This document shows, piece after piece, positions 1 through 51,276 of a stretch of 51,276 bases of DNA. Positions within the stretch are counted from its first letter, which is position 1. Every line of letters begins with the position of its first letter. This DNA is from an uncultured Pelagibacteraceae bacterium (GTDB lineage Bacteria > Pseudomonadota > Alphaproteobacteria > Pelagibacterales > Pelagibacteraceae): the NCBI GenBank assembly GCA_902526595.1, contig CABZLO010000007.1, positions 1 through 51,276 of the forward strand, given 5' to 3'. The translations under genes and the position numbers were made by a program. A model generated the notes under the pieces. It ran no database searches, had not been told where the DNA came from, and was given only the letters and a program-made list of their open reading frames with translations.

Positions 1-74
1 AAGAGTTCACAGATTTTCTTATACTCGTCTTTTTTTAATCCATGATCAATAGCTATTTTTTCATTTACAATCAT
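1..74 (-). CDS. purL: Phosphoribosylformylglycinamidine synthase, large subunit (N-terminal fragment)
   Basis: Only the first 24 codons lie in the window; the gene continues beyond base 1. The peptide begins MIVNEKIAIDHGLKKDEY, which resembles the N terminus of small-type PurL, and it directly follows purS and purQ. PurL is the synthetase subunit that converts FGAR to FGAM with ammonia delivered by PurQ, with PurS bridging the complex. Its ATG overlaps the purQ stop codon (ATGA, 74-71), which implies translational coupling. The assignment rests on this short stretch and on operon context. Confidence 0.85.
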   Translation of the reverse strand, partial: MIVNEKIAIDHGLKKDEYKKICEL

Positions 75-754
75 TTTATATTATTGATTAGGTTTTTAAA
101 AAAAAGAGATCCATCTTCACCTGATAGAGAAGAGTCGATCATTCTTTCAGGATGTGGCATCATTCCTAGAACATTTTTTTCTTTATTAAAAATTCCAGCA
201 ATATTTTTTATTGATCCATTTGGATTGAATGATTTTTCAATTTTACCCTCATTATTACAATAGTTGATTGCAACCTGAGCATTGTCTTCAATTTCTTTCA
301 ATTGATCATTTGTACAAAAATAGTTTCCTTCATTATGGGCAATGTGAAGCTCTAAAACATCATTTTTAATATTTTTAAAGTAAGCACTATCTTTATCACT
401 AATTTTAACAAAAACATTTTTACAAATAAATTCTAAATATTTGTTTCTTAATAAAACTCCAGGCACTAATCCTGTTTCAACTAAAATTTGAAAACCATTG
501 CAAATACCCATCACCATTCCACCAGAATTAGCAAAATTAATTACAGATTGCATAATCTTAGATTTAGAGGCCATGCTTCCACATCTTAGATAATCACCAT
601 AAGAAAAACCACCAGGCAAAACTACCAAGTCACTTTTGGGTAGCTCAACATCTTGATGCCAAACCATTTTATTTTTAAAACCAAATTTTTTTAAAGCAAC
701 ATCCATATCTCGATCACAATTAGAACCTGGAAATGTAATTACTGCTGATTTCAT
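71..754 (-). CDS. purQ: Phosphoribosylformylglycinamidine synthase, glutaminase subunit
   Basis: This 227-residue class I glutamine amidotransferase releases ammonia from glutamine for PurL in the fourth step of de novo purine synthesis. The start MKSAVITFPGSNCDRD and PGGFSYGDYLR (about 47-57) are PurQ signatures. The nucleophile is Cys85 in GICNGFQIL, and the His201/Glu203 pair lies in MMPHPERM. Length is normal for the stand-alone alphaproteobacterial and Gram-positive form, as opposed to the fused large PurL of enterics. It lies three bases downstream of purS and overlaps purL by four bases. Confidence 0.97.
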   Translation of the reverse strand: MKSAVITFPGSNCDRDMDVALKKFGFKNKMVWHQDVELPKSDLVVLPGGFSYGDYLRCGSMASKSKIMQSVINFANSGGMVMGICNGFQILVETGLVPGVLLRNKYLEFICKNVFVKISDKDSAYFKNIKNDVLELHIAHNEGNYFCTNDQLKEIEDNAQVAINYCNNEGKIEKSFNPNGSIKNIAGIFNKEKNVLGMMPHPERMIDSSLSGEDGSLFFKNLINNIK

Positions 755-757
755 TAA

Positions 758-1000
758 TTACTGTGCATCAATAATTTTATAATTTTCTATCACAAGATTA
801 GCCAAAAGTTTTTTGCACATTTCTTCAACTTTATTTTTTGCTTTTTGAGGATCTGTTTCTTTAGTATCAATTTCAAAATATTTACCTTGCCTTACTTCAT
901 TTACATCATTAAATCCCATACCGTCGAGTGCTTGATGAATAACTTTACCTTGAGGATCTAATACATCTTTTTTAAGTGTAATAATTACTGATATTTTCAT
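758..1000 (-). CDS. purS: Phosphoribosylformylglycinamidine synthase subunit PurS
   Basis: This 80-residue protein has the PurS pattern: an initial beta strand ([19 protein letters not shown]), then a VxQALxxMGF-like segment and a C-terminal strand. PurS dimers bridge PurL and PurQ and help channel ammonia. The gene overlaps the purC stop by four bases (ATGA) and sits immediately before purQ, as expected in genomes with a three-subunit FGAM synthase. Confidence 0.95.
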
Positions 1001-1782
1001 TTACGCTTTCTTTTGATGGAAGATAGTTTTGTTACATTTACTGCACTTAAGTTGGATTGTTCATGAAGGATACCAAGTCTTTTAGCAACTTCAGTGTAGG
1101 CTGGAATTAGATCTCCTAGATCTTTTCTAAACCTATCTTTATCTAATTTTTTATCAGTTAAACTGTCCCACAATCTGCAAGTATCAGGGCTTATTTCGTC
1201 AGCTAAAATTAAATCTTTCTTTCCATTAGCATCCAGTCTTCCAAACTCTAATTTAAAGTCTATAAGTTTAATTCCAACACCCCTGAACATACCAATCATA
1301 AAGTCATTAATTCTTAAAATCATTTTTTTTACTTTATCTATTTCTTTTTTTGATGCCCAATCAAAAGCAAGTATATGTTCTTCAGCAATTAATGGATCTC
1401 CAAGTTTGTCATCTTTTAAGCAATATTCAATTAATGGCTCTTTTAAAATAGTTCCATCCTCAATTCCAAGACGTTTTGTTAAAGTTCCTGTAGCAACATT
1501 TCTTACAATAAATTCAATAGGAATTATCTCAACAAGTTTAACAACTTGCTCACGCATGTTTAATCTTTTAACTAAGTGATTTTTAATACCTATTTGTGAA
1601 AGGCTTGAAAGTATATGTTCAGAAATTCTATTGTTTAAAACACCTTTTCCTTCAATGGTAGATTTTTTTTGATTATTAAAAGCTGTTGCATCGTCTTTAA
1701 AATATTGAATTACCAAATCTTTGTCTGTCGTAGCATAAATAATTTTAGCTTTTCCTTCGTATAATTTTTTCCCTTTTTTCAT
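997..1782 (-). CDS. purC: Phosphoribosylaminoimidazole-succinocarboxamide synthase (SAICAR synthetase)
   Basis: The 261-residue protein joins CAIR and aspartate with ATP to form SAICAR. The N terminus [16 protein letters not shown] holds the ATP-binding loop. The segments [14 protein letters not shown] (about 87-100) and [16 protein letters not shown] (about 191-206) are classic PurC signatures. Its ATG overlaps the last base of the purB stop codon (TAATG). It lies between purB and purS, so consecutive pathway steps are co-transcribed. Confidence 0.97.
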
Positions 1783-3074
1783 TATTTAAAAACTCTTCTA
1801 AATATCAAATTTACATTTTTAAAATGTTTAGAGTAACTGAAAATAGATTTTAGCCTTTTTTGAGAAATTTTAGTCATGATAAATTTATCCTCTAAAAGAA
1901 CATCATGTAAATTTAGATTTTCTGCAAAACACTTTTTTGCATAGGTCTGAACCATTTTATAAGATTTTTCTCTGCTTAGACCAGATTTTGTTAGTTCTAA
2001 CATAACTTCTTGTGAAAAAATTAAACCTTTGGTTATATTTAAATTTTCAAGCATTTTTTTTGGATAAACAATCATATTATCTAAAATATTCGTAAGTCTA
2101 ACTAAAGCAAAGTCTGTTGTTATATTAGCATCTGGACCAATGTTTCTCTCAACACTTGAATGAGATATATCTCTCTCATGCCATAGTGCAATATTTTCTA
2201 ATGCAGGCAAAACTGCACTTCTTACCATCCTCGCAAGTCCTGTTAAATTTTCACTTAAAATAGGATTTTTTTTATGAGGCATTGCTGAAGAGCCTTTTTG
2301 TTTTTTTGAAAAAAATTCTTGTAATTCATAAACTTCTGTTCTCTGCAGGTGTCTAATTTCAATTGCAACTCTTTCAATTGAGCCTGCTATAATTCCTAAA
2401 ACTGAAAAATAGAATGCATGTCTGTCCCTTGGTATAACTTGTGTTGAAATTGGCTCAACTTTTAAACCTAATTTTTTTGCAACATGTTTTTCAACATTAG
2501 GATTAATATTAGCAAATGTTCCAACGGCTCCTGAAATTGCACAAGTTGATACTTCATTAATTGCGTATGCTAATCTATTTCTATTTCTTTTAAATTCCTC
2601 ATAAAATGACGCTAATTTCAAACCGAAAGTAATTGGTTCTGCATGAATCCCATGACTTCGTCCCATACACGGAGTTAGTTTATATTTTTTCGCCTGTCTC
2701 TTTAAAACTTTTAAAATTTGATCGATATCGTTTAAAATGATTTTTCCTGATTGGACTAATTGAATATTGAAACTAGTATCCAAAACATCAGAGGAAGTCA
2801 TTCCTTGGTGAAGATATCTAGCTTTTATTCCAGCTTTTTCGGTAACCGAAGTTAAAAAGGCTATCACATCGTGTTTAACTTCAGACTCTATTTTATGAAT
2901 TCTTGAGACATTAATTTTAGCTTTCTTTTTGACAATAGATGAAACTCCTCTTGGAATTTGTCCCAGTTTTTCCATAGCTTCTGCAGCAGCAATTTCAACA
3001 TCTAACCAGATTTTATATTTATTTTCCTCTGACCAAATATTGGTTAATTGTTTACGCGAGTATCTTTTAATCAT
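1782..3074 (-). CDS. purB: Adenylosuccinate lyase
   Basis: The 430-residue enzyme belongs to the fumarase/aspartase superfamily. It cleaves SAICAR to AICAR and adenylosuccinate to AMP. The superfamily signature [11 protein letters not shown] is at 261-271, the catalytic loop; [10 protein letters not shown] (138-147) carries the catalytic His region, and [12 protein letters not shown] lies at 89-100. Length is standard for the bacterial short form. It starts three bases after the map stop and runs straight into purC, so it is an internal member of the sfsA-map-pur transcript. Confidence 0.97.
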
Positions 3075-3077
3075 TAA

Positions 3078-3848
3078 TTATAAGTATGGAGGCTTTGAAT
3101 AACCTTTAGCAGATTCTGTAAAGATTTCATAACCATTTTCAGTAATTCCTAAAGTATGTTCAAATTGAGCTGATAAAGATTTATCTTTTGTAACTGCTGT
3201 CCAGCCATCATTTAACATCTTTACATCATATTTTCCTGAGTTGATCATAGGCTCAATAGTAAATGTCATCCCAGGTCGAAGTTCCATTCCTGTATTTTTG
3301 GTTCCATAATGTAAAATATTTGGAGACTCATGAAAAGTTGTGCTAATTCCGTGACCACAAAAATCACGTACAACAGAGTAACCTTTATCTTCAACAAATG
3401 ATTGGATTGTATACCCAATATCACCTAATTTTATACCAGGTTTTAAAATTTTAATTGCTCTCATCATTGACTCGTAAGTTGTATCAATTAAATTTTTTAG
3501 TTTAACTGGAGTTTTGCCAATACAAAACATTCTACTAGTGTCACCATAATGTTCATCAATAATTGCAGTAACATCTACATTAACTGCATCACCCTCATTT
3601 AAAATTCTATCTGAAGGAATACCATGACAGACAACATGATTTAAAGATGTACATAGTGATTTTGTAAAGCCTCTATAATAAAGCGGAGCAGAGTAGCCTC
3701 CATTATCTCTTATAAATTCATATCCTAATTTATCAATGTAGTCTGTACTTACACCTTCCTTTATATTTTCAGTTAACATATCCAAAGTTCTTGCTGCCAG
3801 ATTACCTGCAACTTTCATCTTCTCAAATTTTTCTTTATAATCACTCAT
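3078..3848 (-). CDS. map: Methionine aminopeptidase, type I
   Basis: This cytosolic metalloprotease removes the initiator methionine from new proteins. Metal ligands expected for the family are visible: the two Asp in VNVDVTAIIDEHYGDT, the His in GHGIST, and the Glu residues in TIEPMI and QFEHTLGI. I start it at the ATG at 3848 (MSDYKEKF, 256 residues). One codon upstream is an in-frame TTG that could add a residue but is less likely. The start lies inside the 3' end of sfsA (8-base overlap). It is a housekeeping gene embedded in the purine operon. Confidence 0.96.
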   Translation of the reverse strand: MSDYKEKFEKMKVAGNLAARTLDMLTENIKEGVSTDYIDKLGYEFIRDNGGYSAPLYYRGFTKSLCTSLNHVVCHGIPSDRILNEGDAVNVDVTAIIDEHYGDTSRMFCIGKTPVKLKNLIDTTYESMMRAIKILKPGIKLGDIGYTIQSFVEDKGYSVVRDFCGHGISTTFHESPNILHYGTKNTGMELRPGMTFTIEPMINSGKYDVKMLNDGWTAVTKDKSLSAQFEHTLGITENGYEIFTESAKGYSKPPYL

Positions 3849-4539
3849 CAACTATTTTAATTTTTTTATCTATAAATATTTTTTTTGAACTTATATTACA
3901 TTTGTAAGCTAAAAAAATTACTCCAGCTTTTTTAGCTAGTAAATAATTTTTATAATATTGCTCATCTATATCTTTAGCTATTTTAAAATATTTCATATTT
4001 TGAATTTGAACTAAAAATAACAAATATGTTTTATAGCCTTTTTTTATGGCATCAATAAGTGTTAATAAATGTTTCGACCCCCTTGATGTTACAGCATCTG
4101 GAAATTCAGCAGTAGTTTTGTCTCTAAATAAAGTCACATTTTTAACCTCTAAAAAGCTTTTTTGTCTGCTTTTTTCCAATAAAAAATCAAATCTTGTTTC
4201 TTTATTAAAAAACACTTCAGGTTTGATAAAATCATTATTTTTAAGTTCACTGATCAGATTATTTTCTAAACCATGCTGTACAATTCTATTAGCCATGTGG
4301 GTATTAATTCCAACTAAATTTTTTCTTGCATTTATAATCTCTAGTCCAAATTTAAGTTTTCTTTTAGGATCGTTATTTGGAAGTAAATAAACTTCATTAC
4401 CTTCATCTAACAGGCCTTTCATTGACCCAGTATTAGGGCAATGAGCAGTTACAGTCTTGTGTTGTAACTTTACATCGGTAAAAAATCTTTTATATCGTTT
4501 GATTAATTTGCCTTTTATTAAAGACTTGGTAAATTCCAT
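3841..4539 (-). CDS. sfsA: SfsA family protein (sugar fermentation stimulation homologue)
   Basis: About 232 residues beginning MEFTKSLIKGKLIKRYKRF. Family hallmarks include HCPNTGSMKGLLDEG near the N terminus, RFDFLLE and the FPDAVTSRGSKHLLTL segment. In E. coli SfsA is described as a DNA-binding or nuclease-like protein that affects maltose metabolism; the true biochemical role is unsettled. An upstream in-frame ATG at 4575 would add 12 hydrophobic residues and overlap the divergent neighbour. I prefer 4539 because the family begins here and a TATAAT lies exactly six bases upstream. It is the first gene of the minus-strand map-pur operon. Confidence 0.9.
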   Translation of the reverse strand: MEFTKSLIKGKLIKRYKRFFTDVKLQHKTVTAHCPNTGSMKGLLDEGNEVYLLPNNDPKRKLKFGLEIINARKNLVGINTHMANRIVQHGLENNLISELKNNDFIKPEVFFNKETRFDFLLEKSRQKSFLEVKNVTLFRDKTTAEFPDAVTSRGSKHLLTLIDAIKKGYKTYLLFLVQIQNMKYFKIAKDIDEQYYKNYLLAKKAGVIFLAYKCNISSKKIFIDKKIKIVDE

Positions 4540-4575
4540 CACTAAATTATATATATAAAATGAGTAAAAAAACAA
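4525..4575. promoter_or_regulatory. Overlapping head-to-head promoters with probable leaderless starts
   Basis: Only 20 bases (4540-4559) separate the start codons of sfsA (minus) and the CinA-domain gene (plus). On the minus strand a perfect TATAAT (4551-4546) is followed by six bases and then the sfsA ATG, with TTGTTT 18 bases upstream (4575-4570). On the plus strand TATATA (4548-4553) is followed by six bases and then ATG at 4560, with TTGGTA at 4526-4531. Both predicted transcription starts fall on the A of the start codon. No Shine-Dalgarno sequence fits in the gap. Promoter elements are read by eye. Confidence 0.5.
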
Positions 4576-5309
4576 AAGTTAATGCCGCTATTTTAATTAT
4601 AGGCAATGAAATATTGTCAGGTAGAACTCAAGACACCAACACTTCTACAATAGCCGTGTGGTTAAATTCAATTGGTGTTAAAGTTGAGGAGGTTAGAGTA
4701 ATTCCTGATGTTGAAAAAACAATAATAGATACATTAAATTTATTAAAATCAACGTATCATTATGTTTTTACAACCGGAGGTATAGGCCCAACCCATGATG
4801 ACATCACAGCAGAGTCTGTTTCAAAAACTTTTGGGATAAGATATGAAATTCACAAAGAAGCTTTTAAAATTTTAGAGGCATACTACAAACCAGGTGAATT
4901 CAATGAGGGGCGACAGAAAATGTGCTGGATGCCTGAAAACGCAAATTTAATTTTAAACCCAACAAGTGGTGCTCCTGGATTTAATGTTGAAAATGTTTTT
5001 TGTTTACCAGGTGTACCATCTATTTTAAAATCGATGTTAGGTGGTTTAACTAATACAATAGTTGGTGGTGAACCGATTAAAAGCCATACAATAAGTTTAA
5101 GAACAGTTGAAAGTGAAATAGCAAACTCTTTAACTAAAGTACAAAATGATAATCAAGATGTTGAGATAGGAAGCTATCCTTTTTTTCATGCTGGAAAATT
5201 AGGTGTGTCAATTGTAATTAGATCTGAGGATCAATCAAAAATAGATCTATGTAATTCTCAGATCCTAAAATTTGTTAATGCAAAAAAAATTGAAGTAGTA
5301 GAGAGGTAA
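4560..5309 (+). CDS. CinA N-terminal / molybdopterin-binding domain protein
   Basis: A 249-residue protein made only of the MoCF-biosynthesis (MoaB/MogA-like) fold that forms the N-terminal part of CinA. Evidence: AAILIIGNEILSGRTQDTN at the start, FTTGGIGPTHDDITAESVSK (about 76-95), and GAPGFNVENVFCLPGVP further on. The C-terminal nicotinamide-nucleotide amidase domain of full CinA is absent. In related proteins the domain has pyrophosphatase activity toward ADP-ribose-like substrates; the substrate here is unknown. Its stop overlaps the next ATG by one base (TAATG), so it is co-transcribed with the gamma-glutamylcyclotransferase-like gene. Confidence 0.88.
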   Translation: MSKKTKVNAAILIIGNEILSGRTQDTNTSTIAVWLNSIGVKVEEVRVIPDVEKTIIDTLNLLKSTYHYVFTTGGIGPTHDDITAESVSKTFGIRYEIHKEAFKILEAYYKPGEFNEGRQKMCWMPENANLILNPTSGAPGFNVENVFCLPGVPSILKSMLGGLTNTIVGGEPIKSHTISLRTVESEIANSLTKVQNDNQDVEIGSYPFFHAGKLGVSIVIRSEDQSKIDLCNSQILKFVNAKKIEVVER

Positions 5310-5716
5310 TGCTTTATTTTGCATACGGTAGTAATCTGCATCACTTCCAGATGAAACGAAGATGCAAAGATAGCATTTTTTTAAAAAAAATTAATTTAAA
5401 AGATTTTAGACTTACTTTTAGAAGTAAATACAGAGCTGCTGATATTGAAATTAAAAAAAATTCAATTGTACCTGGAGCTCTTTTTGAGATTTCCAAAACT
5501 GATGAAAAAAAATTGGATGTATACGAGGACTATCCTATACTTTATAAGAAACATTATTTTTATTATTATGGAAAAAAAGTTATGACTTACATAATGGTTA
5601 AAAAATCACCATTTAAGTTTCCAACTGAACGTTATCTTAATGTAGTAAAAAGGGGGTACAAAGACTGTAATTTAGATTATAAATTTTTAAAAAAAGCATT
5701 ACTAAATAGTGAATGA
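5309..5716 (+). CDS. Gamma-glutamylcyclotransferase-like (AIG2/GGCT fold) protein
   Basis: The 135-residue protein opens with LYFAYGSNL, the YGSN substrate-binding loop of the GGCT/AIG2-like family. Glu73 in LDVYEDYP is at the expected position of the catalytic glutamate. Family members cyclise gamma-glutamyl amino acids or gamma-glutamylamines to 5-oxoproline. The true substrate cannot be read from sequence. It is translationally coupled to the CinA-domain gene and followed 21 bases later by the sulfotransferase. Confidence 0.82.
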   Translation: MLYFAYGSNLHHFQMKRRCKDSIFLKKINLKDFRLTFRSKYRAADIEIKKNSIVPGALFEISKTDEKKLDVYEDYPILYKKHYFYYYGKKVMTYIMVKKSPFKFPTERYLNVVKRGYKDCNLDYKFLKKALLNSE

Positions 5717-5737
5717 TTTAAAATATCAAAATTAAAA

Positions 5738-6616
5738 ATGATAATATGGCTAGCTTCATACCCAAAAAGTGGAAATACTTGGATAAGAACTATTATTGGG
5801 CAGATAATTAATAATAATTTTGATTCTAATGAAGTGTTAAAAAATTCTAAAGATATAGAGCTTTATCCATCAAAAAAATTTTTTCAAGATCTAGACGATG
5901 ATTTTAATCTATCGGTTTATCCGCAAGAAAAAAAAAAATTAATTTTTGAAAAAACTGCACTTAATTGGGATATATCTCAATTGAGAATTAACATTAATGA
6001 AGATATTAAAATTTTTAAAACTCATAACATGCTTTGCAAATTAAATATTCGGGGAAAATCTTGCTCATTTACCAATCTAAAAAATTGCTTGGGTGTTATA
6101 CATGTGGTCAGAGATCCACGAAACGTTTTTACATCTATAAAAAATCACTTTTCCTTTAAAGATGATGAAGCTGCGTATAAATTTATTACGAGTGAAAATC
6201 AATCTATTGGTTTAGATGAAAATCAAATTCCACAACTTCTTTCATCTTGGAAAAACCATTACAACTCCTGGAAAAGGTTTCCAAAGAATAGACTTTTGAT
6301 CAAATATGAGAATTTAATAAAAGATCCAAGAAAAGAAACTTCAAATATAATAAAATATCTAAATCAATTTTATAATATTTCAATTTCAGATGATGATATA
6401 AATAAAATTGTAAATAATGCATCATTTATGAATTTAAAAAATTTAGAAGAAAATGGACTTTTTGATGAAAATGCAGTTAGTAGACATACTGGGGAAAAAA
6501 AAATTTTTTTTGATTTAGGTCCACAAAATGATTGGAAGAAGCTAATTAAGAGCAAAGTAGCAATTAATTTACAAAATATATTTTTTAGCGAAATGAAAGA
6601 ATTAGGATATTTATAA
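5738..6616 (+). CDS. Sulfotransferase domain protein (PAPS-dependent)
   Basis: A 292-residue cytosolic-type sulfotransferase. The 5'-phosphosulfate-binding loop is unmistakable at residues 8-15 (YPKSGNTW). The 3'-phosphate-binding motif follows at about 119-130 (VIHVVRDPRNVF). The C-terminal region keeps the GxxxxW-like segment typical of Sulfotransfer_1 (LGPQNDWKK). It should transfer sulfate from PAPS to a hydroxyl or amine; the acceptor is unknown. The neighbouring glycosyltransferases suggest a glycan or glycolipid, but this is only inference. Its stop codon abuts the ATG of a 25-codon ORF. Confidence 0.9.
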   Translation: MIIWLASYPKSGNTWIRTIIGQIINNNFDSNEVLKNSKDIELYPSKKFFQDLDDDFNLSVYPQEKKKLIFEKTALNWDISQLRININEDIKIFKTHNMLCKLNIRGKSCSFTNLKNCLGVIHVVRDPRNVFTSIKNHFSFKDDEAAYKFITSENQSIGLDENQIPQLLSSWKNHYNSWKRFPKNRLLIKYENLIKDPRKETSNIIKYLNQFYNISISDDDINKIVNNASFMNLKNLEENGLFDENAVSRHTGEKKIFFDLGPQNDWKKLIKSKVAINLQNIFFSEMKELGYL

Positions 6617-6694
6617 ATGTTTTTATATACAAAATTAAAAAATCTAAAATATAAAATAATTTTTTTTTTAAAATCCTTAAATAAGTTTAATTAA
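6617..6694 (+). CDS. Possible 25-residue basic micro-protein
   Basis: A short ORF (MFLYTKLKNLKYKIIFFLKS...) starts at the base directly after the sulfotransferase stop codon and ends three bases before the quinoprotein ATG. It fills the gap almost exactly, as a real gene in a compact operon would. The peptide is amphipathic and strongly basic (Lys-rich with IIFFL). There is no clear ribosome-binding site apart from coupling to the upstream stop. Length and composition are also easy to get by chance in DNA this AT-rich, so confidence is low. Confidence 0.3.
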   Translation: MFLYTKLKNLKYKIIFFLKSLNKFN

Positions 6695-6697
6695 TCT

Positions 6698-8983
6698 ATG
6701 AAATTTAAAATTTTTATTTTTTTAATCTTACCTATTTTAATTATCATACTAATTTTTACTCCAGTCAGCTGTAAAAAAATAACCAGTAACTGTGTAAAAG
6801 ATATTAAAATAAGCGCTTTGAACTCTCTTAAAAAAAATCAGACAATTTATGAATTTTTAAAAGCTTTATATTGGAAATTTTACAAAGATATTCCTGATAT
6901 GGAAAATGTTATAATTAAAAATTTTAAGGATGATTTTGACAACGAGTTAACAATTAATAAAAAAACAATCAATGGTATTTTAGGTAATAAATCTTATACA
7001 AAAAAAAAGCAAAATATTTTAGATGAAGAGATTAATTTGTGGATTAGGTCTCACGGAGGTAACCAAAATCTTAAATATAGTAATACTTCATTAATAAATC
7101 AGGAAAATATATCAAATCTTAAACTTGCATGGAAACATCAAAGTATCAAAATTGATGGTTTAAAAGATAAATGGATAAATACAATTCAAGCAAATCCTAT
7201 ATACTTTGATAGTAAATTAATTTCCTTTTTTCCAGATGGCTCAATTAAAGCTTTAAATCCTTTAAATGGAAATGTTTTGTGGGAATTTAGGGATTCTAAT
7301 CAATCTAGGTCTGGAAGAGGTATTTTAGGTTTTAATAGTTTAGATCAAAAAAAATATATTTTTTTTAGTTTTGGCAAATATGTTTATAAAATAAATACTA
7401 ATGATGGTAAACCTGATTTAAATTTTGGGCAAAATGGTAAAATAGAAACATTTACAAAAGTAGCACCAACCAAATTTAATAATCAACTAGTAATAGTAAA
7501 TTTAAAATCAATTAGTCTCTTTGATATAAATACAGGTGAATTTAAATTTAAAGTTGACATTTATAATAAAAATAATTCAAAGCATGAAGGTAGAGTTTGG
7601 GGTGGATCAGCTTTAGATGAAAAAAAAGGTATAATTTATATAGCAACAGGAAATCCTAAACCTGCTACTTATGGAGCATATAGAGTAAACAAAGATAAGT
7701 ATTCTAATAGTATAATTGCAATTGATTTATCAACAAAAAAGGTAAAATGGAAATTTCAAGAAATCTACCATGATCTTTGGGATTTTGATATTAGCTCACC
7801 TCCTATTTTACATGATCTAAAAATAAAAAATCATGTTTACGAAGTAGTGATAGCTAATACTAAAGTTGGTAATACATTGGTTTTAGAGAGAAATTCTGGA
7901 AAATCTTTATTTGACATTCATTTAAAAAATTCACCTAAATCTTATGTTCCAGGTGAAAATGCATTTCCGAAACAAATGTATACTTCCCTCCCAAAAAAAT
8001 TCTCTAAAGTTGACTTCTCTCAGAAAGACTTTGATATGTTTGATCAGGTAAAAAAAAATGAAATAAAAAAGAAATTATATAATTCGAAATATGGTTGGTA
8101 TGAAACACCATCGTTAACAAAGGATTTGATAATTTTTGGAATACATGGTGGGGCTCAATGGCACGGTTCAGCATTGGATCCATTTAAACAATACTTATAT
8201 ATTCCAACAAATAATGTTCCTTGGAAAATAAGACCTTATGCACAAGATATATCAATACTTGGTAAATTTACTCCAAGTCAAGTTAAAGAGGGTAAACAAA
8301 TATACAATTCTAAATGTAGTTCGTGTCATGGATTAAAAAGAAATGGGTCTAGAAAAAAAAGTGGTGAAAAGCAAATTTACAATATGCCTAGTCTGGTTGG
8401 ATTGACATTAGAAGATAAAATAAATAATTCTAAATTTTTAACTAAAGAACTTATTTTAAAAAAACATAAGGATTTAAATATTACTGATAAAGAAATTGAC
8501 GAATTATATAAATATTTTGAGTGGAAAGATGACTATCTCTATAAAGAAAAAAATATTGTAATAAGTGCTGGTTACAATAGCTGGTCGCAGTTTCTTACTG
8601 ATGATGGTCTACCAGCATCAAACCCTCCTTGGGGCTATATAGCAAAAATTGACTTAAATAACGGTGATCTAATTTATAAGTCTCCTGTCGGAAAAGAAAA
8701 AATTGATGGTCATACAAAAATAACTGGAACAACAATTTTTGGTGGGATAGCAATTAATAAAAATTTAATTTTTGCAAATGGAACAGCAGATAAATTTGCT
8801 TATATACTTAATTCCGATAATGGTCAGATTGTATGGAGCTATGAAATGGAGGCAGCTGGAAGCGCACCACCAATAATTTTCAAACATAATGGTAGAGAAT
8901 ATGTTAGCTTCGTATCCACTGGTGGAAATTATTTCAATTATAAGGAAAAAGGGTCAACTATTTATACATTTACAATTCAATAG
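6698..8983 (+). CDS. PQQ-dependent dehydrogenase with an internal cytochrome c domain
   Basis: A 761-residue quinoprotein. Residues 4-24 form a hydrophobic membrane anchor or signal, followed by a Cys (SCKK). The beta-propeller begins about residue 112 (WIRSHGGNQNLKYSN) and includes HDLWDFDISSPP and WGGSALDEKKGIIYIATGNP, motifs of membrane-bound glucose-dehydrogenase-like enzymes. A haem-c site CSSCH lies at 540-544 within a segment of about 80 residues (525-605). Propeller repeats then resume to the C terminus (PPWGYIAKIDLNNGDLIY). It should oxidise a sugar or alcohol in the periplasm and pass electrons through its own haem to the respiratory chain. Substrate unknown. No pqq biosynthesis gene is in the window. 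Confidence 0.88.
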   Translation: MKFKIFIFLILPILIIILIFTPVSCKKITSNCVKDIKISALNSLKKNQTIYEFLKALYWKFYKDIPDMENVIIKNFKDDFDNELTINKKTINGILGNKSYTKKKQNILDEEINLWIRSHGGNQNLKYSNTSLINQENISNLKLAWKHQSIKIDGLKDKWINTIQANPIYFDSKLISFFPDGSIKALNPLNGNVLWEFRDSNQSRSGRGILGFNSLDQKKYIFFSFGKYVYKINTNDGKPDLNFGQNGKIETFTKVAPTKFNNQLVIVNLKSISLFDINTGEFKFKVDIYNKNNSKHEGRVWGGSALDEKKGIIYIATGNPKPATYGAYRVNKDKYSNSIIAIDLSTKKVKWKFQEIYHDLWDFDISSPPILHDLKIKNHVYEVVIANTKVGNTLVLERNSGKSLFDIHLKNSPKSYVPGENAFPKQMYTSLPKKFSKVDFSQKDFDMFDQVKKNEIKKKLYNSKYGWYETPSLTKDLIIFGIHGGAQWHGSALDPFKQYLYIPTNNVPWKIRPYAQDISILGKFTPSQVKEGKQIYNSKCSSCHGLKRNGSRKKSGEKQIYNMPSLVGLTLEDKINNSKFLTKELILKKHKDLNITDKEIDELYKYFEWKDDYLYKEKNIVISAGYNSWSQFLTDDGLPASNPPWGYIAKIDLNNGDLIYKSPVGKEKIDGHTKITGTTIFGGIAINKNLIFANGTADKFAYILNSDNGQIVWSYEMEAAGSAPPIIFKHNGREYVSFVSTGGNYFNYKEKGSTIYTFTIQ

Positions 8984-9004
8984 AATAAAATTTTTATATT
9001 TAAA

Positions 9005-10003
9005 CTATTGATTTGATCGAGAGGAAATATAAATATTTTTAATTAATTTTTTATTTAAATTTAATAAAATTGAAAACAAACTACCAAGTGCGAAAAATAG
9101 ATTAGCAAAATTAATTAATATTATAACAGTAACAAGAGTGTTAAAATTTTTTATATATCTGATAATTTCAAATATTATCATCAATTGAGCTAAGAAAAAA
9201 ATAAAAATTGTAGCTGATAATATGATCACAGATTTATAACTTAAAAAACATAGGATTGAAAAAAATACTGCAGCTATTAATGGGTACAAACTTTGATATC
9301 TAGAAAATGATTTCTTAAAATTTATCAGTTTAAAAGCAGCAGTTCCAAAGGAAAATCTTTGTATTAAAAATTTAAAAAAATTCCTTTCTTTATGATAGAT
9401 GTATAATTTACTTGAGTAAAAAACTTTAAAATCTGGATTAATTTTATAAATTTTTGAAAAGTAATCAAAGTCCTCTGATATGAATTTTTCTTCGTCCATA
9501 CCCCTATATTTTAAATAATTCTTTCTTGAAATGAAAAAGTTACAAGATTCAAGCCAGTCACAATATTGATCTTTAGCAAGATATTTTCTAAAATTTAAAT
9601 TTCCTGTAACAAAAAAAGACCTTTTAGCTAAATGAGATATTCTCTCTGAAAACTTCTGGTTTGGAAAAGGTATACTTGGTCCTCCAACTACATCAAATTT
9701 TGTTTTTTTTGATAAATAAATTACATTTTTTAACCAATATTTGTGTGGATAAGCATCTGAATCTAAAAAACCTACATAATCAGATTTAAATTTTTTAACA
9801 GCTAAATTTCTTTTGTAGGACATATTTTTTTTCCCAACAATTAAAATTTTCAAATTAAAACTATATTTTGGGATTATTTTATTTTTTTTATCTAAAACAA
9901 TTGTAACAAAAAAATTTTTGTAGATCTGGTTTTCAAGTTTTTTTAATGTGTATTTTAATTCATTACTGAAATTTATAGAGGGTATGACAATTTGAAATTT
10001 CAA
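9005..10003 (-). CDS. Family 2 glycosyltransferase with C-terminal membrane helices
   Basis: A 332-residue protein. The N-terminal GT-A domain begins FQIVIPSINFSNELKYTL and carries the metal-binding DxD-type motif in VGFLDSDAYPH (about 92-102). An SEDFDYFSK segment (about 175-183) resembles the acceptor-side ED motif of GT2 enzymes. About three hydrophobic helices follow (roughly 240-320). It probably transfers a sugar to a lipid-linked or surface acceptor at the inner membrane. It lies 9 bases downstream of the radical SAM gene on the same strand, so the two form an operon. The donor and product cannot be determined. Confidence 0.85.
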   Translation of the reverse strand: MKFQIVIPSINFSNELKYTLKKLENQIYKNFFVTIVLDKKNKIIPKYSFNLKILIVGKKNMSYKRNLAVKKFKSDYVGFLDSDAYPHKYWLKNVIYLSKKTKFDVVGGPSIPFPNQKFSERISHLAKRSFFVTGNLNFRKYLAKDQYCDWLESCNFFISRKNYLKYRGMDEEKFISEDFDYFSKIYKINPDFKVFYSSKLYIYHKERNFFKFLIQRFSFGTAAFKLINFKKSFSRYQSLYPLIAAVFFSILCFLSYKSVIILSATIFIFFLAQLMIIFEIIRYIKNFNTLVTVIILINFANLFFALGSLFSILLNLNKKLIKNIYISSRSNQ

Positions 10004-10012
10004 TTTAGTAAA

Positions 10013-11113
10013 TTAATCTAGGTTAAAGGCGGATTTTAAAAGATTGTGTTGGTATCTGTAATTACCCAATATATTATAAGACAGAGCACATTCATAAGAA
10101 CAATTACATTTAGTATCTTTAATAAATTTTTTAATTTTCTTATTTGATGTACTTTTCCATAAGTTAATAAAATTGTATTGATTATTTCTTACGTTACCTA
10201 ATTTTTTGTCTTCTAAAATTTCACATGGATAAACGTCACCGTTCGCTTTTATTATTCCAAATAAACCTCCTGCATGACACAATGATATATATTTTGGATC
10301 AAGATAAGTTTCTTTAATCATGTTCCATGAAATAAAATCTTTTTTTCTATGCAATCTGCCTTGCAGTGTATTTGTATTGTAATTAGTTATATTTCCTTCT
10401 TTCGAAAGATTTTTAATTTTATTTGTTAAAAAAGTAAAAGCATCCAAAATCTTTTTTTTCTTTTCCATGGGTGTTTTGTAAACACCTTCATCTCTCACTA
10501 TAGTACATTTTATGTTATTAATTTTATTTTCAACATGTAAATGATTAAATATATTTTCAATATTATCACAATTTTCATGTGTGACTGTTATGCTTACTAC
10601 TGCATTACAATTTTTTATTTTTTTAATTTTTTCATAAGTTTCTATACATTGGTCGAATAGATTATTAATTTTTCTAACCTTATTGTGAGCTTCAGGTAAG
10701 TCATCAATAGAAATTTGAAATGTTAATTCAATTTCTTTATCATATTCTGTAATCTCTTTAGCAAACTTTTCCACTCTATCTGGTAGACTTCCATTAGTTG
10801 TAATATAAATTGACTGTATAGTTGTATTATCAATATATTTTTTTGCGATATCAATAATTTCCTTTCTTGCAAAAGGTTCACCCCCAGTAAAATTTACATT
10901 AAGAAGTGAGTTACCTAATTTTTTTGTTAATTTTTCAATCTCCTCTAAAGACAGCTCACCCTTAAAAGTATTCTCATCGTCAAAATCAATAAAACAGAAT
11001 GAGCATCTAGCGTTGCATCTATTTGTCAAAAAGTGAACTAGACTTATTGGTTCTTCTCTAGAAATATATATATTTTTTAATACATTTAATAAATTGGCTT
11101 TTTTTGTAATCAT
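10013..11113 (-). CDS. Radical SAM enzyme with C-terminal SPASM-like cysteines
   Basis: A 366-residue protein with the iron-sulfur motif CNARCSFC (Cys33, Cys37, Cys40) and the SAM-binding GGEP at 77-80. The C-terminal third has CHAGG..., GDVYPCEILEDKKLGNVR and a final CNCSYEC cluster, the arrangement of SPASM/twitch domains that hold auxiliary clusters. Such enzymes modify peptides, sugars or cofactors. The partner glycosyltransferase downstream suggests a sugar or glycan-linked substrate, but no precursor peptide gene is visible. A TATAAT (11123-11118) lies four bases before the ATG, so the message may have almost no leader. Confidence 0.88.
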   Translation of the reverse strand: MITKKANLLNVLKNIYISREEPISLVHFLTNRCNARCSFCFIDFDDENTFKGELSLEEIEKLTKKLGNSLLNVNFTGGEPFARKEIIDIAKKYIDNTTIQSIYITTNGSLPDRVEKFAKEITEYDKEIELTFQISIDDLPEAHNKVRKINNLFDQCIETYEKIKKIKNCNAVVSITVTHENCDNIENIFNHLHVENKINNIKCTIVRDEGVYKTPMEKKKKILDAFTFLTNKIKNLSKEGNITNYNTNTLQGRLHRKKDFISWNMIKETYLDPKYISLCHAGGLFGIIKANGDVYPCEILEDKKLGNVRNNQYNFINLWKSTSNKKIKKFIKDTKCNCSYECALSYNILGNYRYQHNLLKSAFNLD

Positions 11114-11220
11114 CCTGATTATAACATAAATTTATATAACTATCTAAACAACAACCAAATTTATCACTAATTTTAATCAATAACTAGCCTTTATTAAAAC
11201 TTTGGGATAAAAAAAAACAA

Positions 11221-12843
11221 ATGTTAATATCAAATTTATCTTTAAAAAAAAAAATATTTATTTTTTGTTTTTTCTTTTTAATTTTGAGTATTGGATTATT
11301 GTTTTTAAATAATAGACCTTATTATATTTACCTTTCTGATATAGAGCCCGCTTACTACATGTCTGCATATTTAATTATGAATAGTGAGCTACCTGTTTTT
11401 TATTTTCATCCTGCAACGTTATTTCAATATATAAGTGGTTCATTTCTTAGCATATTAAATCTAAATAATTTAAATCAAATAAATTTATCTTTAAATTATT
11501 TAAAGTTACTAGCTATTATTTTTAACTTAATTTCTATAATTTTTTTCTTAAAAATTTCAAATAGGTATAAATTAAAAAATGATTATAAAATTTTGATATG
11601 CTGTATTTTTTATCCCGCTACATTATTATATGTAACATATTTTGGAGTTAACAGCATTGTCCTTGGTTTATCGTTAATTTTATCTTCTATATACATTAAG
11701 AATCATTTTAATAATTTTAATTCTTTAATAAGTTTATCAATAATTTCAGGAATATGTCTTAATTCGAAATTAATTTTTTTACCTTGTCTTATAATTATAT
11801 TTATAAATATTTTCTTTAATGGAAATAAATTTTTAAATTATAAAAATTTTAAAAAGGTAATAATCTACACTGTCTTTACAGCATTAACTTTTTTTCTCGT
11901 AGGTTTTAAAATGATGCACACTTATCCAGAAATCCTAATCAAATTATTTAACAGACCAGAAGGTAATCTTGGTATTTACAATTATATAATTGTTTTATTT
12001 TTAGCTTTATTAATTACATTTTTTTATTCTAAAAATGAAAATATTTTAAATAATAAAATAAAAATTTTTTTTTTATTTTTCTTTATAATTTATTTTATAT
12101 TTATAATTTTTAAATATTGGTCAATAGATCAGTTACCTACATTCTTTAGATATCAGGCTGCCTTTTATATTTTTGCTTTAATTTTAATAAATTTAAAATT
12201 TAATTTAACCTCAAAATTCTATAATATTTTTATACCTATTATACTAATTTTATTTTCTGTGACCCACTATTCAGCTTATACAAATACAGAAAATCAAAAA
12301 AATATTTCATTATCATACAAAGATTTTTTACAAAAAAAAATATCAAATAATTATTACATATATTTTTGGACTGGTTCTGGGAATGACTCATATGATGCTC
12401 AAAATTTTATACAATGGGCAGATCTAAGATATGGGAATAGTTATATAAAAAAAAATGATATTTTAAATTTTGCTAATAAACAGATTTATAATATTCGTTT
12501 AGATATTAATAATTATGATATATCTAGAAACTTTAAAGAAAAAAATAATTTAAAAAAACGAATTAAAAAAGTTTTAATAAAGTATAAAATTTTTCCCAAA
12601 GTAAAATTTAAAAAAAATTATTATAATATTAATACAAATATTTCCGGTAAATGTTTATTGTTAATTTTTACCAAATTTGAATTTGATATTGAAATTAATA
12701 AATTAAAATCAAATGAGTTGTTTGTTAATAAACCAATTTTATTTTTAGAGAAAATGTCATCTAAAAAGCTAAATATGAGTAAGGTATACTTAGGAGATAG
12801 AGAATTTATTTATTTTACTGAGAAAAATAAAAAATGTAATTAA
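11221..12843 (+). CDS. Polytopic membrane protein, probable GT-C type glycosyltransferase
   Basis: A 540-residue protein with roughly ten to twelve hydrophobic segments in the first 350 residues and a lysine-rich, apparently soluble C-terminal 190 residues. After the first helix an acidic loop (YLSDIEPAYYMSAYLI, about 38-53) fits the Asp/Glu-containing first periplasmic loop of GT-C transferases (ArnT/PMT-like). I cannot assign a family with certainty. It diverges from the radical SAM/GT2 operon across a 107-base gap, so it may belong to the same surface-glycan function. Confidence 0.6.
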   Translation: MLISNLSLKKKIFIFCFFFLILSIGLLFLNNRPYYIYLSDIEPAYYMSAYLIMNSELPVFYFHPATLFQYISGSFLSILNLNNLNQINLSLNYLKLLAIIFNLISIIFFLKISNRYKLKNDYKILICCIFYPATLLYVTYFGVNSIVLGLSLILSSIYIKNHFNNFNSLISLSIISGICLNSKLIFLPCLIIIFINIFFNGNKFLNYKNFKKVIIYTVFTALTFFLVGFKMMHTYPEILIKLFNRPEGNLGIYNYIIVLFLALLITFFYSKNENILNNKIKIFFLFFFIIYFIFIIFKYWSIDQLPTFFRYQAAFYIFALILINLKFNLTSKFYNIFIPIILILFSVTHYSAYTNTENQKNISLSYKDFLQKKISNNYYIYFWTGSGNDSYDAQNFIQWADLRYGNSYIKKNDILNFANKQIYNIRLDINNYDISRNFKEKNNLKKRIKKVLIKYKIFPKVKFKKNYYNINTNISGKCLLLIFTKFEFDIEINKLKSNELFVNKPILFLEKMSSKKLNMSKVYLGDREFIYFTEKNKKCN

Positions 12844-12870
12844 TCTTAATTTAATCAAAATTTAAAAAAA

Positions 12871-14166
12871 ATGTTTTTACATACCAAGTTAGAAAATAGA
12901 AAAGATCCAATCAAAATTGCTTTTATTGGATGTGGTAAGTTTGTGAGCATGTTTTTGGCTCAATACAATCATTTAGATAAAATACAAATAGACACCATAG
13001 TTGATATTAATGTAAATCAAGCTATCAAAAATTGTTTGAAAAGTGGATTGAATGAACAAACTGTTAAAGGAATAAATTTCTCAAATTCATTAGAAGAAGT
13101 TCTTACTAGAGACATAGAAATTTTTATTGAGGCAACAGGTAATCCTATAGTTGGAACTGTCCATGCAACCAAGATAATAAAAAATAAGAAACATGTAATA
13201 TTGGTAAATGTAGAAGCAGACATAACATGTGGTAAATACTTGTCTGATCTTGCAAAGGATAAAGGTGTTATTTGTTCAATGGCCTATGGAGATCAACCAT
13301 CTTTAATTCTTGAACAAATAGAATGGGCAAGATTAAATGGATTTTCAATAGTTTGTGCTGGTAAAGGTACTAAATATCATCCAAGTTTTGAATATTCTAC
13401 ACCAGACACAGTATGGGGACATTATGGTTTAACCAAAGAACGAGCTGAAAAAGAGTCGGGGATGAACCCAAAAATGTTTAATAGTTTTTTATGTGGAGAC
13501 AAATCGGCTATTGAGATGTGCGCAGTTAGTAATGCAGCTAATTTAAAATGTCCAAGTAAAGGACTAACTTTTCCACCAGTAGGTGTTTATGATATTGCAA
13601 AAAAAATGATTCCAAAAAATGATGGTGGTTTAATTGAATTTAATGGGCAGGTAGAGGTTATTTCAAGTATAGATTTAGAAAAAAAAGATATTCCAAATGA
13701 TTTAAGATGGGGCGTTTATATTGTTATTAAAGGACAGAACGAATATGTCAAAAATTGTTTTAAAGATTATGGGATGGTAACTGATGCCTCTGGAAACTAT
13801 TCAGCAATATGGAGACCTTATCACTATATTGGATTAGAGTTAGCACAATCTGTTTATTCAATTGCACTAGACAACAGAGCAACAGGCTATACAAAAAATT
13901 ATAACGCTGAAGTTGCAAGTTTTGCCAAGAAAGACCTTAAAGCAGGTGAAAAATTAGATGGAGAGGGAGGTTTTTGTGCAAGAGGCCGATTAATTACATC
14001 TGAAAAATCTAAAAAAGAAATGATTTTACCACTAGGACTTACAGATAATGCTGTTTTAAAAAGAGATATAGATAAGGATGAGGTAATTAAACTTGATGAT
14101 GTCGAGTTAAATCTTCCGTCTGAAGTAACTGAGGCAAGAAACTACCAATATAATTTATTAAATTAG
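12871..14166 (+). CDS. Homoserine-dehydrogenase-like NAD(P)-dependent oxidoreductase with C-terminal SAF domain
   Basis: A 431-residue protein. The Rossmann fold starts at about 17 (IKIAFIGCGKFVSMFLAQ) with the acidic residue of strand 2 in TIVDINVNQ. A homoserine-dehydrogenase-like central domain follows (IFIEATGNP, VNVEADITCGKYL). The last 80 residues (AEVASFAKKDLKAGEKLDGEGG..., LKRDIDKDEVIKLDDVEL) have the SAF pattern seen in FlgA, AFP-type and sialate-synthase proteins. The combination matches the predicted homoserine dehydrogenase group with a SAF domain; the true substrate is unknown. Its stop codon overlaps that of the convergent GH63 gene by two bases. Confidence 0.8.
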   Translation: MFLHTKLENRKDPIKIAFIGCGKFVSMFLAQYNHLDKIQIDTIVDINVNQAIKNCLKSGLNEQTVKGINFSNSLEEVLTRDIEIFIEATGNPIVGTVHATKIIKNKKHVILVNVEADITCGKYLSDLAKDKGVICSMAYGDQPSLILEQIEWARLNGFSIVCAGKGTKYHPSFEYSTPDTVWGHYGLTKERAEKESGMNPKMFNSFLCGDKSAIEMCAVSNAANLKCPSKGLTFPPVGVYDIAKKMIPKNDGGLIEFNGQVEVISSIDLEKKDIPNDLRWGVYIVIKGQNEYVKNCFKDYGMVTDASGNYSAIWRPYHYIGLELAQSVYSIALDNRATGYTKNYNAEVASFAKKDLKAGEKLDGEGGFCARGRLITSEKSKKEMILPLGLTDNAVLKRDIDKDEVIKLDDVELNLPSEVTEARNYQYNLLN

Positions 14167-15434
14167 TTATATTTCTTTTCCATTATTAAGTCTAAAAACA
14201 AAGAAGCCGTCCAAGAAAAGTTACTTGCCCCAAATGCTTTTCCAGTTTTAAAACTGTAGTATTCAAAAAAGCCATTTTTTTTAATTAAATTAATAGTTTT
14301 TTCTTTAATTTTATTAGCAAATTTCTTATCTTTATTTTTTAATCCTTGATAGATAATCCAATTACAATTTATCCATACTGGACCCCTCCAGTAACGTTTT
14401 TCCTCAAATTTTTTATGATTAGGCTTAATACTAGAAAATATGTATTTCTTTGTTTGATTATGATTTTTCAAACTTTTAATTATTTTTTTATTAATAGTTT
14501 GATTTTTTAAATTAGCAAATAAAATAAAATAATTAGTTATTGAAGGTACAATAATTTTTTTTTTATTTTTTATATCATAATTCGTAAAAACTCCTTTTTT
14601 TTCATTATAAAGTTGTTCAATCCGATTTTCTGATTTTAAAATAAATTTGTTTAACTTATTATGCTCTAAATTGAATGATTTAAGTAATTCTAATAAATCT
14701 TTATTAGCTCTCAAAAATATTGAATTAAAACCTACATCAACAACATTAAACATTGATTTATTATAAAGTTTTTTTGGATTGTATTTATTTTTTCTTAAAT
14801 GATTTTTAATTGTTACATATCTATCGTAATCTGAATCTAAGGGTCTGTATTCTGGATTTATTACCTTATTATCTCCTCGTTTGTATTTTAAGTTTTTTTC
14901 AACCTTAACTTCATTCATAGAATAGTCCCAAAGTGGAGAATTATCATATCCACTTTCCCAAGGATGTAATATCGAAACTAGTCCTGTATTTTTTGGGTCT
15001 CTATATTTAATTAACCACTCATGATATTTTTTTAATTTTTGAACTATTGACTTAATTTTTACTTTGTCTGAAATTTTGATTTTATTTTTATCTAAAATTT
15101 TCTTTAAAATAATGGCAAGAACAGGTGGTTGAGTTATTCCTGATGAACGTATTTTGTTTCCACAATTCCATACCGAGTGATTTGGATAATAATTTGTACT
15201 TAAATTATGGAATAGAATATGAGGTATCATACCATCTTTCCATTGACCCCTTAAAAGAGTTGTTATTTCATCAAGTGCATACTTTAGATTAAAGTATGAA
15301 TAGCCAAGGGAAATAAAGCCAGAGTCCCACTTCCATTGCGCAGGATACAATTTGTTATTTGTAGGCATTGTATAACCTCTTTTTTTATTACCTAATAAAA
15401 CTTTTTTTGCCTCTTCTATTAATTTATTTCTCAA
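14163..15434 (-). CDS. GH63-type glucosylglycerate/mannosylglycerate hydrolase
   Basis: A 423-residue (alpha/alpha)6 glycosidase. Signatures of the GH63 glycerate-glycoside hydrolases are the substrate region LYPAQWKWDSGF (29-40), HPWESGYDNSPLWD (157-170; probable acid Asp164), ERYWRGPVWINCNW, and the C-terminal GFFEYYSFKTG with probable base Glu391. It should cleave glucosylglycerate or mannosylglycerate to hexose plus glycerate in the cytoplasm. The start is TTG at 15434, four bases overlapping the permease stop (TTGA). The next Met is residue 23, inside a conserved region, so the TTG is preferred. It is the last gene of the transport operon. Confidence 0.82.
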   Translation of the reverse strand: MRNKLIEEAKKVLLGNKKRGYTMPTNNKLYPAQWKWDSGFISLGYSYFNLKYALDEITTLLRGQWKDGMIPHILFHNLSTNYYPNHSVWNCGNKIRSSGITQPPVLAIILKKILDKNKIKISDKVKIKSIVQKLKKYHEWLIKYRDPKNTGLVSILHPWESGYDNSPLWDYSMNEVKVEKNLKYKRGDNKVINPEYRPLDSDYDRYVTIKNHLRKNKYNPKKLYNKSMFNVVDVGFNSIFLRANKDLLELLKSFNLEHNKLNKFILKSENRIEQLYNEKKGVFTNYDIKNKKKIIVPSITNYFILFANLKNQTINKKIIKSLKNHNQTKKYIFSSIKPNHKKFEEKRYWRGPVWINCNWIIYQGLKNKDKKFANKIKEKTINLIKKNGFFEYYSFKTGKAFGASNFSWTASLFLDLIMEKKYN

Positions 15435-16624
15435 CCTTTGACACTCCCTGCAGTAAGACCACTAACTAGATATTTTTCAAAATAAACAAAAATAAATAGA
15501 ACAGGTAAAGTTACAATAACTGAGCCAGCCATTAAATATTGTCTAGGTGTTTCTGCATCACCACTTAAATATTGTATGGCCCTTGAAAGAGTAAAAGAAT
15601 TAGGGTTATCTAGAAACATTAAAGAAAATAAAAATTCATTCCAAGCTATCATAAATACATATAAAGCCACAGAAGAAATTGCAGGAATACTTAATGGAAT
15701 TATAATTTTAGAAATTATTCCAAACCAACTAAGTTTGTCTAATATAGCTGCCTCTTCTAATTCTTTTGGGATACTTTTAAAGTAACCTTGAAGCATGTAT
15801 ATTGCTACAGGAAGTGTCGTGGCTGTATAAACAATTAATAATCCTTCTATAGAGTTCCTTAGACCTAACTGACTAAAAATTGTATATAAAGGAATTACCA
15901 AGACAATTGCTGGAAACATATAAATTATTAATATTGATGTTGACATAAATGTTTTACCAAAAAAGTTTAATCGAGCAATTGCATATGCTGCTGGAATTGC
16001 AAAAAGAAGAGTTATGATTACGGTTCCTACAGATACAATAGTGCTGGTCAAAATATATTTACCAAATTTATAAGATTTAAAGATTACAAAATAGGAATTA
16101 AATAAGTCCTTCAAATCTTGACTGAAATTAATACTAAAATCTAAGGGGTTAACTAATAAAGCAATTTGAGTTTTAAAACTCGTTATTAACATCATGTAAA
16201 AAGGGAAAAGAATTACAAATGAAAAAAATAAAATACCAAATAAAGTTAAAAAATCAAAAAAGATTACTTGTGTTGAGTGTTCTTGCTTTAAATCTTCAAA
16301 ACTATATTTATTTATTTTATTTACAAAAAAATATAAAACTAAAAAAATACCAATATTGTACCATAATGGTAACTTTTGAATAATATATCCATCACAGACT
16401 ACAAAAATTAAAGAAAAAATAATTGATTTATAAAAAATTTTAATTTTATTGCCTATTCTTAAGTGAGCAAAAGATATTAGAAGACCAAAAATAAATATTA
16501 TTTGTAAATTAAAGTTTTGAATATCTAATCCTTGTAAGGTTGCTAATATTTTAAATATAGAAACTAAGAAAATTAAAAAAAATGAGGATATTAATGCAAA
16601 TAAAATTAAATTTTTAGTTTTCAT
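15431..16624 (-). CDS. ABC sugar transporter permease, MalG-like, with N-terminal extension
   Basis: A 397-residue inner-membrane permease. The typical MalG-like core (about 280 residues) starts near residue 125 with FDFLTLFGILFFSFVILFPF. The ATPase-docking EAA loop is ELEEAAILDKLSWFGIISK, followed by AWNEFLFSL, characteristic of CUT1 permeases. About 120 extra N-terminal residues contain roughly four hydrophobic segments and are not found in ordinary MalG/UgpE proteins. It overlaps the MalF-like gene by 11 bases and the GH63 gene by four. It forms the membrane channel with the MalF-like partner. Confidence 0.92.
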   Translation of the reverse strand: MKTKNLILFALISSFFLIFLVSIFKILATLQGLDIQNFNLQIIFIFGLLISFAHLRIGNKIKIFYKSIIFSLIFVVCDGYIIQKLPLWYNIGIFLVLYFFVNKINKYSFEDLKQEHSTQVIFFDFLTLFGILFFSFVILFPFYMMLITSFKTQIALLVNPLDFSINFSQDLKDLFNSYFVIFKSYKFGKYILTSTIVSVGTVIITLLFAIPAAYAIARLNFFGKTFMSTSILIIYMFPAIVLVIPLYTIFSQLGLRNSIEGLLIVYTATTLPVAIYMLQGYFKSIPKELEEAAILDKLSWFGIISKIIIPLSIPAISSVALYVFMIAWNEFLFSLMFLDNPNSFTLSRAIQYLSGDAETPRQYLMAGSVIVTLPVLFIFVYFEKYLVSGLTAGSVKG

Positions 16625-17873
16625 CTACTCTCTTTCCTAAAAGCTTGAAGTAAAAAAACATAAATAATAAAAGTAAAACAACTATTACTATTGAAACAGC
16701 CGATCCCATTCCAATATCAGATATTGCAAAACCTTGTTGATAAACATTAATTGGTAAAGTTCTAGTACCTGAGGCACCACCAGTAAGTAAGAAAACATCT
16801 TCAAACTTGTTAAAATTCCAAATAAACCTTATCATAAATAAAATTGATATTACTGCTGTAATTTGAGGAAGCGTTATTTTAAAAAACTTTTGAAACGGGC
16901 TTGCTCCGTCTACATCAGCTGCTTCATATAATTCTTTTGGAATTGCCTGAAGTCTTGCAAGAATAAATAAAAAAGCTAAAGGAAAATATCTCCAAATTTC
17001 AAACATAATTACCGTCGTAAGAGCTAGTCTTAGGTTAAAGTCAAAACCTAAAATATTGATCTCAATGTATTTTTGTCCAAGTAAATTTATTGGCGTCTCT
17101 ATAACCTGATAATTGATTAATAAGCTATTAAGTGTTCCACTATTTGGATCTAGTAGGAGCTCCCATGTATAAGCTAAGGCTACAACTGGAGCAACATAAG
17201 GAAAGAGCAAAACACTCCGCATAAAAGTTCTTCCATAAAATTTTTGATTAACCATTTGAGCTGTTAAAATTCCAAAGATGATCGAACCAACAGTGCCAAA
17301 AAATGTGTAATAAAAAGTTGTGAGGAGTAGGTCTACAAACTCATCATCAAATAAAACTTTTTTAAAATTTTTTAGAGTAAAAGAGGTATTAAGCAATATA
17401 TTATCAGATGTTCCATTTAACTTAGGTTTTGTTGATTTAAGTGCGTTTTTATTTATTTTTGAGCCATCATTTGTTTCAAAAACTACATGAAAATTTTCTC
17501 TATATTTTGCTGGCCAATTGCCAAATTTACACTTTAATGAATTATTTTTGTAATCACATCTTGTATCTAATTTTTCAATCTCAAAATTTTTTGGGAATTT
17601 ATCTTGAAATGAAACATTTCTGATCTCTTGAAGTAAGGAGCTATTTCTTAATTTATATAAAATCTTTATTTTTGATGGATCTTCTGAGATAGATTTAACA
17701 ATTTTTTTAGCTCTTGGTTCTGGAATTCTAATATCTTTTAATTCAACTTCTTTAAAACTAATCCAAACATTTGCAAAAATAGGAAATAGAATTATTGCAA
17801 AAACTAGAGCAACTGCAGGTAAAGTTAAAATATATGCAGTTTTCTTTTCTGTATTAGCTAAAGTATCTTTCAT
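16614..17873 (-). CDS. ABC sugar transporter permease, MalF-like, with large periplasmic insert
   Basis: A 419-residue permease. Helix 1 (about 12-33) is followed by roughly 150 mostly hydrophilic residues, with the later helices starting near 185, like the P2 insert of E. coli MalF. The EAA loop is LYEAADVDGASPFQKFF and is followed by FIWNFNKFEDVFLLTGG, a CUT1 signature. It pairs with the MalG-like protein. The ATG immediately follows the T-tract of a hairpin, and no Shine-Dalgarno sequence is visible. Confidence 0.92.
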   Translation of the reverse strand: MKDTLANTEKKTAYILTLPAVALVFAIILFPIFANVWISFKEVELKDIRIPEPRAKKIVKSISEDPSKIKILYKLRNSSLLQEIRNVSFQDKFPKNFEIEKLDTRCDYKNNSLKCKFGNWPAKYRENFHVVFETNDGSKINKNALKSTKPKLNGTSDNILLNTSFTLKNFKKVLFDDEFVDLLLTTFYYTFFGTVGSIIFGILTAQMVNQKFYGRTFMRSVLLFPYVAPVVALAYTWELLLDPNSGTLNSLLINYQVIETPINLLGQKYIEINILGFDFNLRLALTTVIMFEIWRYFPLAFLFILARLQAIPKELYEAADVDGASPFQKFFKITLPQITAVISILFMIRFIWNFNKFEDVFLLTGGASGTRTLPINVYQQGFAISDIGMGSAVSIVIVVLLLLFMFFYFKLLGKRVDEN

Positions 17874-17909
17874 AAAAAAAGCGAATAAGTAATCTTATCC
17901 GCTTTTTTA
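17874..17909 (-). terminator. Hairpin plus T-tract between binding-protein and permease genes
   Basis: The inverted repeat 17880-17889 / 17894-17903 has a four-base loop and a ten-pair stem, with one G-U pair when read on the minus strand. It is flanked by A7 (17874-17880) and T6-7 tracts, so the minus-strand RNA has a stem followed by seven U residues. It resembles a leaky intrinsic terminator or a 3'-stabilising stem after the binding-protein gene. The U-tract runs directly into the start codon of the downstream permease. Confidence 0.75.
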
Positions 17910-17923
17910 ATTAATTTAAATTA

Positions 17924-19252
17924 TTAGAATTTAGCTAGTGCTTTATTAATCATATCAACAGCCTCATCAACATCGATTTGGTCGTCAATATAAAGTCTAG
18001 TGATTCTATTTATAAATTGAGAATTAATGACTTTTGATGCTCTTGATAGCTCACCTTCCTTAACTCCCCATCTGTTTGCAGTATCTAAACCAGCAACAAT
18101 GTTATTTATAACATCAGGGTCATAAAGATTTGACAAAGGAGCTTTTCTATCAACTCCAACTGGCAATTTACTCCAAGCTTTTGTAAATGCCTCTGGATCA
18201 CTTGCATTTCCTCTTCTTACTGGGAATTTGCCTTCTGGAGCAATAGATAAAGTACTTGTGTATCCTTCATCCATTGAATACATGATAAATTGTTTTGCTT
18301 CATCAGTATCCGCATCAGCTGTTATACCAAAGTATCTAACATCTGCCCAAGCAGCACCTTTTTTATTACTTGGTCCACTAAAATTAGTTATGAAGCCTGT
18401 TTTAGATGCAAGTTCAGGTGAAGTTGGATCACTATTTATTGTTGGAGGAGCAGAGTCTCTTAAACCTGCAAGCTCATCCATAATAAATGGAGACCAAATT
18501 ATCATTGGTGTTTTTCCGGCAAAATAAAGTGCTCTTGATTGTTTCCAATAAAGTTCACCTGGAGGACTAGCTTTTGCTATGACTTTATAAAACTCTAATG
18601 CCTCCTTTAACTTTTTACCTTGCTTTTTAATTCCACCTTTTTTTACTATGTTAACACCATTTGCTAAAAGAACATGTTCCAGAACTTGACTCATGAAATT
18701 TTCATCAGTCTTAGTAGCAGCAACAAATCCAAACATTCCATTTGTTTTTGAGAGTTTTTCAACAGCTTTCACTATGTTAGCATAACTTGTTGGTGGTTCT
18801 AGTTCAGCGTTATCAAAAAGATCTTTTCTGTAAACAACCATTTGTGTCCATCCATCAACTGGAACAGCAGCAATTTTTGATCCTGACTTAGCCATGTTTA
18901 AAGCACCGGGAGCAAAAGTATCTTTACCAAGTGCCTTTACAACTGCGTTATTAGCATCAACATCTAAAATTCCAGCTTCTGCCCATGGTAAAACGTATTG
19001 TAGAGTATGATATATCACATCTGGTAAATCACCAGCTGCCGCAGCAGCAGTTGCTCTTGTTCCCAATTCCTTTTCTTCTATTGGAATTACATCAACCTTA
19101 ATACCTGTCTTAGCCTCAAAAGCTTTGGCCATTTCTTCTTGTTTAGCCATTCGAGCAGGCTGAACTTCTGTAGTCCAAAATTTAATATCTGCATAAACGA
19201 CATTAGTAATGAATAATGAAATTATGCAAAATATTTTAATTATATTTTTCAT
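17924..19252 (-). CDS. Periplasmic sugar-binding protein of the ABC transporter (MalE/UgpB-like)
   Basis: A 442-residue family-1 extracellular solute-binding protein. The signal peptide MKNIIKIFCIISLFITNVVYA is cleaved after residue 21. Features include IKFWTTEVQ, FEAKTGIKVDVIPIEE, AAAAGDLPDVIYH and GITADADTDEAKQFI. The open frame extends 18 codons upstream, but I choose the Met at 19252 because it follows a strong AGGAGGAG ribosome-binding site and starts the signal peptide. Ligand inferred from context: glucosylglycerate, mannosylglycerate or a related glycoside. The hairpin after it should let it be made in excess over the permeases. Confidence 0.92.
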   Translation of the reverse strand: MKNIIKIFCIISLFITNVVYADIKFWTTEVQPARMAKQEEMAKAFEAKTGIKVDVIPIEEKELGTRATAAAAAGDLPDVIYHTLQYVLPWAEAGILDVDANNAVVKALGKDTFAPGALNMAKSGSKIAAVPVDGWTQMVVYRKDLFDNAELEPPTSYANIVKAVEKLSKTNGMFGFVAATKTDENFMSQVLEHVLLANGVNIVKKGGIKKQGKKLKEALEFYKVIAKASPPGELYWKQSRALYFAGKTPMIIWSPFIMDELAGLRDSAPPTINSDPTSPELASKTGFITNFSGPSNKKGAAWADVRYFGITADADTDEAKQFIMYSMDEGYTSTLSIAPEGKFPVRRGNASDPEAFTKAWSKLPVGVDRKAPLSNLYDPDVINNIVAGLDTANRWGVKEGELSRASKVINSQFINRITRLYIDDQIDVDEAVDMINKALAKF

Positions 19253-19373
19253 TTCTCCTCCTGAGATTTTTTTTAAAAAAGTACTATATTTGACAGCATG
19301 TCGCAAATGTTTGATAAAAATTAAATACTAACAATTAATAGTTGTATTATTATTTTTATTTTTTTTAAAAAAG
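19253..19373 (-). promoter_or_regulatory. Probable promoter/operator region of the transport operon
   Basis: This 121-base gap separates gpgS from the binding-protein gene, while most other gaps in this minus-strand block are under 15 bases. It contains an inverted repeat GACA-GCA-TGTC at 19292-19302 within TTGACAGCATGTCGCAA, a TATAGT-like -10 just downstream on the minus strand, and the strong ribosome-binding site. A separate start site with a repressor operator is plausible; the operator is degenerate and the call is tentative. Confidence 0.4.
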
Positions 19374-20594
19374 CTATAAATAATGTCTGTTATCTTCATT
19401 AACAGCTTTTTCTAATCTAATTAGAAAATCTGGTATTGCACTTTTTACTCTACTCCATGTAGGTATAAAAGGAGCATCCATTGGGTTTAGATAAAAATCC
19501 TCTCCAGCTCTAATGATATTACTTGAAAATAATTCAACTGCTTTTTCCTCTGTGTGAGAGTCAAATTTTAGACCATTCATTTCAGCATCAGCTCTGTAAG
19601 CATCTATAAGATCTAAAGCAGATCTATAATATGTTGCTTTTAAAGATCTTAATTGTTCTCTACTAAATGAATGACCTTGTGTTGCTAATTTTTTAATAAA
19701 AGTTTTTATAATATCTATAGACATTCTTGATAATCCTTTTTTTTCATCATCTAGAGATAAATCTTGATGTTTATGATCATAGGTATCTGCTAAATCTACT
19801 TGGCAAATATTTTGTGGAGAAAAATTTCTCTGCATTTCAGACAAAATACCAATTTCAATACCCCAGTCTGATGATATTCGAAGTTCAGGTAAAATATTTC
19901 TCCTAAATGAAAATTCACCTGCCAAAGGATATTTAAAAGATTTCATAAAATCTAGGTAATCACTTTTGTCAATAGTTTTTTCTAAAGCATTTAATAAAGG
20001 AAAAACTAATAGTCTTGCCACACGTCCATTCATTTTATTGTCAGCCACTCTTGGGTAGTAACCTTTACAAAATTCAAAATTAAATAATGGATTTACAACT
20101 GGATAAAATAATTTTGCTAACATTCTTCTATCGTAAGTTTTGATATCACAATCATGTAAAGCTACCGATCTAGCACTATCTCTAGCAATAGACATACCTA
20201 TGCAATACCAAACATTTCTTCCTTTGCCTTGTTCATTTGGTGCTAATCCTTTATTTTGTAATTCTTTATCTAACTTTTTTAAATTAGGACCATCGTTCCA
20301 TAAAATAGTAAAAGGAGTCTGCAATTTTTCAAAAAAAGTCCAAGCCTTTCTCGCTTGTGCTTCACTTGCTTGATCTAACCCTATAATAATATGATGTATG
20401 TAATTAGTTTTACTTATCTCTTCCACAATTTTAGGTAATGCATCACCTTTTAATTCTGAATAAAGACATGGCAAGATAAGTTCCATCTTCCTTTCTTTTG
20501 AAAAACCTAAAAGTTCTTTTTCTATTTGGTCTAAAGATTTTGTTCCAAAATCATGAAGCGTTGAAATTATACCATTTTGAGAAAAATCACTCAT
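19374..20594 (-). CDS. gpgS: Glucosyl-3-phosphoglycerate synthase (GT81-like)
   Basis: A 406-residue soluble GT-A glycosyltransferase. GpgS hallmarks occur in order: GKGRNVWYCIG (123-133), metal-binding DCD (148-150), FCKGYYPRVADNKMNGRVARLL (175-196, shortened: FxKGYY then GRVARLL), KYPLAGEFSFRR (221-232), DWGIEIGIL (243-251) and YDHKHQ (272-277). The family transfers glucose from NDP-glucose to 3-phosphoglycerate. The product is dephosphorylated to glucosylglycerate, a compatible solute. The gpgP homologue lies eight bases upstream on the same strand. A mannosyl donor cannot be excluded. Confidence 0.85.
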   Translation of the reverse strand: MSDFSQNGIISTLHDFGTKSLDQIEKELLGFSKERKMELILPCLYSELKGDALPKIVEEISKTNYIHHIIIGLDQASEAQARKAWTFFEKLQTPFTILWNDGPNLKKLDKELQNKGLAPNEQGKGRNVWYCIGMSIARDSARSVALHDCDIKTYDRRMLAKLFYPVVNPLFNFEFCKGYYPRVADNKMNGRVARLLVFPLLNALEKTIDKSDYLDFMKSFKYPLAGEFSFRRNILPELRISSDWGIEIGILSEMQRNFSPQNICQVDLADTYDHKHQDLSLDDEKKGLSRMSIDIIKTFIKKLATQGHSFSREQLRSLKATYYRSALDLIDAYRADAEMNGLKFDSHTEEKAVELFSSNIIRAGEDFYLNPMDAPFIPTWSRVKSAIPDFLIRLEKAVNEDNRHYL

Positions 20595-20602
20595 AATTAA
20601 TT

Positions 20603-21409
20603 TTAGTAATTTTTATTTATTTTAACCAGAGCCATTTTGATCACATCTGCCCAGCCCTCCGGTGATGGCTTATTTGTTGCTATTAAATCATTTATTGGAA
20701 TTTGATCTAATGTAAATTTATCATTAAATACTAAACAGGGAAAATCACTCACTTTGAGCATATCTAAATCGTTATAATTATCACCAACTGCTATTATTTT
20801 TATATTTTTGTTATTTTTTTTAAAAAATCTTACAAATACTTGAAGTGCTTTAGCTTTATTTACCTTATCAGTTAAATTAATAACTCTACCACCTTCCTGT
20901 AAAGCTAAACCTTTTTTTTTGACAATTTTAAATAACTCATTTTTTTCACTTTTAATTCCATCAAATATAAAAGGAATTGTATATTTACGATCTAAAGCCA
21001 TTTCAAGTTTTTGGTCCTCCAAACCAAAAATTAAGCTTTGTTTTTTTTTCTCCATTTTAGATAACCATTTGCATTTACTCTGTAAATTTACTGGAACAGA
21101 CATTTCAAACACTTTTAATAAATTATCCTTCTCTCTACTGAGAATTAATTCTTTAGGTAAATTTGAATTTACTAGATCTAAACCATTTATAGCTGCACCG
21201 TTTTCTGAAATGTAAGGTAATGCTGCTCCAAGTTCATTATTAAAATCTAAAATTTCTTTTTCCGTTTTACTTGTGTTAGGAATTATAAAAATACCTTTGG
21301 AAAGTAATTGTTTTATATAGTCTTTAATCTCCTCAAATTTAAAAGTATCTCTATGAAGAAGTGACCCATCAAGATCAGTAAATATCAAAATATTAAATTT
21401 TTTTTTCAT
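20603..21409 (-). CDS. gpgP: Glucosyl-/mannosyl-3-phosphoglycerate phosphatase (HAD-IIB, MpgP-like)
   Basis: A 268-residue HAD phosphatase. Nucleophile and acid are Asp12 and Asp14 in FTDLDGSLL. Motif II is FIIPNTSKTEKEI, the substrate region is LPYISENGAAI (64-74), and motif III/IV is VGDNYNDLDML (208-218). The MpgP/GpgP subgroup has this ENGAAI pattern. It would remove phosphate from the gpgS product to release glucosylglycerate. First gene of the minus-strand gpgP-gpgS pair, divergent from pcs across an 89-base gap. Confidence 0.85.
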   Translation of the reverse strand: MKKKFNILIFTDLDGSLLHRDTFKFEEIKDYIKQLLSKGIFIIPNTSKTEKEILDFNNELGAALPYISENGAAINGLDLVNSNLPKELILSREKDNLLKVFEMSVPVNLQSKCKWLSKMEKKKQSLIFGLEDQKLEMALDRKYTIPFIFDGIKSEKNELFKIVKKKGLALQEGGRVINLTDKVNKAKALQVFVRFFKKNNKNIKIIAVGDNYNDLDMLKVSDFPCLVFNDKFTLDQIPINDLIATNKPSPEGWADVIKMALVKINKNY

Positions 21410-21498
21410 TTATAAATATTTATAAAATTAATCTTTGCGAATTACTACCGCGACAAGAATTTATCAGCAAAATTTTTATTAATAGGTTAAAAAAATAA

Positions 21499-22257
21499 AT
21501 GCTAAAAAATAAAAAAGAATTAGACATTCTTCGAGCTTGGTCTGTACACTTGTTAACATGCTCGGGGTTAATAGCTGGTTTTTTTGCTATTACATGCATA
21601 TTTAATAATAATCTCACATCAGTTTTTTTATTTTTGGGAATTGCATTATTAATTGATGCAGTTGATGGTACATTGGCTAGAAAATTAAGAGTTTCTTTAT
21701 TTGTAAAAAATATCGATGGGAAAATGCTTGATAGCATAATTGATTTTTTTAATTACATAATAATTCCATCTGTAGTGATATATTGGTTTAAATTTGTACC
21801 TACACCTTTTGAAATAATTATACCTTCAATTATATTAATTATATCAGCAATATCATATTCGAACACTAACTTGATGACTTCAGACAACTTTTACAAAGGT
21901 TTTCCTTGTATCTGGAACATATTACTTTTTTATTTATACATATTTGACCTATCTCAGGTGTATAATTTATTTATAATATCTATTTGTATATTGTTAAAGT
22001 TTATACCTATCAAATTTATTCATCCGTTAAGAGTTAATAAATATAAAAATTATTCTTTTACGTTTATGGTATTATGGTTTATTTCATCATTGAAAATTTT
22101 ATTAAGCTCATTATTTGTTCTTAACAATACTTTTGATTATTTATTTCTAGGTATATGGTTAATATCAAATATGTACTTTATTTATCTTACTATCTATGAG
22201 CTTTATCGTTATGTATTTAAAAATATTTATTTAAAAATGAAAAAACAAAATTCTTAG
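21499..22257 (+). CDS. pcs: Phosphatidylcholine synthase (CDP-alcohol phosphatidyltransferase)
   Basis: A 252-residue inner-membrane protein with about seven to eight helices. The CDP-alcohol phosphotransferase motif is complete: Asp53, Asp56-Gly57, Ala60-Arg61, Gly74, Asp78 and Asp82. Beyond that motif, several Pcs-specific segments match rhizobial Pcs as I know it: RAWSVHLLTCSG, DGTLARKLRV, FYKGFPCIWN and FIHPLRVNKYKN. Pcs condenses CDP-diacylglycerol with choline to give phosphatidylcholine and CMP, so exogenous choline is required. It converges on the small membrane-protein operon with a three-base gap between stops. Confidence 0.87.
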   Translation: MLKNKKELDILRAWSVHLLTCSGLIAGFFAITCIFNNNLTSVFLFLGIALLIDAVDGTLARKLRVSLFVKNIDGKMLDSIIDFFNYIIIPSVVIYWFKFVPTPFEIIIPSIILIISAISYSNTNLMTSDNFYKGFPCIWNILLFYLYIFDLSQVYNLFIISICILLKFIPIKFIHPLRVNKYKNYSFTFMVLWFISSLKILLSSLFVLNNTFDYLFLGIWLISNMYFIYLTIYELYRYVFKNIYLKMKKQNS

Positions 22258-22260
22258 TTT

Positions 22261-22650
22261 TTAAATTAGAAGAAATACTAAACAAATCATTTGAACAAAA
22301 TTAATAAGGACAGATAGAAAATGTGAGTATTTAAATTTTTTATCCTGTTTTTCATCTCTATATTTGTTAATTAATGGCATTAATAAATAGTTCGAAGTAG
22401 CAAATAAAACTGTAATTAATAATATAAGATAAAAATCAATTCCTATCTTACTCAACAATATAAATGCTATGAGAACAATAAAACTTATCCCTAAATTAAC
22501 ATTATAATAAAATGGGAATATTCTTCTTACAAACTTTCGAGCATTATTCTCATCTAATGTGGTAAAGACAACAGGTGCTATTACAAACGAGAAGAATAAC
22601 ATTATTCCTAAAATCATGGAGGTCAAATAAACGGTAATTTGTTCAATCAT
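22261..22650 (-). CDS. DUF4149-like small integral membrane protein
   Basis: A 129-residue protein with four predicted helices. The start (LTSMILGIMLFFSFVIAPVVFTTL) followed by RKFVRRIFPFYYN matches the DUF4149 / TMEM205-like pattern with its FxxFP-type turn. Function unknown. Its ATG overlaps the stop of the preceding 49-codon gene (ATGA), and it is the last of three consecutive small membrane-protein genes. Confidence 0.75.
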   Translation of the reverse strand: MIEQITVYLTSMILGIMLFFSFVIAPVVFTTLDENNARKFVRRIFPFYYNVNLGISFIVLIAFILLSKIGIDFYLILLITVLFATSNYLLMPLINKYRDEKQDKKFKYSHFLSVLINFVQMICLVFLLI

Positions 22651-22796
22651 AATTTGTTTTCTATTAAATTTTCTTCTTTCATTTTTTTTTTTGCTTTATT
22701 TTTTTTATCACAATATCTCTTAAAAATATAAGCTGCTGATACACCACCAATTAGAATAAATTTTAATATCTTTAATTTAATTAGTGTTTTAATCAT
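22647..22796 (-). CDS. Small single-helix membrane protein (49 residues)
   Basis: Read directly from the minus strand: MIKTLIKLKILKFILIGG, then VSAAYIFKRYCDKKNKAKKK and an acidic/basic tail. One membrane helix (about 9-24) is followed by a Lys-rich cytoplasmic tail. The ATG lies two bases after the upstream gene's stop, and the stop overlaps the downstream DUF4149 start by four bases (ATGA). This phasing on both sides is strong support for a real gene despite its length. No function recognised. Confidence 0.65.
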   Translation of the reverse strand: MIKTLIKLKILKFILIGGVSAAYIFKRYCDKKNKAKKKMKEENLIENKL

Positions 22797-22798
22797 GA

Positions 22799-23002
22799 TT
22801 AAATATCAAATTTTTCTAATAAGAGGTGAATTACTAAATTGTAGAGAAATACAAAACAAGAAATATAGAATAGAAAAATTATTCCCTTAGAATTAAATAT
22901 GTATCCCGTTGAGGTTAAAAGTACAATAAATAGGCTAATTGATAAAGCAAGCTTTGATTGTGATTTTTTTTTTAAGTGAGATTTTAAAATATCTTTTTTC
23001 AT
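22799..23002 (-). CDS. Small two-helix membrane protein (67 residues)
   Basis: Begins MKKDILKSHLKKKSQSK, a basic cytoplasmic N terminus, then two hydrophobic helices (about 18-36 and 42-60) and a short end. It opens the minus-strand trio of small membrane proteins and is separated from the next gene by two bases. No family recognised. Confidence 0.6.
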   Translation of the reverse strand: MKKDILKSHLKKKSQSKLALSISLFIVLLTSTGYIFNSKGIIFLFYISCFVFLYNLVIHLLLEKFDI

Positions 23003-23112
23003 TTATCACAATGATAAGTATTAAAGATATTTATTCATCGTTAATTTTGTCCTACTGAGACATTCTGAATGTTCATTAATATTTATAAAATATTCAAATA
23101 AATAAAAATTTT

Positions 23113-23210
23113 ACTTATTCAACATATTCAATTATAAATAATGGCATAAACACTCATGAAATTCATTAATGCCCTCGTGGTGAAATTGGTAGACACAAAG
23201 GACTTAAAAT
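23113..23210 (+). repeat. Direct repeat, copy 1 (tRNA-Leu promoter plus 5' half)
   Basis: About 98 bases that recur at 25970-26067. The final 40 bases (tRNA part) are identical. The preceding 58 bases differ at about seven positions by eye, including the -35-like hexamer (ATATTC here, TTGTTC in copy 2). Similarity stops abruptly after the tRNA anticodon loop. Confidence 0.85.
23171..23210 (+). pseudogene. Truncated tRNA-Leu(TAA), 5' half only
   Basis: These 40 bases equal positions 1-40 of the intact tRNA-Leu at 26028: acceptor 5' strand, D arm, anticodon 5' stem and the loop with TAA. The following sequence has no 3' anticodon stem, variable arm, T arm or acceptor complement, so it cannot fold as a tRNA. 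It is most simply the displaced half of a tRNA gene used as an integration site. Confidence 0.88.
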
Positions 23211-23417
23211 AGTTTGAGTTGAGGAATTTCAGAGTCCCTAATAGTCTTAATCCCTTATAATCCCATAACTTTTAAAATTGTTGGATTATTTTTATTAGAA
23301 AATATTAATAATAAATTTTGTTAAAATAGTAGCTAACTAGTAACCAGGGAGTTAAATCAAATAGCCATTTTTTTTAAGCAAATAGACTCAATGTTCAAGA
23401 TTTGATAGTATTATATT

Positions 23418-24524
23418 ATGAAAAAAATTTTGGTTATTATATTATTAATTTTTATCTCAAATACAGTTCTTAACGCAGAAACAATTAAACCAAAAAAAAC
23501 ACCACTAAAAAAATTATCCAAACAACTAGGCAATGGAGAATTAATTAAGATTAATTCATATCAAGTTTCTGATTATAAAGGCATTATGGAGGGCTGGTAT
23601 AAAGAGAGTCCAATAATAGTTGATGCTCTTATTACTTATCCAGAGGGAGAAGGTCCATTTCCTTTATTATTAATCGTTCATAGTAGTGGTGGACCAGGAG
23701 AATTTACTGAAAGTTGGTTAGAGTTTATGAGAGATCAACAAAAACCTTTGTTAGACATGGGAATAGCAACAATGTATTTAGATAATTTTTCTGCGAGAGG
23801 TGCAAAACATACTTATTTAGATCAATCAAAAGCATCTTTGTGGTCTACTTATATAGATATGTTTATGGCGTTGGATTATCTCAGTAAGAATCCAAAAATA
23901 AATATTAAAAAAGTTGGTATCTCTGGCTATTCACGTGGAGGAAACCTTTCAATTATGGCTGCAGAAAAAAGATTGAGAGATAAATTAGTAAGCAAAGATC
24001 TTTATTTCGCTGCGTCTCAGCCAAGATCTGCCGAATGTGGAATTTCTGGAATGTTTAGAAATCCAACTCCAGTTAAGGAAACTAAAATTTGGTATGTACA
24101 TGGTTTAGCTGAGGATTATACTTTACCAGGTCCGTGTGTAGAAATAATGGAAAAAATGCAAGCCAAAGGTGCTGACATTAAAATTGATTTGAGAGAAGGA
24201 TGGTATCATTTATTCACAGGAAATTATGAACCTGAGTTTTCAAAAAGGACTCAATATTTTTGGAAGTGTACTAATTTTTACACAGAAGATGATGGTAATC
24301 CTAATAAAGAGTTTCTTGATTTAATTTTAAAAAATACAAAAATAAAAAGTTTGGATGAATTTAATGAGTTATCACGTAAAAATCCAAGAAAAGCTTTTAA
24401 AACAATGTTCAAGGGTCTTAAAAAAGAAAATTGTATTGGAAAAGGTGTTACAGAAGGAGGTAACCATGGAAAAACTTTTATGCCAGAGTATTTAGCTTTT
24501 TGGAGAGAAAATTTACTAAATTGA
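23418..24524 (+). CDS. Exported dienelactone-hydrolase-like alpha/beta hydrolase
   Basis: A 368-residue protein with a Sec signal peptide (MKKILVIILLIFISNTVLNA, cleavage near 20). The nucleophile elbow is GYSRG with Ser172. An oxyanion-type segment is LIVHSSGGPGEF. The probable acid and His lie in HGLAEDYTLPGPC and GWYHLF. It is longer than classic dienelactone hydrolase (about 240 residues), with an N-terminal extension and a C-terminal region rich in charged residues. It likely cleaves an ester or lactone in the periplasm; substrate unknown. It lies inside the tRNA-bounded segment, 38 bases ahead of the amine oxidase. Confidence 0.82.
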   Translation: MKKILVIILLIFISNTVLNAETIKPKKTPLKKLSKQLGNGELIKINSYQVSDYKGIMEGWYKESPIIVDALITYPEGEGPFPLLLIVHSSGGPGEFTESWLEFMRDQQKPLLDMGIATMYLDNFSARGAKHTYLDQSKASLWSTYIDMFMALDYLSKNPKINIKKVGISGYSRGGNLSIMAAEKRLRDKLVSKDLYFAASQPRSAECGISGMFRNPTPVKETKIWYVHGLAEDYTLPGPCVEIMEKMQAKGADIKIDLREGWYHLFTGNYEPEFSKRTQYFWKCTNFYTEDDGNPNKEFLDLILKNTKIKSLDEFNELSRKNPRKAFKTMFKGLKKENCIGKGVTEGGNHGKTFMPEYLAFWRENLLN

Positions 24525-24562
24525 ACTAGTTTAATAAAAAGTATGTTTTAAATGATAAATTA

Positions 24563-25927
24563 ATGAAAAAAGTCTTCATAAACAATATAGGAAGAAGAAA
24601 GTTTTTAAAAACATCACTTTCAACATTAGCTTTTGCTACTTTGCCAAAAATTTCTTTTGCACAATCTAGCCCTGATGTTGTTGTTATTGGCGCAGGATCA
24701 TCAGGTTTATCAGCTACTGCTGAGCTAATGCAAAAAGGTGTATCGGTATTATGTGTAGAGGCTATGAATAGAACTGGTGGAAGATGTTATGCTGATAACT
24801 CAACTTTTGGAATACCAATTGATATAGGTGCCCATTGGCTACATGGATTTTCGGAAAACCAATTTGCAAAATTTGGAAAAAAACATAAAGATAAATTTAA
24901 AATATATCCAGAAGATGCTCCATCTGTTGTTTACGATGGCAAAAGAAAAACAGAAGCAACAGAACTTTGGAAAATATACAAACAATTAAAAAGAATTAAA
25001 AGAAGAAGTAGAGCAGATGTTCCGTTTATAACTTTGGTACCAGAAAAAATAAAAAAAAATACCTGGTTTGATACTGCTGCTAGCATGATAGGTGATTCTA
25101 GAGATCTAGATAATTTTTCTCCACATGATGATAATGCTAATTGGTATGATCCTGGATCTGGAGATGGTCTTTGCAGAGAAGGATATGGCTCTTTGTTAGC
25201 TTATTATCGAAAAGATGTTCCTGTTAAATTGAATACAATTGTTAGTGAAATAAAATGGGACGGAAAAGGAGTACAAGTTGTAACTAATAAAGGAACGATA
25301 AGTGCAAAAGCATGCATCGTTACTACTTCTATTGGTGTCCTAAAGGCCGAAAAAATTAAGTTTACTCCACCTTTACCGACAAGAAAAATCAAAGCTTTAG
25401 ATGGAGTTTCGATGACCTATTCAAATCGAGTTTTAATTCAATTAAAGAAAAAATTTTACAAAGCAAAAAGAATAAAAAATGACACGTGGTTTAATACTAA
25501 ATGTAATAGTAATGGAGCTAAGTCACCTAAAACTTACTATGGGTCTCTTAAAATGGGTGGATCCGATGTCTCTCTTTTTGGTATGTCAGGACAATTTGCA
25601 AAAGATATAGGAGAAGAAGGCGATAACGCAATGATAGATTTTATTTTAAATGATCTTAAATCAACCTTTGGTTCAAAATTTTATAAAAAGTATTTTATTA
25701 AAGCTAAAGCTATAGCGTGGTCAACAAATCCTCTTACCTTAGGTGCTTACTCTGGAGGAATACCCGGAAAGTCAAATAATTTGAGACGTGAATTAAGAAT
25801 GCCTGTAGGAGATAGAATTTTTTTTGCAGGAGAAGCTACTGCTCTAGCTTTTAGCACAGTTCATGGTGCTGATCGAAGTGGCAAAAGAGCTGCAACTGAA
25901 GTTTATACATCCCCCGTTTTAAAGTAA
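24563..25927 (+). CDS. Tat-exported flavin amine oxidase
   Basis: A 454-residue FAD enzyme of the monoamine oxidase/polyamine oxidase family. A twin-arginine signal (GRRKFLK, residues 10-16, then a hydrophobic stretch ending SFAQ at 34) predicts export already folded with FAD. The dinucleotide site is GAGSSG (43-48) with Glu66, followed by RTGGRC. The C-terminal FAD-contact segment is RIFFAGEATALAFSTVHGADRSGKRAA. It would oxidatively deaminate an amine or polyamine in the periplasm, releasing ammonia and hydrogen peroxide. Probably co-transcribed with the upstream hydrolase. Confidence 0.88.
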   Translation: MKKVFINNIGRRKFLKTSLSTLAFATLPKISFAQSSPDVVVIGAGSSGLSATAELMQKGVSVLCVEAMNRTGGRCYADNSTFGIPIDIGAHWLHGFSENQFAKFGKKHKDKFKIYPEDAPSVVYDGKRKTEATELWKIYKQLKRIKRRSRADVPFITLVPEKIKKNTWFDTAASMIGDSRDLDNFSPHDDNANWYDPGSGDGLCREGYGSLLAYYRKDVPVKLNTIVSEIKWDGKGVQVVTNKGTISAKACIVTTSIGVLKAEKIKFTPPLPTRKIKALDGVSMTYSNRVLIQLKKKFYKAKRIKNDTWFNTKCNSNGAKSPKTYYGSLKMGGSDVSLFGMSGQFAKDIGEEGDNAMIDFILNDLKSTFGSKFYKKYFIKAKAIAWSTNPLTLGAYSGGIPGKSNNLRRELRMPVGDRIFFAGEATALAFSTVHGADRSGKRAATEVYTSPVLK

Positions 25928-25969
25928 CTCAAGTTGGAATGTACACCTAACTATAAATTAAAAAAATTT

Positions 25970-26067
25970 ACTTATTACACTTGTTCAATTATAAATATTA
26001 GCATAAATACTCATGAAATTCATTAATGCCCTCGTGGTGAAATTGGTAGACACAAAGGACTTAAAAT
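25970..26067 (+). repeat. Direct repeat, copy 2 (functional tRNA-Leu promoter plus 5' half)
   Basis: Partner of 23113-23210. It includes a TTGTTC -35-like hexamer at 25981-25986 and an ATAAAT-type -10 near 26003, about 20 bases before the tRNA, so this copy keeps a plausible promoter and continues into the complete tRNA. Confidence 0.85.
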
Positions 26068-26113
26068 CCTTGCCGCTTGCGGAGTGCCAGTTCGAGTCTG
26101 GCCGAGGGCACCA
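26028..26113 (+). tRNA. tRNA-Leu (anticodon TAA)
   Basis: An 86-base class II tRNA with encoded CCA. The acceptor GCCCTCG pairs with CGAGGGC (26103-26109) and the discriminator is A. The anticodon stem AAGGA/TCCTT flanks the loop CTTAAAA, giving TAA. A long variable arm (TGCCGCTTGCGGAGT) and a T loop TTCGAGT are present. The nadK ATG begins four bases after the CCA. Confidence 0.97.
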
Positions 26114-26117
26114 TTAA

Positions 26118-26888
26118 ATGAACAAACCTCAAATTATTTCCGATAAAAATAAAAAATCTCTTAGAATAAAATCTCTACTCAAAAAAAAGATTGAAGCTAA
26201 TCAATTTAAAAAATCAAATCTTGTAATCGTTATTGGAGGTGATGGTTTTATGCTTCAAACACTTAAAAAAAATAAAAATTCAAAAAAAAAATTTTATGGA
26301 ATTAATTCAGGAAATTATGGTTTTTTGATGAATATATTTTCATCAAAAAATATTATAAAAAATTTAACTAAAGCAAATATGATTTCAATTTCTCCTTTAG
26401 AAATGACTGTTAAAAACAAAAATAATAAAACAAAGAAATCACTAGCTATTAATGAAGTATCTGTCCTTAGACAAAGCAGACAAGCTGCTTCATTATCAAT
26501 TAAACAAGGCTCAAAACAAATAATTAAAAACTTAGTTTCTGATGGTGTTTTAGTATCGACACCTGCTGGAAGTACAGCTTATAATTTGTCAGTTCATGGT
26601 CCAATTTTAGGTTTAAATTCAAAAAAATTATCTATTTCTCCTATAAGTCCATTTAGACCTAGAAGATGGAAAGGAAAAATAGTTAACGATAAAGCAAAAA
26701 TTACTATCACTAATTTAAATCCAAGCAAAAGGCCCATAAGTGCAGTTGCTGATAATCTTGAAGTAAGAAATGCTAAGTCAATTACAATTAAAACGAATAA
26801 CAAAATTAGGTTTAATCTTCTTTACGATAAAAATAGAAGCTTACAAAAAAAAATTAAGATTGAGCAACTAAGAAGAGAAACAAGTTAG
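26118..26888 (+). CDS. nadK: NAD kinase
   Basis: A 256-residue enzyme that phosphorylates NAD to NADP. The GGDG motif with catalytic Asp42 lies in VIVIGGDGFMLQTL. It is followed by GINSGNYGFLMN, the NEVSVLRQ segment, SDGVLVSTPAGSTAYNLS and the C-terminal ISAVADN. Slightly short, as usual for compact genomes. The start codon is only four bases after the tRNA-Leu 3' end, so the mature mRNA is probably generated by tRNA processing and has almost no leader. Confidence 0.95.
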   Translation: MNKPQIISDKNKKSLRIKSLLKKKIEANQFKKSNLVIVIGGDGFMLQTLKKNKNSKKKFYGINSGNYGFLMNIFSSKNIIKNLTKANMISISPLEMTVKNKNNKTKKSLAINEVSVLRQSRQAASLSIKQGSKQIIKNLVSDGVLVSTPAGSTAYNLSVHGPILGLNSKKLSISPISPFRPRRWKGKIVNDKAKITITNLNPSKRPISAVADNLEVRNAKSITIKTNNKIRFNLLYDKNRSLQKKIKIEQLRRETS

Positions 26889-26892
26889 AATA

Positions 26893-27600
26893 GTGTTAAC
26901 AAAAGACCAAATCTTTAACTATCAAGAAAACGGTTTTGTTGTTCCAGAATTTCGTCTACCTGAAGAAGATTTATTAGAAATTGAACAGAAACATTTTGAC
27001 TTAGTAAAAAAATATCCCGAATATGAAAATTATTGCCCTGCAGTATTATTAAAAGATGAGACTTTTTTAAAATTTTGTATGAATGTTAAAATTTTAAAAT
27101 TTGTCGAACAATTATTAGGTAAAAATTTTGCTTTATGGAACTCAAGTTTTTTTGCAAAACCAGCTCACAATGGATTTGAAACCCCTTGGCATCAAGATGG
27201 CCAATATTGGCCAATATCACCATTAGCTACTTGTACTGTATGGCTGGCAATAGATGATGCGTATGAACAGAATGGGTGTTTAAGATTTATAAAAGGCTCT
27301 CATAAAGATAAAAAATTAAAAGAACACTCTAGAAATAATAAAAAAAATCTTACTTTGCACCAAGAGCTAAATAAAGAAGAACTGGATGAAGAAAATATAG
27401 TAAATTTAATTCTTAAAAGGGGACAGATTTCTCTGCATGATGTTTATATGGTGCATGGTTCAAAAGAAAATAAATCTCCAAAATCTAGACGTGCAATGAC
27501 AATGAGGTTTATGCCATTAACTAGTAAATTTAATCATGATTTTGTTTTTGATAGTGATACAAAATTTAAAATTGATAAAATTTATCCTATTAGAATATAA
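26893..27600 (+). CDS. Phytanoyl-CoA dioxygenase (PhyH) family protein
   Basis: A 235-residue Fe(II)/2-oxoglutarate oxygenase. The facial triad is visible as His100 and Asp102 in TPWHQDGQYWP and His188 in HDVYMVHGS; Arg199 or Arg200 should bind 2-oxoglutarate. TVWLAIDDAYEQNGCLRFIKGSH is a family-typical strand region (about 115-137). The start is GTG at 26893, four bases after the nadK stop. Family members hydroxylate small molecules such as ectoine, lipids or amino-acid derivatives; substrate unknown. Confidence 0.88.
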   Translation: MLTKDQIFNYQENGFVVPEFRLPEEDLLEIEQKHFDLVKKYPEYENYCPAVLLKDETFLKFCMNVKILKFVEQLLGKNFALWNSSFFAKPAHNGFETPWHQDGQYWPISPLATCTVWLAIDDAYEQNGCLRFIKGSHKDKKLKEHSRNNKKNLTLHQELNKEELDEENIVNLILKRGQISLHDVYMVHGSKENKSPKSRRAMTMRFMPLTSKFNHDFVFDSDTKFKIDKIYPIRI

Positions 27601-27619
27601 AAGATAATAAAAGAAACTA

Positions 27620-28306
27620 ATGAAACATAAATTAGAACTAATATATTTTAAAATGAGAGCTTTGGCAGAAGCTCCAAGACTTCTTCTTCATTATACTGAA
27701 ATAGATTACGAAGATATAATGTCATGGGATTATTATGGTAAAGAATGGTCAGAAGTAAAATCTGAAGTCCCATTTAAACAACTTCCCATGCTAGTCGTTG
27801 ACCAAAAACACGAAATTTGTCAGAGTATTGCAATATTAACTTTTATTGAAAAAATTGCAGGTATCAATATTTCTGACTCAATTCAAAATGCAAAAGCAAA
27901 TGCTGTTATACAAAGTGCACAAGAATTATTTATGCCTCTAAATCCTACTATAAATTTTTCAGTTGGGGATCGTTTTAAAAAGAAACGTGAGGACATGATG
28001 CCTTTTTTAAATTCTAGATTTGAGGATCTGGATAGAGCTTTAAAAGATAATGACAAAAAGTTTTATGTAGATGATAAGCCACATGCGTGTGATTTTGCTG
28101 TATTCCATCATTTAGATTTATCTAAGTTACTTGATCCAAAACTAATAAATAAATTTCCAAGACTTGAAAAATTTATTGAAGATATTGAGTCGATAGAAAC
28201 TGTTAAATCTTATCTAAATTCAAGACCTCAATTGATTGATGTAGGTGTTGAACCAAAGTTAGTAATAGATGGAGTTGCTCATCCAACTGGTGTAAAAAAG
28301 ACTTAA
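27620..28306 (+). CDS. Glutathione S-transferase family protein
   Basis: A 228-residue two-domain GST. The thioredoxin-like domain begins LELIYFKMRALAEAPRLLL, with the catalytic Tyr of sigma/alpha-like classes, and includes the cis-Pro site FKQLPMLVV and the QSIAILTFIEKIAG segment for glutathione binding. The all-helical C-terminal domain has CDFAVFHHLD. It may conjugate or isomerise an electrophile. It lies 19 bases after the PhyH gene and probably shares its transcript. Confidence 0.86.
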   Translation: MKHKLELIYFKMRALAEAPRLLLHYTEIDYEDIMSWDYYGKEWSEVKSEVPFKQLPMLVVDQKHEICQSIAILTFIEKIAGINISDSIQNAKANAVIQSAQELFMPLNPTINFSVGDRFKKKREDMMPFLNSRFEDLDRALKDNDKKFYVDDKPHACDFAVFHHLDLSKLLDPKLINKFPRLEKFIEDIESIETVKSYLNSRPQLIDVGVEPKLVIDGVAHPTGVKKT

Positions 28307-28308
28307 TA

Positions 28309-28446
28309 ATGAAAAAAATCCATCCAGTTGCTTTAGTAGTAATTGTCTTAGTAGTTGGTTTTTTTTCATTTAAAATTATGTCATTCTTAGGTTGTTATGT
28401 TCGTATTGAAGACGTATCTAGATGCTTGAAACTAACAGCGTGGTAA
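28309..28446 (+). CDS. Small membrane protein (45 residues)
   Basis: Read as MKKIHPVALVVIVLVVGFF, then SFKIMSFLGCYVRIEDVSRC and a short tail. One membrane helix (about 7-22) precedes a small domain with two cysteines. It starts two bases after the GST stop and ends five bases before the next gene's ATG, which supports it as a real operon member. No function recognised. Confidence 0.6.
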   Translation: MKKIHPVALVVIVLVVGFFSFKIMSFLGCYVRIEDVSRCLKLTAW

Positions 28447-28451
28447 GACTC

Positions 28452-29033
28452 ATGAAAAAACTTTTAGGGATTATGGTTCTGGGTTTGTTGTGGATTATTC
28501 CAGTATCAGCTGATGAAAGATTTATTCCTTTAGAGCTCTTCACCGGCGGTGAAATAAGAGAAGATACAGAAATTAAATTTACAAATGCTAATTTGATATT
28601 TGGTAAAAAGAAAAGAAAAAAAATTATTGGACCTGAAGATTGGAAAAATCCTCAATCTGGAGAAACAATAAAGGTTTATAAAAGAACAAGAAAAGGTCAA
28701 AGTGGATTAAAAACACAGTTATTTACAGTCACTAATAATGGACAGTGTATTGGTAGAGTTTGGGATAGTAGACGTGGGGGTAGACTAATAAAAAATGGAT
28801 GTAAATTTCCTTTAGGAGTTTGGAAAAAAGGTGAGACCAGGTCATTTAAAGGTGCTTCAGGCGGCAAGCCAAGAATAATAGAATTGACAATTTTAAAATT
28901 AGGAAAGAAGCAAAAAGATAAAGTAAAATTTAATTGGAAGCTATATGATGGAAGTGGAAAATTAATGGATGACAATGATTATACTTTTTCCCCTGGAAAA
29001 GCTATGACTAAGCTTAATGATAAAAAATTATAA
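28452..29033 (+). CDS. Exported protein of unknown function (193 residues)
   Basis: A signal peptide MKKLLGIMVLGLLWIIPVSA is followed by a mature domain of about 173 residues rich in Lys and beta-type segments (PLELFTGGEIREDTEIKF, VYKRTRKGQSG, VTNNGQCIGRVWDSRRGG). Two Cys (in GQCIG and NGCKF) could form a disulfide. An ATG 10 codons upstream (28422) is in frame, but the signal peptide starts at 28452. No family recognised. Last gene of the nadK-to-28452 plus-strand run. Confidence 0.72.
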   Translation: MKKLLGIMVLGLLWIIPVSADERFIPLELFTGGEIREDTEIKFTNANLIFGKKKRKKIIGPEDWKNPQSGETIKVYKRTRKGQSGLKTQLFTVTNNGQCIGRVWDSRRGGRLIKNGCKFPLGVWKKGETRSFKGASGGKPRIIELTILKLGKKQKDKVKFNWKLYDGSGKLMDDNDYTFSPGKAMTKLNDKKL

Positions 29034-29113
29034 TTAATCTCGACACTCTAAAAATAAAATAGTTATAGGCTTTTAATTATATTAAAAAAATTATTATTGA
29101 GTTTATTGAGTGA

Positions 29114-29189
29114 TGGTGCCCCCGCACGGATTCGAACCGCGGACCTATTGATTACAAATCAATTGCTCTACCAACTGAGCTACAAGGGC
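29114..29189 (-). tRNA. tRNA-Thr (anticodon TGT)
   Basis: On the minus strand a 76-base cloverleaf with encoded CCA: acceptor GCCCTTG pairs with CGGGGGC (with G-U pairs), D arm GCTC/GAGC, anticodon stem TTGAT/ATCAA around TTGTAAT (TGT), and T loop TTCGAAT. It lies just downstream of rlmB on the same strand. Confidence 0.95.
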
Positions 29190-29222
29190 ATGCGCAATAA
29201 TTATTAATTATTTAATAAATAA

Positions 29223-29966
29223 TCAACCCTTTTTTTTAATATAACTTAAATGATGAAACACAATAGCAGCACTATTTGAGATATTTAAACTTTCTATTTT
29301 GTTATTCATATTAATTTTGACAAAAAAATCAGCATATTTACCAGTATGCTGTCTCATTCCAAAACCTTCAGATCCAAATAGTAAAATATTATTTCCTTCC
29401 CATTTAATATCTGTAAAATCTTTTTCACCCGTAGCATCAAAACCATAAACCCAAAAATTTTTTTCTCTTAGGTTCTTCAATGTTGAGTTTATATTAGATA
29501 CTTCAAAAATATTTAGGTGCTCCATACAACCACTTGCAGACTTGTACATTAATTTGCTATCACTCGGAAAATGTCTCTCTTTAATTATTAGTCCATCAAT
29601 TTTAAATGATGCTGCACTCCTAATCAAAGAACCAATATTTCTTGGGTCAGTCACTTCATCCAAGCATACAAATGTTAGATTTTTTTTTACTTTTATAAAT
29701 TGTTTAAGATCAGGTTGAATTAAATGCTCTATTTCTGCAACATAGCCATTGTGCATCAAATGTTCCTTAGACGAATATTTGTCTAACTCTTTTTTGGATT
29801 TAAAATAAACTTTAACGTCTTCTAAAAGGTTTGTATTTTGGTTTTTTCTGTGAATATTTTTTTTTGCTTCTTCAGTTAAAAAAACTCTTAAAACCTTCCT
29901 TTGTGGATTTCGAAGAGCTTCTATAACAGCATGTTGACCAACTATAAAAAAAGAGGATTTGTTCAT
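29223..29966 (-). CDS. rlmB: 23S rRNA (guanosine-2'-O-)-methyltransferase RlmB (TrmH/SpoU family)
   Basis: A 247-residue SPOUT methyltransferase. The N-terminal substrate-binding part (HAVIEALRNPQRKVLRVFLT) precedes the trefoil-knot domain with motif 1 LDEVTDPRNIGSLIRSAASF (about 106-125), motif 2 LLFGSEGFGMRQ and motif 3 LNISNSAAIVFHHL. RlmB methylates the ribose of a guanosine in the 23S rRNA P-loop; a tRNA-modifying paralogue is less likely. It is divergent from the tRNA-Tyr/tuf cluster and upstream of tRNA-Thr on the minus strand. Confidence 0.9.
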   Translation of the reverse strand: MNKSSFFIVGQHAVIEALRNPQRKVLRVFLTEEAKKNIHRKNQNTNLLEDVKVYFKSKKELDKYSSKEHLMHNGYVAEIEHLIQPDLKQFIKVKKNLTFVCLDEVTDPRNIGSLIRSAASFKIDGLIIKERHFPSDSKLMYKSASGCMEHLNIFEVSNINSTLKNLREKNFWVYGFDATGEKDFTDIKWEGNNILLFGSEGFGMRQHTGKYADFFVKINMNNKIESLNISNSAAIVFHHLSYIKKKG

Positions 29967-30020
29967 AAATTACCATAAGTTTTACACGTTTTTTTTAATA
30001 TTTGCCTATTAAATCACGTG

Positions 30021-30048
30021 TTGCATTTGCATAAATAAAATATATAAA
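30021..30048 (+). promoter_or_regulatory. Probable promoter of the tRNA-Tyr/tRNA-Gly/tuf transcript
   Basis: TTGCAT (30021-30026), a 16-base spacer and TATAAA (30043-30048) lie about 47 bases before tRNA-Tyr. Between them and the tRNA is a small GGGGA-CACT-TCCCC hairpin (about 30078-30091), which may be part of the 5' leader removed by RNase P. Confidence 0.5.
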
Positions 30049-30094
30049 ACGCTTGTTGTTTGAAGCTTTATTGAACAGGGGACACTTCCCCATA

Positions 30095-30180
30095 GGAGGG
30101 GTTCCAGAGCGGTCAAATGGGGCGGGCTGTAAACCCGTTGACTTCGGTCTTCGAAAGTTCGAATCTTTCCCCCTCCACCA
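30095..30180 (+). tRNA. tRNA-Tyr (anticodon GTA)
   Basis: An 86-base class II tRNA with acceptor GGAGGGG/CCCCTCC, anticodon loop CTGTAAA between GGG and CCC stems, a long variable arm (TTGACTTCGGTCTTCGAA region), T loop TTCGAAT and encoded CCA ending at 30180. Confidence 0.97.
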
Positions 30181-30226
30181 TTCAGTAGAATTTTAAGTGG
30201 CAATGGAGTGTTACTCTTGGGGTTGT

Positions 30227-30300
30227 GCGGGTGTAGTTCAATGGTAGAACGCTAGCCTTCCAAGCTGGATGTAAGGGTTCGATTCCCTTTACCCGCTCCA
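30227..30300 (+). tRNA. tRNA-Gly (anticodon TCC)
   Basis: A 74-base tRNA with acceptor GCGGGTG paired to the terminal TACCCGC, D-arm GTTC/GAAC, anticodon loop CTTCCAA (TCC), T loop TTCGATT and encoded CCA at the end. It lies 44 bases before tuf. Confidence 0.97.
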
Positions 30301-30344
30301 AGAAAAAATTAGTAATAAAACAAATAAACTGAGGTAAAAAAGTA

Positions 30345-31535
30345 ATGTCAAAAGAAAAATTTGTAAGAAATAAACCCCACTGTAACATTGGGACTATTGG
30401 TCATGTCGACCATGGTAAAACAACTCTTACTGCTGCAATCACTAATGTGCTAGCACAAGCAGGTGGTGGAACTGCAGTTGCTTATGATCAAATTGATAAA
30501 GCGCCAGAAGAAAAAGAAAGAGGAATAACAATATCAACTGCTCACGTTGAGTATGAAACTGAAAAGAGACACTATGCACACGTAGATTGTCCAGGTCACG
30601 CTGACTATGTAAAAAATATGATTACAGGTGCAGCTCAAATGGATGGTGCAATTTTAGTTGTAAATGCTGCTGATGGTCCGATGCCACAAACTAGAGAGCA
30701 TATTCTTTTAGGTAGACAAGTTGGTATTCCAGCAATTGTTGTTTATTTAAATAAAGTTGATCAAGTTGACGATAAAGAAATGATCGAACTTGTAGAAGAG
30801 GAAATCAAAGAGCTTTTAACTTCTTATAAATACCCTGGTGATAAAACACCAATCATTAAAGGTTCTGCTTTAGCAGCTGTTGAAGGTAGAGATGATGAAA
30901 TTGGAAAAAATTCAATTTTAGAATTAATGAAAGCTGTTGATGAACATATTCCACAACCAGCTAGAGAAGTAGATAAGCCTTTCTTAATGCCTGTTGAGGA
31001 TGTATTTTCAATTTCTGGAAGAGGAACGGTTGCAACTGGAAGAGTTGAATCAGGTGTGATTAAAACTGGTGAAGAAGTTGAAATCGTTGGAATTAAAGAA
31101 ACAAAAAAATCTGTTTGTACTGGTGTAGAAATGTTTAGAAAGCTTTTAGACACAGGTGAAGCTGGTGATAATGTTGGAATTTTATTGAGAGGTATTGAAA
31201 GAGATGACATCGAAAGAGGTCAAGTTCTTTGTAAGCCTGGATCGATTACTCCACATACTAAATTTGAAGCTCAGGCGTATGTACTTAAAAAAGATGAGGG
31301 TGGAAGACACACTCCTTTTTTTACTAAATACAGACCACAGTTTTATTTTAGAACAACAGATGTAACAGGTGAAGTTGAATTACCAGCTGGAACTGAAATG
31401 GTTATGCCAGGTGATGATGCTAAATTTACAGTTAAATTAATAACACCAATCGCAATGGCTGAAAAATTAAATTTTGCTATTCGTGAAGGTGGAAGAACTG
31501 TTGGAGCAGGAGTAGTAACTAAAATTATAGAGTAA
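30345..31535 (+). CDS. tuf: Elongation factor Tu
   Basis: The 396-residue GTPase that carries aminoacyl-tRNA to the ribosome. G1 is [10 protein letters not shown] (residues 18-27), the switch region is [14 protein letters not shown]3 is [10 protein letters not shown]4 is NKVD and G5 is GSAL; domains II and III follow ([26 protein letters not shown]). A GAGGT ribosome-binding site lies about ten bases upstream of the ATG. It sits between tRNA-Gly and tRNA-Trp and is the only tuf in the window; none follows fusA. Confidence 0.99.
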
Positions 31536-31545
31536 CTCTATAAAT

Positions 31546-31621
31546 AGGAGTGTAGCTCAATTGGTAGAGCGCCGGTCTCCAAAACCGGAGGCTGAGGGTT
31601 CGAGTCCCTCCGCTCCTGCCA
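31546..31621 (+). tRNA. tRNA-Trp (anticodon CCA)
   Basis: A 76-base tRNA with acceptor AGGAGTG/CGCTCCT, D arm GCTC/GAGC, anticodon stem CCGGT/ACCGG around CTCCAAA (CCA), T loop TTCGAGT, discriminator G and encoded CCA. It lies 10 bases after tuf and 18 before secE, so it must be excised from the common transcript. Confidence 0.97.
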
Positions 31622-31639
31622 ATAAGAGCTAAAAAAAGT

Positions 31640-31831
31640 ATGAAAAATCCGATTAAATTTATTCAAGAAGTAAAACAAGAAGCATTTAAGGTCACTTGGC
31701 CAACATGGAAAGAGACTTTGCAAGGTGCCTTAATGGTATTTGCAATGGCTGTGGTTATGTCTTTATTTTTTTTACTTTTAGATCAGGTTTTAAAGTTTTT
31801 TTTAGAACTTTTACTTAAAGTGAGCATATAA
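31640..31831 (+). CDS. secE: Preprotein translocase subunit SecE
   Basis: A 63-residue short-form SecE with the amphipathic segment FIQEVKQEAFKVTWPTWKET (family signature KVTWPxxKE) and one membrane helix (about 32-53). SecE stabilises SecY in the protein-export channel. The stop overlaps the nusG start by one base (TAATG). Confidence 0.95.
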   Translation: MKNPIKFIQEVKQEAFKVTWPTWKETLQGALMVFAMAVVMSLFFLLLDQVLKFFLELLLKVSI

Positions 31832-32361
31832 TGAAAAATTGGTACATTGTTCAATCTCATTCTAGCTTTGAAAATAAAGTTGCTTCACTCATCAAAGAAG
31901 AAGCAGATAAAGCTAAAATTAGTGAAAAATTTGAGGAAATAGTTGTTCCAACCCACGATGTTACGGAAGTAAAAAGAGGAAAAAGAATTCAAAGGAAAAA
32001 AAAATACTTTCCTGGTTATGTATTAATTAAGAGTGAAATGGATAACAATATCTATCACATGATAAAAAACATAAAAAGAGTGAGCGGTTTCCTTGGCACA
32101 AAGGGTATCCCAGTTCCTGTTTCTGATAAAGAAGTAGAAAAGATTTTAGGTCAAATAAAAGATGGTGTGGCTCAGCCAAAATCTGGTATAGATTATAGCG
32201 TTGGTGAAAAAGTTCAGGTTGTTGATGGACCTTTTGCTTCATTCAGTGGAATGATCGAAGAAATTGATGAAGAAAAGTCTAGACTTAAAGTGTCAGTTTC
32301 TATATTTGGACGTCCGACACCAGTAGATTTAGAATATAACCAAGTTGAGAAAGCAAGTTAA
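31831..32361 (+). CDS. nusG: Transcription termination/antitermination factor NusG
   Basis: A 176-residue protein. The NGN domain begins [16 protein letters not shown] and includes [11 protein letters not shown]. The C-terminal KOW domain holds [21 protein letters not shown]. It binds RNA polymerase to promote processivity and couples it to Rho or to ribosomal S10. Its stop shares one base with the rplK start. Position between secE and rplK is universal. Confidence 0.98.
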
Positions 32362-32786
32362 TGGCAAAAGAAATAAGTGGATTTATAAAATTACAAATCA
32401 AAGGTGGTCAAGCTAACCCAGCTCCCCCAGTAGGACCTGCTTTAGGTCAACGGGGTGTTAATATCATGGAATTTTGTAAAGCTTTCAATGACAAAACAAA
32501 ATCAATGGCAGGAAAACCTGTGCCCGTTGAAATCACTGTATATAAAGATAAAAAATTTGACTTTAAAATAAAATCACCTCCTGCATCTCACTACATTAAA
32601 GAAGCAGTTAAACTCAAAGGGGGATCAAAAGAACCAGGAAGAAATATTGTAGCTTCAATCTCTAAAAAACAACTAGAAGATATTGCAAAAGAAAAAATGA
32701 ATGATCTTAACGCTCATGACATTAATGAAGCAGTAAAAATTATTGCAGGATCAGCAAGATCTATGGGTATAGAGGTAAAAGAATAA
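32361..32786 (+). CDS. rplK: 50S ribosomal protein L11
   Basis: A 141-residue protein that binds the 23S GTPase-associated centre. It has the proline-rich N-terminal switch [20 protein letters not shown] and the C-terminal rRNA-binding [10 protein letters not shown]. One-base overlaps on both sides couple it to nusG and rplA. Confidence 0.98.
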
Positions 32787-33475
32787 TGACTTCAAAAAGA
32801 TTTAAAAAGTTACCAGAAAATACTAAGGATCTTACCCCAGAGCCTTTCGAAAAATTGTTAGAAGATCTTAAAAAAAATTGCACGACAAAATTTGATGAAT
32901 CTTTAGATTTAAGTTTTCAAATAAACAATAAACAGAAGAAAAGTGAAGTTAACATTAGAACAGTAGTTAATCTACCTGGAGGTACAGGTAAAAAAGTAAA
33001 AGTTGCTGTTGTTTGTGAAGACAATAAATCTCAAGAAGCCAAAGATGCTGGAGCAGATATTGTTGGTAGTGATGAATTTGTTGAGAAAATTAAAGGTGGT
33101 GAATTAAATTTTGAAAAATTAATTTGTACACCCGGAATGATGGTAAAGCTTTCAAAATTAGGAAAAGTTTTGGGACCAAAAGGGTTAATGCCAAATCCAA
33201 AACTTGGTTCTGTATCTGATAACATTAAAGAAGCAGTAACAAATGCAAAATCAGGCCAAGTTGAAATTAGAAATGATAAAGATGGTAATATTGGTGTAAG
33301 CGTTGGTAAAAAATCTTTTAGTGATGACCAATTAATAAAAAATTATAACGCTATTTTAGAAACTTTAGAGAAAGAAAAATCAAATAATACTCTAAAAGGT
33401 GATTTAATAAAAAATGTTTTTGCAACATCAACAATGGGTGTTTCTTATAAAGTTAAATTAGGTAAATCAATTTAG
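32786..33475 (+). CDS. rplA: 50S ribosomal protein L1
   Basis: A 229-residue L1-stalk protein. Signature LGPKGLMPNPKLGSV (about 129-143) and VEIRNDKDGNIGVSVGKKSF are visible. In many bacteria L1 represses its own operon by binding the mRNA leader; no obvious mimic of the L1 site was identified here. Two bases separate it from rplJ. Confidence 0.98.
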   Translation: MTSKRFKKLPENTKDLTPEPFEKLLEDLKKNCTTKFDESLDLSFQINNKQKKSEVNIRTVVNLPGGTGKKVKVAVVCEDNKSQEAKDAGADIVGSDEFVEKIKGGELNFEKLICTPGMMVKLSKLGKVLGPKGLMPNPKLGSVSDNIKEAVTNAKSGQVEIRNDKDGNIGVSVGKKSFSDDQLIKNYNAILETLEKEKSNNTLKGDLIKNVFATSTMGVSYKVKLGKSI

Positions 33476-33477
33476 TT

Positions 33478-33999
33478 ATGATGAATAAAGATCAAAAGAA
33501 AAATTATATTGAAGAAATGACTTCTAAATTTGAGAACAGTAAAGCTATTATGGTTACTCATTATCAAGGTTTAACTATGACTCAATTAGATGATTTAAGA
33601 GCAAAAATGAGAGAGCATGGAATTGTTTTTAAAATAACAAAAAATAGAATTACTAAACTTGCGTTAGAAAAAACTAAATGCAAGGGTTTAACTAATTTGT
33701 TTACTGGCCCGACAGCCGTTGCTTTTGGTGAAGATGCAATTATGTCAGCAAGGATTCTCTCAAAATTTGCAAAAGATAACGAAAATTTAAAATTAATTGG
33801 CGGCATAATGGATAATGAAGTCTTAGATCAGGCTGGTGTCCAAAATGTTGCAAGTTTACCAACTTTAGACGAAGCTAGAGCCAATATTGTGGGCATTTTA
33901 AATGCACCTGCATCTAAATTAATCAGTATTTTACTTGCACATTCGGAAAAAATGAGTAGTTTGACCGCAGAAAATTCTGAAACACAACCCAAAGAGTAA
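33478..33999 (+). CDS. rplJ: 50S ribosomal protein L10
   Basis: A 173-residue protein anchoring L7/L12 dimers to the stalk. The N-terminal rRNA-binding part includes [20 protein letters not shown] and [13 protein letters not shown]; the C-terminal helix binds L12 (about 140-173). Two tandem ATGs (33478 and 33481) are both possible starts. rplL follows after a five-base gap. Confidence 0.97.
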
Positions 34000-34004
34000 T
34001 TGAT

Positions 34005-34370
34005 ATGCCTGACCTTAACAAAATTATTGAAGACCTTTCAAGTTTGACAGTTGCAGAAGCAGCTGAACTTTCTAAACAATTAGAAGAAAAATGGGGAGTA
34101 ACTCCAATGGCCGCAGCAGCTCCAGCAGCAGCAGGTGGCACAGAACCAGCTGAAGAAAAAGATGACTTTACTATAATGCTAGTCTCTGCAGGTGATAAAA
34201 AAATTAACGTTATTAAAGAAGTGAGAGCAGCTACTTCATTAGGATTAAAAGAAGCTAAAGATCTAGTAGAGGGAGCACCCAAAGAAGTAAAATCAGGTGT
34301 TAACAAAAAAGAAGCTGAAGAGATCAAAGCTAAGTTAGAAGCTGCAGGCGCTAAAGTAGAACTTAAATAA
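34005..34370 (+). CDS. rplL: 50S ribosomal protein L7/L12
   Basis: A 121-residue stalk protein. The N-terminal dimerisation helix is followed by a flexible Ala/Pro hinge ([17 protein letters not shown], about 38-54) and the factor-binding C-terminal domain with [16 protein letters not shown]. It recruits EF-Tu and EF-G. A strong hairpin follows before rpoB. Confidence 0.98.
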
Positions 34371-34389
34371 ATTAATAAGAAAGAATTCA

Positions 34390-34414
34390 AATACTGATTA
34401 TTTTAATCAGTATT
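34390..34414 (+). terminator. Hairpin in the rplL-rpoB gap (attenuator or RNA-processing site)
   Basis: Perfect 11-base inverted repeat AATACTGATTA (34390-34400) and TAATCAGTATT (34404-34414) with a TTT loop, alone in the 55-base gap between rplL and rpoB. No long T-tract follows, so it is more likely a partial attenuator or processing site than a full terminator. In E. coli the same gap carries both an attenuator and an RNase III site. Confidence 0.7.
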
Positions 34415-34425
34415 AATAAATATAG

Positions 34426-37400
34426 ATGCAATTATCTTTTACTGAGAAGAAGAACATTAGAAAAAGTTTTGGAAAACTAAAAGAGAGCTTATCAATACCA
34501 AATCTAATAGAAGTTCAGAAAAATTCTTATAAAGAATTAACAGAATTTAATGTAGACGCTACAGATTTAACAAAAGGTTTTGACAGAGTATTTAAAAGTA
34601 TTTTTCCAATCGAAGATTTAAATGACAAAGCAACATTAGAATATGTTTCTTATAGACTAGAAAAACCAAAATTTGATGTTGAGGAATGTATTACAAGAGG
34701 ACTTACATATTCATCAGCTTTAAAATGTACTTTAAGATTAGTTGTTTATGAAATAGATCAAGATAATAATACAAAAGACATTTTATCTGCCAAGGAACAA
34801 GAAGTGTACATGGGTGAAGTTCCAATGATGACAAATAGTGGAACATTCATTACCAATGGTGTTCAACGTGTTGTAGTAAACCAGATGCATAGAAGCCCTG
34901 GTGTTTTCTTTGACCATGACAAAGGTAAAACTCATGCAAGTGGTAAACTTCTATTTAATTGCCGTGTAATACCAAATAGAGGATCATGGTTAGATTTTGA
35001 ATATGATGTTAAGGATTTCCTGTATTTCAAAATAGATAGAAAAAAGAAAATTTTTGCATCAACTTTACTTCTAGCATTAGGTTATACAAAAACTGAAATA
35101 GCTGATGAGTTCTATGAAAATGAACAATACACTTTTGATTCAAAATCAGAAAAATGGAAAACAAAATTTAATCCTGAAAATTATAAAGCCAAAAATTTTT
35201 CAGAAGAAGTAATTGATGCTAAAACTGGAAAAGTTGTAATAAAATTAGGGGATAAAATTAATTTTTTAAATGCAAAAAAATTAGCTAATGATGGACTTAA
35301 GGATATTTTAGTTTCAAGAGAATCTTTATTTGGTAAAATTTTACATAGAGATATCAAAGTTAATGATGAAGAAGAGGGAACATTTAAAATTGGTACTGAA
35401 TTAAACGATACAATAATCCAAAAAATTTTAGATGCAAATATTCACACAATTCAGATTTCAGTTACAAACTCAATTAATAAAGGCCCTTATTTGCTTAGTA
35501 CAATTTTGAATGACAAAAATAATTCAAAAGAGGAGGCAATAACTGAAGTTTATAAAATGTTAAGACCTGGAGAGCCACCAACAATAGAAATTGCTACTCA
35601 GATATTTAACAATTTATTTTTCAGCTCAGATAGATACGATTTGTCTGACGTAGGAAGAGTAAAAATGAATTCTAGATTAAATCAAGAATGTTCTGATAAA
35701 ATTACAATACTAAGAAATGATGACATTATAGCGATTATTCATAAAATGTTAGATTTAAGAGATGGTAAAGATGAAGTTGATGACATTGACCACTTAGGAA
35801 ATAGAAGAGTTCGTTCTGTAGGTGAGTTGGTTGAAAACCAAGCTCGTATCGGTGTTTATAGAATGGAAAGAGCAATCAAAGAAAAAATGACTACTTTAGA
35901 CGTAGAGTCTGCAATGCCACAAGACTTAATCAATGCAAAACCTTTAACAGTTTCTTTAAAAGATTTTTTTGCAAGTTCACAACTTTCACAATTCATGGAT
36001 CAAACAAATCCTCTTTCTGAAATAACACACAAAAGAAGAGTATCAGCATTAGGACCAGGTGGTCTTACTAGAGAGAGAGCAGGGTTTGAAGTTCGTGATG
36101 TTCATCCAACTCATTATGGTAGGATTTGTCCGATCGAAACTCCTGAAGGACCAAACATTGGTCTAATAAACAGTTTATCTACATATGCAAAAATTAATAA
36201 GTATGGTTTTATTGAAAGTCCATATAAAAAAGTTAAAGATGGAGTTGTGCAAGATAAAGTAGAATATCTTTCTGCTATGGAAGAAACCAAATATACTATT
36301 GCACAAGCAAATACTAAACTTGATAAGAATGGAAAAATTGTTGAAGACCTTGTTTCATGTAGACAAAATTTAAACTTTCTTTTATCAAAACCAGATACTA
36401 TTGATTATATAGATGTTTCACCTAAACAGCTTGTATCAGTTGCAGCATCTTTAATTCCTTTCTTAGAAAACGATGATGCAAACAGAGCTCTTATGGGTTC
36501 AAACATGATGAGGCAGGCCGTTCCATTATTAAAACCAGAGTCACCACTTGTTGGAACAGGTATAGAAAGTGATGTTGCGTTAGACTCAGGTGTAACAATT
36601 GTTGCAAAAAGAGAGGGTATTGTTGATAAAATCGATGGAAAAAGAATTGTTATTAAAGTAACGGAAGAAACAGAATTTAGTGAGTCAGGAGTTGATATTT
36701 ACAATCTTCAAAAATTTAAAAGATCAAATCAAAATACTTGTATCAATCAAAGACCGTTAGTTAGAGTAGGAGATAAAGTAAAATCAGGAGATATAATTGC
36801 AGATGGTCCATCAACAAAACTAGGTGAATTAGCATTAGGAAAAAATGTGACTGTAGCTTTTATGCCTTGGCAAGGTTACAATTTTGAAGATTCAATTTTA
36901 ATTTCAGAAAGATGCGTAACAGATGATGTATTTACTTCTGTCCATATAGAAGAATATGAAATTATGGCAAGAGACACTAAACTTGGTGAAGAAGAAATTA
37001 CAAGGGATATTCCAAACGTTAACGAAGAAGCTTTAAAAAACCTTGATGAGTCAGGTGTAGTTTACATTGGTGCAGAGGTAAATGCAGGTGATATTTTAGT
37101 TGGAAAAGTTACTCCTAAAGGAGACTCAGCATCAGGACCTGAGGAAAAATTACTAAGATCAATTTTTGGTGAAAAAGCTATTGATGTTACTGATACATCT
37201 TTAAGAATGTCTAGAGGAAGCAGTGGAACAATTGTAGATGTAAGAGTATTTAACAGACACGGTATTGAAAAAGATGAAAGATCAATAACTATTGAAAGAG
37301 CTGAAATAGAAGAAGTACAACAAGATAAATTAGTTGAAGAAGAAATTTTAGAGAGAAGCATCAAGCAAAGAGCAGGTCAAATTTTATCTGGAACATCATT

Positions 37401-38514
37401 AAGTAAAAAGGTTAAAGATTTAGCTGAAGGAACAAAACTTGATTTTGATGCTATAAGCAATCTTCCAATTAATGATGTTTTTAAAATTTCAAATGGAAAT
37501 ACAGCAAATGAAACAACTCTTTTACAATTAAAAGAACAGTATAATAAAGCAAAACAAGATATTACTGAAAGATTTGAAGACAAAGTTCTAAAAATTAGAA
37601 GTGGTGATGACTTACTTCCAAGTGTAATGAAAATGGTAAAAGTTTTTGTTGCAATCAAAAGAAGATTAAGACCTGGTGATAAAATGTCTGGAAGGCATGG
37701 AAACAAAGGAGTGGTTAGTAAAATTGTTCCAGTTGAAGATATGCCTTACCGTGAAGATGGCCGACCAGTCGACATAGTGCTAAATCCCCTTGGTGTTCCT
37801 AGTAGGATGAATGTAGGTCAGATTTTAGAAACCCATTTAGGTTGGGCTTGTAAAGAGTTTGGTGAGGAAGTTAAAAAATTGGTTAATGAAAATAGTAAAA
37901 AAATTGAAAAAACTGAAAAAATTGCAAGTTTTTTAAAATCTGTTTATGGAGAAGAAATTTTTAACGATAAAGTTGATAAATTAAGTAAAAATGAATTCAA
38001 AGATTTGTGTGAAAATTTACAAAATGGGATAGCGATTTCAACACCAGTATTTGATGGAGCAAAAGAAAAAAATGTAACCGAAATGCTTGAATTGGCAAAA
38101 TTACCAGGTTCTGGACAAACATATTTATGGGATGGAAGAACAGGGGAACAATTTGATAGACCAGTAACAGTTGGAATTATCTACATGTTAAAACTTCATC
38201 ATTTAGTTGAAGATAAAATTCACGCAAGATCAACTGGACCTTATAGTTTAGTTACTCAACAGCCACTTGGAGGTAAAGCTCAACTTGGTGGTCAAAGATT
38301 TGGTGAAATGGAGGTTTGGGCCTTAGAGGCATATGGAGCTTCATATACACTTCAGGAAATTTTAACTGTTAAGTCTGATGATGTGGCGGGTAGAGTTAAA
38401 GTTTACGAGACAATTGTTAAAGGTGAAGAGAACTTTGAGTCGGGTATACCGGAGTCCTTTAACGTATTAGTTAAAGAAATTAAATCATTAGCATTAAACG
38501 TGGAGCTTAATTAA
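34426..38514 (+). CDS. rpoB: RNA polymerase beta subunit
   Basis: A 1362-residue catalytic subunit. The rifampicin region is canonical: [17 protein letters not shown], then [14 protein letters not shown], with wild-type-like Asp, His and Ser at the usual resistance positions. [17 protein letters not shown] and [20 protein letters not shown] mark the active-site and bridge contacts, and the C-terminal clamp has [21 protein letters not shown]. The next ATG follows immediately after the stop codon (no gap), so rpoC translation is coupled. Confidence 0.99.
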
Positions 38515-41500
38515 ATGAAAAAAGAATTAACTGATCTATTTAAAAATACTGAAATATCTGAAGCCCAGAATTTTAATAGTATTAAAATTTCTCTAGCTAG
38601 TCCTGAAAAAATTAAATCATGGACTTATGGTGAAATTAAAAAACCTGAAACAATAAACTATAGAACTTTCAGACCAGAAAAAGATGGTTTATTTTGTGCG
38701 AGAATCTTTGGTCCAATTAAAGATTACGAATGTTTGTGTGGAAAATACAAACGAATGAAATTTAGAGGAATTATTTGTGAGAAATGTGGTGTTGAGGTTA
38801 CAAAATCGAATGTAAGAAGAGAAAGAATGGGCCATATTAATCTTGCTACACCTGTAGCACATATATGGTTTTTAAAATCACTACCTAGTAGAATTGCACT
38901 AGCTGTTGATATGAAACTTAAAGAAATAGAAAGAGTTCTTTACTTCGAGAATTTTATCGTCATAGAACCTGGTTTAACTGGTCTACAAAAAAATCAATTA
39001 TTAAATGAAGAAGAATTAGCAAAATATCAAGATGAGTTTGGTGAAGAGTCGTTTACTGCAGGAATAGGTGCAGAAGCTGTTCTTGAGATGCTTAAGAATT
39101 TAGATTTAGAGCAAGAGAGAAAAACTTTAGCTAGCTTCATTAAAGAAACAAAATCAAAAGTTAATGAGGAAAGAGCTATTAAAAGATTAAAACTTGTAGA
39201 GTCATTTATTGAGACTGGCCAAAAACCAGAGTGGATGATTATGACAGTTGTTCCTGTGATTCCACCAGAATTGAGACCACTTGTTCCATTAGATGGGGGT
39301 AGATTTGCAACTTCTGATCTTAATGATCTTTATAGAAGAGTAATCAATAGGAATAATAGATTAAAAAGATTAATGGATCTTAAAGCTCCAGACATTATTG
39401 TTCGAAACGAAAAAAGAATGCTTCAAGAGTCTGTTGATGCATTATTTGACAACGGACGAAGAGGAAGAGTAATTACTGGTACTGGAAAAAGACCTCTTAA
39501 ATCACTTGCTGAAATGCTTAAGGGTAAGCAAGGAAGATTCAGACAAAACTTATTAGGAAAACGAGTTGATTACTCTGGGAGATCTGTAATAGTTGTTGGT
39601 CCAGATTTAAAATTACATGAATGTGGTTTACCTAAAAAAATGGCTTTGGAATTATTTAAACCATTTTTGTATGCAAGATTAAATAAATTAGGTTTAGCCT
39701 CAACAATTAAACAAGCTAAAAAACTTGTTGAAAAAGAAACTAATGCAGTTTGGGATGCACTTGAGTTAATAGTAAGGGAACACCCAGTATTACTAAATAG
39801 AGCACCAACGCTTCATAGACTTGGTGTGCAAGCTTTTGAACCAAAATTAATTGAGGGAGATGCAATTGAACTTCACCCTTTAACATGTGCAGCATTTAAT
39901 GCTGATTTTGATGGTGATCAGATGGCGGTACACGTACCTTTGAGTTTAGAAGCTCAGTTAGAGGCAAGAATTTTAATGCTATCAACTAATAACATTCTTT
40001 CACCTTCAAATGGTAAACCTATTATCGTTCCAAGTCAGGATATGATCTTAGGAATTTATTATCTTTCACAGGAGCCAGTTACTGACAAGCCAGCTGGGTA
40101 CTTTGTTGACTCTGATCAAATTGAATTTGCATTATCTTCTGGCCAGATAAAGGTACACAGTACAATTATATCTAGATTTGAAACTGTTGATGATAAAGGA
40201 AATAAAAAATTCGAAAAATATACTTCAACTGCAGGAAGATTTTTACTAGCAAATTTATTACCAAAAAATAGTAATATAAAATTCTCTTTAATAGATAGAT
40301 TGTTGCCTAAAAAAGTAGTTTCAGAAATTATTGATATTGTTTTTAGATTTTGTGGACAAAAAACTACAGTTATATTTTGTGATAAGTTAAAAGATTTAGG
40401 ATTTAAGCATGCATTTAAAGCTGGGATATCATTTGGAAAAGATGATCTAGTAATTCCTGAGAGTAAAACTCAATTAATTGATGATACTAAAAAATTAATT
40501 GCTGACTATGAAACACAGTATGCAGAGGGATTAATTACAAGAGGTGAAAAGTATAACAAAGTTGTTGATGCTTGGTCCAAGTGTACAGATAAAGTAGCTG
40601 GTGAAATGATGAAGGGTATTTCTGCAACTGAGAAAACTTCAGAGGGATTAAAAATTAATTCGGTGTTCATGATGGCTGATAGTGGTGCAAGAGGTTCTGC
40701 TGCTCAAATGAAACAATTAGCTGGAATGCGTGGTCTGATTGCAAAACCATCAGGGGAAATTATTGAAAGTCCAATTATTTCTAATTTTAAAGAAGGTTTA
40801 ACAGCTCTAGAATATTTTAATTCAACTCACGGAGCAAGAAAAGGTCTTGCTGATACTGCGCTTAAGACTGCTAGCTCTGGCTATTTAACAAGAAGACTTT
40901 GTGATGTTGCACAGGACTTAACAATAACAAAAGTTAAATGTGACAGCCCAGGATTTATTGAACTTTCTGAGATTTTAGAAGGTGGAAATGTTGTTGTTAG
41001 TTTATCTGAAAGAGCATTGGGAAGAGTAACAGCTGCAGATGTTAAAAACCCATTAAGCGGTGAAGTAATAATTAAAAAAGAAGAAATGATTGACGAAGCT
41101 GGCTGTGATAAAATTGATGCTGCTGGAGTAAAATCAATTAAAGTTTATTCAGTAATGACATGTAGTTCTAAAGAGGGTGTTTGCGCAACATGTTATGGTA
41201 GAGACTTATCTAGAGGCAAGATGGTCCATGTTGGTGAAGCTATTGGTATGATATCCGCACAATCTATTGGCGAACCAGGAACTCAGTTAACAATGAGAAC
41301 TTTCCACGTTGGCGGTACAGCATCTGTAAAACAAGATTCTCAGATTGTCACAAAGAGTGAAGGAACTTTAAAGATTTTAAACTCAAATATTTTAGAAGAC
41401 TCTAAGAAAAACTTAATTGTTATGGGAAGAAACACTCAACTTTCTATAGAAGATGATAAAGGAGTTCAAATAGCGGTTTATAAAGTTGCTTATGGTTCAA

Positions 41501-42687
41501 GATTATTTTTTAATAATGGAGATAAAGTTAAAGCAAATACAAAAATTTGTGAATGGGATCCATATACAACACCAGTTATAGCTGAGAAAAGCGGTGAAGC
41601 TAGTTTTGTTGATTTGATTGACGGTGTTTCTATTCAAGAAACTACGGATGACGCAACTGGAATATCTTCTAAATCAGTAATTGACTGGAGAGGTCAATCA
41701 AAAAGCACTGATTTGAAACCAAGAATTACTTTAAGAGATGAAAAAGGAAATGTAATTAAAAAAGCTGACGATAATGAAGCTAGATATTATTTAGTTCCAG
41801 ATTCAATATTATCTATTAAAGATGGGCAAAAAGTTTTTGCAGGAGATGTTATTGCGAGATTACCTAAAGAGACCACTAAAACAAAAGATATTACTGGAGG
41901 TCTTCCAAGAGTTGCTGAACTATTTGAAGCAAGAAAAGCAAAAGATAGTGCAATTATTGCTGAAAATGATGGTCAAGTAGTTTTTGGTAAAGAGGTTAGA
42001 GGAAAACAAAGAGTTTCAATTGTACCAGAGGACGGAGCCGAACCTTCAAATTATTTAATACCAAAAGGTAAGCACATTAACTTTAACCCTGGTGAAAAAA
42101 TTCAAAAAGGTGAATATCTTCTCGATGGTCAGCCATTACCACATGATATCTTGAGAATTCTGGGTATTAAAGAATTAACAGAATATTTCGTAAACCAAGT
42201 TCAAGAAGTTTATAGATTACAAGGTGTAATCATTAACGATAAGCATATTGAAACTATTTTAAGACAAATGTTGAAAAAAGTTGAGGTCAAAGTATCTGGA
42301 GATTCATCATATTTACCTGGAGAAATAATTGACAGAATTAAATTTGACAATGCTAATGAAAAATTAGTTGCAGATGGCAAAGATCCAGCAGTAGGTGAGA
42401 GAGTTTTAATGGGTATCACTAAGGCATCTTTACAAACTGAGTCGTTTATTTCTGCTGCATCTTTCCAAGAAACTACAAGAGTATTAACTGATGCAGCTAT
42501 AAAAGGTAAAGTTGATCCATTAAATGGCCTTAAAGAAAATGTTATTGTTGGTAGATTAGTGCCTGCTGGTACTGGAAACATTAAAAATAAATGGAACAAA
42601 AAAGCTCTTGAAGACGATAATAACTTCTTATCTGAACAAGAAAAAATTGAGAGCCCAGAACCTGCTGAAACACAGGCAAATCAGTAA
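38515..42687 (+). CDS. rpoC: RNA polymerase beta' subunit
   Basis: A 1390-residue catalytic subunit. The N-terminal zinc site is CLCGKY...CEKCG (about 70-88). The catalytic Mg site [10 protein letters not shown] places Asp464, Asp466 and Asp468. The second zinc site is formed by the Cys in [20 protein letters not shown]. The trigger loop region has [20 protein letters not shown]. The C terminus ends in an acidic, Glu/Gln-rich tail. It is followed by a 167-base leader before rpsL. Confidence 0.99.
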
Positions 42688-42854
42688 AAAAATCGCTTAA
42701 TACTTGAACTTTTAGTTTGACAATGTTCAATTAATAAGTAATTTGGCGATGTTTTTGGTTGGAATGTAGTGCTTCTAACAGTGCTAAACGCTGCCACAAA
42801 ATAACCTGTCAGTTATTTTCATCTAAAAATAAATTAATTAATTTTTTAAAATTT
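42688..42854 (+). promoter_or_regulatory. rpoC-rpsL intergenic leader with promoter and hairpin
   Basis: This 167-base gap is the longest between tRNA-Trp and rplX. TTGACA at 42717-42722 is a consensus -35, with a weaker TAATTT (42739-42744) as -10, giving a separate start for the str/S10/spc genes. Downstream, AAAATAAC (42798-42805) and GTTATTTT (42812-42819) form a perfect eight-pair hairpin, placed about 35 bases before the rpsL ATG. A reading frame opens at 42759, but the conserved S12 start is 42855, so the upstream part is leader RNA and not protein. Confidence 0.5.
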
Positions 42855-43226
42855 ATGCCAACAATTAACCAATTGTTAAGAAAAAAAAGGGTAAAACAAG
42901 TATCGAGGAACAAAGTTCCTGCTTTACAGAAGCAACCTTTGAAGAGAGGTGTTTGTGTTAAAGTTTATACGACTACTCCAAAGAAGCCTAATTCTGCTTT
43001 AAGAAAAGTCGCAAGAGTAAGACTATCAAATGGTTTTGAAGTTACAGCTTATATTCCTGGTGAAGGCCATAATCTTCAAGAACACTCTGTAGTTCTAATT
43101 AGAGGTGGAAGGGTAAAAGATTTACCAGGTGTTAGGTATCATATTCTTAGAGGTAATCTTGATACACAAGGTGTTGCTAACAGAAAGCAAAGAAGATCTT
43201 TGTATGGAACAAAAAAAGGTAAGTAA
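42855..43226 (+). CDS. rpsL: 30S ribosomal protein S12
   Basis: A 123-residue decoding-centre protein beginning [29 protein letters not shown] carries the Lys whose mutation gives streptomycin resistance, unmutated here, and [14 protein letters not shown] carries the second site. The open frame extends 32 codons upstream without conservation, so I start at 42855. One-base overlap with rpsG (TAATG). Confidence 0.98.
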
Positions 43227-43696
43227 TGTCTAGAAAAAAAACCCAACCTAAAAAAAACGTTGTTCCAGATCCAAAATTTAACTCAACGATAATTCCAAAG
43301 CTAATAAATAATATTATGTATGACGGCAAAAGAGGTGTTGCTGCTAAAATAGTTTATGACGCAATTGATAAAATTAAAACTAAAAGTAAAGATGAGCCAA
43401 TTAATATTTTTAATGAAGCTATCAATAACATTAAGCCAACTGTAGAAGTTAGATCAAGAAGGGTTGGTGGTGCAACTTATCAAGTACCAGTTGAGGTTAA
43501 AAGTAAAAGAGCACAAGCTTTAGCAATTAGATGGTTAGTAGATTCAGCAAGAAAAAGAAAAGATAAACATATGTCAGATAAAATTTTTAATGAGCTTTTT
43601 GATGCATATGAAAAAAAAGGAGCCGCAGTTAAAAAAAGAGAGGATGTTCATAAAATGGCAGAGTCAAATAAGGCTTTTGCACATTTTAGGTGGTAA
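43226..43696 (+). CDS. rpsG: 30S ribosomal protein S7
   Basis: A 156-residue protein that nucleates assembly of the 30S head and contacts the E site. Signatures DPKFNSTIIPKLINNIMYDGKR (shortened: KFNS...MYDGKR) and RSRRVGGATYQVPVEV are present, ending in MAESNKAFAHFRW. It starts within the rpsL stop and precedes fusA by six bases. Confidence 0.98.
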   Translation: MSRKKTQPKKNVVPDPKFNSTIIPKLINNIMYDGKRGVAAKIVYDAIDKIKTKSKDEPINIFNEAINNIKPTVEVRSRRVGGATYQVPVEVKSKRAQALAIRWLVDSARKRKDKHMSDKIFNELFDAYEKKGAAVKKREDVHKMAESNKAFAHFRW

Positions 43697-43702
43697 AAAA
43701 TT

Positions 43703-45781
43703 ATGGCTAGAACTCATACTTTAGATAAATATAGAAATATTGGGATCATGGCCCACATAGATGCTGGTAAGACAACCACTACTGAAAGAGTTTTATATTA
43801 CACAGGTAAAAGCCATAAAATCGGTGAAGTTCATGATGGTGCCGCAACAATGGATTGGATGGAGCAAGAGCAAGAGAGAGGAATTACAATTACTTCAGCA
43901 GCAACTACTTGTTTTTGGAATGATCATAGAATTAATATAATCGATACACCAGGTCACGTAGATTTTACAATCGAAGTTGAAAGATCACTTAAAGTTTTAG
44001 ATGGAGCTGTTGCGGTATTTGATGGTGTAGCAGGTGTAGAGCCACAATCAGAAACTGTATGGAGACAAGCAGATAAATATAAAGTTCCTCGAATTTGTTT
44101 TGTTAACAAATTAGACAGAACTGGTGCTGATTTCTTTAGATGTGTTGATATGATTAAAGATAGATTAGGTGCAAAACCTTTAGTACTTCAGGTTCCTATA
44201 GGTGCAGAAGCTTCTTTAACAGGTGTTGTTGATTTAGTAAAAATGAAAGCACAAGTATGGAAAAACGAAGCTCTGGGAGCGGAATGGGAATATAAAGATA
44301 TCCCAGATGATTTAAAAGAAATTTCAGAAAAATATAGAACAGAATTAGTTGAAACAGCTGTTGAGCAAGACGAAAAGCTTATGGAAGCTTATTTAAATGG
44401 AGATGAAATCAAAGACGAAGACTTAATTAAATGTATAAGAAGTGGAACTTTAAATTTTAGTTTTGTACCAGTTTTAACTGGTTCAGCATTTAAAAATAAA
44501 GGTGTACAGCCTTTACTTGATGCTGTTGTTCATTACTTACCAAGTCCTGTTGATATTGGTTCTATCAAAGGAACCAAATTAGGGTCTGAAGATGAGATGG
44601 AAATGAAATTTGATGACAATGTACCATTTTCAGCTCTAGCTTTTAAAGTTGCTAACGATCCATTTGTTGGTTCTTTAACTTTTATAAGAATTTATTCAGG
44701 AACAGTTAAAACTGGGACTGCTGTATTTAACTCATCAAAAGAAAAAGAGGAAAGAGTTGGGAGAATGCTTTTAATGCATGCTAACTCAAGAGAAGACATT
44801 AAAGAAGCCAATGCAGGCGATATAGTTGCTTTAGCTGGGTTAAAAAATACCATTACTGGCCATACTTTATGTGATGAGGAAAATTCTGTTTTACTTGAAC
44901 CTATGGAATTTCCAGATCCAGTTATCGAAATTGCAGTAGAGCCAAAAACAAAAGCTGACCAAGAAAAAATGGGTGAAGCTTTAGGTAGATTAGCAAAAGA
45001 GGACCCATCATTTAGAGTAACTTCTGATGAAGAATCTGGTCAAACGATCATTAAAGGTATGGGCGAGCTACACTTAGACATTATTGTTGATAGAATGAAA
45101 AGAGAATTTAAAGTTGAAGCTAATGTCGGTGCTCCTCAAGTTGCATATAGAGAAACAATTGAAGCAGCTTCTGAGGTTGAATATACACACAAAAAACAAA
45201 GTGGTGGTGCAGGACAATTTGCAAAAGTTAAATTGTTAGTTGAGCCACAAGAAGCAGGCAAAGGAAGAGAAGTTGAAAGTAAAATTAAAGGTGGAGCAAT
45301 TCCTAAAGAATTTATACCTGGTGTTGAAAAAGGAATTGAAACGATATCAGATGGAGGAATTTTAGCTGGTTTCCCAATGATTGATTACAAAGTAACAATT
45401 TTGGATGGACTTCATCACGATGTAGACTCTAGCGTATTAGCCTTTGAATTAGCGAGCAGAGCTTGTTTTAAGGAGGCATGTACCAAAGGTGGATTAAAAT
45501 TATTAGAACCAGTGATGAGAGTTGAAGTAGTAACACCAGAGGATTATATGGGTGATGTTATAGGTGATCTAAATAGTAGAAGAGGTCAGATAAGCACTCA
45601 AGAGCAAAGAGGAAACGCAACTGTAATTACAGCAATGGTACCTTTAGCAAATATGTTTGGCTACATTAATAATTTAAGATCAATGTCACAAGGTAGAGCC
45701 CAATATTCTATGTTTTTTGATCATTATTCTAAAGTACCACAAAATGTACAGGACGAAGTAACTAAAAAGATTGCAGGGTAA
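43703..45781 (+). CDS. fusA: Elongation factor G
   Basis: A 692-residue translocation GTPase. G1 is [15 protein letters not shown], switch I includes [12 protein letters not shown]3 is [10 protein letters not shown] and G4 is NKLD. Domain IV carries GGAGQFAKV, and domain V ends in [20 protein letters not shown]. The spacing to rpsJ is two bases. The tuf gene that usually follows fusA in the str operon is absent; rpsJ follows directly. Confidence 0.99.
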
Positions 45782-45783
45782 TT

Positions 45784-46092
45784 ATGGAAAAACAGAATAT
45801 TAGAATTAAACTTAGAGCCTACGATAACAAAGTATTAGATGCATCAACTGAAGAAATAGTTAATACAGTAAAAAGAACTGGCGCTACAATTAAGGGACCA
45901 ATTCCTCTACCGACAAGGATAGAAAGATACACTGTACTAAGATCTCCCCATATTGATAAAAAAAGTAGAGAACAATTTGAGTCCAGAACACACAAAAGAT
46001 TAATAGATATTATTGAACCAACACCACAAACAGTAGAAGCATTAATGAAATTAGACTTAGCTTCTGGTGTAGATGTGGAAATAAAAATATAA
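45784..46092 (+). CDS. rpsJ: 30S ribosomal protein S10
   Basis: A 102-residue protein of the 30S head, also the NusE partner of NusG/NusB. Signature [20 protein letters not shown] is followed by [20 protein letters not shown]. It is the first gene of the classical S10 operon, here continuous with fusA, with two-base gaps to its neighbours. Confidence 0.98.
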
Positions 46093-46094
46093 TT

Positions 46095-46805
46095 ATGAGT
46101 GAAATAGCTTTAATAGGTAAAAAAATTGGAATGACTAGAGAATTTTATAAATCTGGTCAGATCGTGCCAGTTACTGTTTTGAAAGTAGAGAAAGCAAGAG
46201 TTATTCAAGTTATTGAAGAAGAAAACCGTGGATACAAAGCAGTGCAGCTTGGATATGGTAAGATTAAAAATTCCAAGCTAAAAAAAGCTATGAAAGGTTT
46301 TTTTGCTAAAAAAAATACTGAAGCAAAGAAGAAATTGAAAGAATTTAGGGTAAATGACACCTCTGTATACAAAGAAGGTAATGAGTTCGGTTTGGAAATT
46401 TTCAAGGATACTAAATTCGTAGACACAAGATCAAAAACTATCGGTAAAGGTTTTGCAGGCGCTATGAAAAGACACAATTTTGGTGGTTTAAGAGCTAGTC
46501 ACGGAGTATCTGTATCTCACAGAGCACATGGTTCAACAGGTCATAGCCAAGATCCAGGAAAAGTTTTCAAAGGTAAGAAAATGGCTGGGCATATGGGTGA
46601 CAAATTAAGAACTATGCAAAATATTGAGATTATTAAAACAGATTTAGAAAATGAATTACTTTACCTCAAAGGATCAATACCAGGTTCAAAAAATACTGAA
46701 GTATTAGTTAAAGGTTCAGTTAAAAATATTAGTAAAATGACAATTGCAGAAAAATTAGCTGCTGCTGAACAAGCAAAGAAAACGCCTGATAAAAAGAAAA
46801 AATAA
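46095..46805 (+). CDS. rplC: 50S ribosomal protein L3
   Basis: A 236-residue protein near the peptidyl-transferase centre. It begins [13 protein letters not shown] and contains the basic loop signature [20 protein letters not shown] followed by [23 protein letters not shown]. The Lys-rich C-terminal tail makes it slightly longer than E. coli L3. One-base overlap with rplD. Confidence 0.98.
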
Positions 46806-47428
46806 TGAAATTAGATAAAATTAGCATAGATGGAAAAAAAGACAGTATTGAGGTCTTGGATAAAATTTTTTCAGCAAAAGTAAATAACAAACTTGTTAGC
46901 AGTGTACTTTATAAAACTAATGCAAATTATAAAGGAAGACATGCTAAGACAAAGCAACAAAACGAAGTTAGAGGGCCAACTTCTAAAATTTATGCTCAAA
47001 AAGGAACTGGTGGAGCTAGACACGCAAGTAGAAAAGCTCCGATTTTTGTTGGTGGTGGTATAGCACACGGACCAAAAGGTGAATTAGCCTATAAAAAAAG
47101 AAAATTAAATAAAAATGAAAAAAAATTGAGTGTAGCATCACTAATTACGGAAAAAAATAATAATAAGAATTTATTAATTTTAAACGACTTTAGTTCTGAA
47201 ATTAAAAAAACTAAAGAAATGAGTTCAATAATTAATAAACTAGAAATTTCAAATTCACTAATAATACTAGATAAAAATTCTAAAGAAAAAATTGAAAAAT
47301 CAGTAAGAAATATCCCAAACGTTAAAGTTACTGATGTCAATCATTTTAGTGCCTACGATATAATTAAATTTAAAAAAGTTGTATTTACAGAAAGTTCAGT
47401 AAAAGAACTAGAAAAGAGATATTCTTAA
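46805..47428 (+). CDS. rplD: 50S ribosomal protein L4
   Basis: A 207-residue exit-tunnel protein. The basic extended loop is clear: GRHAKTKQQNEVRGPTSKIY then AQKGTGGARHASRKAPIFVGG. The rest is a globular alpha/beta domain. In gammaproteobacteria L4 regulates the S10 operon; nothing in the sequence shows that here. Confidence 0.98.
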   Translation: MKLDKISIDGKKDSIEVLDKIFSAKVNNKLVSSVLYKTNANYKGRHAKTKQQNEVRGPTSKIYAQKGTGGARHASRKAPIFVGGGIAHGPKGELAYKKRKLNKNEKKLSVASLITEKNNNKNLLILNDFSSEIKKTKEMSSIINKLEISNSLIILDKNSKEKIEKSVRNIPNVKVTDVNHFSAYDIIKFKKVVFTESSVKELEKRYS

Positions 47429-47429
47429 A

Positions 47430-47723
47430 ATGGATAAAATACATTTATACGACAAAATTCTTTCACCAGTTGTTACAGAGAAATCAACAAATTTGTCTGA
47501 GTTAAACAAGATCACATTCAAAGTACCTGATGGTGCTAACAAAACAAATCTTAAAAAAAATATTGAAAAAATTTTTAAAGTAAATGTTACTAAAATTAAT
47601 ATTATAAATAGGCAAAATAGAACTAAAGTTACTAGAGGAAAAAAAGTAAAAGTTTCAGGATACAAAAAAGCAATAATTACACTTAAAAAAGGTCAAAGTA
47701 TTGATCTAACAACAGGAATTTAA
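47430..47723 (+). CDS. rplW: 50S ribosomal protein L23
   Basis: A 97-residue protein at the tunnel exit that docks SRP and trigger factor. It has SPVVTEKSTNLSE and the family motif FKVNVTKINIINRQNRTK. It lies one base after rplD and three before rplB. Confidence 0.97.
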   Translation: MDKIHLYDKILSPVVTEKSTNLSELNKITFKVPDGANKTNLKKNIEKIFKVNVTKINIINRQNRTKVTRGKKVKVSGYKKAIITLKKGQSIDLTTGI

Positions 47724-47726
47724 TAA

Positions 47727-48566
47727 ATGGCATTAAAAACTTTTAAACCGTACACAAAATCTACTAGAGGCACTATTTTGGTTGATAGAACTGGATTGTG
47801 GAAAGGTAAACCATTTAAATCTCTTGTGTCTCCCAAAAATACCATGAAGGGTAGAAATAATAACGGTCACATTACTTCAATAAATAGAGCAGGTGGTCAT
47901 AAGAAAATGTACAGACAAGTTGATTTTTATAGAAAGAAATTTGACATGGAAGCTACAGTTGAAAGAGTAGAATATGATCCAAATAGATCATGCTATATTA
48001 TGTTGGTTAAATTTGAAGATGGAACTCATTCGTATTTTCTTGCACCTCAAAAAATAAATATAGGTGATAAAATTGAAAGTGGATCAAAAAAAGAGATTAA
48101 AATTGGTAATTGTATGCCATTGCAAGATATTCCAGTTGGTATCAATATTCATAATGTTGAAATTCAGCCTGGTGGTGGTGGAAAAATTGCTAGATCTGCA
48201 GGTTCTTCTGTAACAATAAGTGGATTGGATGGAAATTACAGTTTGATTAAACTTGCTTCAGGTGAAGTAAGAAAAATTGACTCTAGAGCTTTAGCTACAA
48301 TAGGAATTTTAAGTAATCCGGATCAAAAAAATATTAAAATTGGAAAAGCAGGTAGATCAAGATGGTTGGGAAGAAGACCACATACTAGGGGTGTTGTTAA
48401 AAACCCTGTAGATCACCCACATGGAGGTGGTGAAGGTAAATCTGCTGGTGGTAGACATCCTGTTTCGCCTACAGGCCAATCAGCCAAAGGATTAAAAACA
48501 AGAGATAACAAGAGAACAGATAAATTCATAGTTAAAAGAAGAAACAAAAGGAAGGATACTAAGTAA
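47727..48566 (+). CDS. rplB: 50S ribosomal protein L2
   Basis: A 279-residue peptidyl-transferase-centre protein. Signatures include [19 protein letters not shown] and the C-terminal [20 protein letters not shown] containing the conserved functional His. One-base overlap with rpsS. Confidence 0.99.
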
Positions 48567-48862
48567 TGGCTAGAGCAGTTTGGAAGGGACCTTTTGTAGA
48601 AGAAAGTTTAATAAAAAAAGTTGATAAATATAAAGATGACCCAAAAAAAATTCCTATTAAAACATGGTCTAGAAAGTCAACTATTTTACCAGATTTTGTG
48701 GGAGTTAGTTTTCAAATTTATAATGGAAAAAAGTTTATACCAATCACGGTATCAGAAGATATGGTTGGACATAAGCTGGGTGAATTTGCACCGACAAGAA
48801 GTTTTTTTGGTCATACGCCTGCAGATAAAAAAGCTAAACCTGCTACAGCAGAGAAGAAATAA
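48566..48862 (+). CDS. rpsS: 30S ribosomal protein S19
   Basis: A 98-residue 30S head protein. It begins [17 protein letters not shown] and has [15 protein letters not shown] and [15 protein letters not shown]. The C-terminal tail is Lys/Ala-rich. Two-base gap to rplV. Confidence 0.98.
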
Positions 48863-48864
48863 TT

Positions 48865-49263
48865 ATGGGTAAAAAAAAGAAAATTGATAAAAATAACGAT
48901 AAGACTGTAAAGTCCATCAACAATGGTGTGAGATCAAGTGTTAGAAAACTTAATCCAATACTTAGAAGTATTGTTGGAAAAAAAGTTGATGTAGCAATTA
49001 GAGATTTACAGTTTTCTGAAAAAAGAATTACAAGAGATATTAGAAAAACTATTAGTTCAGCAATTGCAAACGCAGAAAATAACTTTCAGTATGACATTGA
49101 TAATTTAGTTGTGAAAGAGGCATATTGTGGAAAAAAAATAGTTATGAAAAGATTTAGACCACGTGCAAAAGGGCGAGCTGCTCCTATTTTAAAACCTTGG
49201 TCAACAGTTACAATAATATTATCAGAAACAAAACAATTGGAGAAACATGGGACAAAAAGTTAA
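48865..49263 (+). CDS. rplV: 50S ribosomal protein L22
   Basis: A 132-residue exit-tunnel protein with a hydrophilic N-terminal extension (KKKKIDKNNDK) before the conserved domain. The family motif RFRPRAKGRAAPILKPWSTV includes the tunnel-lining beta hairpin. Its 3' end overlaps the rpsC start by 17 bases. Confidence 0.97.
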   Translation: MGKKKKIDKNNDKTVKSINNGVRSSVRKLNPILRSIVGKKVDVAIRDLQFSEKRITRDIRKTISSAIANAENNFQYDIDNLVVKEAYCGKKIVMKRFRPRAKGRAAPILKPWSTVTIILSETKQLEKHGTKS

Positions 49264-49927
49264 TCCTGTAGGTTTTAGGTTGGGTGTAAATAGAGGTTGG
49301 GACTCTGTTTGGTATGCTAAGAAAAAAGATTTTGGTAACTACTTAATCGAAGATTTTAAAATCCGTGAATATATAAAGAAAAACGTTATTAATTCTGGTG
49401 TATCTAAAGTTATGATTGAACGAACATCTAACAAATGTTACGTCACTATTTATACTTCTAGACCAGGTTTTGTGATTGGTAAAAAGGGAAGTGACATTGA
49501 TAAAATAAAAAATAATTTATCAAAATTTACTACTAATGAAGTTAATTTAAATATTAAAGAAGTAAAAAAACCTGAGACTAATGCTTATCTTGTAGCAGAA
49601 AATATTGCACAACAACTTGTTAAAAGAATTTCATATAGGAGAGCGATGAAAAGAGCAATGCAATCTTGTATTAGATTAGGCGCCAAAGGTATCAAAGTAT
49701 CTGTTAGTGGAAGATTAGGTGGAAATGAAATCGCAAGAACAGAGTGGTTGCGTGATGGAAGTATACCCTCACACACATTAAGAGCAGACATTGATTATGC
49801 TGAAGCAGAAGCATTAACCACTTATGGAATTATAGGTATTAAAGTTTGGATTTATAAAGGTGAGGTTTTTGCAAGAGAATTTAGCCAAGAAACAAACAAA
49901 GCAACACCACAAGAGGGCAAACAGTAA
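49247..49927 (+). CDS. rpsC: 30S ribosomal protein S3
   Basis: A 226-residue mRNA-entry protein. It begins [19 protein letters not shown]. The KH domain has [16 protein letters not shown], and the C-terminal domain has [15 protein letters not shown] and [13 protein letters not shown]. Its start lies within the rplV reading frame, a 17-base overlap; one-base overlap with rplP. Confidence 0.98.
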
Positions 49928-50337
49928 TGTTACAACCAGTAAGAACTAAGTGGAGAAAAGCACACAAAGGTAGAATTCATGGTACCGCTACAAGAGCAAG
50001 TACTATCAATTATGGAGCCTATGCATTAAAAGCTTTGCAACCAGAGAGAGTGACTGGGAAACAAATTGAAGCTGCTAGGGTGGCTCTAACAAGACACATG
50101 AAAAGACAAGGTAGAGTTTGGACTAGAATTTTCCCAAATATACCAGTTTCTAAGAAACCGATTGAGGTGAGAATGGGAAAAGGAAAAGGATCACCAGAAT
50201 ATTTTGCTTGCAGAGTTAAACCTGGAAGAATTTTATTTGAGGTTGATGGAGTTTCAGAACAAATAGCAAAAGAGGCGTTATATAAAGCTTCAGCAAAATT
50301 ACCAATTAAAACAAAAACAATTAAGAGATTTGCATAA
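49927..50337 (+). CDS. rplP: 50S ribosomal protein L16
   Basis: A 136-residue protein that helps position tRNA in the A site. It has [32 protein letters not shown] and the motif [19 protein letters not shown]. One-base overlap with rpmC. Confidence 0.98.
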
Positions 50338-50528
50338 TGAAAAAGCAAGAAATAAAAAAATTATCAAAAGATGAAATTTTGAAAAATATCGAGAAACTTA
50401 AAAAAGATCTTTTTAATTTTAGATTTCAAAAAATGAATTCACAAATTACTAATCCAGCTAAAATTGGAGAGACAAGAAAAACAATAGCAAGACTAAAAAC
50501 TATATTAAAAGGAAAAATAAATGCCTAA
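50337..50528 (+). CDS. rpmC: 50S ribosomal protein L29
   Basis: A 63-residue helical protein next to L23 at the tunnel exit. It carries the [19 protein letters not shown] signature with the following IARLKT. The 3' end overlaps rpsQ by eight bases. Confidence 0.96.
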
Positions 50529-50757
50529 AAAAATATTATCAGGTGTAGTTATAAGTGATAAGCCAAACAAAACTGTTACAGTTATGGTTGAGAGAAAGTA
50601 TTCACATCCTGTGCTTAAAAAAGTAATTAGGGTTAGAAAAAATTATAACGCCCATGATGAAAATAATAAATTCAAAACAGGTGATAAAGTATCAATAATT
50701 GAAAGTAAGCCTTTTTCAAAAAATAAAAAATTTCAAGTTATGGAGAATACAAAATAA
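50521..50757 (+). CDS. rpsQ: 30S ribosomal protein S17
   Basis: A 78-residue OB-fold protein that binds 16S rRNA early in assembly. It has [20 protein letters not shown] and [20 protein letters not shown]. One-base overlap with rplN. Confidence 0.97.
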
Positions 50758-51125
50758 TGATTGGTGTACAGACAGAATTACAAGTTGCTGATAATACTGG
50801 TGCAAAAAGAATAGAGTGCATCAAAGTTCTTGGTGGATCTAAAAGAAGATATGCAAGTATCGGAGACACAATAGTTATTGCTGTTAAAGAAGCTATACCT
50901 AAAGGTAAAGTTAAAAAGGGTACAGTTCATAAGGCAGTTGTTGTTAGAGTTAAAAAAGGAATTCATAGAAATGATGGTTCAAAAGTAAAATTTGATAATA
51001 ATGCAGCAGTTTTAGTAGATGACAAAGGTGAACCAGTTGGTACTAGAATTTTTGGTCCTGTCACAAGAGAATTAAGAAGCAGAGGTCAAATGAAGATAAT
51101 CTCATTAGCTCCGGAGGTTTTATAA
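50757..51125 (+). CDS. rplN: 50S ribosomal protein L14
   Basis: A 122-residue subunit-interface protein. It begins [20 protein letters not shown], has [19 protein letters not shown] and ends in [21 protein letters not shown]. One base separates its stop from the rplX ATG. Confidence 0.98.
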
Positions 51126-51126
51126 A

Positions 51127-51276
51127 ATGATTAAAAAGGGTTTAAAAGTGAGAGTTTTGATTGGTAAAGATAGAAAAAAAGAGGGTGAAGTCATAGAAAT
51201 TGATAGAGCAAATAATAGAGCAAAAGTAAAAGAAATTAATATGGTTAAAAAACATGTTAAAACAACTAAAGAGAAA
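51127..51276 (+). CDS. rplX: 50S ribosomal protein L24 (N-terminal part, cut by window end)
   Basis: The first 50 codons are present. The KOW motif begins [20 protein letters not shown] and is followed by [14 protein letters not shown]24 initiates 50S assembly. The gene runs off the window and presumably continues into the rest of the spc genes. Confidence 0.93.

Follow-up and report, generated by a model that had tools for sequence, protein, structure and literature searches.

How a SAR11 cell might make, take up and break down a glycosylglycerate, and which glycosylglycerate it would be, is the question raised by six neighboring genes on the contig CABZLO010000007.1 of an uncultured Pelagibacteraceae bacterium (SAR11; assembly GCA_902526595.1), analysed here over positions 1 to 51,276 (the window). 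A first-pass annotation had read these genes as a locus for the synthesis, import and degradation of glucosylglycerate (GG) or mannosylglycerate. What is directly seen, namely the genes and their families, the conserved active site of the hydrolase, the repeated linkage across genomes and the exchange of this hydrolase for a phosphorylase-like enzyme, supports that reading for a glycosylglycerate, and comparison with relatives would narrow it to GG and to a GG-specific importer, with a probability of roughly three in four.

All six open reading frames are present on the minus strand where they had been annotated, and profile searches agree with the families assigned to them (Table 1). Below, SBP denotes the periplasmic binding protein, GgH the GH63-type hydrolase and GGaP a GH13_18 enzyme with a GG-phosphorylase signature.

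Table 1. Features of the locus, with positions in the window.
Feature	Position	Strand	Basis
gpgP, HAD-type glucosyl-3-phosphoglycerate phosphatase, 268 aa	20603..21409	-	TIGR01486; Hydrolase_3 PF08282
gpgS, GT81-like glucosyl-3-phosphoglycerate synthase, 406 aa	19374..20594	-	NF040724; alignment with solved GpgS and MpgS chains
SBP, 442 aa counted from the ATG at 19252	17924..19252	-	SBP_bac_8/SBP_bac_1
Permease A, MalF/UgpA-like, 419 aa	16614..17873	-	PF00528; UgpA and MalF models
Permease B, MalG/UgpE-like, 397 aa	15431..16624	-	PF00528; MalG model
GgH, GH63-type glucosylglycerate/mannosylglycerate hydrolase, 423 aa	14163..15434	-	PF22422; solved MgH/GgH matches
GgH catalytic acid, codon of D164 (D182 of mycobacterial GgH)	14943..14945	-	Alignment; role from the parts of PMC6608630 drawn on here
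GgH catalytic base, codon of E391 (E419 of mycobacterial GgH)	14262..14264	-	Alignment; role from the same parts of PMC6608630
DRL/SAF-domain oxidoreductase, convergent, outside the pathway	12871..14166	+	Marks the site

The gpgP product matches the mannosyl-3-phosphoglycerate phosphatase family TIGR01486 (E 2.9e-46) with 157.9 bits, below the cut-off of 164.75. The gpgS product matches the NCBIfam model NF040724 over its full length (E 3.3e-109, 365 bits, short of the naming cut-off of 700); its NCBIfam matches are GpgS models only, a Pfam search with it gave no match, and among solved chains a mannosyl-3-phosphoglycerate synthase matches it best (E 2.5e-6). A DCD motif in this protein, of the metal-binding DxD type, aligns opposite the DSD of solved GpgS. 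The importer genes in the locus encode CUT1-type parts, an SBP (SBP_bac_8/SBP_bac_1) and two permeases (Pfam BPD_transp_1). Judged from the sequence, the probable start codon of the SBP is the ATG at 19252 and not the TTG at 19306 of the listed reading frame; GgH starts with TTG in a 4-base overlap with the permease B gene, and no signal peptide was seen in it. An AlphaFold model of the SBP with 32 close relatives as input reached a mean pLDDT of 46.8. An Rfam search of positions 10000-26000 gave no match, and a promoter scan gave 31 matches, fewer than the average of 42.7 in shuffled sequence, so that it supports no promoter call. Oxidoreductases of the convergent type in Table 1 also adjoin gpgP-gpgS-containing loci in several relatives. 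Chance is no serious alternative for the six genes, which are full-length and recur in this order elsewhere (L063, L064, L074, L098, and L106).

The locus had been called complete, yet it lacks an ABC ATPase: a PF00005 search of the genome found none on the contig of the window. A MalK-type ATPase on another contig (C38) is the likely partner of the transporter, a pairing that we infer. In a close relative an ATPase gene sits between gpgS and the SBP gene. The five records named above share the ATPase-less order, and an assembly fault is rejected on this ground; an orthologue of the C38 ATPase (84–97% identical) lies elsewhere in four of the five other genomes with this order, and the search of the fifth genome (0.8 Mb) returned only a 52% paralogue.

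GgH belongs to the 'MGH1-like' family PF22422 (E 1.4e-87, 295 bits; cut-off 27) and scores 318.2 bits against the NCBIfam GluglyHdase equivalog NF047898, short of the curated 550. Its nearest solved chains are the mannosylglycerate hydrolase (MgH) of Thermus (2z07, E 1.7e-94) and mycobacterial GgH (5ohc, E 7.7e-59), Thermus MgH being the closest with 320 against about 200 bits. The HPWESGxDNSP and FFEYY motifs pointed out in the first-pass annotation are both present, the former as HPWESGYDNSP, and include the Asp and Glu that are catalytic in the solved relatives. In an alignment numbered after mycobacterial GgH and comprising 37 rows, two of which are the window protein (once as L003), Asp182, Glu419 and the contacts Y36, W40, W42, D43, Y88, Q115, G180, R216, Y222, Y375, and W376 are kept in 37/37 rows; these substrate contacts are listed as strictly conserved in the sections of PMC6608630 on the mycobacterial enzyme. 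The position of Gln434 in the mycobacterial enzyme, a type that prefers GG, is occupied by Phe in all 37 rows, as in Thermus MgH, which according to the same sections cleaves GG and mannosylglycerate about equally (PMC6608630). The proximity of this hydrolase to an enzyme that also takes mannosylglycerate is a caveat to the GG reading, as are the equivalog cut-offs that GgH and GpgS fall short of.

The ligand can be approached through the enzymes paired with the transporter, which is associated either with GgH or with GGaP, an unrelated enzyme of the GH13 sucrose-phosphorylase branch that was not found in the genome of the window. The GG-phosphorylase signature of GH13_18 consists of (T/S)ETN at strand 5 and a Glu in loop A (cited parts of PMC7178133 and PMC10608839); all eight SAR11 proteins inspected carry TETN, found by pattern, and YEAN with the loop-A Glu, matched by eye to the PYELN of a protein in L171. 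In the loci L024 and L050, GgH and GGaP occupy the same slot beside SBPs that are 99.5% identical. An SBP tree labelled by the enzyme within 7 kb of the SBP (96 GgH, 10 GGaP, and 8 none among 114 loci) and reduced to 29 loci by removing near-copies with the same label, which left 4 GGaP rows, implies at least four changes of partner enzyme, four being also the maximum it could show. Since hydrolases of the GgH type accept both glycosylglycerates and strict phosphorylases only GG, GG would be the substrate that they share, and the ligand class can be narrowed to it on these comparative grounds; some GH13_18 GG phosphorylases use sucrose too. The SBP is predicted to be a GG receptor, a ligand class unexpected for a MalE/UgpB-like protein. 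In broader terms, a dedicated ABC importer for GG is fairly probable in SAR11 and in several other Alphaproteobacteria, coupled to one of two interchangeable cleaving enzymes, a GH63-type hydrolase or a GH13_18 phosphorylase, either of which can stand in the slot of the other. Which of the two is present determines whether glucose 1-phosphate conserves the energy of the glycosidic bond, a difference that can be compared with habitat.

The distribution of these genes was surveyed in 397 related genomes, many of them incomplete, and absences are weaker than presences. Thresholds for presence were 1e-3 for GgH (fragments included), 1e-60 for SBP and GGaP, and 1e-20 for GpgS; the four lists were merged by hand and their lengths match the tallies. 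The six genes, expected from the first-pass annotation to be conserved together, do not form a single unit: the order recurs in some relatives, but the common unit is SBP-PermA-PermB-GgH with gpgP-gpgS added in a minority, and gpgP-gpgS-GgH also occurs with no adjoining transporter (L005-L008). Synthesis is an add-on to a unit for import and splitting. The SBP is present in 157 genomes, in 109 of them together with GgH and in 48 without it, and GgH occurs without the SBP in 14. Of the states with at least one of these genes, the most frequent is SBP plus GgH with no gpgS or GGaP detected (85/397). Either GgH or GGaP is found in 147 of the 157 SBP genomes and in 87 of the 90 GpgS genomes (the exceptions being G036, G155, and G299), and never both in one genome (0/397); GpgS and GgH alone show no association (Fisher P 0.80, in tests that take genomes as independent and are not corrected for kinship).

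Exceptions were traced where possible. Ten SBP genomes have neither enzyme: G223, G300, and G369 as well as seven that were inspected (G024, G159, G306, G125, G155, G283, and G343), and in each of these seven the contig ends on a side where the enzyme could lie. Two loci, the named L117 and L163 from outside SAR11, have a transporter with no adjoining GgH or GGaP. Among the 14 genomes with GgH and no SBP, six end inside the transporter (L183-L186, L189, and L190), four carry gpgP-gpgS-GgH uninterrupted by a transporter (in G140 over the full locus L049, in G216, G262, and G378 over short stretches), and four are fragments or contig ends as judged by coordinates (G217, G226, G313, and G381).

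Outside SAR11, SBPs 53–69% identical from other alphaproteobacterial families have GgH alongside in 6/7 loci, and a GGaP with PYELN/TETN lies beside a 33% identical SBP (L171). Long reading frames in L164 and L171 were considered as permease-enzyme fusions and rejected, because no permease query matched the N-terminal half of either; as a separate 320-aa frame also fills the permease slot of L171, they look like out-of-frame extensions. A LacI-type regulator, typical of catabolic operons, stands beside the SBP in all six loci tested outside SAR11. L168 and L169 include a gene of the GlcNAc-2-epimerase family, to which mannose isomerases belong.

The importer might serve only to recapture GG leaked by the cell itself; the hydrolase would then do no more than trim the pool inside the cell, and GG from other organisms would be unimportant. 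The presence of synthesis, import and breakdown together in this genome and several others would fit, but this is unlikely given the 85 of 157 SBP genomes that have GgH and no GpgS or GGaP detected, among them one assembled as a single contig with 99% completeness (G063), and given the LacI-type regulators just described. That transporter and hydrolase handle mannosylglycerate, or both glycosylglycerates equally, as scavenged carbon, GpgS synthesis being separate, is suggested by Thermus MgH, a cleaver of both solutes (PMC6608630, sections as above), as the closest solved chain, by the Phe at the Gln434 position and by the epimerase-family gene of L168 and L169. The same transporter, however, pairs elsewhere, once in the same slot, with a GG-phosphorylase-like enzyme, and the NCBIfam matches of the linked synthase are all GpgS even though a mannosyl-3-phosphoglycerate synthase tops its solved matches, which makes a mannosylglycerate system quite unlikely.

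An importer for some other sugar (trehalose, maltose, sucrose or the like) may also have come to lie beside GG genes by operon shuffling: the ligand of a CUT1 SBP cannot be read from the sequence, shuffling is evident in SAR11 loci, and a screen of E. coli YcjN with commercial sugars found no ligand, so that relatives give no positive proof (PMC11543891, cited part). An importer for another sugar is very improbable, nevertheless, against the 147 of 157 SBP genomes with GgH or GGaP and the direct linkage of the transporter to one of these enzymes in 74/80 named loci and in six other alphaproteobacterial genomes.

Under the preferred GG reading, GpgS would join activated glucose to 3-phosphoglycerate and GpgP would then take off the phosphate to yield GG, a nitrogen-free, negatively charged solute that presumably acts as an osmolyte. 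The SBP would capture GG from seawater, whether leaked or made by others, and the two permeases would carry it inward, powered by an ATPase of the MalK/UgpC type whose gene lies elsewhere in the genome, to be split by the cytoplasmic hydrolase into glucose and D-glycerate. The core function is probably the scavenging of GG as carbon, since in most relatives only import and splitting are detected; this strain, like a minority of the others, has synthesis added at the site. Among four genomes tested for downstream kinases, a ROK kinase was found in all, glucokinase PF02685 in one (not that of the window) and a DUF4147 glycerate kinase in none, the last result speaking against this reading.

GG synthesis genes have already been reported in offshore SAR11 genera (PMC12636525); the main text of that paper makes no mention of an ABC transporter or phosphorylase, and its sole 'hydrolase' is purine-related. 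Searches of the open-licence literature found no paper on GG import or hydrolysis in SAR11, and literature searches found no description of a dedicated GG importer of the proposed type. GG was reportedly described by Klahn in 2010 in marine cyanobacteria from nitrogen-poor waters. Its production by such cyanobacteria is also covered in parts of PMC11631117 and PMC3686209, and SAR11 has been proposed, in general terms, to consume osmolytes of phytoplankton (PMC3686209, cited part). If the GG reading holds, the nitrogen-poor surface ocean would have a standing carbon currency in GG made by Prochlorococcus and by other SAR11 cells, and a specific importer would link two of the most abundant groups of ocean microbes through one named, isotope-traceable molecule. 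Orphan binding proteins in this branch of SBPs, possibly including YcjN, would then also have GG as a candidate ligand.

Among known systems, Thermus thermophilus MgH (TTHA0978, 2z07) is the closest solved relative of the hydrolase and has the same Phe at the Gln434 position; it was published as a mannosylglycerate hydrolase, and we know of no tie between it and a SAR11-type importer. The GgH of Mycolicibacterium hassiacum is likewise of GH63 type and shares the catalytic Asp/Glu and the residues that bind glycerate, and GG is tied to nitrogen limitation in mycobacteria, but their enzyme has Gln434 where that of SAR11 has Phe, and the sections cited name no importer and only suggest scavenging (PMC6608630). 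The GH13_18 GG phosphorylases YcjM and those of Meiothermus and Spirochaeta have TETN and the loop-A Glu in common with the SAR11 enzymes, whereas loop A reads PYELN in the canonical proteins and YEAN in SAR11 (PMC7178133, cited part). YcjN ranks among the three best solved matches to the SBP profile, in a match that spans most, not all, of the SAR11 protein; YcjN/YcjO/YcjP is likewise a CUT1 transporter beside a GG phosphorylase (YcjM), but its binding protein is an orphan and its operon is described as acting on several glucosides (PMC11543891, cited part). In the GG operon of Prochlorococcus, as presented in the cited part of PMC11631117, the host is a cyanobacterium and the transporter a single gene, but synthesis, recycling and a putative transporter again lie together and uptake of external GG has been proposed.

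Genomes that carry the periplasmic binding protein (SBP) and lack the GH63-type hydrolase (GgH) encode a protein of ~574 aa which adjoins the transporter or comes after gpgS, the putative glucosyl-3-phosphoglycerate synthase gene. This protein falls within the sucrose-phosphorylase branch of GH13, and all eight sequences inspected have TETN and the loop-A Glu (in YEAN); a TETN-type motif and this Glu are described as marks of glucosylglycerate phosphorylase in the part of a review used here (PMC7178133), and the protein is hereafter termed GGaP. GgH and GGaP occur together in 0/397 genomes of the family (Fisher 1.6e-13, uncorrected for kinship), and one or the other is present in 147 of the 157 genomes with SBP. 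The SBP tree requires at least four changes of partner, four being also the maximum possible with its 4 GGaP rows. At two loci (L024 and L050) whose SBPs are 99.5% identical and whose DNA on either side matches at 95% and 89%, the same slot is occupied by GgH in one and by GGaP plus an FMO-like gene in the other. That two unrelated enzymes substitute for one another next to a single importer points to their common substrate. According to the cited sections of earlier work, Thermus MgH acts about equally well on gluco- and mannosylglycerate, mycobacterial GgH favours glucosylglycerate and leaves glucosylglycerol uncleaved (PMC6608630), and strict GGaPs have glucosylglycerate as their only substrate, one related bifunctional enzyme also taking sucrose (PMC11009771). 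The substrate common to GgH and the predicted GGaP is glucosylglycerate, the predicted ligand of the importer.

It is this exchange, and not the hydrolase sequence, that decides between gluco- and mannosylglycerate. In an alignment of 37 rows (36 representatives of SAR11 loci plus the window protein, itself also among the 36), both catalytic residues and the contacts called strictly conserved in the relevant section of PMC6608630 are kept in 37/37 rows, as in mycobacterial GgH, whereas the mycobacterial Gln434 is replaced by Phe in every row. Since Phe also occurs in the Thermus enzyme, the sequence leaves the two substrates undecided.

The window is one entire contig (C7) of an assembly of 1.04 Mb (41 contigs, 84% complete). 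Permeases A and B overlap by 11 bases, and B and GgH by 4 bases. The most likely SBP start is the ATG at 19252, favoured on inspection because a plain signal peptide results. The extra N-terminal parts of A and B look like added membrane segments with a periplasmic insert.

Coordinates of the genes discussed, in the window unless a locus is named
Feature	Position	Strand	Remarks
gpgP, gpgS, SBP, A, B, GgH (in this order)	21409 down to 14163	minus	ORFs and family matches
Permease A	16614-17873	minus	~195 residues precede the matched Pfam domain
Permease B	15431-16624	minus	~200 residues precede the matched Pfam domain
Phosphatidylcholine-synthase-like protein	21499-22257		adjoins the locus; scores under NCBIfam cut-offs
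PQQ-type dehydrogenase beta-propeller with cytochrome c domain	6698-8983		761 aa
Elongation factor G, RNA polymerase beta and beta' subunits	34426-45781		ordinary housekeeping stretch
GlcNAc-2-epimerase-family gene, L168	10867-12048		beside transporter
GlcNAc-2-epimerase-family gene, L169	11629-12810		beside transporter

An ATPase is a required part of any ABC importer. A PF00005 search across the window's own genome found none on this contig. The ATPase-less order gpgP-gpgS-SBP-A-B-GgH is real, as it recurs in five other loci (L063, L064, L074, L098, and L106). A MalK-type ATPase lies between gpgS and SBP in a close relative (G143), and likewise in L095, L096, L097, and L111. Four of five genomes with the ATPase-less order carry elsewhere an ATPase 84-97% identical to that on contig C38 of the window's genome. 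On C38 (L039) and in L143-L145 a SnoaL-domain gene precedes the ATPase; this pair is also found in 26 of the 80 named loci, with SBP, A, B, and GgH directly after it. On the most parsimonious reading, SBP-A-B-GgH was relocated to the gpgPS site, its ATPase staying behind. A histidinol-dehydrogenase-like gene lies opposite the lone ATPase (C38/L039, L143-L145), and a similar gene lies opposite the GgH end in L189.

The 80 named loci, chosen as nearest to the window SBP and not a random sample, are all SAR11: nearly all are labelled uncultured Pelagibacteraceae, Pelagibacterales, or Pelagibacter, and one is assigned just to Alphaproteobacteria. GgH lies directly 3' of permease B in 74 of them and five end at a contig end there; in L117 a different gene follows, with no GGaP adjoining. 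Across the 397 genomes SBP occurs in 157, GgH in 123, GpgS in 90, and the GH13_18 GGaP in 71. GpgS is associated with GGaP (58 genomes with both, P 1e-33) but not with GgH (29 genomes with both, P 0.80), which makes the phosphorylase the main partner of synthesis and the window's hydrolase combination the less common one. At the same site, L049 and L005-L008 have gpgP-gpgS-GgH with no transporter between, i.e., synthesis and breakdown only.

Combinations of the four genes among the 397 family genomes
Genes present	Genomes
None	191
SBP + GgH, no other	85
GpgS + GGaP without SBP	30
SBP + GpgS + GGaP	28
SBP + GgH + GpgS (window's set)	24
SBP + GGaP	10
GgH alone	9
SBP alone	9
GgH + GpgS	5
GGaP alone	3
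GpgS alone	2
SBP + GpgS	1

In a class sample of 381 genomes, ten match SBP at E <= 1e-30: the window's own, one at 86% identity, seven at 53-69%, and one at 33%. The contig of the 86% match (L170) encodes SBP, A, B, and GgH; it measures 5.2 kb, equal in length to L136, and may be a stray piece of SAR11 DNA. Among the seven loci at 53-69%, six hold SBP, A, B, and GgH (L163 has no GgH), six have an adjoining ATPase (that near L168 belongs with a different permease set), and L169 additionally holds gpgP and gpgS. A LacI-type regulator adjoins SBP in 6/6 outside loci examined, and in L171 (33%) a GGaP with PYELN and TETN comes next. The epimerase-family genes in L168 and L169, possibly acting on mannose from mannosylglycerate, hint at a possible role for that solute at these two loci.

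Regarding the predicted products D-glycerate and glucose, a DUF4147 glycerate kinase was absent from, and a ROK kinase present in, all four genomes examined; the latter might phosphorylate glucose.

Among the open-licence papers that the literature searches listed, none names a glucosylglycerate importer or a SAR11 glucosylglycerate hydrolase in its title or the opening of its abstract. SAR11 consumption of osmolytes has been proposed in general terms, at least in the portion of PMC3686209 cited. As far as the consulted text of PMC12636525 goes, glucosylglycerate synthesis genes were already published for offshore SAR11 genera. Uptake of glucosylglycerate has been put forward for Prochlorococcus (PMC11631117, in the section cited).
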